Source: Sphingopyxis sp. OAS728 (lineage in GTDB: Bacteria > Pseudomonadota > Alphaproteobacteria > Sphingomonadales > Sphingomonadaceae). From it: 64,000 nucleotides of DNA. Of this stretch, positions 1 through 64,000 are shown in pieces; position 1 is the first letter of the stretch; each line of letters begins with the position of its first letter. The stretch is taken from contig NZ_JADBDT010000001.1 in NCBI RefSeq assembly GCF_014873485.1, positions 744,001 to 808,000 on the forward strand, given 5' to 3'. The notes below the pieces were generated by a model. It was not told where the DNA came from. It searched no databases and saw nothing but the letters and a program-made list of their open reading frames with translations. The translations under genes and the position numbers were made by a program.

Positions 1-75
1 ATCGATATTCTCGATCCGCGCGACCGCGAAGCCGAACGCTTCGCTGTCCCATGCAAGCGGGTGAATATGCGTCAT
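1..75 (-). CDS. GNAT-family N-acetyltransferase, N-terminus only (cut by window edge)
   Basis: Only the first 25 codons lie in the window. The ATG at 73-75 overlaps the stop of the upstream glycosyltransferase in an ATGA arrangement. The readable N-terminus contains the stretch LAWDSEAFGFAVARIE. A W-D-S-x-x-F-G-F pattern close to the start is typical of WecD-like acetyltransferases that acylate dTDP-4-amino-6-deoxy sugars (family knowledge). Lying at the end of an operon with rfbA and rfbB, it would fit N-acetylation of a dTDP-amino sugar. That role is inferred, because the catalytic domain is outside the window. Confidence 0.6.
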   Translation of the reverse strand, partial: MTHIHPLAWDSEAFGFAVARIENID

Positions 76-1340
76 GAGCAGTTCGCCGACAGGTTGACAA
101 AGGCGCGCACCTGCTCGTCGACCGAACAATGTCTGATCGCGTGCGTCCGGCAAGTTTCACGCGATTCGGCCCGGCGGGCGTCATCCCAGGCCAGCACGCG
201 CGACAATGCGGCGGTGAGCCCCGTGCAGTCGATCGTATCTGCCAACGCCCCGGTCTTGCCCTCGACGACAAGGTCGGGCAGCACACCGATCTGAAAACCG
301 ACCACCGGCGTACCCGACATCATCGCCTCGTTGACCATCATAGGCCCCGAATCCTCGATCGACGGGCAGACGAAGAAGTCCGCGGCGCAATAGGCCTGCG
401 CCAGCGTATCGGCTCCCACATAGCCAAGGCGGTGCATCGGCAGCCCGAGTGCATCGAGCGCACCAAGGCCACCGGAATGACCGACAAGAAGTAGCGCGAC
501 CCGTCGCCCGTCGAGCGCTCCGTCGGCCGCGAGCGAGGCGAGCGCGTCGACGAGCAGTGCCATGCCCTTGCGCGGATCGGTCAGTTCCTGCGCGCCGAAA
601 AGAAGATAGATTCCTTCGCGCGGAATGCCCAACGCCTCGCGCGCGGCCGCACGATCGAGCCGGCCAAGCCGGGCGGGATCAACTCCGATCAAAATCCGGC
701 GAAACGTCGAATTCGCGAAGGGCGCCGCACCTTCGGCATCCTTCGCCAACTGCGCTGACGGCACCACCACAACATGGTCGAGCGCGCGGGTCGCGGCGAC
801 CTTTTGCGCCAGCGTGCGCGCCGAAACGTCGCGGCCGATACGCGCAGGCAGCGCGGGACACGAGCCGCAGCCGTCACGATAGCGTCGGCAGCCCCAGGAG
901 TAATGGCATCCACCGGTCAAAAGGCCCATGTCGACCGGATGGAAAGCAACGCGCGCGCCGGTCAGCGTCTGGAGCGCCGCGACATCGTCGAAATCCAGAA
1001 AATCGGAAATATAATGGACAACGATCAGATCGGGCCGCGTCTCTGCCGCGATAGCCGCCAGCCGGCGGCGCGAGAGGCTGTTCATCCGCTGGTCGCGGAA
1101 AACATAGCGGCGACGACTTGCGATGCGGTACCAGGCGCGCCCTGCAAAGCGTCGTAGCGCCGCCCATCCACGACCGCCCACCGCCTGCACGTCCGTGGCC
1201 CCGCTCCGCGATTCCCAGACGAGCATGTGCGAAGCCACCCCACGCTCCCGCATGGCCAGATGCAGCCGCAACGCCGCGGTGCCGGCGCCTCCATGGTCGA
1301 CCGCCGCCAGGTGAAGTACGCGCGACCCAGCCGCAATCAT
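72..1340 (-). CDS. Glycosyltransferase family 4 (GT-B fold)
   Basis: A 422-residue cytoplasmic glycosyltransferase that probably adds one sugar of the polysaccharide repeat unit to a lipid-linked acceptor. The N-terminus (VLHLAAVDHGGAGTAALRLH) is the usual glycine-rich acceptor-side start of GT4 enzymes. The C-terminal half has the donor-site pattern EDSGPMMVNEAM, matching the E-x7-E motif, followed by GTPVVGF. The start chosen is the ATG at 1340, because the longer frame to 1481 reads back into rfbA without family-like sequence. It lies 14 bases after rfbA and overlaps the next gene by 4 bases. Donor and linkage cannot be read from sequence. Confidence 0.88.
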   Translation of the reverse strand: MIAAGSRVLHLAAVDHGGAGTAALRLHLAMRERGVASHMLVWESRSGATDVQAVGGRGWAALRRFAGRAWYRIASRRRYVFRDQRMNSLSRRRLAAIAAETRPDLIVVHYISDFLDFDDVAALQTLTGARVAFHPVDMGLLTGGCHYSWGCRRYRDGCGSCPALPARIGRDVSARTLAQKVAATRALDHVVVVPSAQLAKDAEGAAPFANSTFRRILIGVDPARLGRLDRAAAREALGIPREGIYLLFGAQELTDPRKGMALLVDALASLAADGALDGRRVALLLVGHSGGLGALDALGLPMHRLGYVGADTLAQAYCAADFFVCPSIEDSGPMMVNEAMMSGTPVVGFQIGVLPDLVVEGKTGALADTIDCTGLTAALSRVLAWDDARRAESRETCRTHAIRHCSVDEQVRAFVNLSANCS

Positions 1341-1354
1341 AGCGGGCGAGTCGT

Positions 1355-2227
1355 TCAAATCATTTCCTCGATCCGCTGCAGGATCGCGCGGCCATATTCG
1401 GTCTTTGACAACTGCTCGCCCTTGGCGCGGGCGGTCTCGATGCTGATCCAGCCTTGCATCAACGCGATTTCCTCCAGGCACGCGATCTGAATGCCCTGCC
1501 GATGCTGCATCGTGCGAACGAACTCACCCGCTTCCATCAGGCTGTCGTGCGTGCCGGTGTCGAGCCAGGCATAACCGCGCCCCATCTGCTCGACGAACAA
1601 TTCGTCGCTGTCGATGTAGCACTGGATCAGGTCGGTTATTTCGAGTTCGCCGCGCGCCGACGGTTTCAGCCCTTCCGCGAAACGCACGACCCGATTGTCG
1701 AAGAAATAGAGTCCGGTCACCGCCAGATGCGATTTGGGCTGCGCCGGCTTCTCCTCAAGGCTTACGGCTTGCCCGCGCGCGTCGAGTTCGATCACGCCAT
1801 AGCGTTCAGGATCGGCGACGCGATAGCTGAATACCGTCGCCCCGCTTTCGCGGCCGGCCGCCGAGCGAAGCAACTGGATCAACTGCGCGCCGAAAAAGAT
1901 GTTGTCGCCGAGGACCAGCGCGGCCGGGCTGTCGCCGATAAACTCGCGCCCGAGCGTAAAGGCCTGCGCCAACCCTTCGGGACGCGGCTGTTCGATGTAG
2001 GAAATCTCGATCCCGAATTCAGAGCCGTCGCCGAGCAGCCGCTGATAATTCCCCAGATATTCGGGCGAGGAAATGAGCAATATCTCCCGGATCCCGGCAA
2101 GCATCAGCACCGAGAGCGGATAATAGATCATCGGCTTGTCATAGACGGGCAGCAGCTGCTTGTTGATCGCGAGCGTCGCGGGATAGAGGCGCGTGCCCGA
2201 CCCGCCTGCCAAGATGATACCCTTCAT
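1355..2227 (-). CDS. rfbA: Glucose-1-phosphate thymidylyltransferase RfbA
   Basis: A 290-residue nucleotidyltransferase that makes dTDP-glucose from glucose-1-phosphate and dTTP, the first step of dTDP-deoxysugar synthesis. The N-terminal signature [11 protein letters not shown] is at residues 8-18, followed by [18 protein letters not shown] at 22-39 and the metal-binding GDN at 107-109. Length and motif order fit the short RmlA/RfbA family. The ATG at 2227 gives the canonical MKGIILAGG start. It lies 50 bases downstream of rfbB. rfbC and rfbD are absent from the window, so rhamnose is not the obvious end product. Confidence 0.96.
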
Positions 2228-2277
2228 GCCGTCCTCTCGAAAATGAAGCGAAGATGGATCGTCGCCGGCGACGCCGA

Positions 2278-3333
2278 TCAGCTCGCGATCCCGCGCCGAG
2301 CCACGGCGTCGCGCTCGCGGATCAGCGTCTGCCACCAATCCTCGTTTGCCAGATACCAGTCAACCGTTGCGGCAAGACCGGTCTCGAATGTTTCGCGCGG
2401 ATCCCAGCCCAACTCGCTGCGGATCCGCGAAGCGTCGATCGCATAGCGCTTGTCGTGCCCCGGCCTGTCTGCGACGAAGCTGATCTGGTCGGCATAGCTC
2501 CGCCCGTCTGCCCGCGGACGCCGCGCGTCTAGCAGCGCACATAACGCGCGCACGACCTCGACGTTCTGCTTCTCGTTGCCGCCGCCGACATTGTACGTCC
2601 GACCGGGCACCCCACGTTCGAACACACACTGCAAGGCGCGGACATGATCGTCGACATAAAGCCAGTCGCGCACCTGATCGCCCTTGCCATAGACGGGTAG
2701 CGGACGGCCCGCGAGCGCCTGCGCGATCATCAGCGGGATAAGCTTTTCCGGGAAATGGTATGGACCATAGTTGTTCGAGCAATTGGTGATCAGCACCGGC
2801 AAGCCGAAGGTGTGGCCCCAGGCACTGACCAGATGGTCCGACCCCGCCTTTGACGCCGAATAGGGCGAGCGGGGATCATAGGGCGTCTCTTCGCTGAACA
2901 GGCCGTCAGCGCCCAGCGAACCGTAAACTTCGTCGGTGGAAATATGATGGAAACGGAACCGCGCGCGCACATCGTCCGGCAAGCCTTCATAATAGGTGCG
3001 CGCTTCGGACAGCAGTACAAATGTGCCCACGAGGTTTGTCTGGATGAAGGCTCCCGGGCCGTCGATCGAGCGATCGACATGGCTTTCGGCGGCAAGGTGC
3101 GTGACGATGTCGGGCTGGAAGGAGGCGATCGCCGCGCGTACCGCATCTGCATCGCAAATATCGCCCTGAACAAAGCGGTATCGCGGGCTGTCGGCGACCG
3201 AGGCGACCGTCGAGGGATTGCCAGCATAGGTCAGCTTGTCGAAATTCAGGACCTCGTAATTCCCCTCCGCCACCAGATGGCGGACGAGCGCCGAACCGAT
3301 AAAGCCCGCCCCGCCGGTCACGAAAATACGCAT
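2278..3333 (-). CDS. rfbB: dTDP-glucose 4,6-dehydratase RfbB
   Basis: A 351-residue extended short-chain dehydrogenase converting dTDP-glucose to dTDP-4-keto-6-deoxyglucose with bound NAD. The Rossmann motif GGAGFIGS is at residues 7-14, the catalytic T-D-E at 133-135, and Y-x3-K (YSASK) at 158-162. All match the RmlB family, as does the length. The ATG at 3333 gives MRIFVTGG directly. Together with RfbA it feeds dTDP-6-deoxyhexose synthesis. The GNAT at the left edge suggests the keto sugar is aminated and acylated by enzymes partly outside the window. Confidence 0.96.
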
Positions 3334-3366
3334 GTCTTGCTCGTTCCTTCTCTTTCGCGCCTGCAA

Positions 3367-4443
3367 TCAAAGCAGCCTGACGAAATCTTCCCATTGGCGC
3401 GACTTGCTGTACCGGTCGGCAATCATGGCCGCGCCCGCATCCGCTATGCTGCGGCGCCGATCCTCGTCGTCGAGCAGGCGGTCCAATTGATCCAGCATAT
3501 CGTCGACATCGCGGTAACTGCTCATCGTCACGCCGTCCTCCATCCCGGGCGGATAGGTCCCGGCATCGGACAACATCAGCGCGCCGCAGCCAAGTGCTTC
3601 CCAGCAACGCATGTTGCCCCGGTCATTGCCCGACATGTCGATCGCGCCGTTGAGAACAATCTTTGCGCCGCCAAAGGCAGCATAAAGCCCGCGCCCGAAC
3701 ACGGGTGGCCGCGCAACTTTCGCGACCGGCCGCGGCAGGCGATGTCCCCGAAGCGGCGGCAGCAGACCCAGCGGCGTGCCCGCCAGCCGCGTCATTCGCG
3801 ACTGCTGCAAATGAATCCGCACGCTGCGGCGGTCCTGCAGCTTCGCCAGTGCCTCGATGACCTGCGCGCGGTTGCGGTGATGGCGGCTATAGGACCCGAC
3901 GAAGACGATATCGACGGCACGATCCGCCTGCCGGTAATCGGCCATCACCGGGTCGAACGCCGGATAGAACCAGGCGGCATTCCATCCGCTTTCGCGATAG
4001 GATTGCAGGATCGATTCAAAATTGCAGACGATAAGGTCATAGGCAGCAAAATCGGCGCCGGGGCTCGGCGCAGCGCGCCAAGCGATCGCCTTTTTCACGC
4101 TCCCCGGCAGCTTGCGAACAAAATCGCTGCCGAACCGTAGCGGGTCCATGTTGTAGAAAATGTCGGCGCCCGAAGCCTCGATCTGCGCCAACAATATGGC
4201 TTCTGGTGTAGCGTCCTTCGCCAACCCGTGGGCATCCGCCCACGCCCGCTGCGATCGCGCGTCGCCTCCGACTGCAAAGCTGCCCCCGGTGCCGTCGAGC
4301 ACCGGTTGAAGCATATGAAGTGCGACAAAGCGATCATCGAGGAGTTCCTGCAGGACATCGCGATAATCCGCCAAACGTGCGCGCGCATGCACCCCGTCCA
4401 TATAGGTGGGGTAGATGTCGAAATTCTGGAAGACCGCAGTCAT
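3367..4443 (-). CDS. Glycosyltransferase, group 1-like with C-terminal donor domain
   Basis: A 358-residue protein with no signal peptide or membrane segment. The C-terminal third contains the stretch MRCWEALGCGALMLSD followed by a conserved glycine-rich loop. This is the pattern of the Glyco_trans_1_2 domain found in CgeB-like and other GT-B glycosyltransferases, where the glutamate binds the nucleotide sugar. The N-terminal half is divergent. It lies 33 bases upstream of the rfbB start and downstream of the Wzy-like gene, so it probably builds part of the repeat unit. The specificity is unknown. Confidence 0.75.
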   Translation of the reverse strand: MTAVFQNFDIYPTYMDGVHARARLADYRDVLQELLDDRFVALHMLQPVLDGTGGSFAVGGDARSQRAWADAHGLAKDATPEAILLAQIEASGADIFYNMDPLRFGSDFVRKLPGSVKKAIAWRAAPSPGADFAAYDLIVCNFESILQSYRESGWNAAWFYPAFDPVMADYRQADRAVDIVFVGSYSRHHRNRAQVIEALAKLQDRRSVRIHLQQSRMTRLAGTPLGLLPPLRGHRLPRPVAKVARPPVFGRGLYAAFGGAKIVLNGAIDMSGNDRGNMRCWEALGCGALMLSDAGTYPPGMEDGVTMSSYRDVDDMLDQLDRLLDDEDRRRSIADAGAAMIADRYSKSRQWEDFVRLL

Positions 4444-4486
4444 GGAGGGAATTAGCCGCAGAAAAGAAGGGGAATGTAGAGGAGAA

Positions 4487-5893
4487 TCATCTGACCCGGA
4501 CGCCGGGGACAGTGCCGGCAGATTGCGCCTTGAGGCGCGTCGGCGCAGTTATTTTTCCGAATTCCTCGGTAGAGCGATAGAGATAGAGCAACAACGCAGC
4601 CATGCCGCCACCGCCAGTCAGAATGGCCGTGAACAGCGACGCGTCGGCGAGCGAAACCACGAATGGCATCAGAACCGCGCATGCAATGCGGCGATCGATC
4701 TCACCGATAAGCCGCGAGGATATCCAGAGCCAGAGACCCGCCAGAAAAAGGATCAGTGGCACACCGAGGGTACCAAAGCCGGCAATGCCATCCGCAGCAA
4801 TGAAATTCGCGTTATAATTGTTGATTTCGGCGACCGCCGCTGTCGGCGTGACATAGCGGCCAATGACCTGACCGACCGATTCCACCCCATAGGGATATTC
4901 GGAGAAAGGCCGCCCAACGAGCGAATGCGACAGATAGGTGACCGGATAATTCAGAAAAAAGTCGCTGTACACACCGACGAGAACACCCGGGAGCGCCAGA
5001 ATTCGCATGTAAACCAGATCTGAAATATTGCTGAACACTCCTGTGCCAGCCCGGTAGACCGATACGATTGGGCCAAGCACGGCAAAGAACAGGACAGCCG
5101 CATAGATACGGCCGAACATGACCCGGCCGTTGCGGAAGACAAAGAAGACCCCGATCGTGAGCAGCGTCGATCCCAGAACCACCTTACCGGCGAGAGTCGA
5201 ATAAATCAGCAACTGGCCAATGAGGCCGGCGGCAATCAGCACGGGCTGGCGGCGCGTGATGCCGGCAACCAGCAGAAAGGGGTTAACCGCACCGCTGAGC
5301 GTACCCATCACATAGCCCATGAGCGCACCGCCAAGGGTGGTCGCGGCCGCACGCTGCTCATAAACCTGCTCAAGGCCTACAATGTTGAGCGTCTCACCAA
5401 AAATTACGAAAATCCCGACATTCCCGACCCCCCACACGCCCAGAACGCCGGCCCAGAACGTGCGCGGCGCCAGTCTCAATTTTGCAAAGGGCTTCCCATC
5501 GCTCAGCAGAAGAATGAATGCCGCCGCCGAAGACCATATGACGGCCAAAAGAAAGATGAGGTCGCCCATGGGCAAAATGCCCTGTTGCGGCGGGATGATC
5601 ACCGAAGGAATGAAGAGAAGGAAATAGAGCGCCCATTTGGCAAAGCCCACAATTGTCCAGCTATGCATCGGCAAGAACATGCCGAGCAGGGCGGACAGGC
5701 CGATCGTCGCGCCGGTCAGAAACGGCGACGGTGGCTGATACCAGAAGCCCAGATAGCTCCACTGGGTAGATAGCTCGGCATATGTCGTGATAAGAAACCA
5801 AGCATAGATGCCGCCCATCAAAGCCGTCACAAGGTGAAGCGCCGCCTTCGACGCTCCGGCCTTTTCCGTTCGAGCTTGCTCTTGCACCATCAT
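4487..5893 (-). CDS. Polytopic membrane protein, candidate Wzy-type polysaccharide polymerase
   Basis: A 468-residue protein with about ten to twelve hydrophobic segments separated by short loops, and a larger polar loop around residues 315-355 (VTYLSHSLVGRPFSEYP onward). Size, topology and place in a cluster that also encodes Wzx, Wza and Wzc fit a Wzy-type O-antigen or capsule polymerase, a family with very low sequence conservation. No catalytic motif can be claimed. The two consecutive ATG codons at 5893 and 5890 overlap the wbpG stop as ATGA, so translation is probably coupled. A second Wzy_C-type protein lies at 17794-19227. Confidence 0.6.
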   Translation of the reverse strand: MMVQEQARTEKAGASKAALHLVTALMGGIYAWFLITTYAELSTQWSYLGFWYQPPSPFLTGATIGLSALLGMFLPMHSWTIVGFAKWALYFLLFIPSVIIPPQQGILPMGDLIFLLAVIWSSAAAFILLLSDGKPFAKLRLAPRTFWAGVLGVWGVGNVGIFVIFGETLNIVGLEQVYEQRAAATTLGGALMGYVMGTLSGAVNPFLLVAGITRRQPVLIAAGLIGQLLIYSTLAGKVVLGSTLLTIGVFFVFRNGRVMFGRIYAAVLFFAVLGPIVSVYRAGTGVFSNISDLVYMRILALPGVLVGVYSDFFLNYPVTYLSHSLVGRPFSEYPYGVESVGQVIGRYVTPTAAVAEINNYNANFIAADGIAGFGTLGVPLILFLAGLWLWISSRLIGEIDRRIACAVLMPFVVSLADASLFTAILTGGGGMAALLLYLYRSTEEFGKITAPTRLKAQSAGTVPGVRVR

Positions 5894-7026
5894 TTCCTCG
5901 TGATCAGGCGGCGCATTACCGCCCGTCCTTTTAATAATCTGTCCGTCAACGCCTTATCGCTATCGAACAGATTGTGCGAGACAATGGGGGCATCGATCAG
6001 CGCTTTTAACTCGTCGGTCGGCATTCCCAGCTTCTTTGCGACGAAACGCGTGTCGCGTTCTGCTTGCGCCTCGGTCGTGATCGGAACGCGCAATTCCTCC
6101 AGCGCCGCATCGCGTGTCAACTGCCCGGCAACGATCAGCGACGACAGGTGCAGCCGCCGCTTGTCGAAGCGCAGCTTGCGCGGAAGATAGACGTCCTGAT
6201 AGAATTTCGTGAAGCGACTTTCGGAATGCTTCGGGCCATAATCACGCCAGCCATAGACGGCGCGCAATTCTTCCTGCGCCGCTTCCTTGTCGTAATTGGT
6301 GAAGTCGAGCGGCCGATAACGTTTCGGCAGGCCGCGCACCCGCGTCGTCCAGAGATATTCGGCCATCGTCATGATCGGATAGGCGTGAAGCGATTTTTCG
6401 CCATACGCCTTGTGCACCGCGCGCACATGCTTGCCGTCGCTCGAACTCGGTCCGTCGTGCGGAATATGGAGATTTTCCGACGCGAAATTGACCCCAGACA
6501 GGAAAGATCGAACGCCGTGCTTGCGCGCCAGCCGCAACAGCGTCGCGAAAAAGGCATGATCCTGCGGGAAGTCCTGATTGAGCACATTCGCGCGCAGAAA
6601 AGCCCGCTGGACATCGCGGACCTCGTCCCATTCGACCACGCAGGTGACGAGGTCGAGGTCGAGGCTGCGAACAAGCTTTTCGATATTATGGACCGCGGGC
6701 TCGCTGTTCCAGCCAGCATCGACATGCACGGCAAGCAGGCGCAGGTCGTGCTTCGCGGCCATCAGATGCGCAAGATAGGCGCTGTCGACCCCTCCGCTGA
6801 GGCCAACGAGCGCATCATAGGGCTTGCCCCTGCCCTCTTCCTTCAGCGTTGCGACAAGGGATGCCATCCGGCGCCCGCCTTCTTCGCCCGGCCACCATTC
6901 GTGCGGACTGCGGGCGAAGGCATCCTTGCAGCAGTTGCACTGACCGTCAGGGCCGATCTCGACCCCTTCGACATCCTCGGGCATCACACAGACCGTGCAG
7001 ATTCTGGCGTTTGTTCCGGCGATCAT
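5890..7026 (-). CDS. wbpG: N-acetyl sugar amidotransferase, WbpG/PseA type
   Basis: A 378-residue ATP pyrophosphatase-type enzyme. It has zinc-ligand-like cysteines at C10-x2-C13 and C30/C33, and the PP-loop SGGVDS near residue 77. This arrangement is typical of the WbpG/PseA family (N-acetyl sugar amidotransferase). With a HisH/HisF pair, WbpG of Pseudomonas aeruginosa converts an N-acetyl group on a UDP-linked uronic acid into an acetamidino group. Both partners are encoded next to it here (7023-7757 and 8484-9104), which supports the assignment. It overlaps hisF and the Wzy-like gene by 4 bases each. The exact acceptor sugar is inferred from neighbours. Confidence 0.9.
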   Translation of the reverse strand: MIAGTNARICTVCVMPEDVEGVEIGPDGQCNCCKDAFARSPHEWWPGEEGGRRMASLVATLKEEGRGKPYDALVGLSGGVDSAYLAHLMAAKHDLRLLAVHVDAGWNSEPAVHNIEKLVRSLDLDLVTCVVEWDEVRDVQRAFLRANVLNQDFPQDHAFFATLLRLARKHGVRSFLSGVNFASENLHIPHDGPSSSDGKHVRAVHKAYGEKSLHAYPIMTMAEYLWTTRVRGLPKRYRPLDFTNYDKEAAQEELRAVYGWRDYGPKHSESRFTKFYQDVYLPRKLRFDKRRLHLSSLIVAGQLTRDAALEELRVPITTEAQAERDTRFVAKKLGMPTDELKALIDAPIVSHNLFDSDKALTDRLLKGRAVMRRLITRK

Positions 7027-7757
7027 CGGTTCATCGCCTGCTGCCGTGTCTCATAATCGGGATAGGTAATCAGCACCGCGCGCAGTCGCCCGATGAAGGA
7101 AAAGGCGCTTCCTGACGCCGCAGCATCGGCTCCGGCGCCAAGCGCGGCGTCGAGGTGCGAGACCTCGCCCGCGCCGCCCAGCGCGATGACGGGAACCTCA
7201 AGGCTAGGTGCAATCGCCGCGATACCCTCGATATCCATCCCCGTGCGCAATCCGTCGCGGTCGATCGACTGTAGGATGATCTCGCCGACCCCGGCCTTGG
7301 CAAGCCGCGCCGCTTCCTGTTCCAGAGGCTTGCCGGTCGAGGTCGTCCGGCTGGCGCCGTCGACGCGATAGTCGAGGCAGCCGACTAGGGCCTGAACGCC
7401 GAACGCACCCGCTATTTCCCCAATCAGCTGCTCGGACGTTTGCGAACGGAGCACCAGTTTCTCGACACCGTCTGCAACCAGCCGGCGCGCATGCTGGATC
7501 GTCGATATCCCGCCGCCATAGCTGAGCGGCATGAAACACTCGGACGCGAGACTGGCGACGAAATCGAAATCCGGCTCGCGACCATCGGCGCTGGCGTCGA
7601 TGTCGAGCACACAGATTTCGTCGACTTCCTTCTCGTTGAACAGGCGGATGATATTAAAAGGATCACCCACATATGTGCGCTCGCCAAAGCTGACCGTTTT
7701 CACGACCCGCCGCGATCGATCGATCAGCATCACGACAATGAGGCGGGGCAATACCAC
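7023..7757 (-). CDS. hisF: HisF-like cyclase/synthase subunit of sugar amidination
   Basis: A 244-residue (beta-alpha)8 barrel protein of the HisF family, with the phosphate-binding IALGGAGEVSHL and the internal repeat of the barrel. The start is GTG at 7757, giving the family-like VLPRLIVVMLIDRSRRVVKT. An early D (in CVLDIDAS) is kept. In polysaccharide loci such HisF2 proteins channel ammonia from a HisH2 glutaminase to WbpG (established for P. aeruginosa O5 and similar loci). It overlaps wbpG in ATGA fashion. Histidine biosynthesis is unlikely because no other his gene is nearby. Confidence 0.87.
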   Translation of the reverse strand: MVLPRLIVVMLIDRSRRVVKTVSFGERTYVGDPFNIIRLFNEKEVDEICVLDIDASADGREPDFDFVASLASECFMPLSYGGGISTIQHARRLVADGVEKLVLRSQTSEQLIGEIAGAFGVQALVGCLDYRVDGASRTTSTGKPLEQEAARLAKAGVGEIILQSIDRDGLRTGMDIEGIAAIAPSLEVPVIALGGAGEVSHLDAALGAGADAAASGSAFSFIGRLRAVLITYPDYETRQQAMNR

Positions 7758-7792
7758 GTGGAAAATCCGACGTTAGAGAGACGCGCTGCCGC

Positions 7793-8467
7793 TCAGGCGG
7801 CGCGCGGAACGATACGGATGATGTCGGCCGAGACCTCGGCGCGATAATCGGGATCGTCCTCGAAATGCGACAGCAGCGTCGAAAGACGCGGATAGCCGTC
7901 CTGTCCGGTGAAATCCCGGGCGTCGTCGATCAGGATGATATGCCCCTTTACGTTATGATCGAGGACCATCTGCAATTCCGCCGACACCGGTGTGTCGATT
8001 TCGGCCTTGCCGGTAAAACCGCCGCTGTAATGGCCGTCGAGCCAGAAGACCGCAGGACGGTCGATCGTCTTCAGCACTTCGGGCAGGACGACCGCGCTAT
8101 CGCCCTTGAGGCAGCTGATGTTCTTCTTCCGCTTCAGCATGTCGACCGCACGACGGTGAATTTCATCATCGATCTCGATCGTTATGCAGTCTACGCCGGT
8201 CTCGGCGATATGTTCGACCATGCTGCCGAGATATGTGCCGGTTTCGACGAAATATTTCGCACCGCTGGTTTCGACATAGTGGCGGACCACCGCCATCTTC
8301 ACGACGTTCGGCGCCGGTGACGGGCAACCGCGCGAAACCCATGTGCCGATATCCCGGCGAACGACGGCTCGCAAATTGCGCACGATAGTCAACAAACCGG
8401 CCCGTTGGACTGCGTCGCGAACCGGAAATCGCAGATCGTTTTGATTATTCACGGCATTTTCCTGCAT
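7793..8467 (-). CDS. Class I SAM-dependent methyltransferase-like protein
   Basis: A 224-residue soluble protein. Residues around 68-80 read KYFVETGTYLGSM, a motif I-like glycine loop, followed by the acidic ITIEIDDE. A D-G-H-Y-S-G block and ILIDDARDFTG follow. These features fit a Rossmann-type methyltransferase subgroup found in polysaccharide loci. The ATG at 8467 is chosen because the longer frame to 8878 is only the shadow of hisH. It sits between the hisH-like and hisF-like genes, 16 and 35 bases away. Methylation of the amidino sugar is an attractive but unproven role. It could also be a non-catalytic relative. Confidence 0.65.
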   Translation of the reverse strand: MQENAVNNQNDLRFPVRDAVQRAGLLTIVRNLRAVVRRDIGTWVSRGCPSPAPNVVKMAVVRHYVETSGAKYFVETGTYLGSMVEHIAETGVDCITIEIDDEIHRRAVDMLKRKKNISCLKGDSAVVLPEVLKTIDRPAVFWLDGHYSGGFTGKAEIDTPVSAELQMVLDHNVKGHIILIDDARDFTGQDGYPRLSTLLSHFEDDPDYRAEVSADIIRIVPRAA

Positions 8468-8483
8468 TACAAAAAACTTTCTT

Positions 8484-9104
8484 TCAGACTGGACCGCGCT
8501 CGAGCCGCGCGAAATCGGCGAGCAATCGCATGCCAAAACGGTGGCTTTTTTCGGGATGGAATTGAACTCCATGCACCGCTCCGTGCGCCACCGCAATTGC
8601 CTTTTGACCGTCATAGTCGACGACCGCCGCGACGTCGGCGTCGCTGTCGCAGACCATGTGATAGCTATGCGCGAAGTAAAAACGCTCTGAAGCTGCGCTG
8701 GACGGCGCCATCCATGTATCACGCACATATACGACGTCGCGCCAGCCCATGTTGGGCACCTTGACGCCCGGGAGAGACGGCACGATCCGTCTGACATCCG
8801 CGGCGATAAGGCCAAGCCCTTCGGCACCGCCTTCTTCGCTCGTTCGCGCCAGCAACTGCATGCCCAGACAGACGCCAAGCAAGACAGCCCCGCGGTCGAC
8901 CGCCGTCCGGATCGCGTCGGACAGCCCCCCGGCGTTCAGCACTGCCATGGCGTGCCCGAATGCTCCGACACCGGGAAGAACGAGATGGCGGGCATCGGCA
9001 ATGACGTCGGGGTCGCCGCTCAGATGCGTATCGGCGCCGACATGATCGAACATATTGGCGAGCGACGCGATATTTCCGACGCCATAATTGACGATCGTGA
9101 TCAT
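8484..9104 (-). CDS. hisH: HisH-like glutamine amidotransferase subunit
   Basis: A 206-residue class I glutaminase. The nucleophile sits in GVCLGMQLL near residue 79, and the catalytic His and Glu in VQFHPEKS near residues 181-183. The N-terminus MITIVNYGVGNI and the oxyanion-strand sequence LPGVGAFGHAM are diagnostic of HisH. It would hydrolyse glutamine and pass ammonia through the HisF-like partner to WbpG. The ATG at 9104 overlaps the flippase stop (ATGA). Its position in the sugar cluster argues for sugar amidination rather than histidine synthesis. Confidence 0.9.
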   Translation of the reverse strand: MITIVNYGVGNIASLANMFDHVGADTHLSGDPDVIADARHLVLPGVGAFGHAMAVLNAGGLSDAIRTAVDRGAVLLGVCLGMQLLARTSEEGGAEGLGLIAADVRRIVPSLPGVKVPNMGWRDVVYVRDTWMAPSSAASERFYFAHSYHMVCDSDADVAAVVDYDGQKAIAVAHGAVHGVQFHPEKSHRFGMRLLADFARLERGPV

Positions 9105-10366
9105 GATGCAGGCCTCGCTTCCGCGCCTTCGACATGCGGTCTCGGCAACGCATGATAACATAGGAAAAGCTGCACGAGCGAAAACAGGCACAGCAATATG
9201 CTGTGGACCACGACAATCTTCTCGACCGCCCAGTCGGCGCCCGGCGCGTAGAGCCAGAGCAGCGCCATCGCTGCAAACCGGCTGATGTCCCAGCCAAGCT
9301 GGGTAATTTGCCGCCCCATGATCGTAAGGGTCATGTTAATGCCCCCCGACACCAGCCCGAGGAAATAGGCAGGCGCCAAAATCTGGGCGAATTTGGCCGC
9401 CTCGTTCCACCCCGGCCCGAATACCAACTGGAAAAGCATCGGGGCAAAAATCACACAGGCGATTGTCGGAAACAATGCCGCGCCGGCAAGGAGCAAGGAC
9501 AGGCGCCGAAAACTGCGACGTGCGGTGCCGGTTCCCAGTCGCAGATCCTCCGCCAGATTTCCCATATGAACCTGCGACACCGCGCCGACTATCAGCGCGA
9601 CCGGCAGACCCACGGCCCGATCGACCAGCCCGAACTGTCCTGCGGTCGACGCATCGAAGCTGGCGTATATGAACAGCGGCGTCATGATGCTGCCCGCCGT
9701 ACTTAACACCGCCCCTGGCAGCGAAATCAGCGACAGGTCACTGAACTGCCGCGCAACCGTGCGAAGATCCGACCAGCTCGTTCCGAAAATACCGCGGAGG
9801 GCATGAAGTCGGCCCCGCGCGAGCCAATATCCATTGAGCAGACGACCGGCGAGGTCGGCCAGGATCAGGCTGCTGCCGATCGGTGCGACAATCGCGAGAC
9901 CCGCGCTGGTTCCCGCGTTGGTCAGCCCCTGCGCGATCTTGGCGCTGGCGATAGTACCGTACGCCGCGTCGCGGGTCCCGAGATAGGAGAATATCTGCGC
10001 CCACCCGACAGCAAGCGCCGACAGGGAAAGCCACCACCAGCCAAAACCAAGATCGGCGAGAAAACGGGGCCACCCCATCGCTAGCGCGGCAAGCAGGATG
10101 CCGGTGAAGACGACCGTCGTGACCAATATCAGTAATCCGCAAAGTGCGATGACATACGTCAACTCGGGGCCGTCGCTTGCGCGCAGTATCGCGATTTCAT
10201 AGCGCAGCATCACAACGACGATGACCAGCATCATGATCGACTGGAATGCCTGAAAATGCCCGAAAACCTCAGGCCCGAACGAGCGCGACAGGAGCGGTAG
10301 GATCAGAAAGCCGATCAACTGCGCCAGCGCGCTCCCCTTCATTATGGTCAGGACCGAGCGGAGCAT
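9101..10366 (-). CDS. Wzx-type polysaccharide flippase (MOP/PST family)
   Basis: A 421-residue protein with about twelve hydrophobic helices and the typical MOP-family N-terminus (MKGSALAQLIGFLILPLLSR, then FGPEVFGHFQAF). Such proteins move undecaprenyl-linked repeat units across the inner membrane. The ATG at 10366 was chosen. A second Met eight residues later, just before the conserved SALAQ stretch, is also possible. Only 3 bases separate it from the upstream glycosyltransferase, and it overlaps hisH by 4 bases. With the Wzy candidate, Wza and Wzc it completes a Wzx/Wzy-type export route. Confidence 0.88.
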   Translation of the reverse strand: MLRSVLTIMKGSALAQLIGFLILPLLSRSFGPEVFGHFQAFQSIMMLVIVVVMLRYEIAILRASDGPELTYVIALCGLLILVTTVVFTGILLAALAMGWPRFLADLGFGWWWLSLSALAVGWAQIFSYLGTRDAAYGTIASAKIAQGLTNAGTSAGLAIVAPIGSSLILADLAGRLLNGYWLARGRLHALRGIFGTSWSDLRTVARQFSDLSLISLPGAVLSTAGSIMTPLFIYASFDASTAGQFGLVDRAVGLPVALIVGAVSQVHMGNLAEDLRLGTGTARRSFRRLSLLLAGAALFPTIACVIFAPMLFQLVFGPGWNEAAKFAQILAPAYFLGLVSGGINMTLTIMGRQITQLGWDISRFAAMALLWLYAPGADWAVEKIVVVHSILLCLFSLVQLFLCYHALPRPHVEGAEARPAS

Positions 10367-10369
10367 CGA

Positions 10370-11272
10370 TCAGTGGCCTAGTCGCTCTCGCACATGCGCG
10401 ACGAAAGAGGCCGGAATATCGGCACCAAAATCCGATTCGATGTCGCGCGTCGGCTCTGCATCGATCGGGACGATCGACTGCCCGAGGTGCGCGATACGCG
10501 GGACCGAGCCCAAAAAGGCGCCCCACAGGCTGAAGCCCGACCCTGATGCGATCAGCGCCGCGCCCTGGCCCATGTGCAGCAGGTCTGTAACCGATTGTTG
10601 CCTCGGCGCCCGCTCGAGACCTGGCCGCGCCAGCAGCGCGGCGAGTTCTTCATCGGAGCCGTCCGAGAACAGGACCGCCGGCAAATCCTCGCCCAAGGCG
10701 CGGCGAAGCGCATCGAGGCGGTCGCCATACCAGTCGAGTGGAAGGCGGGTGTTGGTGGATTCTTCGGAAACCGCATTCCCCGCCACCGGCTTGGCAAAGT
10801 CGCCCAACCGGACATGGATCGCGACAAAGGGCGTGACCGACGGTGCGGGATGGTAGCGCGGGCGGGTCATTGCCAGCAGCTCACGGCGCAGGAAAGGCCC
10901 ATGACCGACGACCTGCGCGAAGGATTTCTTTTCATTGTCCTTCAGCGCGTTGTGGAAGCGCAGGACCTGTCTTTCCGTGGCGACAGGCTTAGCAGGCCAT
11001 TCGGTACCGACGTCGACCTTTTTCGCGTTTGCCAACGCAAACAGGCGCCGCAGTCCGCCGATCGCCGTGCCGCGATTGAACAACAGAAAGTAATTCCGCT
11101 TGTCGCGCTCGCGGCGAAGATAGGGGCCGACGCGCAGCTTGAGCCAGAAAGGCGCGAGCATCGTGGCGTCATTCTGTTCGCACCACAAGCGGCAACGCGC
11201 CCAGGCCAGCAGCCCGTGCGTCAGACCATATCGCCCGAGGACGGGGATCGCGTGGACACGCCGGTCACTCAT
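10370..11272 (-). CDS. GT11-like glycosyltransferase (alpha-1,2-fucosyltransferase-like)
   Basis: A 300-residue protein with no signal peptide. The central stretch VAIHVRLGDFAKP matches the H-x-R-x-G-D motif that binds the GDP-sugar in GT11 alpha-1,2-fucosyltransferases. A later block (QSVTDLLHMGQGAALIASGSGFSLWGAFLG) resembles the second donor-site region of that family. The ATG at 11272 overlaps the aminotransferase stop as ATGA; the longer frame to 11425 is a shadow. If it uses GDP-fucose, the gmd and fcl genes must lie outside the window, although manA/manC-type genes for GDP-mannose are at 23.7-25.6 kb. Confidence 0.7.
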   Translation of the reverse strand: MSDRRVHAIPVLGRYGLTHGLLAWARCRLWCEQNDATMLAPFWLKLRVGPYLRRERDKRNYFLLFNRGTAIGGLRRLFALANAKKVDVGTEWPAKPVATERQVLRFHNALKDNEKKSFAQVVGHGPFLRRELLAMTRPRYHPAPSVTPFVAIHVRLGDFAKPVAGNAVSEESTNTRLPLDWYGDRLDALRRALGEDLPAVLFSDGSDEELAALLARPGLERAPRQQSVTDLLHMGQGAALIASGSGFSLWGAFLGSVPRIAHLGQSIVPIDAEPTRDIESDFGADIPASFVAHVRERLGH

Positions 11273-12381
11273 GCAACGGCGGCCGCCACCTCGTGCAAAG
11301 CGGCCGCGACCTGATCCTGCTGAGCCACGGTTAGTTCGGCATAGATCGGAAGCGAAAGGATGCGGCCTTGCAGCCGGTGCGCGACGGGGAAGTCCTCCGG
11401 ACGGTGCCCCATATGCGCGTAGCAAGGAAGAAAGGGCAGCGCCCGCTTGTAGTTAACGACGGTGGGAACACCGCGATCCTTCAGCGCAACGGCAAGGCCG
11501 TCGCGGTCGTGGGCCTCGATGACATAGAGGTGATAGACATGTTCGCGCCCGGCGACTTCGGTGGGCCTGACGATGCCCGGAACGTCTGCGAGCAATTTGT
11601 CGTACCGCTTTGCCACTGCACGGCGGCGTTCGGTCCAGCTAGCCAGATGCGGCAACTTGACGTTGAGGATGGCGGCCTGGATTCCGTCGAGCCGCGAGTT
11701 GATGCCCTCCATTTCATGATCGCCCTTCACCAGCCCGCCATGACGCGCAAAGCAGGCCATGTGGCGCGCCAGCGCGGCGTCGTTGGTCGTGATCGCCCCG
11801 GCATCGCCCATCGCGCCGAGATTCTTGCCCGGGTAGAAGGACCAGGTCGCGATCTGGCCGAAGCTGCCGGCCTTGCGGCCGTCGATCGTGGCCAGGTGCG
11901 CCTGCGCGCAATCCTCGATCACCCACAGACCGTGTTTTTCGGCAATTGCCATAATCGCAGGCATGTCGGCCATCTGGCCATAAAGGTGCACCGGAATCAT
12001 GCCGACGGTGCGGCTCGTGATCTTCTCCGCTATTTTCGACACATCGATCGTTGATGTGACCGGATCGATATCGACGAAAATCGGTTTTGCGCCGTGCTGC
12101 CCGATCGTTTCGGACGTCGATATCCATGACTGCGCGGTCGTGATCACCTCATCGCCGGGTTTGATGCCGAGCGCCTTCATCGCGATATAGATCGCGTCGG
12201 TTCCGTTCGCGCACGAAACGGTATGGTTTGCCCCCATCAACGCCGAATATTCGCTTTCGAACAGTTCGACATCGGGACCGCGGACAAAGCTGCTCGCCGC
12301 GATCACCCGCGCGATGGCGCCGTCGATCTCGTCCTTGAGCGACAGATATTGCGCATGGAGGTCAACGAAAGGAATAGACAT
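11269..12381 (-). CDS. wbpE: DegT/DnrJ/EryC1/StrS aminotransferase, WbpE type
   Basis: A 370-residue PLP-dependent sugar aminotransferase. The Schiff-base lysine is K186 in SFYPGKNLGAMGD, D157 in the EDCAQ motif contacts the PLP nitrogen, and the SCANGTDA phosphate loop is near 56-63. Sequence order closely resembles WbpE, which transaminates the 3-keto form of UDP-N-acetylglucosaminuronate using glutamate. It is followed by a 4-base overlap with the GT11-like gene and preceded, 19 bases away, by the wbpD-like acetyltransferase. The wbpB-D-E order is the same as in Pseudomonas. Confidence 0.9.
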   Translation of the reverse strand: MSIPFVDLHAQYLSLKDEIDGAIARVIAASSFVRGPDVELFESEYSALMGANHTVSCANGTDAIYIAMKALGIKPGDEVITTAQSWISTSETIGQHGAKPIFVDIDPVTSTIDVSKIAEKITSRTVGMIPVHLYGQMADMPAIMAIAEKHGLWVIEDCAQAHLATIDGRKAGSFGQIATWSFYPGKNLGAMGDAGAITTNDAALARHMACFARHGGLVKGDHEMEGINSRLDGIQAAILNVKLPHLASWTERRRAVAKRYDKLLADVPGIVRPTEVAGREHVYHLYVIEAHDRDGLAVALKDRGVPTVVNYKRALPFLPCYAHMGHRPEDFPVAHRLQGRILSLPIYAELTVAQQDQVAAALHEVAAAVA

Positions 12382-12400
12382 GTTTTCTCCAGTCGGCACT

Positions 12401-12871
12401 TTAGCTGTGGTGGCGCAGGAGGCGCGCCGGATTGCCCGCGTAGGTACCGGGCTGGACGATAGATTTTGTGACGACCGATCCAGCGCCGATCACGACATCG
12501 TCGCAAATCGTCACAGGCATGATCGTCGCGTTCGAACCGATCGACACGCGATCGCCGATCGAGGTGGTTTCCCATTTGCTCTTGTCGCCCCTCGCGGGGC
12601 CTCCGCTTGCGAAACGGTCGTTTACAAACATCACGCCATGACCGACGAAACAGTCGGCGCCGATCTTGACCAGTTCGCAAATGAAGCTGTGGCTTTGAAC
12701 CCGGGTTCGGGCGCCAATCGTAACACCCTTCTGGATCTCGACAAAGGGACCAATGAAAACATCGTCGCCGACGGTACAGCCATAGACGTTCGACGGCTCG
12801 ACGACCGTGACATTGGCACCGAAGATCACATTGACGATGCCAACGGCCTTCCGATCGACGCTATCGGTCAT
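12401..12871 (-). CDS. wbpD: Left-handed beta-helix N-acetyltransferase, WbpD-like
   Basis: A 156-residue protein made largely of hexapeptide repeats (for example VGDDVFIGPFVEI, VTIGARTRVQ, VVIGAGSVV), ending in the usual PGTYAGNPARLL. This is the acetyl-CoA-dependent hexapeptide transferase fold. Placed between wbpB- and wbpE-like genes, it should N-acetylate the 3-amino group of UDP-2-acetamido-3-amino-2,3-dideoxyglucuronate. The ATG at 12871 is preferred over a TTG two codons earlier. It is shorter than P. aeruginosa WbpD because it lacks that protein's C-terminal extension. Confidence 0.87.
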   Translation of the reverse strand: MTDSVDRKAVGIVNVIFGANVTVVEPSNVYGCTVGDDVFIGPFVEIQKGVTIGARTRVQSHSFICELVKIGADCFVGHGVMFVNDRFASGGPARGDKSKWETTSIGDRVSIGSNATIMPVTICDDVVIGAGSVVTKSIVQPGTYAGNPARLLRHHS

Positions 12872-12889
12872 TCTCAAACTCCACCCGTC

Positions 12890-13948
12890 TCAGCCGCGGC
12901 CGAGCTTGGCCACCTTGGGATTGAACCGAAGATCGACGCGCCGTCCGGTTTCGATCGATTCATAGATGGCGGAGATCAGTTCGAGGCTTCGGCGTCCCTG
13001 GATCCCGTCGACCAGTTGGGGGCCGCCATTGCGGATAACATCGACGATATGTTCGTAATAGGCCTGATGCCCAAACCCGTACACACTGGGGGGATTGACC
13101 GAATATTTCTCGATCACGTCGCCGTCTTCAGGGCCGGCGTCGAGGAAATTCCAGGTCTCGAGCTTGTTCACCGCGAAGCCCCCGATCACGACCGTACCGC
13201 CCTCGCCAAGGATAGAAATCGACCCCTCGAGATCCTTGGGACGCGTCCCGCCGGTCGCCTCTATGATGCCGAGCGCGCCGTTGGCGAAGGTCAGGATCAC
13301 CGCAGCCGTGTCTTCGGCCTCGATGTCGACAAGGCGCGTCGCGCTCATAGCCGACACCGACACAACATCGCCCATCATCCATTCGAGCAGATCGACATGG
13401 TGACTGGCCTGATTGGTCAGGACGCCGCCATCGAGCGCCCAGGTGCCGCGCCAGGCATCCTGATCATAATAGGCCTGCGGACGGCACCAGCGCACGCGCA
13501 CCGTTCCCATGACAAGCTTGCCGAACCTGCCAGCTTTCAGCGCTTCACGTAGCTTGACCACGGGAACGTTGAAACGGTTCTGCTTGACCACAAACAACTT
13601 CACCCCGGCTTCATCGCAAGCCGCGATCATATGATCGGCGTCCGTCAGGGTCAGCGCCATCGGCTTTTCGACGATGATATGTTTACCATAGGGCGCCAAT
13701 TCGATGACATTCGACGCATGATTGCCGCTCTCGGTCAGCACCACGAACGCATCGATGTCCGCTTCACGCGCCATTTTGTGCATGTCCGTGAACCAAGGCA
13801 CGCCGAATTGCTCGCCGATCGCCCGCGCCTTTGCCTCGACAATGTCGCAGACCGCCGCGAGCTCGGCATTCTCGATCTGCTGATTGCCGAGCAATTCCGA
13901 ATGCCGCTTTGCGATCCGACCGCAACCAACCAACGCAAATTTAATCAT
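12890..13948 (-). CDS. wbpB: Gfo/Idh/MocA oxidoreductase, WbpB-like UDP-N-acetylglucosaminuronate 3-dehydrogenase
   Basis: A 352-residue NAD-dependent oxidoreductase. The N-terminal Rossmann motif is GCGRIAKRH at residues 8-16, and the family hallmark EKP is at 94-96 (HIIVEKPMALT). A conserved H-x3-L motif follows in the C-terminal domain (SHHVDLLEW). In the WbpB/WlbA pathway this enzyme oxidises C3 of the UDP-linked N-acetylglucosaminuronate before transamination by WbpE. The ATG at 13948 gives MIKFALVGCG. It heads the sugar-nucleotide block and is separated from the tyrosine autokinase by 129 bases. Confidence 0.86.
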   Translation of the reverse strand: MIKFALVGCGRIAKRHSELLGNQQIENAELAAVCDIVEAKARAIGEQFGVPWFTDMHKMAREADIDAFVVLTESGNHASNVIELAPYGKHIIVEKPMALTLTDADHMIAACDEAGVKLFVVKQNRFNVPVVKLREALKAGRFGKLVMGTVRVRWCRPQAYYDQDAWRGTWALDGGVLTNQASHHVDLLEWMMGDVVSVSAMSATRLVDIEAEDTAAVILTFANGALGIIEATGGTRPKDLEGSISILGEGGTVVIGGFAVNKLETWNFLDAGPEDGDVIEKYSVNPPSVYGFGHQAYYEHIVDVIRNGGPQLVDGIQGRRSLELISAIYESIETGRRVDLRFNPKVAKLGRG

Positions 13949-14077
13949 CGTCAACCTTTAGTGATTTCAATGGGATATGCCAAAAAGGCGAAATCGCCAT
14001 CTTGTGTCGAAGACTCACCGCTGACTTCGCGATCTGATAGATGAGTGCGCCCGCGATTGATCGCCGGTCGCCCTCTC

Positions 14078-16276
14078 TCAGCTCTCTGCCGCATCCGCAC
14101 CATAGCCATAGCCATAGCCATAGCCGTAGCCGTAGCCCGCCTGACGATGCCTCAGCTTGGTCAGGATAAGACCAAAGACATGGGCGTGCACTGCCTGCAG
14201 CCTTCCCAGCGACGCCTTGATCCCCCGAACCGCAACGCCTTCGGCTTCGGCCACGAAAATGCAGCCTTCGACGGCGCGCGCCAGCAGCGGCGCGTCAGCC
14301 AGACCGAGGATCGGCGGAGAATCGATCACGACATGGTCGTAATGCTTGAGCGCGTGATCGACGAGGAGGAGCATGCGGTCGCTGCTCAACAGTTCGGCGG
14401 CGCTAGGCGGCATCGGTCCTGCCGGCAGCAGGCTCAGCCCCTTTGCATCGGTGTTGATGATAAGCTGCTGCCAGTCGTTGTCGCCGGCAAGGAAGTTGCT
14501 GAGGCCGGCCTTGTTCGCCTGCCCCGTAAACTGATGCATCGAAGGCGATCGCATATCCGCATCGATCAGCAAGACATTCTTGCCGGTCCGGCCCAGAACG
14601 GTGGCCAACGCGAGGCTGGTCGTGCTCTTGCCTTCGGCAGGCCGGGTACTGGTGACCATGAGCGATTTGGGGACGCCATGATCGGTGGAGAATGCGAGGT
14701 TTGACCGGATACTAAGATAGGATTCGGACAGGGGCGACTTGGCGTCGCGAAGCAGGTCGAGCGCGTCGCCCTCTCCTGCCTCCGGAACACTGCCGAGCAA
14801 GGGAACCTGCAGCAGGCGGTTAACCTGGCTCGGATCGCGGAGCCCTTCGTCGATCTGGTCGAGCGCAATGGTTGCGATCGCAGCGAGGCCGAGACCCGCG
14901 AGGAGCGCCAGCGCAAGATTGAGCAGCAAGTGCGGCGACGAAGGCCGGTCCGGCGTCTTCGCAGCATCAACCACCGAGATATTATTCGCGCCGATACCGG
15001 CGACACCGATTTCCTTGTAACGCTGAAGAAGACCATCATAGAGTTCGCGGTTGGTGTCGACCTCGCGCTGGACGATATTATACTGGATGTTGTCGCGCTG
15101 CTGCTGGCTCATACGCCCTTTCAGCTGCTCCACCCGCGCGCGCAAGTCGTTCTCGCGCGCCGCCGCTTCACGATATTCGCTCGACCGGCTCGAAAAGACA
15201 CGCCCTTCCTCCCGCGCGATACTCGAATCGAGCGCCCGGATCTCTTCTGCAAGCGCCTTCGCCGGCGGATAGTCAGGCTCAAACTGAACTAGCATCTTGG
15301 CATACTCTGCCGCCGCTTCCGCACGCTTCTGGCGAATCTGGTTGATCCCAGTATTCGCCAGCGCCTCAGCCGTCACACCGCCGCCGCTGCGCGCGCGGCT
15401 CTCGGCGGCGATACGATCCGCCGTCGACTTCGCAAGCGCTTCGTTCAGCGCTTCGAGATCGCTCGAAACCAGCGTGCGGTCAACTTCCGTGCGGCCATCG
15501 GCACTCTTACTCTTGCCCAGCGCCACGATGCCCTTTTCGGCAGCATAGTTTACGAGCTGGCGTTCTGAGGTCTCGAGACGGAGGCGAAGATCGGCGAGCC
15601 GTCCCTCGAGAAACTGACGCGCGTCCGCCGTGGAGGCGAAACGACGATCCATGCTTTGAACGATGAATTGTTGTGTCCACATGTTCGCGACCTTCGCCGA
15701 CAGGTCAGGCGATGCGCTGGTATAGCTGATATCAACCAGCGCCGAGCCGCGGATAGGTGCAACGGCAACATGGTCGAGCAGCAGGTCTACGGCGAGCTTT
15801 TCACGCCGTTGCCGTTCGCTGGCACTCAACCCGCGACCGCTGGCGCCAGAAAAAAGTGTGCCTTCGTCCGGGCTGATGTCGTGCGCAGCAAAAAAGGCAT
15901 CGTTCGACGCAAGGCGCAATTGTCGCGCAACACGCTCGGCAAGCGAACGCGCTTTCAGCAGCGAATATTGGGTCTGGTAGAATTCGATGTCGCGCCCAGC
16001 ATCCGCCGATTCCAGACCTTCAACGTTGGTCACCTTCTTCTGGTCGCGACTGATCTCGATTCGCGACATCGCCGTATATTGCGGCGTCGCGAGCAAGGTC
16101 ACAATCAAGCCGGTTGCCAGCGCGGCAAGCACGACACCCGCGATCACCCACTTCCAGCGAAGGACCACCTGCCAGTATTGAAGAAGGATCGGCGGGGCGA
16201 GGCTGACCTGATCCCCGTGATTGTCCGAAATATCGCCGATCGCCCCGGAAGCCATCGGGTTAATTGTTTGCAACAT
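14078..16276 (-). CDS. Wzc-type polysaccharide co-polymerase with bacterial tyrosine kinase domain
   Basis: A 732-residue inner-membrane protein controlling polysaccharide chain length and export. Residues 25-60 contain the first membrane helix, followed by a Wzz domain, a coiled-coil periplasmic region with EEIRALDSSIAREEGRV, and a second helix near 440-460. The cytoplasmic kinase has Walker A in RPAEGKSTTSL near 545, Walker A' in LLIDADMRSP and Walker B in VVIDSPPILG near 650. The C-terminal tail carries six tyrosines alternating with glycine (715-725), the likely autophosphorylation cluster. The ATG at 16276 is used because the frame extension has only a TTG. Confidence 0.93.
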   Translation of the reverse strand: MLQTINPMASGAIGDISDNHGDQVSLAPPILLQYWQVVLRWKWVIAGVVLAALATGLIVTLLATPQYTAMSRIEISRDQKKVTNVEGLESADAGRDIEFYQTQYSLLKARSLAERVARQLRLASNDAFFAAHDISPDEGTLFSGASGRGLSASERQRREKLAVDLLLDHVAVAPIRGSALVDISYTSASPDLSAKVANMWTQQFIVQSMDRRFASTADARQFLEGRLADLRLRLETSERQLVNYAAEKGIVALGKSKSADGRTEVDRTLVSSDLEALNEALAKSTADRIAAESRARSGGGVTAEALANTGINQIRQKRAEAAAEYAKMLVQFEPDYPPAKALAEEIRALDSSIAREEGRVFSSRSSEYREAAARENDLRARVEQLKGRMSQQQRDNIQYNIVQREVDTNRELYDGLLQRYKEIGVAGIGANNISVVDAAKTPDRPSSPHLLLNLALALLAGLGLAAIATIALDQIDEGLRDPSQVNRLLQVPLLGSVPEAGEGDALDLLRDAKSPLSESYLSIRSNLAFSTDHGVPKSLMVTSTRPAEGKSTTSLALATVLGRTGKNVLLIDADMRSPSMHQFTGQANKAGLSNFLAGDNDWQQLIINTDAKGLSLLPAGPMPPSAAELLSSDRMLLLVDHALKHYDHVVIDSPPILGLADAPLLARAVEGCIFVAEAEGVAVRGIKASLGRLQAVHAHVFGLILTKLRHRQAGYGYGYGYGYGYGADAAES
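14101..14136. repeat. Tandem hexanucleotide repeat encoding the (YG)6 kinase tail
   Basis: Six consecutive 6-base units, four catagc then two cgtagc on the plus strand. On the coding strand they read alternating Gly and Tyr codons near the 3' end of the tyrosine autokinase gene. Each unit is exactly two codons, so gain or loss of a unit by slippage would add or remove one Tyr-Gly pair without shifting the frame. Confidence 0.9.
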
Positions 16277-16465
16277 GCTATTCCCTGCCTCGAAGGCCAA
16301 AACTAATATATTGGTCGAAATAGACCGATCGGGAGGCGACTAACGACACAGGTCCGCCACCCGCATATCGGCGCTTCCGCTAGCTGATAACCAACATCAT
16401 TGCTACCATTTTCCTGATTCTTCTTCGCACTTGCGGTATCCCGACCTCATCGCATTTCCGACGCT

Positions 16466-17797
16466 CTATTCGCCGGAATCCAACGCATTGGGACGCCTTT
16501 CGGGCTTGCTTGAGGTCAATGTCTTTCCTCCGCCTGCCGAGGTCAGCGCAACGCCCGAAATCTCTGCCTCAAGACCAGTCTGGCCGCCACCACCCGATGC
16601 CAGAAGCTGGAGAAGCTGCACGCGGCATCCCGCACCTATCACGATATCCGAGCCCTTACCGCCGCGTGCCGCGTCCAGACGCCACAGCGGCTGTGCAACC
16701 ACGGGTTCCATGCACCGAAGCCACCAGCCAACCGACCGCCCCTCACCTGGCGTCGTCGAAGCGACCTTGAACGACAGGCGATATCGCCCCGGCGCAAGAA
16801 ACAGGAGCTTTTGCGCGACCGGGCGGGTCGTACCTGCATTCGCGTAGATAGCGAGCGATGCGTGCTTCGTGTTATCATCACGAACGACATTCGCCCCTGC
16901 TTCCGCGTCGTCCAATAATTGCCACGCCGCCGGGCCGAAACTGTCGCGCTGTTCCAGCGACGCCAGGTTAACCTGGGTCAAGAGATTGGCCGACACCCCT
17001 GGAACACTGCGCAAGAGGCGATCGAGATCAGCATATTTACGCTGGTGAAACAACACCCAGAGCAGCGCCTCGGTCTGCTCCCGGTGCATTCGGGGATCGG
17101 GTGAACCGCCGCTTTCCAAAACCAGATCAACGAGCGACCCCATATCCGCTTCGGCGCTGTCCTTGGCGAAATTCACGAAGCTCACCGGCCACGCAGCGCC
17201 GCTCTTGAAGTAGGGCTTCAGTGCGTCCCGAATTCGCGGATCCTTGATCGCCTTCACTAAGCGCGGGTAAAGGATCTGCGGCGCAGAGGAACTCGTGCGT
17301 AGCGCCGTGTCATAATGGGCGAGCGCGCCTCCCAGATCGTCATTTTTAGCGGCAATTTCGACCAGGAATACCTGCGTGATTACATCGCGCCGAGACAAGC
17401 TGGCGGCTTTGGCCATCAACGCCTCTGCCCTCGCCTCTTTGTTCTGAAGCCCGGCCGCCATTGCCAACAGCCGGACCGCTTTGGCGTTGAGGGGAGCGTT
17501 GCGCCTCGCCGCGAGGCTCCATGCGGTGATCGTCTCGGGCGGCAGCTTCTTGCCAGACATTACAAGCGCATCGGTTTTTGCGGTGAGCGCGTCGCCTTCC
17601 CAAGGAATGAACGCAAGTGCCCGGTCCGGGCCTTTCAGACGCGCGGCGCCCGACACGGCGAGCGCGAAAGCCCCGGCTGCACCAGCGAGCCCTACCCCGG
17701 CCAAGACAACGAATTTGGCAACACCACGACGATCGGGAAGCCGCTGCGCAATATTGGCGACCAGTTTTTGGCGGCGTTTTCTTTGAAATTGGATCAT
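16466..17797 (-). CDS. Membrane-anchored protein of unknown function in the export cluster
   Basis: A 443-residue protein I cannot assign to a known enzyme. A basic N-terminus (MIQFQRKRRQK) is followed by one hydrophobic helix at about residues 29-50 (VVLAGVGLAGAAGAFALAV), so it is probably a type II membrane protein with a periplasmic body. The middle is alanine-rich and helical and reads like degenerate tetratricopeptide repeats. The C-terminus looks beta-rich (FLAPGRYRLSFKV). The ATG at 17797 overlaps the O-antigen ligase-like stop as ATGA. Coupling to that gene and to wzc suggests a role in polysaccharide assembly. Confidence 0.7.
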   Translation of the reverse strand: MIQFQRKRRQKLVANIAQRLPDRRGVAKFVVLAGVGLAGAAGAFALAVSGAARLKGPDRALAFIPWEGDALTAKTDALVMSGKKLPPETITAWSLAARRNAPLNAKAVRLLAMAAGLQNKEARAEALMAKAASLSRRDVITQVFLVEIAAKNDDLGGALAHYDTALRTSSSAPQILYPRLVKAIKDPRIRDALKPYFKSGAAWPVSFVNFAKDSAEADMGSLVDLVLESGGSPDPRMHREQTEALLWVLFHQRKYADLDRLLRSVPGVSANLLTQVNLASLEQRDSFGPAAWQLLDDAEAGANVVRDDNTKHASLAIYANAGTTRPVAQKLLFLAPGRYRLSFKVASTTPGEGRSVGWWLRCMEPVVAQPLWRLDAARGGKGSDIVIGAGCRVQLLQLLASGGGGQTGLEAEISGVALTSAGGGKTLTSSKPERRPNALDSGE

Positions 17798-19227
17798 CGC
17801 TTGCCCCCCTGCCACGCAGCGTCTTTTGCGCCGTCGCCCGCTGCTCCGCCCCCGGCGAGCCAGAGGCCCGCCACGGCGGCGACACACATCATGATCGGGA
17901 TTCGAACGGGATAATCAGGGACGCTGGCGAGGGCGAGCATGGCCACCATGACCGACCCCAGACGGGCGAACTGGGTCGTGCGACTGGTCGCCTGCTGGCG
18001 GCGCCATATCGAGAGAGTGGTGCGGAAAAAGGCAAACAGGCAAATGGCCATCAACAGGACTGCGGGCAGTCCGAAGGTCATAGCCACTTCCAGCCAGTCA
18101 TTATGGGCATGGTTGACAAAGAAGTGGCCCAACATGCGGTTAGGCTCGACGACTTGATACGCGCTGGCGAACGACCCGGAGCCCGATCCCACCGGGAAAT
18201 ATTTCCAGAAAAGTTCGATCGAGGTTTTCCAGAAATCCATGCGGGCATCGTCGGCACTGTCACGATTCATGAGGCGCTCGATCGACTGCGCGCGCGAAAA
18301 AACAATGGTGAGCATCGCAAGGGCCAGAACCGTCAGCCCGCCGATCAAGGGAAGCGGCTTGATCTGGAACCGCTTTCCGCCACGGCGGACGTGACGGCCG
18401 TCGGCAGGGCGACGATACAACGCCGGGATCGACAATAATCCGATCAGTGTCAAAATCAGCCCTGCACGCGATCCGCTCACCAAAATCAACGGCAGCAGCA
18501 CCACGCCCAGCGAGATCGCGAACAGCCGGCGCCACTGCTGAGCGTCGATAGTTCCCTCGGGATTTGAAGCAAAAATGGCGAGCATCGGAAAAAGCATGGC
18601 CAGCATCAGCGCGCCGTGGTTACGGTTCGCAAAAAAACCGACCGCCGAACCATTGTTTGTGATCCGGTACAGATAAAGGGGACCGTTCGGATCACCGATA
18701 ACCTGTAACAGTCCGAGCAGGCCGGAAAAAACGCCAAGTCCGATCAAAATAATCAGCAAGAGATGACTCTCGTTCCGGCGCAGTTGCAGTCCGAGGAGGA
18801 TCACCGCAAGCGGCGCGAATAAAGAGATGAACGCGTGCCAGCCATTCATGGGAGTCAGGCTGAGCGGCCGCCAGATGTCACCCAGGCCAGCCAGACGGTC
18901 GAGCTCGGCAACCTCTGCGCGGCCAGGAAGAGCCTGCCAAACAGCAGGCGGCAAAGGGACAACGTGGGACAGGCTCAATGCAAATATCGCACCCATTAGC
19001 GCGAGGAGCCAGCCGCGGCCCTGCCAATGCTCACGGCGGAAAGTGAAGAGAGCTGCGGCAGAGATCAATACCGAAACCGGGCGCAGGGCGACGAGCGACG
19101 CGGCGTCGACCCGCGACGCGCCGCCCATAAGGAACACCATACCCAGGAAGAACGCCAGCAACCAGAACTGAGGCGTCAGGGGGGCACGCGAATAAGAAGG
19201 AGACTGCAAGCGACAAATCCATTTCAA
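17794..19227 (-). CDS. O-antigen ligase/polymerase family membrane protein (Wzy_C)
   Basis: A 477-residue polytopic membrane protein with about ten to twelve hydrophobic helices. The large periplasmic loop near residues 340-375 ends in HNDWLEVAMTFGLPAVLL, the hallmark of the Wzy_C (O-antigen ligase/polymerase) superfamily, and the segment SGSRAGLILTLIGLL is also typical. It probably joins or polymerises lipid-linked glycan in the periplasm. No ATG precedes the first helix; the frame starts at TTG 19227, with another TTG at codon 7, and no convincing ribosome site is visible. The exact start is therefore uncertain. Confidence 0.82.
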   Translation of the reverse strand: MKWICRLQSPSYSRAPLTPQFWLLAFFLGMVFLMGGASRVDAASLVALRPVSVLISAAALFTFRREHWQGRGWLLALMGAIFALSLSHVVPLPPAVWQALPGRAEVAELDRLAGLGDIWRPLSLTPMNGWHAFISLFAPLAVILLGLQLRRNESHLLLIILIGLGVFSGLLGLLQVIGDPNGPLYLYRITNNGSAVGFFANRNHGALMLAMLFPMLAIFASNPEGTIDAQQWRRLFAISLGVVLLPLILVSGSRAGLILTLIGLLSIPALYRRPADGRHVRRGGKRFQIKPLPLIGGLTVLALAMLTIVFSRAQSIERLMNRDSADDARMDFWKTSIELFWKYFPVGSGSGSFASAYQVVEPNRMLGHFFVNHAHNDWLEVAMTFGLPAVLLMAICLFAFFRTTLSIWRRQQATSRTTQFARLGSVMVAMLALASVPDYPVRIPIMMCVAAVAGLWLAGGGAAGDGAKDAAWQGGKR

Positions 19228-19310
19228 AGTTCGATACTTGGCTTTGGGTAAGCCGAAACGGATCGCCTCCTAGGCGCTCCGGGCATCAGGCTTGAATGAA
19301 AGGCCGATCC

Positions 19311-20054
19311 TCATTTCTGGAATGCCACGATGATCGGCGTTGTCAGCAACGGAATGATCTGGATAAAATCGCGGAACAAGCGCCGTGCCGACGAATCGCC
19401 CACCACGATCGTGTCGTTCGCAAACACCGCCGGGTCAGCGTAATTTCCGCGCCGGATCGCCTGCAGATTATAGAGTGCGGCGTATTTCTGGTCATTGACC
19501 GTCCGAAAGATCACAACCTCGCTCAAGCGCGCGTTCTCGGTCGTCCCCTCGGCGGTCGCAATCGCTTGGATCAGCGTCATATTCGGCACAACCGGATGAA
19601 GACCGGGTTTTCCGACCTGGCCATCAACGGTCAGTTTCGCGCTTTCGACTTCCAACAGGCTGACAGAAACCTGGGGGTTACGAAAGTAATTGGCGCGAAG
19701 GCGTGCGACAATCTGCGCTTCCAGCTCCTCGATCGACAGGCCGCCCGCATTGATTACGCCAGCAACCGGCACCGACAATCGTCCGCTCTTGTCAATCCGG
19801 ACGCTCTCAATGCTTGCGTCCGGGCTTCCAAACACGCGCACCGCCACAACATCATCGGCGCCGAGCTTGAAGGGCGCAGATTGGCCCGATTCGAGCCGCG
19901 CCACGGGTTCGGGCAGGGAATCGATGACGGTCATCGTGCCGCCGGCATTCCCGACCGCAGGCTTGCCGCCACACGCAGCAACAGCCATCATTGCAGCCGA
20001 CAGCACCATCACACGAAGAGCCTTAGCCGGGGTCCATGTCGAATTCGGCTTCAT
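19311..20054 (-). CDS. Wza-type polysaccharide export lipoprotein
   Basis: A 247-residue outer-membrane export protein. The N-terminus has a lipoprotein signal with lipobox V-A-A-C, acylated Cys at residue 28. The central part is the Poly_export domain (LGADDVVAVRVFGSPD, then VDKSGRLSVPVAG-like sequence), followed by one SLBB-type region (VDGQVGKPGLHPV). The C-terminus ends in a hydrophobic, amphipathic helix, FIQIIPLLTTPIIVAFQK, as in Wza where that helix forms the outer-membrane pore. It precedes the ligase-like gene by 83 bases. The AT-richer 181-base gap upstream is the likely promoter area of the export genes. Confidence 0.9.
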   Translation of the reverse strand: MKPNSTWTPAKALRVMVLSAAMMAVAACGGKPAVGNAGGTMTVIDSLPEPVARLESGQSAPFKLGADDVVAVRVFGSPDASIESVRIDKSGRLSVPVAGVINAGGLSIEELEAQIVARLRANYFRNPQVSVSLLEVESAKLTVDGQVGKPGLHPVVPNMTLIQAIATAEGTTENARLSEVVIFRTVNDQKYAALYNLQAIRRGNYADPAVFANDTIVVGDSSARRLFRDFIQIIPLLTTPIIVAFQK

Positions 20055-20235
20055 AGCGTGGTAGCTCTTCTCTCTGATTCAAATAAATAATATCGCGATC
20101 GACGTTATCCGGAAATATCCGCCATCGGCCGCTGATAAAGAGTCCACTAGCTTGCACGGCATTTCGGTCAAGTCCGAATTATGGGCGCGTGCGGCCAAAA
20201 ACACCGGTTATTCGGTCAGCCGGTATTGCCGCTCG

Positions 20236-21012
20236 CTACGCCGCTTCGTGTCGGACCTGCACAAACCAATGGTCAGACTTGTCGAGCCCGATGGCTGTCA
20301 GTTTGCCGGTGGCATAGGCGCCGGTATCGATGCCGATCCGGTTTGCCCTGCGTTCGACATCTTCGCTAATGGTATGGCCGTGTACGACCATCCGGCCATG
20401 CTCGGATTCGCTGCCAAGGAAATCTTCGCGAATCCAGCGGAGGTCGCTTGTCTTTTGCCGGTCGAGTGCAACGCCCGGCCGGACGCCCGCATGAACAAAG
20501 ACATAATCGCCATATTCGACCAGATCCTCACCGCGGCCCAGAAAATCGACATGCGACTGCGGGACGCACCGGGGAAATATTTCCGCCAATTCTTCAAAGC
20601 TGGTCGCGTCATATCGCGCGTCGTCGCGCAGGTAGCTGCGCACGGTCGCGTCACCGCCGATGCGGATAAAATAGCGCAGCGCCCGGACCTCTCCGGTCAG
20701 CGCCGCCAGCATACATTCCTCGTGATTTCCGATCAGGTGATGCGTCCGGTCGAACCGGTCGCGAAGCCCGATCGCGCGGTCGATCACCTTGTCCGAATCG
20801 GGGCCGCGATCGACTAGGTCGCCGAGCAGAATCAATATGCAACGCTCGTGCGGGCGCCGACTGCGATCCGCATCGATTTCGTCCAGCAACGCCGCAAACA
20901 GGTCGTCGCGCCCGTGAATATCGCCGATAGCATAGATCAGCGAACCGTCGGGAACGGCACGCAAGGCCGGCGGCGCGGCGCGCGTTCTGGCAAAGCGCGA
21001 AAAAAAACTCAT
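20236..21012 (-). CDS. PPP-family metallophosphoesterase (Ser/Thr phosphatase-like)
   Basis: A 258-residue phosphatase with the three metal-binding blocks of the PPP family: GDIHG at 30-34, GDLVDRG at 64-70 and GNHE at 95-98. Downstream histidines follow in FVHAGVRPG and VVHGHT. These bind two metal ions for phosphoester hydrolysis. The ATG at 21012 is used; the longer frame lacks family sequence. It sits just upstream of the Wza gene on the same strand, with no low-molecular-weight tyrosine phosphatase (Wzb) in the window. Action on the neighbouring tyrosine kinase is only a hypothesis. Confidence 0.85.
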   Translation of the reverse strand: MSFFSRFARTRAAPPALRAVPDGSLIYAIGDIHGRDDLFAALLDEIDADRSRRPHERCILILLGDLVDRGPDSDKVIDRAIGLRDRFDRTHHLIGNHEECMLAALTGEVRALRYFIRIGGDATVRSYLRDDARYDATSFEELAEIFPRCVPQSHVDFLGRGEDLVEYGDYVFVHAGVRPGVALDRQKTSDLRWIREDFLGSESEHGRMVVHGHTISEDVERRANRIGIDTGAYATGKLTAIGLDKSDHWFVQVRHEAA

Positions 21013-21282
21013 GACCCGATGATAATCCCTATCCTGCCGGTCCGATCCCGAGCAGACGTCACAAAAGGCGCCGGCCCATAGCAATCGCGGCCCGCGGTTG
21101 CCACACTTTCCGCGCCCTTCCTGCAGGTCCGGCCTTGCAGAGGCATGAACGGCGCTGAATCGCCGTGACCGACGCGCTATGCATAGTTAAAGCTATTACA
21201 ACAGTTTCGCGCTATTGCGCGGCCGATGCTGGCCAATTTCGCGACAGGCCGGCAAACGAACCCATTTGCGAGCGAGACCGAC

Positions 21283-22404
21283 GTGCCGTCCAAGATCATA
21301 ACCGTATTCGGCACCCGCCCCGAGGCGATCAAAATGTTCCCCGTCGTTCACGCGCTGCGTGCGCAACCCAACATCGACGCGCGGCTCTGTGTCACCGCCC
21401 AGCATCGCGAAATGCTCGATCAGGTCCTCGATATCGCACAGCTTGTCCCCGATATCGATCTGGACGTAATGACGCCGAACCAGTCGCTTGACGCGCTGCT
21501 CGCGCGTCTGGTCACGGGCCTTGGCGAGGCCTTCGATGCCGAAAAGCCGGACCGCGTTCTTGTCCACGGCGACACACTGACGACGATGGCCGCGACGCTC
21601 GCCGCCTATTTTCGCAAGATCCCGGTCGGACATGTCGAGGCGGGTTTGCGCAGCGGCAATATCTATCACCCCTGGCCCGAAGAGGTGAATCGAAAGGTCA
21701 CCGGCGTCGTCGCCGATCTGCATTTCGCGCCGACCGAGACCGCCGCGGCCGCACTGCGCGCCGAAAATGTGTCGGCAAACCATATTCACGTCACGGGAAA
21801 CACGGTGATCGACGCCCTGCTGGCGACCCAGGCGCGGATCGGCGAGGAGCCGGCGCTCGCCGCCGGTCTCGATCCACTGCTGGATCGCTTCACGGGCAAG
21901 CGCCTAATCGCGGTCACTTCGCACCGGCGTGAAAATTTCGGCGACGGGATGAAAGCCATAGCCGATGCCATCGCCGGCATTAGTGCGCGTCCCGACGTCG
22001 CGGTGATCTTTCCCGTCCATCCCAACCCGCATGTGCGCAGCGCGATGGAGCCCATTCTCGGCGGCCTTTCCAATGTCGCCCTGATCGATCCGCTCGATTA
22101 TCCCCATTTCGTCCGCCTGCTCGGCGCGAGCAGCCTTGTCCTTACCGACAGCGGCGGGGTGCAGGAAGAAGCGCCTTCACTGGGCAAGCCCGTACTGGTG
22201 ATGCGCGAGACGACCGAGCGCCCCGAAGGCATCGCGGCGGGCACCGCGCGGCTTGTCGGAACCGATAAAAATCGCATCGTTTCAGAAATTTTCAGCCTTT
22301 TGGACGATGAAGGCGCCTATGAGGCCATGGCCCGCGCCCACAATCCGTTCGGCGACGGCAAGGCGGCGGAAAGAATTGCGGAGATTATTGCGCGTGCCCA
22401 TTGA
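21283..22404 (+). CDS. wecB: UDP-N-acetylglucosamine 2-epimerase (non-hydrolysing), WecB
   Basis: A 373-residue GT-B fold enzyme interconverting UDP-GlcNAc and UDP-ManNAc. Diagnostic blocks are TVFGTRPEAIKM at the N-terminus, TAQHREMLDQVL, VHGDT, GHVEAGLRSGN, HRRENFG and TDSGGVQEEAPSLGKP, matching WecB closely over the whole length. The GTG at 21283 places the start as in E. coli WecB. An ATG at 21226 would add 19 residues without family support, so the start is uncertain. It opens a plus-strand operon divergent from the export cluster and overlaps wecC by 11 bases. A WbpI-like role on UDP-GlcNAc3NAcA is possible. Confidence 0.93.
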   Translation: MPSKIITVFGTRPEAIKMFPVVHALRAQPNIDARLCVTAQHREMLDQVLDIAQLVPDIDLDVMTPNQSLDALLARLVTGLGEAFDAEKPDRVLVHGDTLTTMAATLAAYFRKIPVGHVEAGLRSGNIYHPWPEEVNRKVTGVVADLHFAPTETAAAALRAENVSANHIHVTGNTVIDALLATQARIGEEPALAAGLDPLLDRFTGKRLIAVTSHRRENFGDGMKAIADAIAGISARPDVAVIFPVHPNPHVRSAMEPILGGLSNVALIDPLDYPHFVRLLGASSLVLTDSGGVQEEAPSLGKPVLVMRETTERPEGIAAGTARLVGTDKNRIVSEIFSLLDDEGAYEAMARAHNPFGDGKAAERIAEIIARAH

Positions 22405-23689
22405 TAGCGAACAGAAAGTCACGGTCCTCGGGCTTGGTTATATCGGCCTGCCGACCGCAGCGCTCATCGCGCGTTCGGGCAACCGCGTGACCGGCGTCGA
22501 CGTCAGTCAGCATGTCGTCGACACCGTCAACAACGGCAAGGTCCATATCGAGGAAGTCGATCTCGACGGCCTCGTCCAGGGCGTCGTTGCGCGCGGCAAC
22601 CTCGTTGCATCGACCGAGGTCGCGCCTGCCGACGTCTTTGTCATCGCGGTGCCGACCCCGCATGACGACGGGCATCGCCCCGACATCGCCTATGTCCTCT
22701 CGGCCGCGCGGGCCATCGCGCCAAAGCTTCAGGCGGGCAACCTCGTCATCCTCGAATCGACCTCGCCCGTTGGCACGACCGAAAAGGTCGCCGCGTTGCT
22801 CGCCGAACTCCGCCCCGACCTCAAGGTTCCGGGCGCCTGTATCGGCGCCGCTGACATCTTCGTCGCCTATTGCCCCGAACGCGTGCTGCCCGGCCGCATC
22901 CTCGTCGAACTCGTCGACAACGACCGCTGCATCGGCGGCATCACGCCGCGTTGCGCCCGCCGCGCGATGACCTTCTACCGTCAGTTCGTGCGCGGCGCCT
23001 GTGTCACCACTTCGGCGCGCGCCGCCGAAATGGTGAAGCTCGTCGAGAACAGCTACCGCGACGTCAACATCGCCTTTGCCAACGAGTTGTCGATGATGGC
23101 CGAACATATGGGCGTCGACGTGTGGGAGGTGATCCGCCTCGCCAACCTCCACCCGCGCGTCAACATCCTCCAGCCGGGGCCCGGCGTCGGTGGCCATTGC
23201 ATCGCGGTCGATCCGTGGTTCCTCGTCCATGGCGCCCCCGATCACAGCCGCCTGATCCGCACCGCACGCGAGGTCAATCTGGCCAAGACCGCGCATGTCA
23301 TCGGCGCCGCCGAAATGCTCGTCTCGCAACATCCGCAGGCCCGCGTCGCGTGCCTCGGCCTCGCCTTCAAGCCGAATATCGACGATTTCCGCGAAAGCCC
23401 GGCGGTTGAAATCGCCGCCGCACTCGCGCGCCGCTTCGGCAAACAGATCGAGATCGTCGAACCTTATGCGCGCGGCCTGCCGATGGAGTTTGCCGGAACG
23501 GGCGCTTCGTTGACCGACCTCGATACCGCCCTTGCGTCGTGCGACCTGCTCATCGTTCTGGTCGATCACGACCTCTTCAAATCGATCCCGCTCGAAGAGC
23601 GTGGCGGTAAAATCGTCTACGACACCCGTGGCCTCTGGCTCGACCAACCAAAGGCGGGAGAAGGCGGCCACTTTAATCGGGCCGCCTGA
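22394..23689 (+). CDS. wecC: UDP-N-acetyl-D-mannosamine dehydrogenase, WecC
   Basis: A 431-residue NAD-dependent UDP-sugar 6-dehydrogenase oxidising UDP-ManNAc to UDP-ManNAcA. It has the Rossmann motif GLGYIGLPTA, the SPVGTTEK and CPERVLPG blocks, and the catalytic Cys269 in GPGVGGHCIAVDPWF. Resemblance to E. coli WecC is strong (RLANLHPRVNILQPGPG), and stronger than to Pseudomonas WbpA. The start is GTG at 22394 with a GGAG 11 bases upstream, inside the end of wecB. The product may enter the polymer directly. A WbpA enzyme for UDP-GlcNAcA is not seen in the window. Confidence 0.94.
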   Translation: MPIDSEQKVTVLGLGYIGLPTAALIARSGNRVTGVDVSQHVVDTVNNGKVHIEEVDLDGLVQGVVARGNLVASTEVAPADVFVIAVPTPHDDGHRPDIAYVLSAARAIAPKLQAGNLVILESTSPVGTTEKVAALLAELRPDLKVPGACIGAADIFVAYCPERVLPGRILVELVDNDRCIGGITPRCARRAMTFYRQFVRGACVTTSARAAEMVKLVENSYRDVNIAFANELSMMAEHMGVDVWEVIRLANLHPRVNILQPGPGVGGHCIAVDPWFLVHGAPDHSRLIRTAREVNLAKTAHVIGAAEMLVSQHPQARVACLGLAFKPNIDDFRESPAVEIAAALARRFGKQIEIVEPYARGLPMEFAGTGASLTDLDTALASCDLLIVLVDHDLFKSIPLEERGGKIVYDTRGLWLDQPKAGEGGHFNRAA

Positions 23690-23734
23690 CTCCGCCGACT
23701 TGACGATCGAACCGCGGGCAGACATGAACCGCGC

Positions 23735-24541
23735 ATGTTCACACGCCTTCAAACACTTGTTGTGGAAAAACCCTGGGGGCGCACCGATATTCCCAGCGAT
23801 TTCGGCGACTTCGGTGACCGCCGCATCGGCGAGATTTGGTTTGCCCATCCCGTTGGGGACGACGCGCAGATCATGGTGAAATTCCTCTTCACGTCCGAAC
23901 GCCTGTCGATCCAGGTTCACCCCGACGATGAGGCCGCGCAAGCAGCAGGCTATCCGCGCGGCAAGGAGGAGTGCTGGCTGGTGCTCGACGCCAAACCGGA
24001 CGCCGAACTCGGCGTCGGCCTGATCGCCGAAACGACGCGCGAAGCGCTTCACGATGCGGCGCTCGACGGAACGATCGTGGACATGGTCGACTGGCGCCGC
24101 GCACGCGCCGACGATTTCGTCTATAATCAGGCGGGCACCATTCACGCCATCGGCGCCGGGCTGACCGTCGTCGAAGTGCAACAGAATGTCGACTGCACCT
24201 ATCGCCTCTATGATTATGGCCGTCCGCGCGAATTGCATCTCGAAGCGGGGCTCGCCGTATCGGAAACCGCCCGTCGCCCCGATCCGCGCGACGGGCGTGT
24301 CGCGGCGAACGACAACCGCCTGCTCGTCGACGGGCCGCATTTCCGCCTTCTCCATCTGTCGGGATCCGACGCCGCGGAGTTGTTGCCGCAACATGGCGCC
24401 GACTTCACCTTCACCCCCTTGTCACCGGGATGCAGCATATCGGGCGAAGAGGTGAAACTCGGCGAATGCGTCGCGACCGACCGCGCCGACGGCATTGCGC
24501 TGGCCCCGGGGGCACGCGCGCTGCTGTGCTGGCCCGCCTGA
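23735..24541 (+). CDS. manA: Class I mannose-6-phosphate isomerase
   Basis: A 268-residue zinc-dependent cupin isomerase interconverting fructose-6-phosphate and mannose-6-phosphate. The N-terminal KPWGRTDIP and the metal-site sequence SIQVHPDDEAAQ are typical of class I enzymes. A later block ending in NQAGTIHAIGAG supplies another zinc-binding His. It is shorter than E. coli ManA, in line with the compact alphaproteobacterial type. The ATG at 23735 lies 45 bases after wecC and the gene is followed by the GDP-mannose pyrophosphorylase gene. Together they supply GDP-mannose for the polysaccharide. Confidence 0.9.
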   Translation: MFTRLQTLVVEKPWGRTDIPSDFGDFGDRRIGEIWFAHPVGDDAQIMVKFLFTSERLSIQVHPDDEAAQAAGYPRGKEECWLVLDAKPDAELGVGLIAETTREALHDAALDGTIVDMVDWRRARADDFVYNQAGTIHAIGAGLTVVEVQQNVDCTYRLYDYGRPRELHLEAGLAVSETARRPDPRDGRVAANDNRLLVDGPHFRLLHLSGSDAAELLPQHGADFTFTPLSPGCSISGEEVKLGECVATDRADGIALAPGARALLCWPA

Positions 24542-24597
24542 CCCCCCCCCGAAAATCGAGACCATAGATGATTATCCCAATCATATTATCGGGGGGG
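24542..24597. other. C9 and G7 homopolymer runs around the manC start
   Basis: A run of nine C (24542-24550) directly follows the isomerase stop. A run of seven G (24591-24597) lies within codons 8-11 of manC. The runs could pair with each other in RNA, and the G run could slip during replication. Confidence 0.6.
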
Positions 24598-25635
24598 TCG
24601 GGCACGCGGCTCTGGCCCGTTTCGACCAATAGTGCGCCCAAACAGTTCCAGCCGCTGACCGGCAAAGACAGCATGTTCCTGCAAACGCTCGACCGCGCGA
24701 TCGACCGGAGCCGCTTCGCCGCGCCGATGATCGTCTGCGGCCCGGCGCACGTTGCACATGTCGAGGCCGATCTGCTGGCGGCGGGTGTCGCCGACGCCCG
24801 CATCGTCGTCGAGCCCGCCGCGCGCAATACTGCCCCCGCGATCGCGCTTGCCGCGTGCGCGGCGCTCGCCGAAGATCCCGACGCGACGATCCTCGTCATG
24901 CCCGCCGATCACGTCATGACCGATGTACCCGCTTTTCTGGGCGCTATCGAAGCCGCGATGCCGGCGGTCGAGGCCGGTGCGCTCGCGACCTTCGGGATTG
25001 CGCCGTCGCATCCCGAAACCGGTTATGGCTACATCGCCGCGGGTGCGCCGCTCACCGCGACGCCGGATATCTATGAGGTCCGGCGCTTCGTCGAAAAGCC
25101 CCCGCGCGACAGGGCGGAGGCCATGCTTGCCGAAGGCGGCCATTATTGGAATGCCGGCATCTTTCTGATGCGCGCCGATCGGTTCCTCGCCGAACTCGAA
25201 CGACAGCAGCCGGCGATCGCCGCGTCCTGCGCAGCTGCGATGGCGAAGGCACGCGAGGACGGCGCCCGGATCCATCCCGAAACCGATGCCTTTCTTTCCA
25301 GCCCGTCGGATTCGATCGACTATGCCGTGATGGAGGGCGCCGAACAGGTGGTCGTCGCCCCGGTCGATCCCGGCTGGTCCGACGTCGGCGGCTGGGCGGC
25401 GCTGCACGAACTCGGCGACAAGGACGAAAGCGGCAATGTCCGTATCGGCGACGTCATCGCGATCGATGCCGCGAACAACTACCTCCGCGCCTGCGACGGA
25501 AAGCGTGTAGCCGTCGTCGGCGTTTCGGACATCATCGTCGTCACGCATGGCGACGATATCCTGATCATTCCGCGCGAGCGCGCACAGGAGGTCAAGGCGA
25601 TCGTCGAATATCTGGCGGCAAACCCTTCGCGCTAA
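24568..25635 (+). CDS. manC: Mannose-1-phosphate guanylyltransferase
   Basis: A 355-residue nucleotidyltransferase making GDP-mannose from mannose-1-phosphate and GTP. The N-terminal GGSGTRLWPVS with KQFQPLTG is diagnostic. VMPADHVM and RRFVEKPPRD mark the nucleotide and sugar sites, and the C-terminal half has the family sequence DSIDYAVMEGAE then GWSDVGGW. It lacks the C-terminal isomerase domain of bifunctional AlgA/ManC, which fits a separate manA just upstream (26-base gap). The first codons contain a G7 tract. GDP-mannose may serve mannosyl or, via outside genes, fucosyl transfer. Confidence 0.95.
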   Translation: MIIPIILSGGSGTRLWPVSTNSAPKQFQPLTGKDSMFLQTLDRAIDRSRFAAPMIVCGPAHVAHVEADLLAAGVADARIVVEPAARNTAPAIALAACAALAEDPDATILVMPADHVMTDVPAFLGAIEAAMPAVEAGALATFGIAPSHPETGYGYIAAGAPLTATPDIYEVRRFVEKPPRDRAEAMLAEGGHYWNAGIFLMRADRFLAELERQQPAIAASCAAAMAKAREDGARIHPETDAFLSSPSDSIDYAVMEGAEQVVVAPVDPGWSDVGGWAALHELGDKDESGNVRIGDVIAIDAANNYLRACDGKRVAVVGVSDIIVVTHGDDILIIPRERAQEVKAIVEYLAANPSR

Positions 25636-25692
25636 CGGAGCGGCCGCCCCCTCCCCTTGCGGCGCGCGGGGCCATCGCCCATATCCCGCCGC

Positions 25693-26259
25693 ATGACCAA
25701 TCCCCATGCGCAAAGTGCCGCGCCTTGGCACGGAACCACCATCCTTTCCGCCCGCAGCGCCGACAAGGTCGTCATCATCGGCGACGGCCAGGTGTCGATG
25801 GGCCAGACGGTGATGAAGCCTAACGCCCGCAAGGTCCGCCGCCTCCACGACGGCAGCGTGATCGGCGGCTTCGCCGGCGCGACGGCCGACGCCTTCACCC
25901 TCTTCGAGCGGCTCGAAGCCAAGCTCGAACGCCATAACGGCCAGCTGCTCCGCGCTGCGGTCGAGCTCGCGAAAGACTGGCGCACCGACAAATATCTCCG
26001 CAATCTGGAGGCGATGATGATTGTCGCCGACAAGGAGGTGACGCTCGTCATCACCGGCAACGGCGACGTGCTCGAGCCGAAGGGCGGCATCGCCGCGATC
26101 GGATCGGGCGGCAATTTTGCCCTCTCGGCGGCGCGCGCGCTCGTCGACTATGAAAAGGACCCCGCGGTGCTGGTACGCAAGGCGATGGAGGTCGCCGCCG
26201 ATATCTGCGTCTACACCAACGACCAGTTCACCCAAGAAATCATCGAAATTCAGGCATAA
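25693..26259 (+). CDS. hslV: ATP-dependent protease subunit HslV
   Basis: A 188-residue threonine protease, the proteolytic chamber of the HslVU complex in the cytoplasm. The mature N-terminus is expected at Thr15 ([14 protein letters not shown]), followed by the family sequence [17 protein letters not shown] and [14 protein letters not shown]. Unlike E. coli HslV, where the Thr follows the initiator Met, a propeptide of 14 residues must be removed. The ATG at 25693 is chosen; upstream codons look non-coding. hslU follows after 4 bases, so the two form an operon. Confidence 0.96.
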
Positions 26260-26263
26260 TCAC

Positions 26264-27565
26264 ATGAACAAGGATCTGACGCCCAAGGCGATTGTCGCTG
26301 CCCTCGACACGCACATCATCGGCCAGGACGCCGCCAAGCGCGCGGTCGCCGTCGCCCTCCGCAACCGCTGGCGCCGCCAGCAGCTCTCGGCCGACCTCCG
26401 CGACGAGGTGAGCCCCAAGAATATCTTGATGATCGGCCCCACCGGCTGCGGCAAGACCGAAATTTCGCGCCGCTTAGCCAAGCTCGCCGACGCGCCCTTC
26501 ATCAAGGTCGAGGCGACCAAATTCACCGAGGTCGGCTATGTCGGCCGCGACGTCGAACAGATCGCGCGCGACCTGGTCGAAGAAGCGGTGCGGCTCGAAA
26601 AGGATCGCCGCCGCGAGGCGGTGCGCGCCACCGCAGAGGAAGCCGCGATGGAGCGCCTGCTCGATGCCCTCACCGGCAAGGGCGCGAGCGAGGCAACGCG
26701 CCAGAGCTTCCGCCAGCGCATCCGCGAGGGCCATCTCGACGATAGCGAGGTCGAGATCGAGATCGCCGACGCGCCGGGCATGCCGTTCGAACTACCCGGT
26801 CAGCCGGGCCAGATGAGCATGATCAACCTGTCCGACATGCTCGGCAAGGCGATGGGCGGTGCGCCCAAGAAGCGCCGCAAGCTCAAGGTCATCGACGCCG
26901 CGACGCGCCTTATCGAAGAGGAGCAGGACAAGCGCCTCGATCAGGACGATGTCGCGCGCATCGCGCTCGCCGATGCCGAGGCCAATGGCATCGTCTTCCT
27001 CGACGAGATCGACAAGATCGCGGTCAGCGACGTGCGCGGCGGCTCGGTCAGCCGCGAAGGCGTCCAGCGCGACCTGCTGCCGCTGATCGAGGGTACGACC
27101 GTCGCGACCAAATATGGCCCGATGAAGACCGACCATATCCTCTTCATCGCATCGGGCGCGTTCCATGTCGCGAAACCCAGCGACCTGCTCCCCGAACTCC
27201 AGGGCCGCCTGCCGATCCGCGTCGAACTTGGCGCGCTGACCGAGGCGGATTTCGTCCGCATCCTCAGCGAGACCAAGGCTGGCCTGCCCGAGCAATATGT
27301 CGCTCTGCTCGGCACCGAAGGCGTGACGCTGAACTTCACGCCGGAAGCGATCGCGCGCGTCGCGAAGCTCGCGGCCGAGGTCAACGAGAAGGTCGAGAAT
27401 ATCGGCGCCCGCCGCTTGCAGACGATCATGGAGCGGCTGGTCGAGGAAATCAGCTTCACCGCCGAGGATGTCGGCGGCACGACGCTCGATATCGACGCGG
27501 CCTATGTCGAGCGCCAGCTTTCGGAGATCGTCGGGGACACCGACCTCAGCAAATACGTTCTTTGA
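26264..27565 (+). CDS. hslU: ATP-dependent protease ATPase subunit HslU
   Basis: A 433-residue AAA+ unfoldase that feeds substrates to HslV. Walker A is GPTGCGKT at 58-65, the pore loop GYVG is at 91-94, and Walker B lies in [11 protein letters not shown] near 245. The I-domain follows the pore region, and the C-terminus ends in a hydrophobic DTDLSKYVL, which in this family docks into HslV. The ATG at 26264 matches the family start [18 protein letters not shown]-rich hairpin follows the stop. Confidence 0.97.
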
Positions 27566-27575
27566 TCCGGCAATT

Positions 27576-27600
27576 CCTCCCGCGTCCCCGGCGCGGGAGG
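27576..27600 (+). terminator. GC-rich hairpin after hslU
   Basis: Nine-base arms CCTCCCGCG and CGCGGGAGG with a 7-base loop begin 11 bases after the hslU stop. No T-run follows, so termination may be weak or the hairpin may serve RNA stability. Similar CCTCCCG/CGGGAGG hairpins follow rplY and ychF. Confidence 0.5.
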
Positions 27601-27757
27601 GATCGTGCCGACGCAAAATCCATCCTTATCCAACAGTCCTGAATCTGCATCTTTTCAGCCGTCCGTTTACCGAACTTCATTTGACTTTCGCGCGTCGTCA
27701 ATGCGATGAACGGACGACACGGTCGATCTGGGTCAAACGACCGGCACGGAGACAGTA

Positions 27758-28615
27758 ATGGCAGATGAAGACGTCGCCCCGGAACAGGGCGAGTTGGCGA
27801 TCACGCGTACCGGCGATCGGCTCCGGCTGGCGCGGGAAGCTGCAGGGCTGTCGCTTGCCGACGTGGCGACGCGGACGCGGATTACCCAGCGTCATCTCGC
27901 CGCGATAGAAAAGTCCGATTATTCGGAACTTCCGGGCCGTACTTATGTCACCGGCTTCGCCCGTGCCTACGCTCGCGCGGTCGACCTACCCGAGGCCGAA
28001 ATCGGCGCCGCAATCCGTCAGGAACTCGAAGAGGACGCTTATGGTTCGCGCCCGCTTTATGAAGCCTATGAGCCGACCGATCCGGCCCGCTTGCCCACCG
28101 CGAGGCTGACCTGGACGCTCGTCGTCATCGCACTGATCCTCGTGTCTGCTTATGGCGTTTGGCGCTTCCTGTCGGTCGAGCCCGATGAGGCGCTGATCGC
28201 CGCACAAAACCGGGCGGCCGATGCGTCGGAGGCGCCGCAAAATAACGCCGCCGCCGCGCCCGCGGTCAAAGCTGGCACGACCGGAGTGGCCGCGAACGCA
28301 CCCGTTGTGCTGACCGGCCTCTCTGAAGTGTGGATCGGCTTCGACGATGCGAAGGGCAAGACGGAGAATTGGCGGACGCTCGATGCGGGCGAAACCTATC
28401 AGGTCCCGCCCGAATATATCGAGCAATTTACGCTTCGCACGAGCATTCCGCAGGCGCTGAAGGTCACCGTCGGCGGCCGCGACGTCGGCCCGATCGGCGC
28501 CGCGGACACGCTGGTGAAGGGCGTCTCGCTGAAGCCCGCCGACCTCGTCGCGCGTACCGATGCCAGCGGCACCGCGGCTGCCGTGCCGCCAGTGGTACCC
28601 CGCCCTAAGGGTTGA
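27758..28615 (+). CDS. RodZ-like protein: HTH domain, one membrane helix, periplasmic DUF4115 domain
   Basis: A 285-residue protein. Residues 18-85 form an XRE-like helix-turn-helix (LRLAREAAGLSLADVATRTR, then ITQRHLAAIE), as in RodZ, which binds MreB rather than DNA. A hydrophobic helix at about 113-132 (LTWTLVVIALILVSAYGVW) separates it from an Ala-rich linker. The C-terminal DUF4115 domain begins near VVLTGLSEVWIGFDDA. The role would be cell-shape maintenance at the inner membrane. A GGAG lies seven bases before the ATG. Assignment is by domain order; a cytoskeletal role is inferred. Confidence 0.85.
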   Translation: MADEDVAPEQGELAITRTGDRLRLAREAAGLSLADVATRTRITQRHLAAIEKSDYSELPGRTYVTGFARAYARAVDLPEAEIGAAIRQELEEDAYGSRPLYEAYEPTDPARLPTARLTWTLVVIALILVSAYGVWRFLSVEPDEALIAAQNRAADASEAPQNNAAAAPAVKAGTTGVAANAPVVLTGLSEVWIGFDDAKGKTENWRTLDAGETYQVPPEYIEQFTLRTSIPQALKVTVGGRDVGPIGAADTLVKGVSLKPADLVARTDASGTAAAVPPVVPRPKG

Positions 28616-28730
28616 CGCCCATATCATTCGGGCCGGTCGAAGCTGCAGCGCGCCGAATTGGGTTTGCGCTGCGGCGCTTTGGCACGTTATGGATGGCAAA
28701 ACTGGTTAATAGTCGAGGACCTAACGGCAG

Positions 28731-29678
28731 ATGATGATGCGTCAGATTACCTTCCTTGGAGCGGCAACGGTTGCGCTAGTTGCGGCCATGCCCGCGACGG
28801 CACAGGACAATACGGTCGTCAAGCGAGTCGAACGGCTCGAAAAGGAAATGCGCGCAGTTCAGCGGTCGGTCTTCCCCGGCGGCAGCCCGACCTTCTTCGA
28901 AGGCGAGATTGCGCCCGACAACACCCCCGGCGAACGGGCGCGTACCAACGCCCCGGTCATCGACCTGACCGCGCGCGTCGATGCGCTCGAATCGCAATTG
29001 CAGGCGCTGACCGGCCAGACCGAACAAAATGCTTTCCAGCTGCGCGAACTCGAAAAGCAGTTCACCGCCTATAAGGCTGAAATGGACAAGCGTTTCGCAG
29101 ATCCCGCCGTGGAGGCCGCGCCCACCGCGACGCCCGCGAGCCTTGCCCCGACAGTGAAGCCGCCGGCGGCCGCGACCACCGTCGCCGCAACGCCGGTGAA
29201 GAAGCCCGCCGACAAACCCGCGGCGAAGCCCGCCACCACCGACGCCGCGCGGCTCGCGCTCGTCAAGAAGGTCGAGGTTCCGGCGAGCGGCAACGAGACC
29301 AAGGATGCATACGACTATGGCTACCGCCTGTGGGAAGCCAAGCTCTACCCCGAAGCGCAGGCACAGCTGAAGACGGTCGTGGCCAAATGGCCGAAGAGCA
29401 GCCAGGCGAGCTTCGCGCAGAATTTGCTCGGCCGCTCCTATCTCGACGAAGGCAAGCCGAGCCTCGCCGCGGTCGCTTTTTACAATAATTACAAGGATCG
29501 CCCGAGCGGCGCGCGGGCTCCGCACAGCCTGATGTATATGGGCGTCGCGCTCGACAAGCTCGGCCGCAAGGCCGACGCATGCAAGGCGTTCCGCGAACTT
29601 GATGAAGTCTATGGCGACAAGGCGCCACAGGATGTCCGGACAGATGCTGCCGCCGCAAAAACAAAAGCAGGCTGCTGA
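28731..29678 (+). CDS. ybgF: Tol-Pal-associated periplasmic protein CpoB/YbgF
   Basis: A 315-residue secreted protein with a signal peptide (about residues 1-25, ending ATAQ), a short coiled-coil (VVKRVERLEKEMRAVQ and a second stretch near 80-110), and an Ala/Pro/Lys-rich linker. The C-terminal block is tetratricopeptide-like and contains DAYDYGYRLWEAKLYPEAQ. This matches CpoB (YbgF), which links peptidoglycan synthesis to the Tol-Pal system. Three ATG codons in a row make the exact start ambiguous by two residues. It overlaps the following tilS gene, so the two are probably co-translated. Confidence 0.88.
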   Translation: MMMRQITFLGAATVALVAAMPATAQDNTVVKRVERLEKEMRAVQRSVFPGGSPTFFEGEIAPDNTPGERARTNAPVIDLTARVDALESQLQALTGQTEQNAFQLRELEKQFTAYKAEMDKRFADPAVEAAPTATPASLAPTVKPPAAATTVAATPVKKPADKPAAKPATTDAARLALVKKVEVPASGNETKDAYDYGYRLWEAKLYPEAQAQLKTVVAKWPKSSQASFAQNLLGRSYLDEGKPSLAAVAFYNNYKDRPSGARAPHSLMYMGVALDKLGRKADACKAFRELDEVYGDKAPQDVRTDAAAAKTKAGC

Positions 29679-30636
29679 CCGGGACGCCGCGGACCGGCTG
29701 GCGGGCGATCTCGCTCAGCTCGTCGGGTCCGACTGGCACCGCCTCCATTATGGCGTCGCCGTGTCCGGCGGCCCCGACAGCATGGCTTTGCTCTGGCTGA
29801 TGGCCTCGCTGCTGCCCGGGCAGGTCTGGGCCGCGACGGTCGATCATGGGCTACGCAAGGGGTCGGACGAAGAGGCACGCATGGTCGCGGGCTTTTGCGA
29901 CCGCGAACATATCCCGCATTCGACCTTGCGTCCCCCCGCCCCGATCAAGGGGTCGCAGCAGGCGGCGGCGCGCACCGAACGTTATCGTTTGCTTGAGCAA
30001 TGGCGTGAAGCCAATGCGCTGGGGCACATCGTGACCGCACACCATGCCGATGACCAGCTGGAGACGATGGTGATGCGGCTCAACCGCAGCAGCGGCGTCG
30101 GTGGACTTGCGGCGATCCGAGCGAGGAACGGTCTCATCGTGCGCCCCTTGCTTCATTGGCGACGCAGCGAACTCGTCGACCTCGCGCTCGACCATGACCT
30201 GCCCTTCGTCGACGATCCGTCGAACAGCGACAATCGCTTCGATCGCGCACGGCTGCGCCATGCGCTGCGTGCCCAGACCGCGCTCGATCCCGTCGCTGCG
30301 GTGAAATCGGCGGCGTGGCTCGCCGAGGCGGACGAGGCGCTCGATTGGGCGGTCGAGCGGCTGATCGCATCCTGGCCGGATGCCTCGGATGTCGCGGTGA
30401 TCCGCGACGACGGCTATCCGCCCGAGATGTTCCGCCGCATCGTCGCGCAGCGGCTACGCGCCAATACGCCGCAGCTCGTATTGCGCGGCGCCGCGCTCGA
30501 CGGCGTGATCGCGGCGATGCATGAAGGACGCCGCGCGATGGTCGGCGCGCTGCTGATCGACGCGGTTCGCGGTCTTGAGGGGACGATTTGGCGCATTTCT
30601 GCGGCGCCGCGACGGAAAGCCGCTAAAAAGGCCTGA
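29632..30636 (+). CDS. tilS: tRNA(Ile)-lysidine synthetase TilS
   Basis: A 334-residue N-type ATP pyrophosphatase that converts C34 of tRNA-Ile(CAT) to lysidine, so that the tRNA reads AUA codons. The PP-loop SGGPDS is at residues 45-50, followed by DHGLRKGSDEEA and a TAHHADDQLET block, all diagnostic. The gene starts inside the end of cpoB/ybgF. I prefer the ATG at 29632, but 29644 (four codons later) is equally possible. It lacks the longer C-terminal extension of E. coli TilS, as is common in alphaproteobacteria. Confidence 0.93.
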   Translation: MSGQMLPPQKQKQAADRDAADRLAGDLAQLVGSDWHRLHYGVAVSGGPDSMALLWLMASLLPGQVWAATVDHGLRKGSDEEARMVAGFCDREHIPHSTLRPPAPIKGSQQAAARTERYRLLEQWREANALGHIVTAHHADDQLETMVMRLNRSSGVGGLAAIRARNGLIVRPLLHWRRSELVDLALDHDLPFVDDPSNSDNRFDRARLRHALRAQTALDPVAAVKSAAWLAEADEALDWAVERLIASWPDASDVAVIRDDGYPPEMFRRIVAQRLRANTPQLVLRGAALDGVIAAMHEGRRAMVGALLIDAVRGLEGTIWRISAAPRRKAAKKA

Positions 30637-30718
30637 TTGCCTCATTGTCATTTAACCCGATTATCCTATCTTGTTCGGGATAGGAGCGCAGTGCCGCGCC
30701 GTTTAGGAAAGTATCCGC

Positions 30719-32662
<1,944 letters not shown>

Positions 32663-32723
32663 GCTCCAGGCCTAGCCCCTTCGATTCAGGGACTATTCAT
32701 TGGCTGGGGGCAAGTTGCGGCAT

Positions 32724-33110
32724 ATGACCAACGGGACATATGCACGTATCTTGCCCGCCCTGCTCGCCGCTCCCTTCCTGTGCGCTATGGCGCCGGGGGA
32801 CATGAGCGTCGCCGCCTTTCTGACCCGCGCTGACTCTATTTCGCGACTGGGCCCGCTTGCCCTTGCGACGCCGCAAGGGAACCAGCTCAAGGGCGAAGTG
32901 ATCGCGGCGGGTAAACGTTACAAGGCGCGGATCGACGCCGACCGTAAGGCAGGTCGCAAGACCACCAGTTGCCCTCCCGAATCCGGGTCGCTGTCGCCCG
33001 AGGAATGGCTCGCGCATTTGCGCCGCTATCCGGTGCAGGTCCGCAAATCGGTGAGCGTTTATTCGGCATTCGATGCGCTGATGAAGAAACGCTATCCCTG
33101 CCCCGCCTGA
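32724..33110 (+). CDS. Small exported protein of unknown function
   Basis: A 128-residue protein I do not recognise. The N-terminus MTNGTYARILPALLAAPFLCAM is a plausible signal peptide. The rest is basic and contains two Cys residues (TTSCPPESG and the C-terminal RYPCPA) that could form a disulphide. SLSPEEWLAHLRRYPVQVRKS looks helical. The ATG at 32724 is preferred to a TTG at 32700. It lies between ftsH and another exported-protein gene on the same strand, and codon use is like the neighbours. Confidence 0.7.
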   Translation: MTNGTYARILPALLAAPFLCAMAPGDMSVAAFLTRADSISRLGPLALATPQGNQLKGEVIAAGKRYKARIDADRKAGRKTTSCPPESGSLSPEEWLAHLRRYPVQVRKSVSVYSAFDALMKKRYPCPA

Positions 33111-33147
33111 TGCGCCAATGGTACGACGAGGACCAAGGGAGAGCGAG

Positions 33148-33633
33148 ATGATAGGCAAGAAGTGGGATATTCTGGCTGCGGCTGCGCTCGTCGCGATCGG
33201 CGCGCAACCGGCGCTCGCGCAGAATGGCGGGGAGCTGACAAGCAAGGTCGAACTGGAAAAATCGACCCCAGGTCAAGACGGGCAGCCTGCGACCAAAACT
33301 TATGTCACGCCCGACGTCGTTGTTCCGGGCGACAGGGTACGCATCTCGGTTATCTTCACGAACAACGGCACAAAGGCCGCGTCGGGTGTCGTCATCGCCA
33401 ATCCGATCCCGCAAGCGCTGATGTTCGACGGCACGACCGATCAAGCGGGCTTCGGCGTCTCCACCGACGGTGGCAAGAGTTTTGGCGCTTTGGCCTCGCT
33501 GACCGTTCCGGTCGAAGGCGCCCCGCCCCGCCCTGCGACCGCTTCCGACGTCACCCACGTCCGCTGGCAATGGTCCGACGCGATTGCACCGGGGCAGAGC
33601 CGGTCGGTCGCCTTTTTCGGGCGCGTACGGTAA
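33148..33633 (+). CDS. Exported DUF11-like (Ig-fold) protein
   Basis: A 161-residue protein with a clear signal peptide (MIGKKWDILAAAALVAIGAQ, cut near ALA-Q). The mature part contains TPDVVVPGDRVRISVIFTNNGTKAASGVVIANPIPQAL, the layout of a DUF11-type beta-sandwich repeat found in surface or periplasmic proteins. It has a strong ribosome site (GGGAGAGCGAG) directly before the ATG at 33148. The stop is only 6 bases before the DUF3800 gene, so the two are likely co-transcribed. Function unknown. Confidence 0.78.
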   Translation: MIGKKWDILAAAALVAIGAQPALAQNGGELTSKVELEKSTPGQDGQPATKTYVTPDVVVPGDRVRISVIFTNNGTKAASGVVIANPIPQALMFDGTTDQAGFGVSTDGGKSFGALASLTVPVEGAPPRPATASDVTHVRWQWSDAIAPGQSRSVAFFGRVR

Positions 33634-33639
33634 CTTCGA

Positions 33640-34245
33640 ATGACCATCTATTGCGATGAATCGGGCGGCCTCAACACTGGCGTGATGACCTTTTCGGCCG
33701 TGATGCTGACGCCCAAGGCGGCCGCCGACATCCACGCACGCTTTCGCAGCGTGACCGGGCTCCGCGGTGAGCTGAAAGGCAGCCGGATCAGCATCGTCGA
33801 GCGCGCCTATCTGCTCGAGCTCTTCGACCGCGCGGGCGGCCGCGCTTGGGTCGCCGTCGCCGAGCGCGACAAGCTCGTACAGAACCCAGGCGGCACCCTG
33901 CCCAGCGACCTCGCGCTTTACGGCGCATTGCTCAACAGCGCCGTGGGTCACTGGCTGCCCGAAACGGGAGGCGTCTGCACCGACGTCGTGATCGACGACG
34001 GGCGCTATGACCCGAAGATATTGTCGCATGTGCGCGAAGAGATACAGGCGGGGCTCGGCCAATGGGGCCGCGCATCGCTGGCCGACAGCAAGCGCAGCGA
34101 CGGCGTCCAGATCGCCGACGTGATCGCGAACAGCCTGTTCAATATCAAGGTCGGCTCGCCGCGCGCCTATCGTATCCAGCGGATACTGGAACCCATGCTG
34201 GCATCGAAGGCGATCCGCATCGCCGAGCTGACCCACCTGCCATGA
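33640..34245 (+). CDS. DUF3800-domain protein (RNase H-like fold)
   Basis: A 201-residue cytoplasmic protein. It begins MTIYCDESGG, the D-E-S-G hallmark of DUF3800. It keeps the later acidic block VVIDDGRYD and the SKRSDGVQIADVIANSL segment, whose Asp lies near residue 154. These acidic residues form a putative metal site of an RNase H-like fold (family knowledge). The biochemical role of the family is not established; members occur both in mobile or defence contexts and as chromosomal singletons, as here. It converges on rpoZ, and its end overlaps the rpoZ terminator. Confidence 0.8.
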   Translation: MTIYCDESGGLNTGVMTFSAVMLTPKAAADIHARFRSVTGLRGELKGSRISIVERAYLLELFDRAGGRAWVAVAERDKLVQNPGGTLPSDLALYGALLNSAVGHWLPETGGVCTDVVIDDGRYDPKILSHVREEIQAGLGQWGRASLADSKRSDGVQIADVIANSLFNIKVGSPRAYRIQRILEPMLASKAIRIAELTHLP

Positions 34246-34246
34246 C

Positions 34247-34272
34247 AAAAGGGCCGCAGTTTCCTGCGGCCC
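34247..34272 (-). terminator. Rho-independent terminator of rpoZ
   Basis: Nine-base GC-rich arms (34251-34259 and 34264-34272) enclose a 4-base loop. On the minus strand the hairpin is followed by TTTT (34250-34247), 26 bases beyond the rpoZ stop. It is a textbook intrinsic terminator. It may also act weakly on the plus strand for the DUF3800 gene, whose stop at 34243-34245 abuts the T-run. Confidence 0.85.
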
Positions 34273-34297
34273 CCTTGGTGATCGATTGATGCAGCGC

Positions 34298-34642
34298 TTA
34301 TTCGAAGTCGCTGCCACCGCCCGCGGGGCTGCGCGGCGGCGCAGCGGCGGTCAGGCGAAGCGCTTCGGCCGAGCGGCTGATCGAGCTGATTTCATCGGGC
34401 GTATCGTCGTCGTCGACGACGACCTTCTGCATCGAGCCGACGAGCGTTTCCTTGAGATCCTTCGGACGGATCGTCTGCTCGGCGATCTCGCGCAGCGCCA
34501 CGACGGGGTTCTTGTCGCGGTCGCGATCGACGGTCAGCTCCGAACCACCCGAGATTTCGCGGGCGCGGTGCGCCGACAGCAGAACCAGGTCGAAACGGTT
34601 GGGAACTTTGTCGACGCAATCCTCGACGGTAACGCGGGCCAT
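34298..34642 (-). CDS. rpoZ: RNA polymerase omega subunit RpoZ
   Basis: A 114-residue RNA polymerase assembly subunit. The N-terminus [20 protein letters not shown] is typical, followed by [10 protein letters not shown]. The alphaproteobacterial acidic stretch ([13 protein letters not shown]) is present in the C-terminal half. A ribosome site (AAGGAAAC) lies just upstream of the ATG at 34642. It is transcribed alone, divergent from the cardiolipin synthase gene, and ends in a clear terminator. Confidence 0.97.
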
Positions 34643-34770
34643 ATTGTTTCCTTAGGTATAGGAGAGGCCAGCCCTTTTAGGGGGCATGGCGGCAAGCGCT
34701 GCGCGCTAGCAGCCCGGCCGCGCAATGTCAATCAAAGCGCTACCCTTGCGGGCTTTGCGGACACCGGCCT

Positions 34771-35973
34771 ATGACCGGGATGATGACCGAGGCCCATAGC
34801 AATGTCGATTTGTCGCAGCGATTGACAGCCGACGTGGCCGGGCACCGGGTCGCGCTGATTTTCGACGGCGAAGAGCGACTTGCGCGCCTGCTCGAACTCA
34901 TCAACGGCGCGGCGCACAGCATCGACATCATCATGTATATTTTCGAGGCCGATGCGGCGGGCACCCGCATCGTCGATGCCTTGCTGCTTGCCGCGAAGCG
35001 CGGCGTTCGCGTGCGCGCCGTCATCGACAGCTTTGGGTCGGGCGACACGCCCGACGGCCTGTTCGCACCGCTGCGCGAAGCGGGCGGCAGCGTCACCTTC
35101 TTTTCGCGGCGCTGGCGCTCGACCTATTTGATCCGCAACCATCAGAAGCTGATCCTGATCGACGAATATATCGCTATCACCGGCGGGTTTAACATCGCCA
35201 ACGCCTATCTCAGCCCGCCGCGCGGCGACTGCTGGTTCGATATCGGCATGATCGTCAGGGGACCGACCGTCGCGCGCGCGACGCAATGGTTCGCCGAAAT
35301 CCACGATTACACCGTCAACGACGACGGCAAGCTGTTGATGCTGCGGCGGCTGATACGCGAATGGCCGGTCGACGGCGGCGCGGTGTCGTGGCTGGTCGGC
35401 GGGCCGACCCAGCGGCTGTCGCCATGGGCGCGCGCGGTGCGCGCCGATCTCGAAGACGCGCGGCAACTCGACATGGCGATGGCCTATTTTTCGCCCGGCC
35501 AAGGCATGCTTCGCCGGCTCGCGCGCGTCGCGCAACGCGGGCGCGCGCGATTTGTCATGGCGGGCAAGTCGGACAATCCCGCGACGATCGGCGCATCGCG
35601 GCTGCTCTATGGCTATTTGCTGCGCAAGACCGCCGCTGTCTGGGAATATCAGCCGTGCAAATTGCATATGAAGCTGATCGTCATCGACGATGTCGTCTAT
35701 ATCGGATCCGCCAATTTCGACGTCCGTAGCCTGTTCGTGAATGTCGAGGTGATGGTTCGCATCGCCGACGCGGGCTTCGCCGAAAAGATGCGCAATTTCC
35801 TCGGCCAGTTGCGACCCGATTGCGAGGTCGTTACGCCGGATTCGCACAAGGCGCGCGCCAGCTGGCTGACGCGGCTTCGCTGGACGCTCGCATGGTTCGT
35901 CGTCGGCGTCGTCGACTATACGGTATCGCGAAAATTGAACTTCGGGCTCGGCGACCCCGACCCGGAAGTTTAG
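34771..35973 (+). CDS. Cardiolipin synthase-like phospholipase D family protein
   Basis: A 400-residue phosphatidyltransferase-type enzyme with two HKD motifs: H124-x-K126-x4-D131 in NHQKLILIDE, and H299-x-K301-x4-D306 in HMKLIVIDD. GSANFD follows the second. The architecture matches bacterial cardiolipin synthases. Unlike E. coli ClsA, no N-terminal membrane helices are evident; a hydrophobic stretch near the C-terminus (WTLAWFVVGVVDYTV) may anchor it. Three early Met codons leave the start uncertain by a few residues. Its stop overlaps a convergent PmtA-like methyltransferase gene by 4 bases, so both may act on membrane lipids. Confidence 0.88.
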   Translation: MTGMMTEAHSNVDLSQRLTADVAGHRVALIFDGEERLARLLELINGAAHSIDIIMYIFEADAAGTRIVDALLLAAKRGVRVRAVIDSFGSGDTPDGLFAPLREAGGSVTFFSRRWRSTYLIRNHQKLILIDEYIAITGGFNIANAYLSPPRGDCWFDIGMIVRGPTVARATQWFAEIHDYTVNDDGKLLMLRRLIREWPVDGGAVSWLVGGPTQRLSPWARAVRADLEDARQLDMAMAYFSPGQGMLRRLARVAQRGRARFVMAGKSDNPATIGASRLLYGYLLRKTAAVWEYQPCKLHMKLIVIDDVVYIGSANFDVRSLFVNVEVMVRIADAGFAEKMRNFLGQLRPDCEVVTPDSHKARASWLTRLRWTLAWFVVGVVDYTVSRKLNFGLGDPDPEV

Positions 35974-36608
35974 TCCTTCCAGCCCCAGAACAGGAAACAG
36001 GGCGGGACGTTGACCCATTCGAACGCATTGTCGATGCGGCTGAAATGCGCCGCGAGGAAATCCCGCGCGCGGGCGCGGAACTGATAGACGAGAAAAGCGC
36101 CGCCGGGGCGAAGCACACGGTGCGTCGCGGCGGCAATCGCCGGACCGACACCCGCGGGCAGCGTCGAGAACGGCAGCCCCGAGAGCACATAATCGGCCTG
36201 TTCGAAGCCGTGCGCGCGCACGATTTCCTCGACGTCGGCGGCGGAGCCGTGGACCGCGATGAAACGGCTGTCGCGGATGTCCTTCCGGAGATAGTCGATA
36301 AAATCCTCGTTGGTGTCGATCGCGATCAGCGTCGCGTCGCCCGACATACGCTCAAGTACGGGGCGGCAGAAGGTGCCGACCCCGGGGCCATATTCGACGA
36401 ACAATTTCGTGTTCTTCCAGTCGACGGGCTTCAGCATGTGGCGGATCAGTGTCGGTGACGACGGCACGATCGACCCGACCATCACCGGATGCTTGATAAA
36501 GCCGCGGACGAACATGCCCCACGGCCCGAAAAAGCGTTTGAGGCCCTCGCGCAGCCGACGGCCTAGCGGAGCTTTCTTTTCTTGGGCCTGCGCCCGCGGA
36601 TTGGTCAT
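35970..36608 (-). CDS. PmtA-like SAM-dependent methyltransferase (candidate phospholipid N-methyltransferase)
   Basis: A 212-residue class I methyltransferase. A basic, amphipathic N-terminus (GRRLREGLKRFFGPWGMFVRGF) could bind membranes. The segment VGSIVPSSPTLIRHML is typical of this subgroup, and motif I is VEYGPGVGTF near 73-82. SGLPFSTLP is in the position of the rRNA-adenine-methyltransferase-like NPPY variant, and a later LVYQF block is also typical. These features fit bacterial PmtA, which methylates phosphatidylethanolamine. It converges on the cardiolipin synthase gene with a 4-base overlap. The lipid role is inferred. Confidence 0.78.
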   Translation of the reverse strand: MTNPRAQAQEKKAPLGRRLREGLKRFFGPWGMFVRGFIKHPVMVGSIVPSSPTLIRHMLKPVDWKNTKLFVEYGPGVGTFCRPVLERMSGDATLIAIDTNEDFIDYLRKDIRDSRFIAVHGSAADVEEIVRAHGFEQADYVLSGLPFSTLPAGVGPAIAAATHRVLRPGGAFLVYQFRARARDFLAAHFSRIDNAFEWVNVPPCFLFWGWKD

Positions 36609-36754
36609 GATGGCTTTCGCGTTGTTGCGGTTGCCAAAGGCGTGGCAAAATCGGCGCCGGGGCGCAAGGAAAGAGTCTGTCTTGACTCTGGACAGACGGA
36701 CCTCCGCGTGTAGGGAGAGGCGGCGTTACCGACCGCGCGCAAGGAGGGGCGAAC

Positions 36755-38071
36755 ATGGCGACGACATCGCATTCCATCCCCTCCGATCGCATGGCGGTGC
36801 TGTTTGCCGTGATGCTCGTCGCCGCCGCCGGCAACACGGCAATGCAGTCGATCCTGCCCGCAATCGGCGCGAAGCTGCATATTCCGGACGTCTGGGTCAG
36901 CCTTGCATTCAGCTGGTCGGCGCTCCTCTGGGTACTCACCGCGCCGCATTGGGCGCGCCAGTCGGACAAGCGCGGCCGCAAGGCGCTTATGGCGTTGGGC
37001 GTGATCGGCTTTCTCTCGTCGATGGCGCTTTGCGGCGTCATGCTGTGGCTGGGCCTGTCGGGCTGGCTCGCCGCAGGCACGACCTTCATCCTTTTTGCGC
37101 TTTTTCGAAGCCTTTACGGAGGGCTCGGATCGGCGGCCCCACCCGCCGTGCAAGCTTATGTCGCTGCACGTACAGACCCCGAACAGAGGACGCAGGCGTT
37201 ATCGCTCGTGTCGTCGTCATTCGGTTTGGGTACGGTGATCGGCCCGGCTATCGCGCCTTTTTTTATCTTGCCCTTCGTCGGTCTCGCCGGTCCGTTGCTG
37301 GTGTTTGCACTGATCGGACTCGGCGTCCTGATCGCTCTGCGATGGCGCCTGCCAGACGATGTTCCGCGCTTTGCTGCGCGCGGCGCGATCGTATCCTATC
37401 CAACGACCGGGGCCTCGCCGCAAACCGCGGCAGAAGAGGCCGAAGAGCAAGTTCTCGATCCGAGCGAACCCCACCCTCCCCTTAAGTGGTCCGACAAGCG
37501 CGTGCGGCCTTGGCTCCTTGCCGGGCTGTTCGGCGGACAAGCGCAAGCGATGGTGCTCGGCGTCATTGGTTTCCTGATTCTCGATCGTCTGCATCTGCGG
37601 CTGCGCCCCGACGAGGGTGCCGCGATGACGGGGATCGTGTTGATGGCGGGCGCCTTCGCAACATTGCTCTCACAATGGGGCTTGATCCCGTTGCTTAAGA
37701 TGTCGCCGCGCACGGCGGTGCTCTGCGGCGCCACCCTCGGCGGCCTCGGGACAGTGATGACCGGCCTGTCGTACGACTTCCACGGAATCATCATCGGCTT
37801 CGCGCTTGCGTCGCTCGGCTTCGGGCTTTTCCGCCCGGGCTTCACTGCGGGCGCATCGCTGTCGGTGCCGCGCCGCGATCAGGGAAGCGTCGCAGGCATG
37901 ACCGCGTCGATCAACGGATCGGCCTATATTGTGTCGCCCGCGATCGGTGTGCTGCTCTATAATTGGCACGCGATGGTCGCGTATGGCCTGATGGCGGGCT
38001 TTTGCGGCTGGCTGGTCCTGTGGGGCTGGTCGGCGCTGAAACCGAACCAGCCCACGGAACAGCGGCCTTAG
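36755..38071 (+). CDS. Major facilitator superfamily transporter
   Basis: A 438-residue protein with about twelve hydrophobic helices and a polar central loop near residues 215-245 (rich in E and P). The loop between helices 2 and 3 contains WARQSDKRGRKALM, the MFS signature A. Strong ribosome site (AAGGAGGGG) before the ATG at 36755. The substrate cannot be inferred; drug/proton antiporter-like size. It converges on the CDC48 gene with a 4-base overlap of stop regions. Confidence 0.87.
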   Translation: MATTSHSIPSDRMAVLFAVMLVAAAGNTAMQSILPAIGAKLHIPDVWVSLAFSWSALLWVLTAPHWARQSDKRGRKALMALGVIGFLSSMALCGVMLWLGLSGWLAAGTTFILFALFRSLYGGLGSAAPPAVQAYVAARTDPEQRTQALSLVSSSFGLGTVIGPAIAPFFILPFVGLAGPLLVFALIGLGVLIALRWRLPDDVPRFAARGAIVSYPTTGASPQTAAEEAEEQVLDPSEPHPPLKWSDKRVRPWLLAGLFGGQAQAMVLGVIGFLILDRLHLRLRPDEGAAMTGIVLMAGAFATLLSQWGLIPLLKMSPRTAVLCGATLGGLGTVMTGLSYDFHGIIIGFALASLGFGLFRPGFTAGASLSVPRRDQGSVAGMTASINGSAYIVSPAIGVLLYNWHAMVAYGLMAGFCGWLVLWGWSALKPNQPTEQRP

Positions 38072-40389
38072 TCGGTCGCGTCGTCGTGCTTGCGCTCGCG
38101 GACGGGCTTGAGCATGCCGGGCGCGAAGAAGCCGATCGGATCGACGCTCATCGCGGCCTGCTTGATCTCGCCCTGGATCTTTTCATAATCCTTTTCCATC
38201 GCCTCGGTGACCGAGGCGCGGGTGTCCTTCAGCGCGGTTTCGAAATCCGCCATCGTCACCGTGTCGCTGTCGAGCGAGCGTTTGAGCGCAGCAAGACCGG
38301 CGCGGCGTGTCAGATCCTCCAAGTCAGCGCCGGTAAAGCGATCCGACTTTTCAGCTAGCACCGTAAGGTCCACATCTTTCGCCAGCGGCATCTTGCCCGT
38401 CTGGATTTCAAGGATGCGCTTGCGGCCTTCCGCGTTCGGCACCGACACATAGATCAGCTCATCGAGCCGGCCCGGGCGAAGCAGCGCCGGATCGATCAGG
38501 TTCGGGCGGTTCGTGGCGCCGATGACGACCACCGACTGCATCTCCTCAATCCCGTCCATCTCGGCGAGGATCGTGTTGACGACACGTTCGGTCACCTGCG
38601 GTTCGCCCGATGCCCCGCTGCCACGCGCGGGCACCAGGCTATCGAGTTCGTCGATGAAGATGATCGTCGGCGCCACCGCGCGCGCGCGCGCAAAAAGCCG
38701 CGCAATCTGCTGCTCGCTCTCGCCATACCATTTCGAGAGCAGATCCGACGATTTGATCGAAATGAAATTGGCATCAGATTCGCGTGCCGCGGCCTTTGCG
38801 AGCAAGGTTTTTCCGGTTCCGGGCGGGCCGTAGAGCAGAAAACCTTTTGCCGCACGAATACCGAGCCGGCGGAATGCCTCGGGATTCTTCAGCGGCAGCT
38901 CGATCCCTTCGATCAGCTTGTCGCGTGCAGCATCGAGCCCGCCGATGTCGCTCCAGCGCGTTTTCGGCGCCTGCACCATCACTTCGCGCATAGCCGACGG
39001 CTGCACGCGTTTCAGCGCGTTATTGAAGTCCTCGCGTGTCACGCGCAGTTCTTCGAGCACCTCGGCCGGGATCGTCCCTTCGGCCAAATCGAGCTTCGGC
39101 ATGATCCGCCGCACCGCCTCGATCGCAGCTTCACGCGTCAGAGCCGCCATGTCAGCGCCGACGAAGCCAAAGGTCGTGCGCGCGAGTTCCGCTAGGTCGA
39201 CATTCTCAGCCAGCGGCATGCCGCGTGTGTGGATGCCAAGGATTTCGCGCCGCCCGCTCTCGTCAGGAACGCCGATCACAATTTCTCGATCGAAACGGCC
39301 GGGACGACGCAGTGCCTCGTCGATGGCATCGGGGCGATTGGTCGCGGCGATCACGACAAGGTTCGTTCGCGGCTCCAGCCCGTCCATCAGCGTCAACAGC
39401 TGCGCAACGAGGCGCTTTTCAGCCTCGCCCTGCACCTGCCCACGCTTCGGCGCGATCGAATCGATTTCGTCAATGAACAGGATCGACGGCGCAGCCTTTG
39501 CCGCAGCTTCGAACACATCGCGCAGCCGCTTCTCGGACTCGCCGTAAGCGCTACCCATGATTTCCGGGCCGTTGATCAGGAAGAATTGGGCGTCGCTTTC
39601 ATTGGCAACGGCGCGCGCGAGGCGCGTCTTGCCCGTTCCCGGCGGGCCGTGCAGCAACACCCCGCGCGGCGGATCGACACCGAGGCGCTGGAAGAGTTCG
39701 GGATAGCGCAGCGGCAGTTCGACCATCTCGCGAAGCTGATCGATCGTCTCGCCCAGCCCGCCGAGATCGTCATAGGTGACGTCGGTACGGCGGGCGTCCT
39801 GCGGCTCCTGATACTCGGGAAGCAGTTCTATTTCGGTATTCTCGTCGATGAAGACGACCCCCTTGGGGGTGGCGGAAACGACGAGCAGGCGCACCTCGGC
39901 CAGCGCATAGGCCGGCGCGTTGAGCATCTGGCGGAGCTGGGGCGGCATATCGCCCGACTCCACCCGCTGTTGCCCCGCGGTCGCGACCGTATCGCCGGCG
40001 ACCACAGGACGGCCGAAGAAGCTCCGCTTCAACGCATTGGCCGAACCCTGAAGGCGCAAATTCTCCTGCGCCGGCGCGAAAACAACCCGCGTGGCCGGAC
40101 GCGCTTCAATGCGGCTCAGTTCCACCATATCGCCAGCGCCCGCGCCCGCATTGGCGCGCTGAAGGCCGTCGAGACGGATGACTTCAAGCCCCTCATCTTC
40201 GGCATAGGGCAACACGACACGCGAGGCGGTTTGCCGCTTGCCGCTGATCTGGACGATATCGCCTTCCGTCACGCCGAGTTCGGCCATCGCAGAGCGTGGA
40301 ATGCGCGCAATCCCGCCACCGCTTTCCTCGGCACGCGAATTCGCGACCTGCAGTTTCACCTGTTTTTCTTTTACCGCTGCATCGGCCAA
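38068..40389 (-). CDS. CDC48/VCP-family double AAA+ ATPase
   Basis: A 773-residue protein with the archaeal and eukaryotic CDC48/VAT architecture. The N-domain occupies about residues 1-180 with a double-psi beta-barrel segment (GIARIPRSAMAELGVTEGDIVQISG). Two AAA domains follow, with Walker A GPPGTGKTR near 250 and GPPGTGKTL near 521, and Walker B ILFIDEIDSIAPKRG and IIFIDELDSLVPARG. Both domains keep the arginine-finger blocks (RRPGRFDRE, LRPGRLDE). It probably unfolds or extracts proteins. The start is TTG at 40389 with GGGAG upstream; no ATG occurs before the conserved N-domain. Confidence 0.92.
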   Translation of the reverse strand: MADAAVKEKQVKLQVANSRAEESGGGIARIPRSAMAELGVTEGDIVQISGKRQTASRVVLPYAEDEGLEVIRLDGLQRANAGAGAGDMVELSRIEARPATRVVFAPAQENLRLQGSANALKRSFFGRPVVAGDTVATAGQQRVESGDMPPQLRQMLNAPAYALAEVRLLVVSATPKGVVFIDENTEIELLPEYQEPQDARRTDVTYDDLGGLGETIDQLREMVELPLRYPELFQRLGVDPPRGVLLHGPPGTGKTRLARAVANESDAQFFLINGPEIMGSAYGESEKRLRDVFEAAAKAAPSILFIDEIDSIAPKRGQVQGEAEKRLVAQLLTLMDGLEPRTNLVVIAATNRPDAIDEALRRPGRFDREIVIGVPDESGRREILGIHTRGMPLAENVDLAELARTTFGFVGADMAALTREAAIEAVRRIMPKLDLAEGTIPAEVLEELRVTREDFNNALKRVQPSAMREVMVQAPKTRWSDIGGLDAARDKLIEGIELPLKNPEAFRRLGIRAAKGFLLYGPPGTGKTLLAKAAARESDANFISIKSSDLLSKWYGESEQQIARLFARARAVAPTIIFIDELDSLVPARGSGASGEPQVTERVVNTILAEMDGIEEMQSVVVIGATNRPNLIDPALLRPGRLDELIYVSVPNAEGRKRILEIQTGKMPLAKDVDLTVLAEKSDRFTGADLEDLTRRAGLAALKRSLDSDTVTMADFETALKDTRASVTEAMEKDYEKIQGEIKQAAMSVDPIGFFAPGMLKPVRERKHDDATD

Positions 40390-40531
40390 GGCGTGTCTCC
40401 CGCAAAATGGTCAGAATGCGAAGATAGGATGGTGGTTCCCGATTTGCGACCCCCGGCACCGCAGCAACTTATGACGCACTGCACAAAATTCTGGCTTGTC
40501 CGCCAAGGTCATGCCATCATCGGTAACCGAT

Positions 40532-41410
40532 ATGCCACGCCTTCCCCCCATCAGCAGCATGGAAGCCTTTCTGGAGGTCGCCCGCCACGGCACGGTCAAG
40601 GCGGCCGCAATCGAGCTCGGCTTGTCGATGCCCGCGCTATCGCGCCGCATCCAGACGCTCGAACATGCCGTCGGCCGGCCGCTGTTCAACCGCCATCATC
40701 ACGGGCTCAGTCTGACCGAAGCGGGCCGGGCGCTGCACGAACAATTGTCGCCGATCCTCGACGAACTGCGCACGGTGATCGAACAGGTCGGTAGCCCCGA
40801 CGCCTCGCTCCGCCTGCACCTCAACGTCCTGCCGCTCTTTGCGCAGCAGCGCCTGTTTCCGCGCCTTCCCGAACTGCGCAGCAAACATCCCGAACTCCAT
40901 ATCGACATCGACACCATGTCGCATGCCGAAGCGCGGCTGGGTGACGGCATCGACGCCGCAATCGCCCTCGCCCGCTCGATCGACCCCGTGCTCTATGCGG
41001 CACGGCTCGACCAGGACAAGGTGTTCCCGATTGCGTCGCGGACGCTGACCGACGGTGACCGCGCGATCACCGTGCCCGAACAGATGCAGCGGATGACGAT
41101 CCTGCTCCACCGCGAGATGCCCGAGACCTTTACCGAATGGAAGAAGGCGATCGGCATGCCCTATCTGGAACCGGCGGGGATCGATTATTTCGATTCGGGG
41201 CCACTGATGCTGGAGGCCGCGGCGCAGGGGATCGGCGTCGCCTTCATGCACGGCCATCATTTCGACGACGCGCACGATCCGCGCCTCGTCCGCCTGTTCG
41301 ATTTCGACGTCGACAGCCCGTACAGCTATTGGTTCGTGTGCCGCCCGCGCGCGCTGCGCCAGCCGGCGGTGAAATTGTTCCACGACTGGCTGCTCGCGGC
41401 AAAAATCTGA
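40532..41410 (+). CDS. LysR-family transcriptional regulator
   Basis: A 292-residue regulator. The helix-turn-helix near residues 10-68 reads MEAFLEVARHGTVKAAAIELGLSMPALSRRIQ, then PLFNRHHHGLSLTEAG, typical of LysR. The LysR substrate-binding domain follows and includes DAAIALARSIDP. Several ATGs (40511, 40532, 40559) are possible; 40532 leaves a normal lead-in to the HTH. It is divergent from the CDC48 gene, separated by 142 bases, so it may control itself or that gene (inference). The effector is unknown. Confidence 0.85.
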   Translation: MPRLPPISSMEAFLEVARHGTVKAAAIELGLSMPALSRRIQTLEHAVGRPLFNRHHHGLSLTEAGRALHEQLSPILDELRTVIEQVGSPDASLRLHLNVLPLFAQQRLFPRLPELRSKHPELHIDIDTMSHAEARLGDGIDAAIALARSIDPVLYAARLDQDKVFPIASRTLTDGDRAITVPEQMQRMTILLHREMPETFTEWKKAIGMPYLEPAGIDYFDSGPLMLEAAAQGIGVAFMHGHHFDDAHDPRLVRLFDFDVDSPYSYWFVCRPRALRQPAVKLFHDWLLAAKI

Positions 41411-41462
41411 CCGGCAAGGCACCGTGCGAGCCCCTTCGGGCCGGTTCTCAAAATCTGGAAAA

Positions 41463-41537
41463 TGGTGCTGCTGGACAGGATTGAACTGTCGACCTCGTCA
41501 TTACCAATGACGCGCTCTACCACTGAGCTACAGCAGC
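41463..41537 (-). tRNA. tRNA-Thr (GGT)
   Basis: A 75-base gene ending in an encoded CCA on the minus strand. The acceptor arms GCTGCTG and CAGCAGC pair, the T-arm contains GTTCAATC, and the anticodon stem CGTCA/TGACG encloses the loop TTGGTAA, giving anticodon GGT. Confidence 0.95.
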
Positions 41538-41603
41538 AACCGGGGCGCCGGCAAACACATGTTCGCTGGGCAGGCGCGGCCTATGGCGGGGTGCCTTGCG
41601 CCT

Positions 41604-41623
41604 GTCAAGCCGCGAGGCTTGAC
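41604..41623. other. Perfect 8-base hairpin with GCGA loop
   Basis: GTCAAGCC (41604-41611), loop GCGA, GGCTTGAC (41616-41623). It lies between tRNA-Thr and the small basic protein gene. No T-run is visible on either strand, so its role (weak terminator or leader structure) is open. Confidence 0.4.
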
Positions 41624-41643
41624 GATGCGGCAATTTCGCGGGC

Positions 41644-41784
41644 ATGGCGCTTCGGGTGAGCAAGACGCCCTCCCCCGCCGATATCGAACGCGAGCGCCGC
41701 CTCGCCGAGGCGCTGCGCGCCAATCTGCGCAAACGCAAGGCGCAGACGCGCGATGCGAAGGCCGAAACCCCGCCTAAAGACTGA
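41644..41784 (+). CDS. Small highly charged protein, 46 residues
   Basis: A 46-residue frame starting at ATG 41644. The core SPADIERERRLAEALRANLRKR is an amphipathic, strongly charged helix, and the tail stays basic. The composition and the PSPA-x-IERERRLAEALRANLRRRK-like pattern are what I would expect of a small protein conserved in sphingomonads (from memory, not checked). Its stop region overlaps the end of the convergent DUF1905 gene by 11 bases. Function unknown; a nucleic-acid or ribosome contact is only a guess. Confidence 0.55.
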   Translation: MALRVSKTPSPADIERERRLAEALRANLRKRKAQTRDAKAETPPKD

Positions 41785-42088
41785 CGGTCACCGTTACCGG
41801 ATCGCCTTCGGCCAACCCTTCCGCCTTTCGGACGGCTGCCTTGACCGGCAACAACCAGCCGCCGCTTTCCTTGTGCGGAAAAACGGAAGTCTTCCAGTGC
41901 GTATCGCCAATATTCGCCTCGACGCGAGCCGATCCGAATCCCTTGCGCCCGTCGAGCCATTGGCCCGTGATCGCCGCCATGCGAATCCCGTCGGCAGCCT
42001 CGCCCGCGATGGTCACGAAGAACCACGCCGCCGGCGCCGTCGCCGACTGCCAGCGCCAAAGCGGCGTCGTGACGGTGAAATCTTCCAA
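41774..42088 (-). CDS. DUF1905-domain protein
   Basis: A 104-residue protein. WFFVTIAGEAADGIR, the GSARVEANIGDTHWKTSVFP block and the C-terminal LAEGDPVTVTVSL match the compact DUF1905 beta-barrel fold. The likely start is TTG at 42088, four bases after the stop of the cyclophilin gene, because no ATG is available near the domain start and the longer frame is a shadow. It is probably co-transcribed with the cyclophilin gene. Function of the family is unknown to me. Confidence 0.75.
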   Translation of the reverse strand: MEDFTVTTPLWRWQSATAPAAWFFVTIAGEAADGIRMAAITGQWLDGRKGFGSARVEANIGDTHWKTSVFPHKESGGWLLPVKAAVRKAEGLAEGDPVTVTVSL

Positions 42089-42092
42089 GATG

Positions 42093-43151
42093 CTACTTCG
42101 CGACGACCGGACGCACCGGCACCGGAATATTGCAGATATCGGCGCCGCCCGCCGGAAGGATGAAGAAGGGGTCGCGGCGATTTTGGCGGGCATCGGCATA
42201 GCGCGCGAAGGTTTCGCTTTCTGTCGACAAATATTCGAAGCGCGGTTGCTGCGCTGCAGGCAGCTCGGTCGCAAGGCGAATCGAGGCAATCGCCACACGT
42301 TCGGCCGGGTCTTCGTAGAAACCAAGCGCACCGGTGCCGCGCGGCAGGCTCGACAAATGCTCGATTCCACCGATCACGCGGCCGACGACTGCTATGTTGC
42401 GGTCGAGGTGTCGCGGGGCGTGGCCGATCACCGTATAAAGTTCCGCGCCCGATCCCGTGTCGGGCGACAGGTTCCGACCGACCCCGACCATGCCATAGCA
42501 ATGCACCGGCCAAGCCTTGTCGATCACTGCATAATCCCAAATCGGCAGGCGTTCACCCTCTGCACTGGTCTTTGCCTGGCCCCGCTCCACCTTCGACAGG
42601 ACCGCAAGCGGCATTCCCGCGACAAATGCGTAGGAGCTGGCATAGGGGTCCGCGACCTTCTTGGACGGCGGTGTTTTCGGTGTCGGGACGACCACCATCA
42701 TTGTTCGCGCGGGTTGCTTGCCATTGCTCGTCCAGACCGTCTTGATCGATCCATCGCCGACCGTTTGATATTCACTCTCCGCCACCGTCGCCAACCCTCT
42801 CGGAAGCGCCTTCTTCTCGGTCGCATCACCCCATTGCGCGACATAATTATCCTGCACGCGGTTCACGCTCGTCCCGTCCCACCAGTGCGCGGCGGCGAGT
42901 TTGCGGATGTTGCCGATCCATCCCTGGCTGAACGGCGCGGGCATCAACTGGATGACCACGCGGCGCGGCTTGCCTTTGGCATCGGGCGCGAGGTCCATCA
43001 CGAGCAGGTCCGATGGCGCGATGGCAATCCAGTCGCTCGCCGGCGCAGAGGCCACAATCTCGCCCGGCGACGGGATCGGTGCGGGCTCTTGGGCGAGTGC
43101 GGGAAGGACAAGCGACGCGGCGGCAACGGCCGTCAGGAGCAGATGTTTCAT
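42093..43151 (-). CDS. Cyclophilin-type peptidyl-prolyl isomerase, exported
   Basis: A 352-residue protein with a signal peptide (MKHLLLTAVAAASLVLPALA, cut before QEPAP). A cyclophilin-like domain follows, including RRVVIQLMPAPFSQGWIGNIRKLAAAHWWDGTSVNRV, with an unusually long insertion before the second half that carries IGHAPRHLDRNIAVVGRVIGG. The isomerase would act on folding proteins in the periplasm. It is longer than typical cyclophilins, as in other sphingomonad and xanthomonad examples. The ATG at 43151 is the only one before the signal peptide. It is followed closely by the DUF1905 gene. Confidence 0.85.
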   Translation of the reverse strand: MKHLLLTAVAAASLVLPALAQEPAPIPSPGEIVASAPASDWIAIAPSDLLVMDLAPDAKGKPRRVVIQLMPAPFSQGWIGNIRKLAAAHWWDGTSVNRVQDNYVAQWGDATEKKALPRGLATVAESEYQTVGDGSIKTVWTSNGKQPARTMMVVVPTPKTPPSKKVADPYASSYAFVAGMPLAVLSKVERGQAKTSAEGERLPIWDYAVIDKAWPVHCYGMVGVGRNLSPDTGSGAELYTVIGHAPRHLDRNIAVVGRVIGGIEHLSSLPRGTGALGFYEDPAERVAIASIRLATELPAAQQPRFEYLSTESETFARYADARQNRRDPFFILPAGGADICNIPVPVRPVVAK

Positions 43152-43225
43152 GCCATCTGTCTGCCATGCCCAATCGGCTTGCGAAAGCCCCGCCAAGCGA
43201 TTAGGGCGCCCCTTCCAGTGCATGC

Positions 43226-43316
43226 GGAGCGGTGGCCGAGTGGTCGAAGGCGCTCGCCTGGAAAGTGAGTATACGCCAAAAGCGTATCGAGGGTTCGAAT
43301 CCCTCCCGCTCCGCCA
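43226..43316 (+). tRNA. tRNA-Ser (GGA)
   Basis: A 91-base class II tRNA with a long variable arm (ATACGCCAAAAGCGTAT). Acceptor arms GGAGCGG and CCGCTCC pair. The anticodon loop CTGGAAA gives GGA, the T-arm has GGTTCGAATCC, and CCA is encoded. Confidence 0.96.
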
Positions 43317-43522
43317 TTTCCCGAACCATTCAGATCGCGTCGCTCACAGTCACCAGAAGCGTTCGGTGGCGCTGAAATGCTCATGCGCATCGACTGCAGG
43401 CTATCCGACGCGTGATGCGCGACTGCTGAAAGCGCCACCCGACGCAACCGGGCAGGTGAAGACAATCTATAGCTTGGAAAACCCGCGGTTCTGGTCGCCT
43501 TTGGGCAATGACAGAAGGGGAA

Positions 43523-43599
43523 TGGCGCACCCGGAACGATTCGAACGTCCGACCCTCAGATTCGTAGTCTGATGCTCTATCCAGCTGAGCTACGGGTGC
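43523..43599 (-). tRNA. tRNA-Arg (ACG)
   Basis: A 77-base gene on the minus strand. Acceptor arms GCACCCG and CGGGTGC, anticodon loop CTACGAA (anticodon ACG, normally edited to ICG), T-arm GTTCGAATC and an encoded CCA are all visible. Confidence 0.96.
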
Positions 43600-43643
43600 G
43601 TGGAGAGGCGCCTTTAAGACCCGTTGTGCGGGGGCGCAACCCC

Positions 43644-44171
43644 CTATTTCAGCTTTGTGACCGTTCCGCACGACGATTGGCGGCGGATCGCGTCGAGCGC
43701 GCCGATTTCCGCGGGCTCTTTCAGCAAAATGCGGATCAGCGCGATGCCATGATCATGGTTCGTGCGAGCGACTTCGGCGCCTTTTGGGACCGCCTGCCCC
43801 TCGCGCGCGACGATGATTCGAAACGGCTTGCCGCCTGCCTCGACATCGTTGCGCACGAAAATCACGTCGGTTGCGGTGTCGAAGATGCTGAGCGAGGTGT
43901 AGCGGCCGGGAACCGGCGTGACGTCGATGGCGATCGGGCCGTTCGAAATATTATACGGACAGCTCGAATAAGCGAGATCGGGGCTCGGTCGCACGACCGG
44001 CTGACGCTCGGGCGTCGCGAGATTGCCATAGGACATGGTGTTGATACCGCCCTGCCCCAGCCGCTCGATCGCGACATTCATCAGGCCATAGGGAATCGCC
44101 CATATCGCGGCATAGGCTGTAACAGCGGCGACGATGAGGCCAAAGGCGAGCGGGCCGAGCCAATTGCGCAT
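43644..44171 (-). CDS. DUF1254-domain protein
   Basis: A 175-residue protein with an N-terminal hydrophobic helix (WLGPLAFGLIVAAVTAYAAIWAI) acting as a signal anchor. The body, with YTSLSIFDTATDVIFVRND and GKPFRIIVAREGQ, fits the DUF1254 fold. It follows a DUF1214 gene by one base, and the two domains are often fused in one larger protein elsewhere. Here they are two separately anchored chains that probably pair in the periplasm. Biochemical role unknown. Confidence 0.8.
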   Translation of the reverse strand: MRNWLGPLAFGLIVAAVTAYAAIWAIPYGLMNVAIERLGQGGINTMSYGNLATPERQPVVRPSPDLAYSSCPYNISNGPIAIDVTPVPGRYTSLSIFDTATDVIFVRNDVEAGGKPFRIIVAREGQAVPKGAEVARTNHDHGIALIRILLKEPAEIGALDAIRRQSSCGTVTKLK

Positions 44172-44172
44172 C

Positions 44173-44748
44173 TCAGCAGCCCTCCTTCACGATTTTCGGC
44201 AGCGCGGCCTTTTCGGGATTGGCGCGGAAGGCCTTTCCGGGATTGTACATGCGAAGGGTCAGGTGGAAGGGCTGCCCCTTCGTCCCCGGCAGCCACGCGC
44301 CCTCAGCGGGCTTCGACGGCGAGATGGTGACGCGCCATTCGCCTTTGGCATCGAGCGCGACGTTGGCGCCGTTCACCGACCAGATATTCGCCGGATTGAC
44401 GACCAGATAGCCCGCCTCGTCATAGATGGTGACGCTCCACCAGCGCGCGTCGAGCGGCGTGCCCGACAGGCTGTAACGGCAATTGCCGTCGAGCTTCGCA
44501 CCAGCGGCGTCGGTCTTGGCCGACCAATAGATCGTTTCCTTCGCCGGGAGCGCCAGCAGCCCGCCGCGCGCCACCGCGGCGCGCGTGATCGGATCGGTCG
44601 CCTTGGTGCCATAGCCGAGCGAGGTCGACCAGGGACCATTTTCGATCCCGCCGTCGCGCAGCCCGCCGGTGGTGAGCGCCCATGCCGCGCCGAGCCCCAC
44701 CGCCAATCCGCCCACCAAAGTGATCGTATAGCGGTGCCAGCTCTTCAT
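44173..44748 (-). CDS. DUF1214-domain protein
   Basis: A 191-residue protein with an N-terminal membrane helix (YTITLVGGLAVGLGAAWAL). The DUF1214 core includes GNCRYSLSGTPLDARWWSVTIYDEAGYLV and GEWRVTISPSKP. It precedes the DUF1254 gene on the same strand with a single base between them, so the pair is almost certainly co-translated. Ends in a lone Cys (KIVKEGC). Such pairs occur in many alphaproteobacteria; role unknown. Confidence 0.82.
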   Translation of the reverse strand: MKSWHRYTITLVGGLAVGLGAAWALTTGGLRDGGIENGPWSTSLGYGTKATDPITRAAVARGGLLALPAKETIYWSAKTDAAGAKLDGNCRYSLSGTPLDARWWSVTIYDEAGYLVVNPANIWSVNGANVALDAKGEWRVTISPSKPAEGAWLPGTKGQPFHLTLRMYNPGKAFRANPEKAALPKIVKEGC

Positions 44749-44762
44749 GCGGTTGCCCCCGG

Positions 44763-47426
44763 TTATTTGCCCTGTTTCAACGCAGCCTGGGCGGCGGCGA
44801 GCCGGGCGATGGGGACACGGTAAGGCGAGGCGCTAACATAGTCGAGGCCCGTCTTTTCGCAGAAATGGATGCTAGGCGCGTCGCCGCCATGCTCGCCGCA
44901 GATGCCGAGCTTGACGTTGGAACGCGTCTTGCGACCCCGGTCAGCGGCGATCTCGATCAGTTGGCCGACACCCTCAACGTCGAGGCTGACGAACGGGTCG
45001 GTCAGGAAAATGCCCTTGTCGACATATTGCGTGAGGAAGCGTCCCGCATCGTCGCGGCTGATGCCGATCGTCGTCTGCGTCAGGTCGTTGGTGCCGAAGC
45101 TGAAGAATTCGGCGCTCTCGGCGATCTCGCCCGCCATCAGCGCGGCGCGCGGCAGCTCGATCATCGTGCCGACGAGATAGGCGATCTCGCGCCCCTTTTC
45201 GGCGAACACCGCCTTGGCCTGGCTATCCACGACCGCCTTCATCAGGTCGAATTCGCGGCGCGTCGCCACCAGCGGGATCATCACCTCGGGAATCGGCGCT
45301 GCGCCCGTTTCGGCGGCGACGTCGCACGCCGCCTCGAAAATCGCGCGCGCCTGCATCTCGTAGATTTCGGGATAGGTGACGCCGAGACGGCAGCCGCGAT
45401 GGCCAAGCATCGGATTGAATTCGTGCAGTTCGTTCGCGCGGGCCTTCAGCGCTTCGATACCCACGCCTGCCGCAGCGGCAACATCGGCGAAATCCTCTTC
45501 GCGCGTCGGCAGGAATTCGTGGAGCGGCGGATCGAGCAGGCGGATCGTCACCGGAAGTCCCGCCATCACGCCGAAGATCGCGGCAAAATCGCCCCGCTGT
45601 TCGGGCAACAGCTTGGCGAGGGCGGCGCGGCGGCCAGCTTCGCTGTCGGCGAGGATCATCTCGCGCACCGCAGTAATACGCGCGGCGTCGAAGAACATAT
45701 GCTCGGTGCGGCAGAGCCCGATGCCCTCGGCACCGAAGTCGCGCGCGACCTGCGCGTCGGCGGGGGTTTCGGCGTTGGCGCGCACCTTCATGCGGCGGAC
45801 CTTGTCGGCCCACACCATCAGCGTACCGAAGTCGCCGACGAGTTCGGGGAGCAACGTCTTGACCTCGCCCGCCATCACTTCGCCGGTCGAGCCGTCGAGG
45901 GTCAATATGTCGCCTTCGCGAAGTTCACGGCCCGCAACACGCAACACGCGTGCATTGCCGTCGATCGACAGCCCGCCCGCGCCCGAGACGCACGGACGGC
46001 CCATACCGCGCGCCACCACGGCGGCGTGTGACGTCATGCCGCCACGCGCGGTCAGGATGCCCTTCGCGGCGTGCATGCCATGGATGTCTTCGGGCGAGGT
46101 TTCGACGCGGACAAGGATCACGGCCTCGCCCATTTCGGCCGCCTTTTCGGCGCCGTCGGCGGTGAACATGATCTTGCCCGACGCCGCGCCGGGGCTGGCT
46201 GGCAGCCCCTTGGTGAGCACATCGCGCGGCGCATCGGGGTCGAGCGTCGGGTGGAGCAGCTGGTCGAGCGCGCCCGGATCGACGCGACCAACGGCTTCCT
46301 CTTCCGAAATCAACCCCTCGGCGGCCATTTCGACCGCGATGCGCAGCGCCGCCTTCGCGGTGCGCTTGCCCGAACGGGTTTGCAGCATCCACAAAGTCCC
46401 GCGTTCGACAGTGAACTCGATGTCCTGCATGTCGCGATAGTGCGTTTCGAGCGTGTCGAAGACGCCGCCGAGCTCGGTGAAGGTCTCGGGCATCGCCTCT
46501 TCCATCGACAGCGGCTTGGCGCCCGCCTTTTCACGCGCGATTTTCGTGAGATATTGCGGCGTCCGGATGCCCGCGACAACGTCCTCGCCCTGCGCATTGA
46601 TCAGCCATTCGCCGTACCAGGCGCGCTCGCCGGTCGCGGGATCGCGCGTGAAGGCGACGCCGGTGGCCGAGGTGTCGCCCATATTGCCGAACACCATCGC
46701 CTGCACATTGACTGCGGTCCCCCATTCGGCGGGGATCGAGTTCAGGCGGCGATAAACTTTCGCACGGTCGCTTTCCCAGCTCGCGAACACCGCGCCGACC
46801 GCGCCCCACAGCTGGTCGTTCGGCTCCTGCGGGAAAGGCGCCCCGGTCTCGCGCTCGACGATCGCCTGATATTCCTTGACCAGCGCCTGCCAGTCTTCGG
46901 CCGACATCTCGGTATCGAGATAGAAGCCCTTGTCTTCTTTCGCGATTTCCAGCGCTTCTTCGAACTCGGCATGGTCGAGCCCCATGACGACGTCGGCGTA
47001 CATCTGGACGAAGCGGCGATAGCTGTCCCACGCGAAGCGCGGATCGCCCGACGCTTCGGACAGGCCGACGACGGTCTTGTCATTAAGCCCGAGGTTGAGG
47101 ACGGTATCCATCATCCCCGGCATCGACACGCGCGCGCCCGAACGGACCGAGACGAGCAAAGGATCGGCCGCATCGCCGAATTTCTTGCCCGTGATCCCCT
47201 CGATATGCGCGATGCCCGCGGCGACATCCTCGACCAGCCCGGCCGGGAATTGCTCGCCATTGGCATAATAAGCGGTGCAGACGTCGGTGGTGATCGTAAA
47301 GCCCGGGGGCACCGGCAGTCCGATCGAGGCCATTTCGGCGAGGTTCGACCCCTTGCCGCCCAGCAATTCCTTCGAACGCTCGGCCGTCGTGGCCGCGCCG
47401 CCGAACAAATGCACCATCTTCGTCAT
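44763..47426 (-). CDS. ppdK: Pyruvate, phosphate dikinase PpdK
   Basis: An 887-residue enzyme interconverting pyruvate, ATP and phosphate with phosphoenolpyruvate, AMP and pyrophosphate. The N-terminal ATP-grasp region begins with VHLFGGAATTAERSKELLGGKG. The phospho-carrier His467 lies in GGMTSHAAVVARG. The C-terminal TIM barrel carries GICGEHGGDAPSIHF with the catalytic Cys. Two adjacent ATG codons (47429 and 47426) follow AGGAG; the second has the better spacing. It lies directly downstream of glyS-glyQ on the minus strand, 103 bases from glyS. Confidence 0.97.
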   Translation of the reverse strand: MTKMVHLFGGAATTAERSKELLGGKGSNLAEMASIGLPVPPGFTITTDVCTAYYANGEQFPAGLVEDVAAGIAHIEGITGKKFGDAADPLLVSVRSGARVSMPGMMDTVLNLGLNDKTVVGLSEASGDPRFAWDSYRRFVQMYADVVMGLDHAEFEEALEIAKEDKGFYLDTEMSAEDWQALVKEYQAIVERETGAPFPQEPNDQLWGAVGAVFASWESDRAKVYRRLNSIPAEWGTAVNVQAMVFGNMGDTSATGVAFTRDPATGERAWYGEWLINAQGEDVVAGIRTPQYLTKIAREKAGAKPLSMEEAMPETFTELGGVFDTLETHYRDMQDIEFTVERGTLWMLQTRSGKRTAKAALRIAVEMAAEGLISEEEAVGRVDPGALDQLLHPTLDPDAPRDVLTKGLPASPGAASGKIMFTADGAEKAAEMGEAVILVRVETSPEDIHGMHAAKGILTARGGMTSHAAVVARGMGRPCVSGAGGLSIDGNARVLRVAGRELREGDILTLDGSTGEVMAGEVKTLLPELVGDFGTLMVWADKVRRMKVRANAETPADAQVARDFGAEGIGLCRTEHMFFDAARITAVREMILADSEAGRRAALAKLLPEQRGDFAAIFGVMAGLPVTIRLLDPPLHEFLPTREEDFADVAAAAGVGIEALKARANELHEFNPMLGHRGCRLGVTYPEIYEMQARAIFEAACDVAAETGAAPIPEVMIPLVATRREFDLMKAVVDSQAKAVFAEKGREIAYLVGTMIELPRAALMAGEIAESAEFFSFGTNDLTQTTIGISRDDAGRFLTQYVDKGIFLTDPFVSLDVEGVGQLIEIAADRGRKTRSNVKLGICGEHGGDAPSIHFCEKTGLDYVSASPYRVPIARLAAAQAALKQGK

Positions 47427-47528
47427 CATATGCTCCTGCTGCCCCGGGGAGGAGGTTGCGGCTGGGTAGGTATGCAATCGCTCTTCGTCGATTCAGTTTT
47501 GCTTCGTTCGTTCAAAGGGGCCGTAGGA

Positions 47529-49661
47529 TCAGCCCTCGATTTTCGAGAAATCGGCGACGCCATGCACCGCGCCGGTAAATCGCGCGAGCAGGCCGAGGCG
47601 ATAGGCGCGGACCGCTTCATCGGGGTCGTTGACCATCACGCCGTCAAAAAAGGCGTCGATCGGGGCGCGGAGCGACGCGAGCGCGGCCATCGCGTCGGTG
47701 AAGCGTTCGTCGGCGACGGCGACAGAAGCCGCTGGCTCGGCGGCGTCGAGCGCCGCGAGCAGCGCCTTATCCATTTCCGTCGCCCCAGCGAAAGCTGGGG
47801 CCGCCATCGTCGGCGCACTATCGCCATTGATCCCAGCTTTCGCTGGGATGACAGTATCTTTGCCCGCCTGCTTCAGGATATTCGCCGCCCGCTTGTAGCC
47901 CGCGAGCAAATTGGTGCCGTCCTCGGTCGCCATGAACGCCTGCAACGCTTTCACGCGGGCGAGCAGGCGAACAAGATCATCCTCGCCGCCGAGCGCGAAC
48001 ACCGCGTCGATCAGGTCGTGGCGGACACCGGCTTCGCGTTGCTGGACCTTGAGGCGATCGGCGAAGAAGTCGAGAAGCGCGATGAAGTTTACATCGACAC
48101 TACCGAACGGCGGATAGTCCTTCAGCGCCTGCGCGTTAATCGGCAACTGTTGGACCAGCGCATTGAAGGCGGAGAGCACATGAAGCCGAACGCCGTTCGC
48201 CTGAATCAAAGAGAGCACACCCAACGCCGCTCGCCTTAAAGCAAATGGATCTTTCGAGCCGGTCGGAACCATTCCAAAGGTAAAGAAGCCAATTAGGCTG
48301 TCCAGCTTATCCGCCAGCGCTACGGCCACTGTCACCGGCGCAGTCGGCACGTCATCGCCCTGCCCGACCGGCTTGTAATGGTCGCGGATCGCATCAGCGA
48401 CCGCATCGGGCAAGCCCTCGGCGCGGGCGTAATAGCCGCCCATCAGGCCCTGCAGTTCGGGAAATTCGCCGACCATTTCGGTGACGAGATCGGCTTTCGC
48501 CAGCTCGGCCGCCTGCCGCGCGAGCCCGGGTTCGCAGTTCGGGACGATGCCTTCGCTCGCCAGCCATTCGGCCAGCTTCGCGACGCGTTCGACCTTGTCG
48601 GCGACGGTGCCCAGCTTTTCGTGGAAGGTGATGTTCGCCAGCTTTTCGGCGTGCTGCGCGAGCGTCTTCTTCTGGTCCTGTTCCCAGAAGAAGCGCGCAT
48701 CCGACAGCCGCGCTGCGAGCACCTTGCGATTGCCCGCGACGATCTCCGCGCCGCCGTCCTTCGCGTCGATGTTGGCGGTGCAGACGAAGCCGTTCGCCAG
48801 CTTGCCGTCGGCGCCGTTCACGACAAAATATTTCTGGTTCACGCGCGCGGTGAGCTGGATGACCTCAGGCGGCACTTCGAGGAACGCTTCGTCGAAGCGG
48901 CCGAGCAGCGGAACCGGCCATTCGGTGAGGCCGGCATTCTCGATTACCAGCCCCTCGTCCTCGACGAGCGTCAGCCCGGCGTCGGCCGCGGCCTTGGCGG
49001 CGCCGTCGCGGACGATCGCCTGCCGTTCCTCATGGTCGACAATGACGTGGCACGCGCGCAGCTTCTCGGCGTAATCGGACGCTGAACCGATCGTGATCTC
49101 GCCCGGGCAATGGAAGCGGTGGCCGCGCGTCGCGAAACCTGCAGAAATCCCGCTAACTTCACATGGCACAAGCTCTTCGCCGAAGATCGCGACGATCCCC
49201 GACAACGGGCGGACCCAACGCAGGCTTTCGCTGCTGGCGCTTTCCTTGCCCCAGCGCATCGACTTGGGCCACGAAAAGCCGCGAACGATCGCGGGGATCG
49301 CCTCGGCAAGCACTTCGACGGTCGCGCGGCCGGGCTTGTCAATCACGGCGAAATACACGCCATCGCGGTCTTCGAGCTGTTCTTGCGTCAGGCCGGTCTT
49401 GCGAAGGAAGCCTTCGAGCGCCTGCGGCGGCGCGCTGCTACGCGGCCCCTTGAGCTCCTCGCTGACGGCCGCGGTCGCTTCGGGCAGCCCCTTGGCGATC
49501 AGCGCAAGGCGGCGCGGGGTCGACCAGATGGTGAGGTCGCCAGCTTCGAGGCCCGCGGCGCCCAGTTGCGCGCGGAACAGCTTTTCCAGCTCGGCGCGTG
49601 CGCCGGCCTGCATCCGCGCCGGGATTTCCTCACTGCGCAGTTCGAGAAGAAAGTCGGTCAC
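47529..49661 (-). CDS. glyS: Glycyl-tRNA synthetase beta subunit GlyS
   Basis: A 710-residue subunit of the alpha2beta2 glycyl-tRNA synthetase. The N-terminus (V)[17 protein letters not shown] is diagnostic, and the start GTG at 49661 overlaps the glyQ stop as GTGA. The C-terminal anticodon-binding part is interrupted at about residues 600-632 by a stretch including VIPAKAGI and AFAGATEMD. This is encoded by two inverted hairpin repeats, absent from typical family members and in frame. The total length exceeds E. coli GlyS (689) by roughly that amount. Confidence 0.96.
47783..47849. repeat. Inverted pair of REP-like hairpins inside glyS
   Basis: Two palindromes: 47783-47800, arms CCCCAGC/GCTGGGG around loop GAAA, and 47830-47849, arms ATCCCAGC/GCTGGGAT around loop TTTC. 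The second is close to an inverted copy of the first, as in paired REP or Rickettsia-like palindromic elements, separated by 29 bases. The whole element is read through by the glyS frame and translated. Confidence 0.75.
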
Positions 49662-50581
49662 AGCGTCCACCCCGGATATTTTGCGGTCCAGCGTTCGGAC
49701 TGGCTGTCGATCCACGCCTTGCAGCTGCCCTTCGCGAGGTCGCGGACGCGCGCCATATAGTTGGCACGTTCCTGCACGCTGATCACGCCGCGCGCCTGGA
49801 GCAGATTGAACAAATGGCTCGCTTCGATCGCCTGATCATAGGCGGCGAGCGGGACATTCGCCGCGATCGCGCGCTTGCACTCTTCCTCGGCGGCCTTGAA
49901 GCCCGCGAAAAGCGTATCGGTATCGGCGACCTCGAAATTCCATTTCGAGAACTGGCGTTCGTTTTCCAGGAACACGTCGCCATAGCTGACCGCAGCGACA
50001 TCGCCGACCGCGTCCGAAAAGCGCAGGTCGTACACATTGTCGACATTCTGGATATACATGGCGAGGCGCTCGAGCCCGTAGGTGAGCTCACCCGCGACGG
50101 GCTTGCAGTCGAAACCGCCCATCTGCTGGAAATAAGTGAACTGGGTGACTTCCATTCCGTCGCACCAGACTTCCCAGCCCAGCCCCCACGCGCCGAGCGT
50201 CGGCGATTCCCAGTCATCCTCGACAAAACGGATGTCGTGGAGCAGCGGGTCGATGCCGATCGCGGCCAGCGAGCCGAGATACTGCTCCTGCAGGTCGGCG
50301 GGCGACGGCTTCAGGATCACCTGATATTGGTAATAATGCTGGAGCCGGTTCGGGTTCTCGCCATAGCGGCCATCTGTGGGCCGGCGGCTCGGCTGGACAT
50401 AGGCGACGTTCCACGGCTCGGGACCGAGACTGCGCAGCGTCGTCGCGGGGTGAAAAGTCCCCGCCCCCACGCGCATGTCATAGGGCTGCAAAATCGCGCA
50501 ACCGCGCGCGCTCCAGTAATTATGCAGCGTCAGGATCATGTCCTGAAAGCTGAGTGGTGTCTTGTCCGCCCCGTCGGCCAC
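49658..50581 (-). CDS. glyQ: Glycyl-tRNA synthetase alpha subunit GlyQ
   Basis: A 307-residue class II aminoacyl-tRNA synthetase catalytic subunit. The sequence [26 protein letters not shown] and the motif [12 protein letters not shown] are diagnostic, and the class II motif [23 protein letters not shown] is clearly present. The start is GTG at 50581; the first ATG comes after the conserved start. It overlaps glyS by 4 bases and together they form the glyQS operon. Confidence 0.97.
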
Positions 50582-50719
50582 AGCCGCAATTCCTTCGCAG
50601 GTGCAAAAATCGCCGCCGCATTGGCCTAGCGGCGGCGCACGGTCAAGGCTCCCCGCCTTTCATCACGGCGCGAAAATGCGCGACTTGGTCAGGTGTGCAA
50701 AACTTTTTGTAAGGTTTTA

Positions 50720-50750
50720 TTGACATGGTCAGCGAATCGCGACATATGGT
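50720..50750 (+). promoter_or_regulatory. Possible sigma-70 promoter for the UrcA-type gene
   Basis: A perfect TTGACA at 50720-50725 is followed by weak -10 matches (CATATG at 17 bases or TATGGT at 19 bases spacing), 65-95 bases before the UrcA ATG. The region is AT-richer than its surroundings. The -10 element is poor, so this is tentative. Confidence 0.35.
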
Positions 50751-50815
50751 CATGCATACCTGACATGAAGACAGGTTGAGTTGACCAAGACCCCGTCGAT
50801 CCAAGGAGAATAGAC

Positions 50816-51139
50816 ATGGTGACCCGCACGCTGATCCTCGCCCTCTCGCTCACTGCTGCCCCCGCCGTGGCTGTCGCGACCGAAAATCGCGCCGTCGAAG
50901 TCCGCGTCGATGATCTCAGCCTGACCCGCACGGCCGATCGCGAGCGCCTCGACACCCGGCTGAAAAGCGCAGCGCGCAGCGTCTGCCGCACTGGTCTTCG
51001 CGGTGCTGCCGAATCTGCCCGCCAGTCGGCATGCGTCTCAAACGTCCTTTCCAGTGTCGAATTCCAGGCCGAACAGGCGATCGCCCGCGCACAAAACGGC
51101 ACGCAGCTCGCGCTGCTGATGATCGACGCCGCGCGGTAA
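50816..51139 (+). CDS. UrcA-family secreted protein
   Basis: A 107-residue protein with a signal peptide (MVTRTLILALSLTAAPAVAVA) and the UrcA pattern: EVRVDDLSLTRTADRERLDTRLKSAARSVC, then a second Cys in SACVSNVL. Two conserved cysteines probably form a disulphide. Strong AAGGAGA ribosome site before the ATG at 50816. The family is small, periplasmic and mostly restricted to sphingomonads and relatives, with no assigned function. Confidence 0.85.
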   Translation: MVTRTLILALSLTAAPAVAVATENRAVEVRVDDLSLTRTADRERLDTRLKSAARSVCRTGLRGAAESARQSACVSNVLSSVEFQAEQAIARAQNGTQLALLMIDAAR

Positions 51140-51373
51140 CATGGGATCGGGACGACTTCGCTCGCGCCGTACCTCCCCGGTGACGGCTGGCGACCTGGGC
51201 TGGAGCGCCCTCTCTATGACGGCGCTCCAGTCTCTTGCCTCGCGAAGGACTGTCCCGTCCTGCCCCCAATCCCGACCATCCCGAAGGCGCGGACAAAAAT
51301 TCCCTTCCCCGACATTTCGGTGCGCTATGGGGAAGGCCGTGATCCTTCGGATGGAAATGCTGGCGAGGCGCCG

Positions 51374-51586
51374 ATGAACAATAAATTGAAAGTGCTGCGC
51401 GCGATGCGGAACTGGAGCCAGGCGGAACTTGCCGACCGGCTCGATGTCTCACGGCAGGCGGTGAATGCGATCGAAACGGGGAAATACGACCCCTCGCTAC
51501 CGCTCGCCTTCAAGCTCGCACGGCTGTTCGAAATGCCGATCGAAGAGATTTTCGACGACGGCCACGAAGGAAATAGCAATGACTGA
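51374..51586 (+). CDS. XRE-family helix-turn-helix regulator
   Basis: A 70-residue protein that is little more than a helix-turn-helix: KLKVLRAMRNWSQAELADRLDVSRQAVNAIETGKYDPS. It ends with an acidic tail. Size and sequence match the small Cro/CI type usually encoded with a membrane-protein partner. Here the next gene, a 144-residue membrane protein, overlaps its stop by 8 bases, and the two are probably co-translated. It may control its own operon. Confidence 0.88.
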   Translation: MNNKLKVLRAMRNWSQAELADRLDVSRQAVNAIETGKYDPSLPLAFKLARLFEMPIEEIFDDGHEGNSND

Positions 51587-52013
51587 GACCCGGAATATGA
51601 AACGTCCGATGTCGCCGCGCCGCAAACGTTACTGGATTGCGCTCGGCTTGGCAGGTGCGTTCGGCGGCGTATTGGGCGCGTGGATGCAGATGGCGCAGAG
51701 CGACGGTCCGGCGATCGGCCTCGCATTGCTCAGCAACTCCGCCTTGCCTGCCAATTTCGCGATCGGCGCGTCGATGGTGTGGGTCGTCGGCATGGCCATC
51801 TCGCTGATCCTCTATCATCGCTCGGTCGACGATCATGAGGAGCGCGCCTATCTGTGGGCGGGCACCGCGGCCTGGTACACGCTGACGCTCGCGGCGCCGA
51901 CCTGGTGGGTGCTCCACCGCGCCAGCCTTGCCCCCGCGCCCGATGTCATGCTGCTGTTCCTCGGCGCGCTCGCGGTCAACGCCATCGTCTGGCTGTGGCT
52001 CAAATACCGCTGA
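51579..52013 (+). CDS. Small four-helix membrane protein, partner of the XRE regulator
   Basis: A 144-residue protein with a basic start (MKRPMSPRRKRYW) and about four hydrophobic helices (WIALGLAGAFGGVLGAWM, MVWVVGMAISLILY, WAGTAAWYTLTLAAPTWWV, and the C-terminal LLFLGALAVNAIVWLWL). No enzymatic motif. The overlap with the XRE gene, with a ribosome site GAAGGAAATAG, suggests paired function as in many XRE/membrane-protein couples. Function unknown. Confidence 0.8.
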   Translation: MTETRNMKRPMSPRRKRYWIALGLAGAFGGVLGAWMQMAQSDGPAIGLALLSNSALPANFAIGASMVWVVGMAISLILYHRSVDDHEERAYLWAGTAAWYTLTLAAPTWWVLHRASLAPAPDVMLLFLGALAVNAIVWLWLKYR

Positions 52014-52078
52014 GTATTTTCCGCTCCCCTTCCCCGTTCGATCCGGCCATAAGCGCCCGTAACGAAAGTGATTTCCCG

Positions 52079-53008
52079 ATGAAAACCTGGTTCAAGAAGC
52101 TTGCCACCACCTGCTCGATCGTGGCCTTCTCGGCGACTGCGGCGCTTCCCGCCGTCCACGCGGCCGAGCCTGCCGCCGCTGCGCCCCCCGCCACGACCGA
52201 CGCCGACCCCGCGCTGTGGGTCGTCAAGGACAAGGACACGACGATCTATCTCTTCGGCACCGTCCATGTGCTGAAACCCGGCCTCGGCTGGTTCGACGAG
52301 GCGGTGAAGACGGCGTTCGACAAGTCCGACGAGCTGATGCTCGAAATGGTGATGCCCGAAGATCAGGCGGCGATGGCGAAGGAAATGATGCCGCTGGCGA
52401 TGGACCAGAGCGGCAAGACGCTCTCGTCACGCCTCGATCCCGAGCAGCTCAAGGCCTATCAGGCCGCGCTGGCGAGCCTTGGCATCGCGCCGGCGCAGTT
52501 CGATATGTTCGAGCCGTGGTTTCCCGCCATGACCCTGTCGGTGCTGCCGCTTACCAAATTGGGTTACGATCCCGAACAGGGCGTCGAAAAACTGCTGACA
52601 AGCTCGGCCAAAAAGGCGGGGAAGCCGGTTGCCGGTCTCGAAACGCTGGGCCAGCAGCTCGGCTATTTCGATACGCTTCCCGAAAACCAGCAGATCGGTT
52701 TCCTGAATTCGGTGGTCAGGGATCTCGACAAGCTGGGGCCGCAACTCGACAAGATGGTCGCGCAGTGGGCGAAGGGCGATCCCGACGCGCTGGCCGTAAC
52801 GATGAACGAAAGCCTGGCCGAGACGCCCGAACTCGGGAAGGTGCTGCTTTGGGATCGCAATGCCCGCTGGGCCGATCAATTGAAGGCACGGATGGACCAG
52901 CCCGGCACGGTGTTCGTTGCGGTCGGCGCGGGCCATCTGGCAGGCGAAAAAAGCGTGCAGGATTATCTGAAGGCACGCGGCATCGTCGCCAAACGGGTCA
53001 AATATTGA
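52079..53008 (+). CDS. TraB/GumN-family protein (first of two)
   Basis: A 309-residue secreted protein with a signal peptide (MKTWFKKLATTCSIVAFSAT, ending in VHA-AEP). The TraB/GumN domain is marked by LWVVKDKDTTIYLFGTVHVLKP, with a conserved His, the second block GLETLGQQLGYFDTLPENQQI, and a C-terminal GTVFVAVGAGHLAGEKSVQ. These residues bind metal in proposed metalloprotease-like TraB/Tiki relatives (family knowledge). A tandem paralogue follows with a 4-base overlap. Confidence 0.87.
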   Translation: MKTWFKKLATTCSIVAFSATAALPAVHAAEPAAAAPPATTDADPALWVVKDKDTTIYLFGTVHVLKPGLGWFDEAVKTAFDKSDELMLEMVMPEDQAAMAKEMMPLAMDQSGKTLSSRLDPEQLKAYQAALASLGIAPAQFDMFEPWFPAMTLSVLPLTKLGYDPEQGVEKLLTSSAKKAGKPVAGLETLGQQLGYFDTLPENQQIGFLNSVVRDLDKLGPQLDKMVAQWAKGDPDALAVTMNESLAETPELGKVLLWDRNARWADQLKARMDQPGTVFVAVGAGHLAGEKSVQDYLKARGIVAKRVKY

Positions 53009-53904
53009 CCGGGGCGCCCCGCCCTTCCGGCCATTTGGGTCGCCGCCTTGCGGCGGCCCTTTTGCCGTGCCTGCTCGCCGCATGTGGCACTGCCGAGCCC
53101 GCACGGCAGGCGAAGCCGGCGATGTGGCTGGTCGCCGACGATGATACGCAAATCTATATGCTGGGCGCGATGCATGCGCTGCCGCGCGGCACCGACTGGG
53201 ACGGCGGCAAGGTCGCCGAGGCGGTGGGGTCCGCCGACGAGTTGGTGATGGAATTGTCGCCCGAGGAGCTGGCGGAGGCAGGCAGCGTCTTCCAAGCGCT
53301 CGCGCCGCGGACCGCGCCACTCGCGATGGAGAAGCGGCTGCCGCCTCCCGCCCTCGCGGGCTATCGGGCGCTCGAGGCCAGCGGCGGCGATTTCGGCGGC
53401 GACGCGCTCGACGATTGGGCGGTGATGGTGCTGATGGGCCAGCGCGTCGCGCAAAATGCGGCGCTGGATTCGTCGGGCGGTGTCGAAACGCGCCTGACAC
53501 AGCGGTTCGCGGACGCCGGAAAGCCGATCCGCGGTCTCGAGACCGCGCGCGAACAACTGATGTTCTTCGAAACGCTCGATCCGGCGACGCAGCGCACACT
53601 CCTGACCCGCGCGGCCGAAAATTCCGCCGATGCCGTGAAGGAGGTCGGCGCGCTGACTGCCGCGTGGGGCCGCGGCGACGTCGCGGCGCTGGAAAAGGTC
53701 ATCAACGAGGATGTCGACGCTGTGCCCGCGGCACGAAAGGCCATCATCACCGACCGCAACAGGCGCTGGAGCGCATGGGTGCAAAAGCGGCTGGAGCAAC
53801 CGGGTACGGTGCTGATGGCGGTCGGCGCCGGCCATCTGGTCGGGCCCGACGGCGTGCCGGCGATGCTCGAAGCCGAGGGGCTCAAGGTCCGCCGCGTACA
53901 ATAA
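53005..53904 (+). CDS. TraB/GumN-family lipoprotein (second of two)
   Basis: A 299-residue paralogue of the preceding gene. The start is TTG at 53005, overlapping the previous stop as TTGA. The N-terminus has a lipoprotein signal with LLPCLLAAC, so Cys29 is probably acylated. The domain keeps DTQIYMLGAMHALP, GLETAREQLMFFETLD and GTVLMAVGAGHLVG. Paralogue 1 has a cleaved signal peptide and this one a lipid anchor, suggesting different sites in the periplasm. The function is unknown. Confidence 0.82.
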   Translation: MTGAPRPSGHLGRRLAAALLPCLLAACGTAEPARQAKPAMWLVADDDTQIYMLGAMHALPRGTDWDGGKVAEAVGSADELVMELSPEELAEAGSVFQALAPRTAPLAMEKRLPPPALAGYRALEASGGDFGGDALDDWAVMVLMGQRVAQNAALDSSGGVETRLTQRFADAGKPIRGLETAREQLMFFETLDPATQRTLLTRAAENSADAVKEVGALTAAWGRGDVAALEKVINEDVDAVPAARKAIITDRNRRWSAWVQKRLEQPGTVLMAVGAGHLVGPDGVPAMLEAEGLKVRRVQ

Positions 53905-54010
53905 GCGCGGCGGCGCTTGCATTTCGGCCACTTCCCCGCTAAGCGCCGCCGCTTCCGTCCATGGTCATCCCTGGAGGCGTGGCGGACTGTGAAATCTGTT
54001 TCGGAGAAAA

Positions 54011-54649
54011 ATGATGAGCGACCAGCTGGTGCTGTCGGCCGAGACGCGTGATCGCGGAGGCAAGGGAGCCTCGCGTGAACTGCGTCGTAATGGCCGCGTC
54101 CCCGCCGTTGTCTATGGCGGCAAAGAAGAACCCCTGATGATCCACGTCGAAGAAAAGCTGCTGATGAAGCAGCTGATGACGGGTCACTTCATGAACTCGG
54201 TCGTGATGATCGAAGTCGGTGGCAAGCAGGTGCGGACCCTGCCGAAGGACGTCGCTTTCCACCCGGTCAAGGATCGTCCGATCCACGCCGACTTCCTGCG
54301 CATTTCGAAGGATGCGACGGTTCAGGTCGCGGTTCCGGTCGTGTTCGCGAACGAAGACGCCTCGCCGGGCCTGAAGCGTGGCGGCGTGCTGAACATCGTT
54401 CGTCACGAGCTGGAACTCGTCTGCGACGCGGACAAGATCCCCGACGAGATCGCGATCGACGTCACCGGCTTTGATGTCGGCGATTCGATCCACATCAGCA
54501 ACGTCACCCTGCCCAAGGGCGTCGCAAGCGCGATCACCGATCGCGACTTCACCATCGCCACCATCGTCGCCCCGTCGGCGCTCAAGTCGAGCGACGGCGA
54601 CACGACGAAGGACGAAGGCGAAGCTGCCGAAGGCGGCGACGAAGCCTAA
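54011..54649 (+). CDS. rplY: 50S ribosomal protein L25 (CTC type)
   Basis: A 212-residue ribosomal protein binding 5S rRNA. The N-terminal domain is marked by [31 protein letters not shown]. The C-terminal TL5-like domain ([27 protein letters not shown]) makes it the long CTC form. An acidic, Ala-rich tail ends it. A GGAG sits before the adjacent ATG codons (54011 and 54014). It is followed by a hairpin and then pth. Confidence 0.96.
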
Positions 54650-54660
54650 GCATTTCGGAG

Positions 54661-54685
54661 CGCCCCTCCCCGAACGGGAGGGGCG
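54661..54685 (+). terminator. GC-rich hairpin between rplY and pth
   Basis: Ten-base arms CGCCCCTCCC and GGGAGGGGCG enclose a 5-base loop, 11 bases after the rplY stop. No T-run follows, so it may be partial, letting pth be read through. It shares the CCTCCC/GGGAGG core with the hairpins after hslU and ychF. Confidence 0.5.
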
Positions 54686-54715
54686 TGTCCACCAGACCCC
54701 GGGAAAGGCACTTCC

Positions 54716-55285
54716 ATGCAACTCTGGGTCGGCCTCGGCAATCCCGGGCCCAAATATGCGATGCACCGTCACAATGTCGGCTTCATGGCCGCCGACGTCA
54801 TCGCCGATCTCTATGGCTTCCCTGCCCCCGCGAAGAAATTCCAGGGCTGGATCCAGGAAGGCCGTATTGGATCGCAGCGCATCCTGCTGCTCAAACCCGG
54901 CACCTTCATGAACGAAAGCGGCCGCAGCGTACGCGCCGCGCTCGATTTCTACAAATTGACCGCGCAGGACGTCACCGCCTTCTACGACGAGCTCGACCTT
55001 GCCCCGATGAAGGTCAAGGTCAAGCAAGGCGGCGGTGCAGCCGGCCACAATGGCATCCGGTCGATGATCCAGCATATCGGCGAAGATTTCCGCCGCGTAC
55101 GCATCGGCATCGGCCATCCCGGCCACAAGGACCGCGTCACCGGCCACGTCCTCGGCAATTATCACAAGAGTGAAATGGAACCGCTGATCGACCTTTTGGG
55201 CGCGATCGCGGCCGAAGCGACATGGCTTGCCGACGGTGACGATGTGCGATTCCAGAGCGACCTCGCGCTGCGCCTGCAGGGTTGA
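54716..55285 (+). CDS. pth: Peptidyl-tRNA hydrolase Pth
   Basis: A 189-residue enzyme that releases tRNA from prematurely terminated peptidyl-tRNA. The N-terminus MQLWVGLGNPGPKYAMHRHNVGF has the catalytic His20. The block LLLKPGTFMNESGRSV and the segment GGAAGHNGIRSMI are also diagnostic. The start ATG at 54716 is clear. It lies 30 bases after the post-rplY hairpin; the rplY-pth order is widely conserved. Confidence 0.97.
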   Translation: MQLWVGLGNPGPKYAMHRHNVGFMAADVIADLYGFPAPAKKFQGWIQEGRIGSQRILLLKPGTFMNESGRSVRAALDFYKLTAQDVTAFYDELDLAPMKVKVKQGGGAAGHNGIRSMIQHIGEDFRRVRIGIGHPGHKDRVTGHVLGNYHKSEMEPLIDLLGAIAAEATWLADGDDVRFQSDLALRLQG

Positions 55286-55439
55286 GGCGACGCCGGCCGC
55301 TTTCGACCGATTGCAGACGTTCCTGCTCGCTACGTGATGAGCACACCGCCCATGCGCTACCAGCGGTGGCTCACCACTTGGAAGCAAGGATTGATCGAAC
55401 GGCAGGCGTGGGCTTCTCTGAAGTGCGTGGCGGCCGCCT

Positions 55440-56123
55440 TTACCGAATCTCCGTCGAGAAGAGTCGTTTGAAATCGCCGAGCGGTATGCCCTCGGCCCGG
55501 AAACGAAGTTTTCGGCTGATTTTCTGAAAATTGTTCAGCCACGGCAGTCGCGTGCCGATGCCTTTCCTCACACGGTCCCTCGTCAAATGGATTGCGACGC
55601 TTTTAACCGCGTGCCCGGGACCGAGTGCCGCGGAGAAATCGACAGGCAGCACGCGCCGGATCGAGCTCGGATCCGCCGTATCGCCAAAGACCGCGATGAT
55701 CGGATATTCGGCCGGAGCAATTTCAGCCGACTCCAGAACATTCTTTCGGCGGGCAATTCTTCGGGCGCTCTCGACGACATCGTTCCGAAAAGCTGGATCG
55801 AGTGCCAGCATCGACATTCCCGCAAGGTCGCCATGAATATTTCCGGTCCTCAGGAGAGCAAAGAGCGTCACGCCGTTCGGCAAATCGACCATCAGTGCTT
55901 CACCGCGTACATCCCATGAATGATACCTTCCTTCGGGATTTATTCCGAGCCGGTAACGCGCGCGCACTTCGTACACCGACGTGCCGGCCCAGGGTCCGGA
56001 CGGCGTATCGACTTCCACATTCATGCGAAAACGATAAGCGGAACCGGTGCCGATATAGCGAAGCGAAAGGACCGGGAGGATCACGGCAAGTGCTAGAAGA
56101 TTCAATAAGCTGCGCCAGCGCAT
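55440..56123 (-). CDS. Exported or membrane-anchored protein of unknown function
   Basis: A 227-residue protein I cannot assign. The N-terminus MRWRSLLNLLALAVILPVLSLRYIG is a signal or anchor. The rest is predicted soluble with a beta-rich section (RFRMNVEVDTPSGPWAGTSVYEVRARYRLG) and a basic C-terminal half. The ATG at 56123 is preferred because AAGGAG precedes it by ten bases; the ATG at 56132 is too close to that site. It is convergent with pth. Confidence 0.65.
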   Translation of the reverse strand: MRWRSLLNLLALAVILPVLSLRYIGTGSAYRFRMNVEVDTPSGPWAGTSVYEVRARYRLGINPEGRYHSWDVRGEALMVDLPNGVTLFALLRTGNIHGDLAGMSMLALDPAFRNDVVESARRIARRKNVLESAEIAPAEYPIIAVFGDTADPSSIRRVLPVDFSAALGPGHAVKSVAIHLTRDRVRKGIGTRLPWLNNFQKISRKLRFRAEGIPLGDFKRLFSTEIR

Positions 56124-56224
56124 TGCAATCATTCTCCTTCTGCGACGTGCTGATCAACGGACGCCACAAGCTTTGGATCAACCACTTCCTTGCGCACGAA
56201 TAATCCGGTTGTATGCGATGAAGT

Positions 56225-56293
56225 TTAACGTCCGCCCCCCCCTTTTGTGGCCATTCGCTCAATGACCGGAAGCGACCGATAGTGGACGTTAGC
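56225..56293. repeat. Inverted-repeat element left of the lower-GC gene
   Basis: Outer inverted arms AACGTCC (56227-56233) and GGACGTT (56284-56290) enclose a shorter inner TCGCT/AGCGA pair. Related-looking sequence (AACGTC-x-GC-x-CCCC) recurs at 56974-57005 on the other side of the 56333-56974 gene. The element resembles small intergenic repeats of sphingomonads, by memory only. Confidence 0.45.
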
Positions 56294-56332
56294 ATTCACG
56301 GGATACTAACCCCGAAAGAGCATCAGTAATGA

Positions 56333-56974
56333 ATGCATTTTCGATACGATGACATAATCGCACAGATTTCAGGCCGCCCCACTTGGTGGTTCAACGGTGT
56401 GCCTCGCTATAGCGCGTTCGATCCAGCTATGGTCGGATCATTTGAAATTGCGTTGGTTCACACTGAATGCCGGGAATGTCGAACTCGCTATGACGTTGCG
56501 ATTGGCTCGCAACCTCCATCCTTCGCTTCCCTTCGGGACGTAATCTCTTTCGAAAACCGTCTTAATGTGGGTGACCCACCATTTGCGTGCGCCGAAATGG
56601 GCGCGCGCTGCAGCGGGGGTTATTGCATGACATCACTTGAAATGCGCGTGCTTGAGTTTTGGACGAAAGATGGACGAATCTCAAACGCGTGGCGCCGCGA
56701 TACTCATTGGGAACGCCCCCTCATCCACGCAAACTGGGATTCCAACGCTCAAGATGACGAAGGTGTTTGGGGCCGCATTCTGGATTCAGATCGGATTGAC
56801 GAATGGTCGCAAGCGCGTCGCGACGGTGACTTTGCTACTATGGTTGCGATCCTCAAAGAGTTCGATTGCGAGCGCCCCTTGGAAGTGGCGCATATGATTG
56901 ACCTCGAACGCCGTTATCAACTTTTGAGGGACAAAACCTCGGCGATAAGAAATGATCGCTTCGGCGAAAATTGA
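56333..56974 (+). CDS. Unknown protein with CxxC and Cys-rich segments, lower GC than neighbours
   Basis: A 213-residue cytoplasmic protein without signal peptide or membrane segment. A possible zinc site is formed by CRECRTRYD (C-x2-C near residue 44) and a second cluster CAEMGARCSGGYC near 85-97. WTKDGRISNAWRRDTHWERP follows and the C-terminus is helical. I do not recognise a family. Base composition looks visibly less GC-rich than the flanking genes and codon use is less biased, and repeat-like sequences lie on both sides. This suggests acquisition by transfer. Confidence 0.6.
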   Translation: MHFRYDDIIAQISGRPTWWFNGVPRYSAFDPAMVGSFEIALVHTECRECRTRYDVAIGSQPPSFASLRDVISFENRLNVGDPPFACAEMGARCSGGYCMTSLEMRVLEFWTKDGRISNAWRRDTHWERPLIHANWDSNAQDDEGVWGRILDSDRIDEWSQARRDGDFATMVAILKEFDCERPLEVAHMIDLERRYQLLRDKTSAIRNDRFGEN

Positions 56975-57065
56975 ACGTCAGCTCCCCACCCCAAAACAGA
57001 CATTCAAACGTCAATTTGGCGGGGCGACCGAAGTAAGGCATGATGGGTCCGAAAGGAGCCGTCTC

Positions 57066-58058
57066 ATGCCCGATCGCCATAGCCCGAGCCGCCGCGAGCT
57101 TATCGCTGGCGCCGCCGCCCTCACCGCGGCAGCCCCCGGCCTGCTTCACGCCGCCACGCCGGAGGCTCCATCGCTGAAGGGCCGCACCGTGCTGATTACC
57201 GGCGCATCGAGCGGTTTCGGCCGCGTGGGTGCGCTCCACTATGCCCGGCTCGGCGCGAAGGTCATCGCGACAATGCGGGGTGTTCCGCGCCCCGAAGCCG
57301 AAACGCTTGCCGCCGAGGCCGCGAAGGACAAGCTCGACCTGCACATCGTCGAGATCGACGTGACCGATGACAGCTCGGTTGCAGCGGGAACCGCCAAGGC
57401 TCTGCAACTCGCAAATGGGCGTATCGACACGCTGGTCAACAATGCCGGCATCGGCATCACCGGCCCGGTCGAGGTGCAGGACATGGAAGCGACGCGGCTG
57501 ATCTTCGAAACCAATGTGCTGGGCATCCAGCGCATGCTTCGCGCGTTGCTACCGCAGATGCGTGCGGCGAAGCGCGGGCAGATCTTCAACATCTCGTCGC
57601 AACTCGGCCGCGTTATCGTGCCCGGCGGCGGTCATTATTCGGCGACGAAGTTCGCGGTCGAAGCGCTGTCCGAACAGCTCGCCTATGAGCTGGTTCCGCA
57701 CGGGATCGAGGTGACGATCATCCAGCCCGGCGGCTATCCGACGCGCGTGTGGCAGAATCGCAATGTCTATACCGGCGCATTGAAAGGGCGCAGCGACGCC
57801 GCGCTGCTCGCCGCCTACGAACCCTTTACCAAGGGCATGGGCACCGAAGACGGCACAGGCCGCAGCGCCGACCCTGCCGACGTGCCGCGCGCGATTGCCG
57901 ACATCATGGCGATGCCCGCAGGGTCGCGGCCGCTCCGCCGCGCGGTGCACCCCGGCAACAAGCCGCAGGAGGCGATCAACAAGGTCGCGGCGGAGGTGCA
58001 GCTTGCATGGCTGGGCGGATCGCCGCTCGGCCCACTGATCAAGGCCGTGCACGACTGA
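57066..58058 (+). CDS. Short-chain dehydrogenase/reductase with Tat signal
   Basis: A 330-residue oxidoreductase. The N-terminus has the twin-arginine motif SRRELIAGAAALTAAAPG, so it is probably exported folded. The SDR domain follows with TGASSGFGRVG (dinucleotide site), NNAGIGITGP, and a catalytic Ser-Tyr-Lys triad in SSQLGRVIVPGGGHYSATKFAVEA. Such exported SDRs are unusual but occur in sphingomonads. The substrate is unknown. The ATG at 57066 gives the Tat signal; the longer frame is a shadow. Confidence 0.87.
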   Translation: MPDRHSPSRRELIAGAAALTAAAPGLLHAATPEAPSLKGRTVLITGASSGFGRVGALHYARLGAKVIATMRGVPRPEAETLAAEAAKDKLDLHIVEIDVTDDSSVAAGTAKALQLANGRIDTLVNNAGIGITGPVEVQDMEATRLIFETNVLGIQRMLRALLPQMRAAKRGQIFNISSQLGRVIVPGGGHYSATKFAVEALSEQLAYELVPHGIEVTIIQPGGYPTRVWQNRNVYTGALKGRSDAALLAAYEPFTKGMGTEDGTGRSADPADVPRAIADIMAMPAGSRPLRRAVHPGNKPQEAINKVAAEVQLAWLGGSPLGPLIKAVHD

Positions 58059-58202
58059 CCGTTCGCCATGTCACGGAAGCGTCATAGGAATCATATGCTC
58101 CCGACTTGGTGAAGCCATGTAGCTGACACCTCCCTCTGCAATCGGTGCGCGACCTCACCCGGACAGCGAGTCCGGGGCTCAACCGAAAACAGGGGAACTG
58201 CA

Positions 58203-60077
58203 TTGTCCTATCTTACCGATGAAGCCCGCGCGCCCTTTCGCCGCGAGGCCGACGGGCTTCCCGGGCCCGACAGCCTGGAGGCGATTGTCGCCCAAAATCC
58301 GACGCGCCGCACGCTGCTCAGAAACGGCCTGTTCGGCCTGTCCGTGCTCCCCGTCATGGCCCTTGCTGCGTGCGACGATACGAGCGGCGACCCGAGTGTC
58401 ACACTCCCGCCAAACCCCACCCCGACGCCGACCCCCACCCCGACACCCGCGCCGAGCTTCGCGGTCAGCTTTGCAGCGGTCGCCGCGAACCAAAATGACG
58501 CGGTCACCGTTCCCGCGGGCTACACCGTCGACGTTCTCCTAAAAGCCGGCGATTCGGTCGAAGCGGGCGCGCCGTATAGCGGCAGCTTCCCGACCCCCGC
58601 GGTCGCCGAGAAATGGGCCGGCGGCAATCACGACGGCATGGAATATTTCGCATTTCCGGGCGTCGACGCCAACAATCGCGGCCTGCTGGCGCTCAACCAT
58701 GAGCTGCCCGATTTCAACATCCTGATGGCCGGCACCTATAATGAAGCGACCGCAACCGCCGACCAAAAGGCGCTTGCCCTGTCGGCAGTCGGCATCAGCG
58801 TCGTCGAGATTTCAAAGGGCAGCGACGGCAAATGGTCGGTTCAGGCCGGATCGACCTTCAATCGCCGCTACACCGGCAATACCAGCTATCGCGCCAGCGG
58901 CCCCGCCGCCAGCCGGACCACGGGCACTATCAAGGGCATGCTGAACAATTGTTCGAGCGGCCGCACGCCGTGGGATACCTATCTGACCTGCGAAGAGACG
59001 ATGAACAATTATCTCGACCTGTCGCAGCCCGACAATGACTATGGCTGGGTGGTCGAGATCGACCCGCGGCGCGAACTGGCGGTGCCGACCAAACGCACCG
59101 CGATGGGCCGCTTCAACCATGAAAACGTCGCCTATATGACGAACAGCGCCAACCGCGTCGCATTCTATATGGGCGACGACAACACGCCGGGCTGTATCTA
59201 CAAATTCATCCCCAATCAGGCGTACAGCACGACGAACCGCGCGGCGAACACCGACCTGCTCGACAATGGCACGCTTTATGTCGCGCGCTTCAACGCCGAC
59301 GGCACGGGCGAATGGCGCGCACTGGTCGTTGGGCAGAACGGCCTGACTGCGGGCGCGTCGGACCCCGGCAACGTCAGCCAGAGCACGACGCCGCCGACCC
59401 CCACGATCGTCAACTTCAACAACCAGGCCGATGTGCTGATCAACTGCCAGTCGGCGGCGCGCGTCGCCGGCGGCACCGTGATGGACCGCCCCGAATGGCT
59501 GACCGTCGCGCCCGACAACAAGGCCGTGTTCTGCACGCTGACGAACAACAGCGGTCGCCGCGTCGTCGATGCGGCAAACCCGCGCGTCACCAACCTGCAC
59601 GGCCATATCCTGAAGTTCCGCGAGCAAGGCGATTCGCCGCTGGCGACAACGTTCACCTGGGAAATCTTCCTGACCGCCGGCGACCCGTCGCTGGCATCGG
59701 GCGGCAGCAACCTCGTCGGCAATATCGTCGGCGACACCTTCTCGAGCCCCGACGGGCTGCGCATCGACCCGCAGGGCCGCATGTGGGTCCAGACCGACCA
59801 TAGCGTTCCCGGCAACTCGGGCGTCGCGGGCCGGACGATCGACCAGGCCTTTGGTCATAATGCGATGTTCTACATCGACCAGGTGTCGAAGCAGTCGAAG
59901 CGTTTCCTCGTCGGCCCGCTGGGCTGCGAGATCACGGGCCTCGCCTATACGCCCGACCTTCGCACCTTCTTCGTCAACATCCAGCACCCGACCGGCAACT
60001 GGCCGGTCGCGGGGCAGCAGCCGCGTTCGTCGACCATCGTCGTCCGCCGCACCGACAATCAGCCCGTCGGGAACTGA
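58203..60077 (+). CDS. PhoX-like (DUF839) Tat-exported protein
   Basis: A 624-residue protein. Residues 1-60 contain a Tat-type signal (TRRTLLRNGLFGLSVLPVMALAAC) in which the Cys suggests a lipoprotein. A Thr-Pro repeat linker (TPTPTPTPTPAP) follows. The rest is a PhoX-like beta-propeller with GMEYFAFPG, LLALNHELPDF, a typical CEETMNNYLDL stretch and a later MWVQTDHSVPGNSG. PhoX proteins are periplasmic alkaline phosphatases; activity here is inferred. Start is TTG at 58203 with a well-spaced AGGGGA site. Confidence 0.84.
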   Translation: MSYLTDEARAPFRREADGLPGPDSLEAIVAQNPTRRTLLRNGLFGLSVLPVMALAACDDTSGDPSVTLPPNPTPTPTPTPTPAPSFAVSFAAVAANQNDAVTVPAGYTVDVLLKAGDSVEAGAPYSGSFPTPAVAEKWAGGNHDGMEYFAFPGVDANNRGLLALNHELPDFNILMAGTYNEATATADQKALALSAVGISVVEISKGSDGKWSVQAGSTFNRRYTGNTSYRASGPAASRTTGTIKGMLNNCSSGRTPWDTYLTCEETMNNYLDLSQPDNDYGWVVEIDPRRELAVPTKRTAMGRFNHENVAYMTNSANRVAFYMGDDNTPGCIYKFIPNQAYSTTNRAANTDLLDNGTLYVARFNADGTGEWRALVVGQNGLTAGASDPGNVSQSTTPPTPTIVNFNNQADVLINCQSAARVAGGTVMDRPEWLTVAPDNKAVFCTLTNNSGRRVVDAANPRVTNLHGHILKFREQGDSPLATTFTWEIFLTAGDPSLASGGSNLVGNIVGDTFSSPDGLRIDPQGRMWVQTDHSVPGNSGVAGRTIDQAFGHNAMFYIDQVSKQSKRFLVGPLGCEITGLAYTPDLRTFFVNIQHPTGNWPVAGQQPRSSTIVVRRTDNQPVGN

Positions 60078-60086
60078 CAGGCCGCG

Positions 60087-60118
60087 CGCCGCCCGCTTTC
60101 ATTGGGAAGCGGGCGGCG
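60087..60118. terminator. Hairpin between convergent PhoX-like and hydrolase genes
   Basis: Twelve-base arms CGCCGCCCGCTT (60087-60098) and AAGCGGGCGGCG (60107-60118) with an 8-base loop lie between two convergent stops (60077 and 60122). Position and strength fit a bidirectional terminator, though neither strand shows a long T-run. Confidence 0.55.
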
Positions 60119-60121
60119 GCG

Positions 60122-61273
60122 TCACACGAATTTCATATCGCCGAAAATCCAGCGCCACGGCGTACCGGTCTCGCCGAGGATGTCGCGCACGATCATCGGG
60201 AACGCCGCCTCGGCGCGGACATCGTTCGACATGATCAGAACGCAGCGCTCGCCCTTTTCGAGGCAGACGAGCGTATTGCCGGTCGAATCATTATGCCCGC
60301 CGCGGAAGAATGCGGCGCCCTGCGGCCCGGTGAAGGTGATCAACCCAACGCTCGCAGCAATACCGGGCGACTGCGCGGCCACCGGCGCGTCGTCCTGCAG
60401 CGTTGGAAATTGCGAGCGCGACCGGATGGCAAGGCCCGGCCGCAGCAGTTCGGCGCGCGCGGCCTTCGACAGCCCCTCCCCTGAAACGAGAGCTGCTGCG
60501 AAATTGGCGAGATCGGTGATCGTCGTATCCATCGACCCCGCCGCGCGCACGCGGCTCCGCTCGTCGTGCGGCACTGCCTTGCCGTCGATTTCCCAGCCGT
60601 CGGCCAGATTGGCCGCAAAATCGGGGCGCCAGATCAGGCTGGAATTCGGCATTTTCAGCGGATCGAAAACGAGCCGCTGGATTTCCTTGCCGGCGTCAAG
60701 ACCGAGCCCCTCATCGATAGCAAATTGAAGCAGGCTGATCCCCTCGCCCGAATAGCCGTAACGGCTGCCCGGATCGAAATGGATGCGCAGCTTTTCGTCG
60801 GGTTCGAGAAAAGCGAAATTCGCAAAGCCGGTGCTGTGGTTCAGCACCATACGCGGGGTGATCGTCCGCCAACGCTCGTCACCGGCCAGATCGCCCCAAT
60901 TGCCATAGGCGTCGAGATTGCCATAGTCGGGCAGCGGCTTCGCGAGCATCGCCGCGATCGGCTTGTCGAGATCGACCTTGCCCTCGTCGACCAGCCGCAG
61001 CACGGTATAGGCGAACACCGCCTTGGTCAGCGACGCGCCATACATGATCGTCTGCGGCGTCAGCGGATCGCCCTTGGCATTGCGCTCGCCGAACGCCTGC
61101 ACCGAGACGACCTTACCCTTGTCGATCGTCGCGATTGCCAGACCGCGCGCGCCGGTCGCGCTCATTGCCTGCTTTGCGGTTTTGGCGATCGCCGCCTCGC
61201 CCGGCAGCGATTTGGCGGCAGCGGGCGTCGCCATCAGCAAGGGTAACAGCCAACCGAGTTTCGCAGCACGCAT
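60122..61273 (-). CDS. Serine hydrolase, class C beta-lactamase fold
   Basis: A 383-residue secreted protein with a signal peptide (MRAAKLGWLLPLLMATPAAA). The catalytic Ser-x-x-Lys is S81-L-T-K84 in YGASLTKAVFAYT. The tyrosine of the Y-x-N-like motif is Y174 in YGYSGEG, and the third motif may be in RGGHNDSTGN. Such enzymes include esterases, D-amino-peptidases and EstB-type hydrolases as well as beta-lactamases. The ATG at 61273 has GGGAG at ideal spacing. It is downstream of the CAP-domain gene (67 bases). Confidence 0.86.
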   Translation of the reverse strand: MRAAKLGWLLPLLMATPAAAKSLPGEAAIAKTAKQAMSATGARGLAIATIDKGKVVSVQAFGERNAKGDPLTPQTIMYGASLTKAVFAYTVLRLVDEGKVDLDKPIAAMLAKPLPDYGNLDAYGNWGDLAGDERWRTITPRMVLNHSTGFANFAFLEPDEKLRIHFDPGSRYGYSGEGISLLQFAIDEGLGLDAGKEIQRLVFDPLKMPNSSLIWRPDFAANLADGWEIDGKAVPHDERSRVRAAGSMDTTITDLANFAAALVSGEGLSKAARAELLRPGLAIRSRSQFPTLQDDAPVAAQSPGIAASVGLITFTGPQGAAFFRGGHNDSTGNTLVCLEKGERCVLIMSNDVRAEAAFPMIVRDILGETGTPWRWIFGDMKFV

Positions 61274-61340
61274 TACCATCTCCCGATGCAAGATATGGCA
61301 ACTGCTATACTATGGCAATACACCATGCAAGCTCTTGCGG

Positions 61341-61997
61341 TCAGGGCGCTTTTCTCCGTGGCGGCGGTGGCGGCGAACCGTCGCGGGTCTCCGACATCAG
61401 CGTCACGCACATCGTTCTGTGCACCGGATGCCGGCCGCATGCGATTCCGGCATAACGGTGCGTCGGGCGCAGCAGGCTATGGCGATGTCCGCGGTCGGGG
61501 ACGCCGTCGTCGATCAGCAGCTGGTCGACCACGCCTTCGGGGGTGTGGTGGCCATAGGTGATGACCTCGTTCACATAGGGCCCACCACCGCGCGCCTTCA
61601 TTCGTTCGCCGGGGCCGCTGCCCTTCGTGTAATGGCCGACCGCACCCGATCGCGACTGGACCGCGACATGGTCGGCGGCGGCGCGGGCCAGCGGGTCGCT
61701 CCATTCGAGTTCGGTAAGCGGCTTTTCGCGGCGGAGGTCGCGGATCGCCTCGTCGACCGCGGCGACGCCCTCGCGCGTCATGATGTCGATCTCGCTATCG
61801 TCGTCGCTGACGAGGAGCTTGCCCTCGAAGCGCGGGCGATAGTCGCGCAGATATTCGGCATAGGCCGCCGGATCGCTGCGGAAGCGATTGAGTTCGGTGA
61901 AGACCCCTTGCTCGAAACGGCTCGGCGCCGCAATCGCGGCAGTCGCGCCGATGGTGAGCAAGACGCCGGCGGCAAGAAGGAAGCGGGGCTTTGTCAT
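61341..61997 (-). CDS. CAP-domain (SCP/PR1-like) secreted protein
   Basis: A 218-residue protein with a signal peptide (MTKPRFLLAAGVLLTIGATAAIA). The CAP domain begins with FTELNRFRSDPAAYAEYL and has LTELEWSDPLARAAADHVAVQ, a later SGAVGHYTKG block with the first zinc-binding His, and a HRHSLLRPTHRYAGIA block. The ATG at 61997 is the only sensible start. It is transcribed before the serine hydrolase. Function in bacteria is poorly known. Confidence 0.85.
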   Translation of the reverse strand: MTKPRFLLAAGVLLTIGATAAIAAPSRFEQGVFTELNRFRSDPAAYAEYLRDYRPRFEGKLLVSDDDSEIDIMTREGVAAVDEAIRDLRREKPLTELEWSDPLARAAADHVAVQSRSGAVGHYTKGSGPGERMKARGGGPYVNEVITYGHHTPEGVVDQLLIDDGVPDRGHRHSLLRPTHRYAGIACGRHPVHRTMCVTLMSETRDGSPPPPPRRKAP

Positions 61998-62127
61998 GGC
62001 CGGTGCGATAAAGCCGCAAGTCTGAACCGCGCGCAACGGCAAAGGCTGGCATCCGGCGCAACTTGGCGCTAGGGGCGCTGCAACAGCGGCGCCCACTCAA
62101 TCGCGCGCCGAACCTCACGGAGTTTTT

Positions 62128-63225
62128 ATGGGTTTCAAATGCGGCATCGTCGGCCTGCCCAACGTCGGCAAGTCCACCCTCTTCAACGCGCTGACCGAGA
62201 CCGCGGCGGCGCAGGCGGCAAACTATCCTTTCTGCACGATCGAGCCGAATATCGGCAACGTCGCGGTGCCCGACGCGCGGCTCGAAAAGCTCGCCGCCAT
62301 CGCCAGCAGCAAAAAGATCATCGCGACGCAGCTCGCCTTCGTCGACATCGCCGGACTCGTGCGCGGCGCGTCGAAGGGCGAAGGTCTCGGCAACCAGTTC
62401 CTCGGCAATATCCGCGAAGTCGACGCGATCGTCCATGTGCTGCGCTGCTTCGAGGATGACGACATCCAGCATGTCGAGAACAAGGTCGATCCGGTCGCCG
62501 ATGCCGAGACGGTCGAGACCGAGCTGTTGCTCTCCGACCTCGAAAGCCTCGAAAAGCGCGTCCCTGCCTTTGCGAAGAAGGCGGCGCAGGGCGACAAGGA
62601 AGCGAAGATCGCCGCCTCGGTGCTCGGGCAGGCGCTCGACCTGCTCCGCGAAGGCAAGCCCGCGCGGCTCGTCGAACCGAAGGACGACGAGGAAGCCCGT
62701 GTGCTGCGCACCGCGCAGCTTTTGACCTCGAAGCCCGTCCTCTACGTCTGCAACGTCGACGAAGGCAGCGCCGCCAATGGCAACGCTTTCTCCGAAAAGG
62801 TCTTCGCCAAGGCCGCCGCCGAGGGCGCGCAGGCCGTCGTTGTCTCGGCCGCGATCGAAAGCGAGCTGGTGACGATGGACATGGCCGACCGGCTCGAGTT
62901 CCTCGAAGAGATGGGCCTCCACGAAACCGGGCTCGCTCGCGTCATCCGCGCCGGTTACGAGCTGCTCCACCTGATCACCTTCTTCACCGTCGGCCCGCAG
63001 GAAGCGCGCGCCTGGACCGTTCACACGGGCGCCACCGCCCCCGAAGCCGCGGGCGAGATCCACAGCGATTTCCAGAAGGGCTTCATCCGCGCCGAAACCA
63101 TCGCCTACGACGATTATGTCACGCTGGGCGGCGAAGCGAAGGCGCGCGAGGCGGGGAAGCTGCGCGCCGAAGGCAAGGCCTATGTCGTCCACGACGGCGA
63201 CGTGATGCACTTCCTGCACAGCTAG
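62128..63225 (+). CDS. ychF: Redox-regulated ATPase YchF (Obg-related GTPase family)
   Basis: A 365-residue P-loop NTPase. The N-terminus MGFKCGIVGLPNVGKSTLFNALT contains the P-loop and switch sequences follow (NYPFCTIEPNIG, VDIAGLVRGASKGEG). The specificity motif NVDEGSAA is near 210. The C-terminal TGS-like domain includes LITFFTVGPQEARAWTVH. All match YchF, which prefers ATP. The ATG at 62128 gives the canonical start. A hairpin follows the stop. Confidence 0.97.
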   Translation: MGFKCGIVGLPNVGKSTLFNALTETAAAQAANYPFCTIEPNIGNVAVPDARLEKLAAIASSKKIIATQLAFVDIAGLVRGASKGEGLGNQFLGNIREVDAIVHVLRCFEDDDIQHVENKVDPVADAETVETELLLSDLESLEKRVPAFAKKAAQGDKEAKIAASVLGQALDLLREGKPARLVEPKDDEEARVLRTAQLLTSKPVLYVCNVDEGSAANGNAFSEKVFAKAAAEGAQAVVVSAAIESELVTMDMADRLEFLEEMGLHETGLARVIRAGYELLHLITFFTVGPQEARAWTVHTGATAPEAAGEIHSDFQKGFIRAETIAYDDYVTLGGEAKAREAGKLRAEGKAYVVHDGDVMHFLHS

Positions 63226-63231
63226 TATCTG

Positions 63232-63251
63232 CCCTCCCGCTCGCGGGAGGG
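63232..63251 (+). terminator. Hairpin after ychF
   Basis: Arms CCCTCCCG and CGGGAGGG with loop CTCG begin 7 bases after the ychF stop, between it and the convergent merR-type gene. No T-run; it is one of three similar CCTCCCG hairpins in the window. Confidence 0.5.
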
Positions 63252-63252
63252 G

Positions 63253-63657
63253 TCAGTTCGGTTCGAATGCCGCCAATATGGGGCACGGCCCCTTGTCGCT
63301 CGCCGCGCATTGGTCGGCGAGGCGCGCGAGCGCGGCGCGCGTTTGGGTCATCTGCGCGATTTTTTCGTCGAGAACTTCGATCCGTTGGCGCGCCAGCGTG
63401 CGCACGCGGACGCGGTCGTCGCTCGCCTCGAGCGCGAGCAGTTCGGAAATCTCGTCGAGCGTGAAGCCCGATGCCTGCGCCGATCGGATGAACTTCAAGC
63501 GCCGCAGGTCATCCTCGCCATAGCGGCGGATGCCGCCGCCCCAGCCGTCGCCGCCGCTGCGCGCGGGTGTGTCGAGCAGGCCGCGGCGCTGGTAATAGCG
63601 GATCGTCTCGACCCCGACATCGCCTGCCCGCGCCAATTTTCCGATCGTGAGCTGCAT
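63253..63657 (-). CDS. MerR-family transcriptional regulator
   Basis: A 134-residue regulator closely resembling mercury-type MerR: MQLTIGKLARAGDVGVETIRYYQRRGLL, then GIRRYGEDDLRRLKFIRSAQASGFTLDEI. The C-terminal coil ends with C117 and C125 in DQCAASDKGPCPIL. This matches the spacing of MerR Cys117/Cys126 to within one residue. The first ligand of mercury MerR (Cys82) appears absent. It could sense another metal or a thiol stress. Divergent from the glutaredoxin-like gene, with a mer-type operator in the 41-base gap. Confidence 0.88.
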   Translation of the reverse strand: MQLTIGKLARAGDVGVETIRYYQRRGLLDTPARSGGDGWGGGIRRYGEDDLRRLKFIRSAQASGFTLDEISELLALEASDDRVRVRTLARQRIEVLDEKIAQMTQTRAALARLADQCAASDKGPCPILAAFEPN

Positions 63658-63660
63658 CGC

Positions 63661-63692
63661 TTGACTCCGTACTATGGTACGGATGCCATATG
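63661..63692 (+). promoter_or_regulatory. Mer-type operator/promoter between MerR and the glutaredoxin-like gene
   Basis: A -35 TTGACT (63661-63666) is followed by a perfect dyad CCGTACTATGGTACGG (63667-63682, 6-base arms, TATG centre) in a 19-base spacer. CCATAT (63686-63691) is a possible -10. The long 19-base spacer and CCGTAC/GTACGG arms are the signature of MerR-activated promoters, close to the known mer operator. Confidence 0.8.
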
Positions 63693-63698
63693 GGGTGC

Positions 63699-64000
63699 AT
63701 GAAACGCCAAGCAACCCTCCATCGCATGGTCATGCCGGGGCACACCTGCCCCTATGGCCTCAAGGCAAAACATCTGCTCGAAAGCCGCGGCTTCACGGTC
63801 GACGACCGCTGGCTGACGACGCGCGAAGAAACCGATGCGTTCAAAGCCGAACATGGTGTCAAAACGACACCGCAGACCTTCATCGACGGCGTGCGCATCG
63901 GTGGCCATGACGACCTCCGTCGCCATTTCGGGCTGAAGGTCGCCGATCCCGATGCAACGAGCTACACGCCTGTGATCGCACTCTTCGCGATGACCGCGCT
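63699..64000 (+). CDS. Glutaredoxin-domain membrane protein, N-terminus (runs off window)
   Basis: An open frame of about 100 codons from ATG 63699 to the right edge. A glutaredoxin-like domain is seen with C17-P-Y-G in HTCPYGLKAKHLLESRGF and a later TTPQTFIDG carrying the conserved cis-Pro; the second active-site Cys is replaced (C-P-Y-G). A hydrophobic stretch begins near residue 95 (TPVIALFAMTAL), suggesting a membrane domain, perhaps of MauE/DoxX type. Control by the adjacent MerR is strongly suggested by the operator. Confidence 0.8.
   Translation, partial: MKRQATLHRMVMPGHTCPYGLKAKHLLESRGFTVDDRWLTTREETDAFKAEHGVKTTPQTFIDGVRIGGHDDLRRHFGLKVADPDATSYTPVIALFAMTA

Follow-up and report, generated by a model that had tools for sequence, protein, structure and literature searches.

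The window, a stretch of 64,000 nucleotides from the genome of Sphingopyxis sp. OAS728 (a single contig of 4.9 Mb), carries on its minus strand, between positions 5,890 and 13,948, six intact open reading frames encoding WbpB-, WbpD-, WbpE-, HisH-, HisF- and WbpG-like proteins, as a previous sequence-only reading had described, and profile searches with these products returned family scores far above chance. Counted from the right, this set of genes, hereafter the module, comprises a WbpB-like sugar 3-dehydrogenase of the Gfo/Idh/MocA family (12,890–13,948), near the WlbA clade but outside it, a short WbpD-like hexapeptide N-acetyltransferase (156 residues; 12,401–12,871), found with 67–76% identity in four other module loci, and a WbpE-like sugar 3-aminotransferase of the DegT/DnrJ/EryC1/StrS family (11,269–12,381), with 366 bits to the DegT model and 7b0d as its closest solved match. 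These are followed by a HisH2-like glutaminase subunit (8,484–9,104), a HisF2 ammonia-channel subunit of the AglZ/HisF2/WbuZ type (7,023–7,757) and an N-acetyl sugar amidotransferase (NASAT) of the WbpG/WbuX type (5,890–7,026). The six genes do not form one continuous block, being interrupted by a probable glycosyltransferase (10,370–11,272; recognized by eye only, with no Pfam match and, among the other module loci, a 52% identical relative in G514), a Wzx-type flippase (9,101–10,366; weak Polysacc_synt match, below cut-off) and, between hisH2 and hisF2, a small methyltransferase-like gene (7,793–8,467; Methyltransf_24 E-value 0.0017, below cut-off), for which no counterpart was found in the other module loci. 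On the same strand lie a probable Wzy polymerase (4,487–5,893), proposed on position and hydrophobicity only and with no family match, and a glycosyltransferase kept alongside the module (3,367–4,443; 45–52% identity in four other loci), which is a candidate for the enzyme that transfers the amidino sugar. To the left of the window, at a distance of 4–7 kb, lie WbpM-like and PHPT genes.

The WbpG-like protein scores 208.5 bits with TIGR03573 (WbuX; cut-off 203.2) and contains an LSGGVDS PP-loop and a tetracysteine motif (C10, C13, G28-x-C30, C33), in agreement with the NASAT motifs SGGxDS and CxxC...[GN]xCxxC (PMC10607449). Among the models listed, the HisF-like protein matches NF038364 best (257.3 bits, versus 137.6 with the hisF model), a score that lies below the curated cut-off of 310, as does that of its relative in the Rhizobium lentis module (294). 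The HisH-like protein is above the TIGR01855 cut-off (190 bits) and has the Cys-His-Glu triad of a glutaminase, HisH2 and HisH being separated by none of the models listed. The catalytic motifs are conserved, and the grouping of HisF2 and the amidotransferase with acetamidino families supports, from sequence, an amidino-sugar function. In a tree of amidotransferases, those of the module form a single clade (100/100), apart from the FnlABC-linked and the WbpA/WlbA-linked ones; G410, G151 and G304, which are distant or have mixed neighbours, were excluded from the FnlABC group, and G417 from the module group. In one genome, G374, FnlABC and a WlbA set both occur nearby.

The core order wbpB-wbpD-wbpE, hisH2-hisF2-wbpG and glycosyltransferase is common to the window (G000) and four other alphaproteobacterial genomes, namely G122, G514, Rhizobium lentis and Bradyrhizobium LMTR 3, the two rhizobial ones (G542 and G543) being drafts whose completeness may be partial. 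The conserved module appears not to be accompanied by the enzyme needed to convert the amidine sugar into an acid. No UDP-GlcNAc 6-dehydrogenase of the WbpA or TviB type was found among the PF03721 genes of the whole Sphingopyxis genome, nor in the whole-genome dehydrogenase lists of G122 and G543, which favours a product other than a uronic acid in three of the five module genomes. The other two speak against it: in G514 gmd and fcl separate wbpB from a WbpA/TviB-type gene 3.3 kb upstream of it, and in G542 one is found on a different contig. Such a gene is also present in G417, G601, G816 and G582, which are among the other genomes with an oxidoreductase of the window type, and in G122 wbpB is immediately preceded by a Ugd-type dehydrogenase gene; both observations likewise count against it. 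G547 bears on the question in both directions, since it has WbpB-like (67%) and WbpE-like (50%) genes with an acetyltransferase, no amidotransferase among the 40 kb of sequence examined and no PF03721 dehydrogenase at all, and yet this acetyltransferase is 69% identical to one at a canonical WbpA locus.

The earlier proposal was of an acetamidino-uronic acid pathway as in Pseudomonas O5, with wecB at 21.3 kb as a possible epimerase and the rest of the genome to be searched for wbpA. Its amidino part has held; the uronic acid and the O5 product are not borne out, the genome having neither WbpA/TviB nor WbpI types. The wecB gene (21,226–22,404, plus strand) scores 479.5 bits with TIGR00236 (cut-off 210), and its product reaches about 160 bits against solved epimerases of the WbpI type, compared with 440 against 1f6d/1vgv, which we take to be E. 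coli WecB; these matches rule it out as WbpI, and it is the only PF02350 gene of the genome. That no WbpA-type dehydrogenase is visible within the window was correctly noted, whereas the UDP-ManNAc dehydrogenase that the window does contain went unmentioned. The dehydrogenase at about 22.4–23.7 kb (plus strand; reading frame 22,253–23,689, true start near 22.4 kb) is a WecC, with 566.4 bits to NF008286 (cut-off 459) and the UDP-ManNAc dehydrogenase motifs CPERVLPG and GGHC (signature residues as given in PMC4794789), and model and motifs together rule it out as WbpA. Besides WecC, the genome dehydrogenases include two Ugd-type genes. Both wecB and wecC, 7 kb away in the window, are judged to lie outside the module: of the 23 other neighbourhoods from the family that lack both the module and its oxidoreductase, 12 contain a WecC-type gene, which indicates that WecC does not travel with the module. 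Furthermore, no PF02350 epimerase was found in the drafts G542 and G543, which makes a manno-configured product unlikely for the module as such.

A further line of evidence comes from the oxidoreductase. The WbpB-like protein gives 316 bits to the solved chain 3q2k, presumably Bordetella WlbA, and no chain named WbpB is among the solved-structure matches listed at 1e-15. Its nearest relatives of solved structure are presumably WlbA enzymes, whose pathway runs via UDP-GlcNAcA, which counts against a non-uronate substrate. In our tree, which does not include P. aeruginosa WbpB, the window protein falls outside the clade of the solved WlbA enzymes (3q2k and 3q2i, the latter also taken to be WlbA), set apart by a branch with 100/100 support and a length of 2.45 changes per column. 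All 7 WlbA-clade loci, but none of the 12 window-type loci, have a WbpA/TviB-type gene immediately upstream of the oxidoreductase, in favour of a distinct substrate (Fisher p 2e-5 with kinship ignored, the contrast being one change on the tree). These counts exclude G572 and the 38–40% rows G664, G649, G855 and G919, all present in the tree, and its two solved rows, for which no neighbourhood was fetched. G572 itself has a 52% oxidoreductase on a very long branch and a Ugd-like gene 5 kb away, with no adjacent dehydrogenase. Three further WlbA-like plasmid loci, not in the tree, have a nucleotide sugar dehydrogenase directly upstream in two cases and, in the third (Lawsonia), 2.6 kb downstream within the same gene run. 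Nine of 30 plasmid records were examined, two further Lawsonia records and 19 under 40% identity being left out, as were Limimaricola and Spirosoma from a second set of 8 records; the scan of genome contigs gave at least 15 loci. With the UDP-GlcNAc 3-dehydrogenase model (NF040723), two module oxidoreductases score 110 and 128 bits versus 90 for one WlbA-like protein, in favour of direct UDP-GlcNAc oxidation; these scores are far under the cut-off of 450, which speaks against it. Also, window-type enzymes have arginines at window residues 153, 155 and 238, positions occupied in WlbA by Asn, Phe and Tyr; R153, R155 and R238 could bind a carboxylate, a point against a non-uronate substrate.

These results suggest that the cluster very probably encodes the synthesis of an amidine sugar with a positive charge. 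The following scheme is inferred as regards the substrate, amidination at C3, the stereochemistry and what each glycosyltransferase does. The WbpB-like enzyme would oxidize C3 of UDP-GlcNAc itself rather than of UDP-GlcNAcA, the WbpE-like enzyme would aminate this position and the WbpD-like enzyme would acetylate the resulting amine. HisH2 would then release ammonia from glutamine and HisF2 conduct it to the WbpG-like enzyme, which, using ATP via its PP-loop, would replace the acetamido oxygen by nitrogen; the glycosyltransferase at 3,367–4,443 probably adds the amidino sugar. We lean slightly towards the view that the module supplies an amidino sugar to a polysaccharide made by the Wzx/Wzy route, and that the product is the cationic, carboxylate-free UDP-2-acetamido-3-acetamidino-2,3-dideoxy-glucose. 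More tentatively, and with somewhat less than even confidence, we propose an unrecognized pathway common to sphingomonads and rhizobia, which would lead from UDP-GlcNAc to this permanently cationic sugar directly, with no uronic-acid stage, via an oxidoreductase that is related to WlbA but falls outside its clade, working with an amidotransferase clade of its own.

An amidino uronic acid (GlcNAc3NAmA or ManNAc3NAmA) is rather unlikely as the product; in this case C6 of UDP-GlcNAc would be oxidized by WecC or by one of the genome's Ugd enzymes. Such enzymes are at hand, one Ugd adjoins wbpB in G122 and the extra arginines would suit a uronate, whereas the window WecC has the motifs and score of a UDP-ManNAc dehydrogenase, no window-type locus has WbpA/TviB directly upstream and G547 is devoid of PF03721 dehydrogenases. 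Less probable still are two separate residues, in which case the B/D/E enzymes would make a 2,3-diacetamido sugar and the amidotransferase would act on another N-acetyl sugar, for instance a WbpM-derived 6-deoxy sugar. The WbpM-like and PHPT genes beside the window would fit this, as would the FnlA-like gene present within 9 kb for 13 of 38 amidotransferases read and the window-type oxidoreductases of G547, G601 and G816, near which no amidotransferase was found; however, the trio and B, D and E occur together in the same order in all five module loci, their amidotransferases form one clade and no FnlA/FnlC match was found within 9 kb in any of the five. A reversed order, in which WecB and WecC would form UDP-ManNAcA before C3 oxidation by the WbpB-like enzyme towards ManNAc3NAmA, is very unlikely: wecB-wecC do approach wbpB to 2 kb upstream in G122 (with Ugd between), yet the whole module occurs in G542 and G543 with no PF02350 epimerase found, no WecC type is among the dehydrogenases found in G543, and WecC recurs in neighbourhoods free of the module. 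Finally, that hisH and hisF are a second histidine-biosynthesis set in a cluster unrelated to amidines is hardly credible and was rejected, for although the window HisH is by identity as close to the genome's own HisH (43%) as to some amidotransferase-linked HisH proteins, so that identity does not distinguish HisH from HisH2, HisF2 scores higher with the acetamidino model than with hisF, a separate locus at 3,383.2–3,385.4 kb holds hisH, hisA and hisF, and the pair accompanies the amidotransferase in all five module loci.

Among bacterial surface structures, a few O-antigens and flagellar sugars are known to carry amidines. If the direct route to the acetamidino-glucose is true, polysaccharides of bacteria associated with soil and plants would contain a net cationic sugar, and the oxidoreductase and the amidotransferase are two directly testable enzymes, whose substrate choice may be read from clade and neighbours. 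Since trios of HisH, HisF and amidotransferase were also read beside FnlABC, NeuB or WbpA-WlbA genes, WbpG-HisH-HisF trios should not be annotated by default as ManNAc3NAmA genes.

In P. aeruginosa O5 the UDP-ManNAc3NAmA pathway consists of WbpA-B-E-D-I and WbpG-HisH2-HisF2, and its product is acidic at C6. The window shares with it the 3-dehydrogenase, the 3-aminotransferase, the N-acetyltransferase and the amidotransferase with its HisH/HisF partners, but its genome has neither WbpA nor WbpI, P. aeruginosa sequences being absent from our trees. WlbA-type routes have the same enzyme classes together, with oxidoreductases 44–48% identical; the Massilia litorea plasmid locus, for example, combines a dehydrogenase, a Gfo/Idh oxidoreductase, an acyltransferase and an aminotransferase with HisH, HisF2 and an amidotransferase. 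It differs in having the 6-dehydrogenase directly upstream of its oxidoreductase, an amidotransferase of another clade and no match to the short acetyltransferase of the window at 1e-10. The FucNAm type (WbuXYZ with FnlABC), frequent in the family, shares the HisH-HisF2-amidotransferase trio, but has FnlABC instead of B/D/E as substrate genes and a separate amidotransferase clade. Direct UDP-GlcNAc 3-oxidation and amination, as proposed here, is likened by description to GnnA-GnnB of lipid A, which convert UDP-GlcNAc to UDP-GlcNAc3N (PMC7663294 and PMC5644692), and to the archaeal NF040723 family, for which our literature search found no publication of an archaeal precedent. Bradyrhizobium is reported to possess gnnA; in LMTR 3 nothing beyond the module gene itself matches the window oxidoreductase at ≤1e-40. 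A similar sphingomonad polysaccharide gene set, likened by gene list only, is cluster B of Sphingomonas sp. LM7, which brings together WbuX, HisF2, HisH, an MviM-type dehydrogenase, a PLP aminotransferase and an acetyltransferase; it differs in that its gene list places a nucleotide sugar dehydrogenase nearby, and transposon mutants in this cluster have an altered colony form (PMC11340318).

The genes under study belong to a minus-strand series headed by a Wzc-type kinase (16,300-14,078), 5' of the WbpB-like gene, and continuing with WbpB-, WbpD- and WbpE-like genes, a probable transferase without Pfam match, a Wzx-like flippase, a HisH-like gene, a small methyltransferase-like gene (7,793-8,467, between hisH2 and hisF2), HisF2, a WbpG-like gene, a probable Wzy, a glycosyltransferase (3,367-4,443), RmlB, RmlA and a further glycosyltransferase. 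On the plus strand, wecB and wecC lie within 21.2-25.6 kb, as do mannose-6-phosphate isomerase-like and mannose-1-phosphate guanylyltransferase-like genes recognised by eye. The cluster extends left past the window edge, with a WecE-type aminotransferase, a WcaI-like transferase, an SDR, PHPT, a WbpM-like dehydratase, Gmd and Fcl, beyond which a short Ugd is found. The Gmd, Fcl, WbpM-like, PHPT and WecE-type genes are all on one strand (contig positions 735,355-743,416), and these left-flank genes point to the presence of GDP-fucose, a 4-amino-4,6-dideoxy sugar and a 6-deoxy-HexNAc in this polysaccharide. The GC content dips to 52.5% at 56,001-57,000, versus 60-66% in the flanking kilobases.

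That the product is an amidino sugar is very probable. The WbpG-like protein scores 208.5 bits with the WbuX/NASAT model, above the cut-off of 203.2, has its best named relatives in Sphingomonas, and retains the PP-loop and tetracysteine motif known from the Legionella enzyme (PMC10607449). A profile built from 21 such sequences matches the solved Legionella enzyme 8wex over 83 positions, the sole other match being a GMP synthase subunit (E 8e-4). The HisH catalytic triad is intact, and HisF2 scores 257 bits with the acetamidino model, below its cut-off of 310, versus 138 with the hisF model. An affiliation of this pair to true histidine biosynthesis, the counter-case named in the sequence-only reading, falls away given this model preference and a separate histidine locus, in which one HisH and two strong HisF/HisA-family genes lie together at 3,383.2-3,385.4 kb.

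In the known pathway WbpA oxidises UDP-GlcNAc at C6, followed by C3 oxidation by WbpB, amination by WbpE, acetylation by WbpD and C2 epimerisation by WbpI (PMC10622841). The genome, a single contig of 4,919,217 bases rated 100% complete, has three PF03721 dehydrogenases above the cut-off and one match below. Typed by the motifs round the catalytic region, the three comprise one WecC type (CPERVLPG, GGHCIAVDP) and two Ugd types; none is of the WbpA type that immediately precedes the oxidoreductase gene at canonical loci (SPEREDPG, GGHCIPIDP) or of the TviB type (SPERINPG, GGHCIGVDP), so that the WbpA gene not visible in the window is missing from the PF03721 genes of the whole genome as well. 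The WecC assignment agrees with a score of 566 bits with NF008286 and is consistent with the signature residues published for UDP-ManNAc dehydrogenases (PMC4794789). A single PF02350 epimerase is present, scoring 479 bits with the WecB model. It reaches about 160 bits to chains named UDP-2,3-diacetamido-2,3-dideoxy-glucuronic acid 2-epimerase versus 440 to 1f6d/1vgv, which we take to be E. coli WecB; judged by these scores it is WecB and not of the WbpI type, contrary to the proposal that wecB at 21.3 kb could serve the amidino pathway. Of 23 family neighbourhoods lacking both the module and its oxidoreductase type, 12 contain a WecC-type gene, and wecB-wecC is therefore best assigned to another role.

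The dehydrogenase linkage follows the oxidoreductase tree (26 related sequences), in which a branch with 100/100 support and a length of 2.45 changes per column sets off a clade of nine. Two of the nine are solved chains, presumably WlbA of Bordetella pertussis and Chromobacterium violaceum; for the other seven the gene neighbours are known. All seven have a WbpA- or TviB-type gene directly upstream, versus none of the 12 window-type rows with known neighbours (60-100% identical to the window oxidoreductase); genome G514 has a TviB type 3.3 kb upstream, and a Ugd type is the nearest upstream neighbour in G122. The linkage is a single change on the tree and thus counts as one event, not twelve. 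Forks among the window-type rows are open and their monophyly is unsupported in this tree; several of their distinctive residues are common to a third, 38-40% identical group, so that WlbA may be the derived form. Among three more WlbA-like plasmid loci outside the tree, the dehydrogenase is directly upstream in two and, in Lawsonia, 2.6 kb downstream.

The WbpG-like query matched 27 of 397 family genomes at 1e-60, the source genome included, and the B-D-E ... hisH2-hisF2-wbpG ... glycosyltransferase order recurs in two of the other 26 neighbourhoods, all fetched (G122 and G514), as well as, among the matches listed, in Rhizobium lentis and Bradyrhizobium sp. LMTR 3. Gene by gene, identities in these four loci are 45-85%; a recognisably similar Wzx is confined to G122 and G514, none of the four gave a Wzy match, and the methyltransferase-like gene was found in the window only. 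An Azospirillum plasmid carries the same six enzyme kinds (43-68% identity) spread over about 18 kb among nonulosonate genes. In whole-genome dehydrogenase lists, the WbpA/TviB type was not found in the source genome, G122, G543 or G547, and is present in G514, G542, G417, G601, G816 and G582; no PF02350 epimerase was found in the rhizobial G542 and G543, both drafts of unstated completeness. G547 (20 contigs, rated 100% complete), in which the oxidoreductase, aminotransferase and acetyltransferase genes adjoin one another, gave no PF03721 match at all, so that in this genome, at least, a uronate cannot come from a dehydrogenase of this family; no amidotransferase occurs within the 40 kb read, and this evidence thus bears on the oxidoreductase, not the whole module.

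In the simplest reading, the WbpB-like enzyme would oxidise C3 of UDP-GlcNAc itself, and the final sugar would carry an acetamidine and no carboxylate. A small further hint for this substrate comes from the UDP-GlcNAc 3-dehydrogenase model, which gives 110 and 128 bits for the two module oxidoreductases tried versus 90 for the one WlbA-like protein tried, all far below the cut-off of 450. Against it, the Asn, Phe and Tyr of WlbA correspond in window-type oxidoreductases to arginines (window residues 153, 155 and 238) that could hold a carboxylate; some module genomes, moreover, have a WbpA or TviB gene. Overall, we put the odds of a non-uronate sugar at about even.

Across the order, WbuX-family members turned up in 34 of 297 genomes, scoring over the family's cut-off in 30. 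Among 38 amidotransferases of the fetched loci, the tree groups the five module sequences as one clade (100/100) and ten FnlABC-linked ones as another (96/93); two WbpA/WlbA-linked sequences fall outside both, and the NeuB-linked ones are not a single clade. Clade tracks substrate-gene neighbours, which suggests that the module amidotransferase is specialised. Amidotransferase-HisH-HisF2 trios lie beside FnlA/FnlC at loci L147 and L151 and in the neighbourhoods of G113, G322, G374, G298, G385 and G492, suggesting that L-FucNAm is a common sphingomonad sugar. In G374 and on an S. hankookensis plasmid (L150), the region or plasmid with the FnlA/FnlC-linked trio also holds a canonical dehydrogenase-WlbA set, in a gene run of its own. 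A Massilia litorea plasmid (L145, 9,998-19,849) has a full WbpA-B-D-E type set with HisH-HisF2-amidotransferase; the 35 kb read turned up no WecB/WbpI-like gene, so the gluco form may be retained in its product.

Sphingomonad polysaccharide clusters with amidino genes are already on record: cluster B of Sphingomonas sp. LM7, hit in a colony-morphology screen, comprises WbuX, HisF2, HisH, an MviM-type dehydrogenase, an aminotransferase and an acetyltransferase, with a nucleotide sugar dehydrogenase nearby in the gene list (PMC11340318); the sections consulted hold no discussion of an amidino sugar. The WbpA-less module was not found described as a distinct conserved unit in the open-access literature searched, and it is this unit that is the candidate novelty relative to the known systems.
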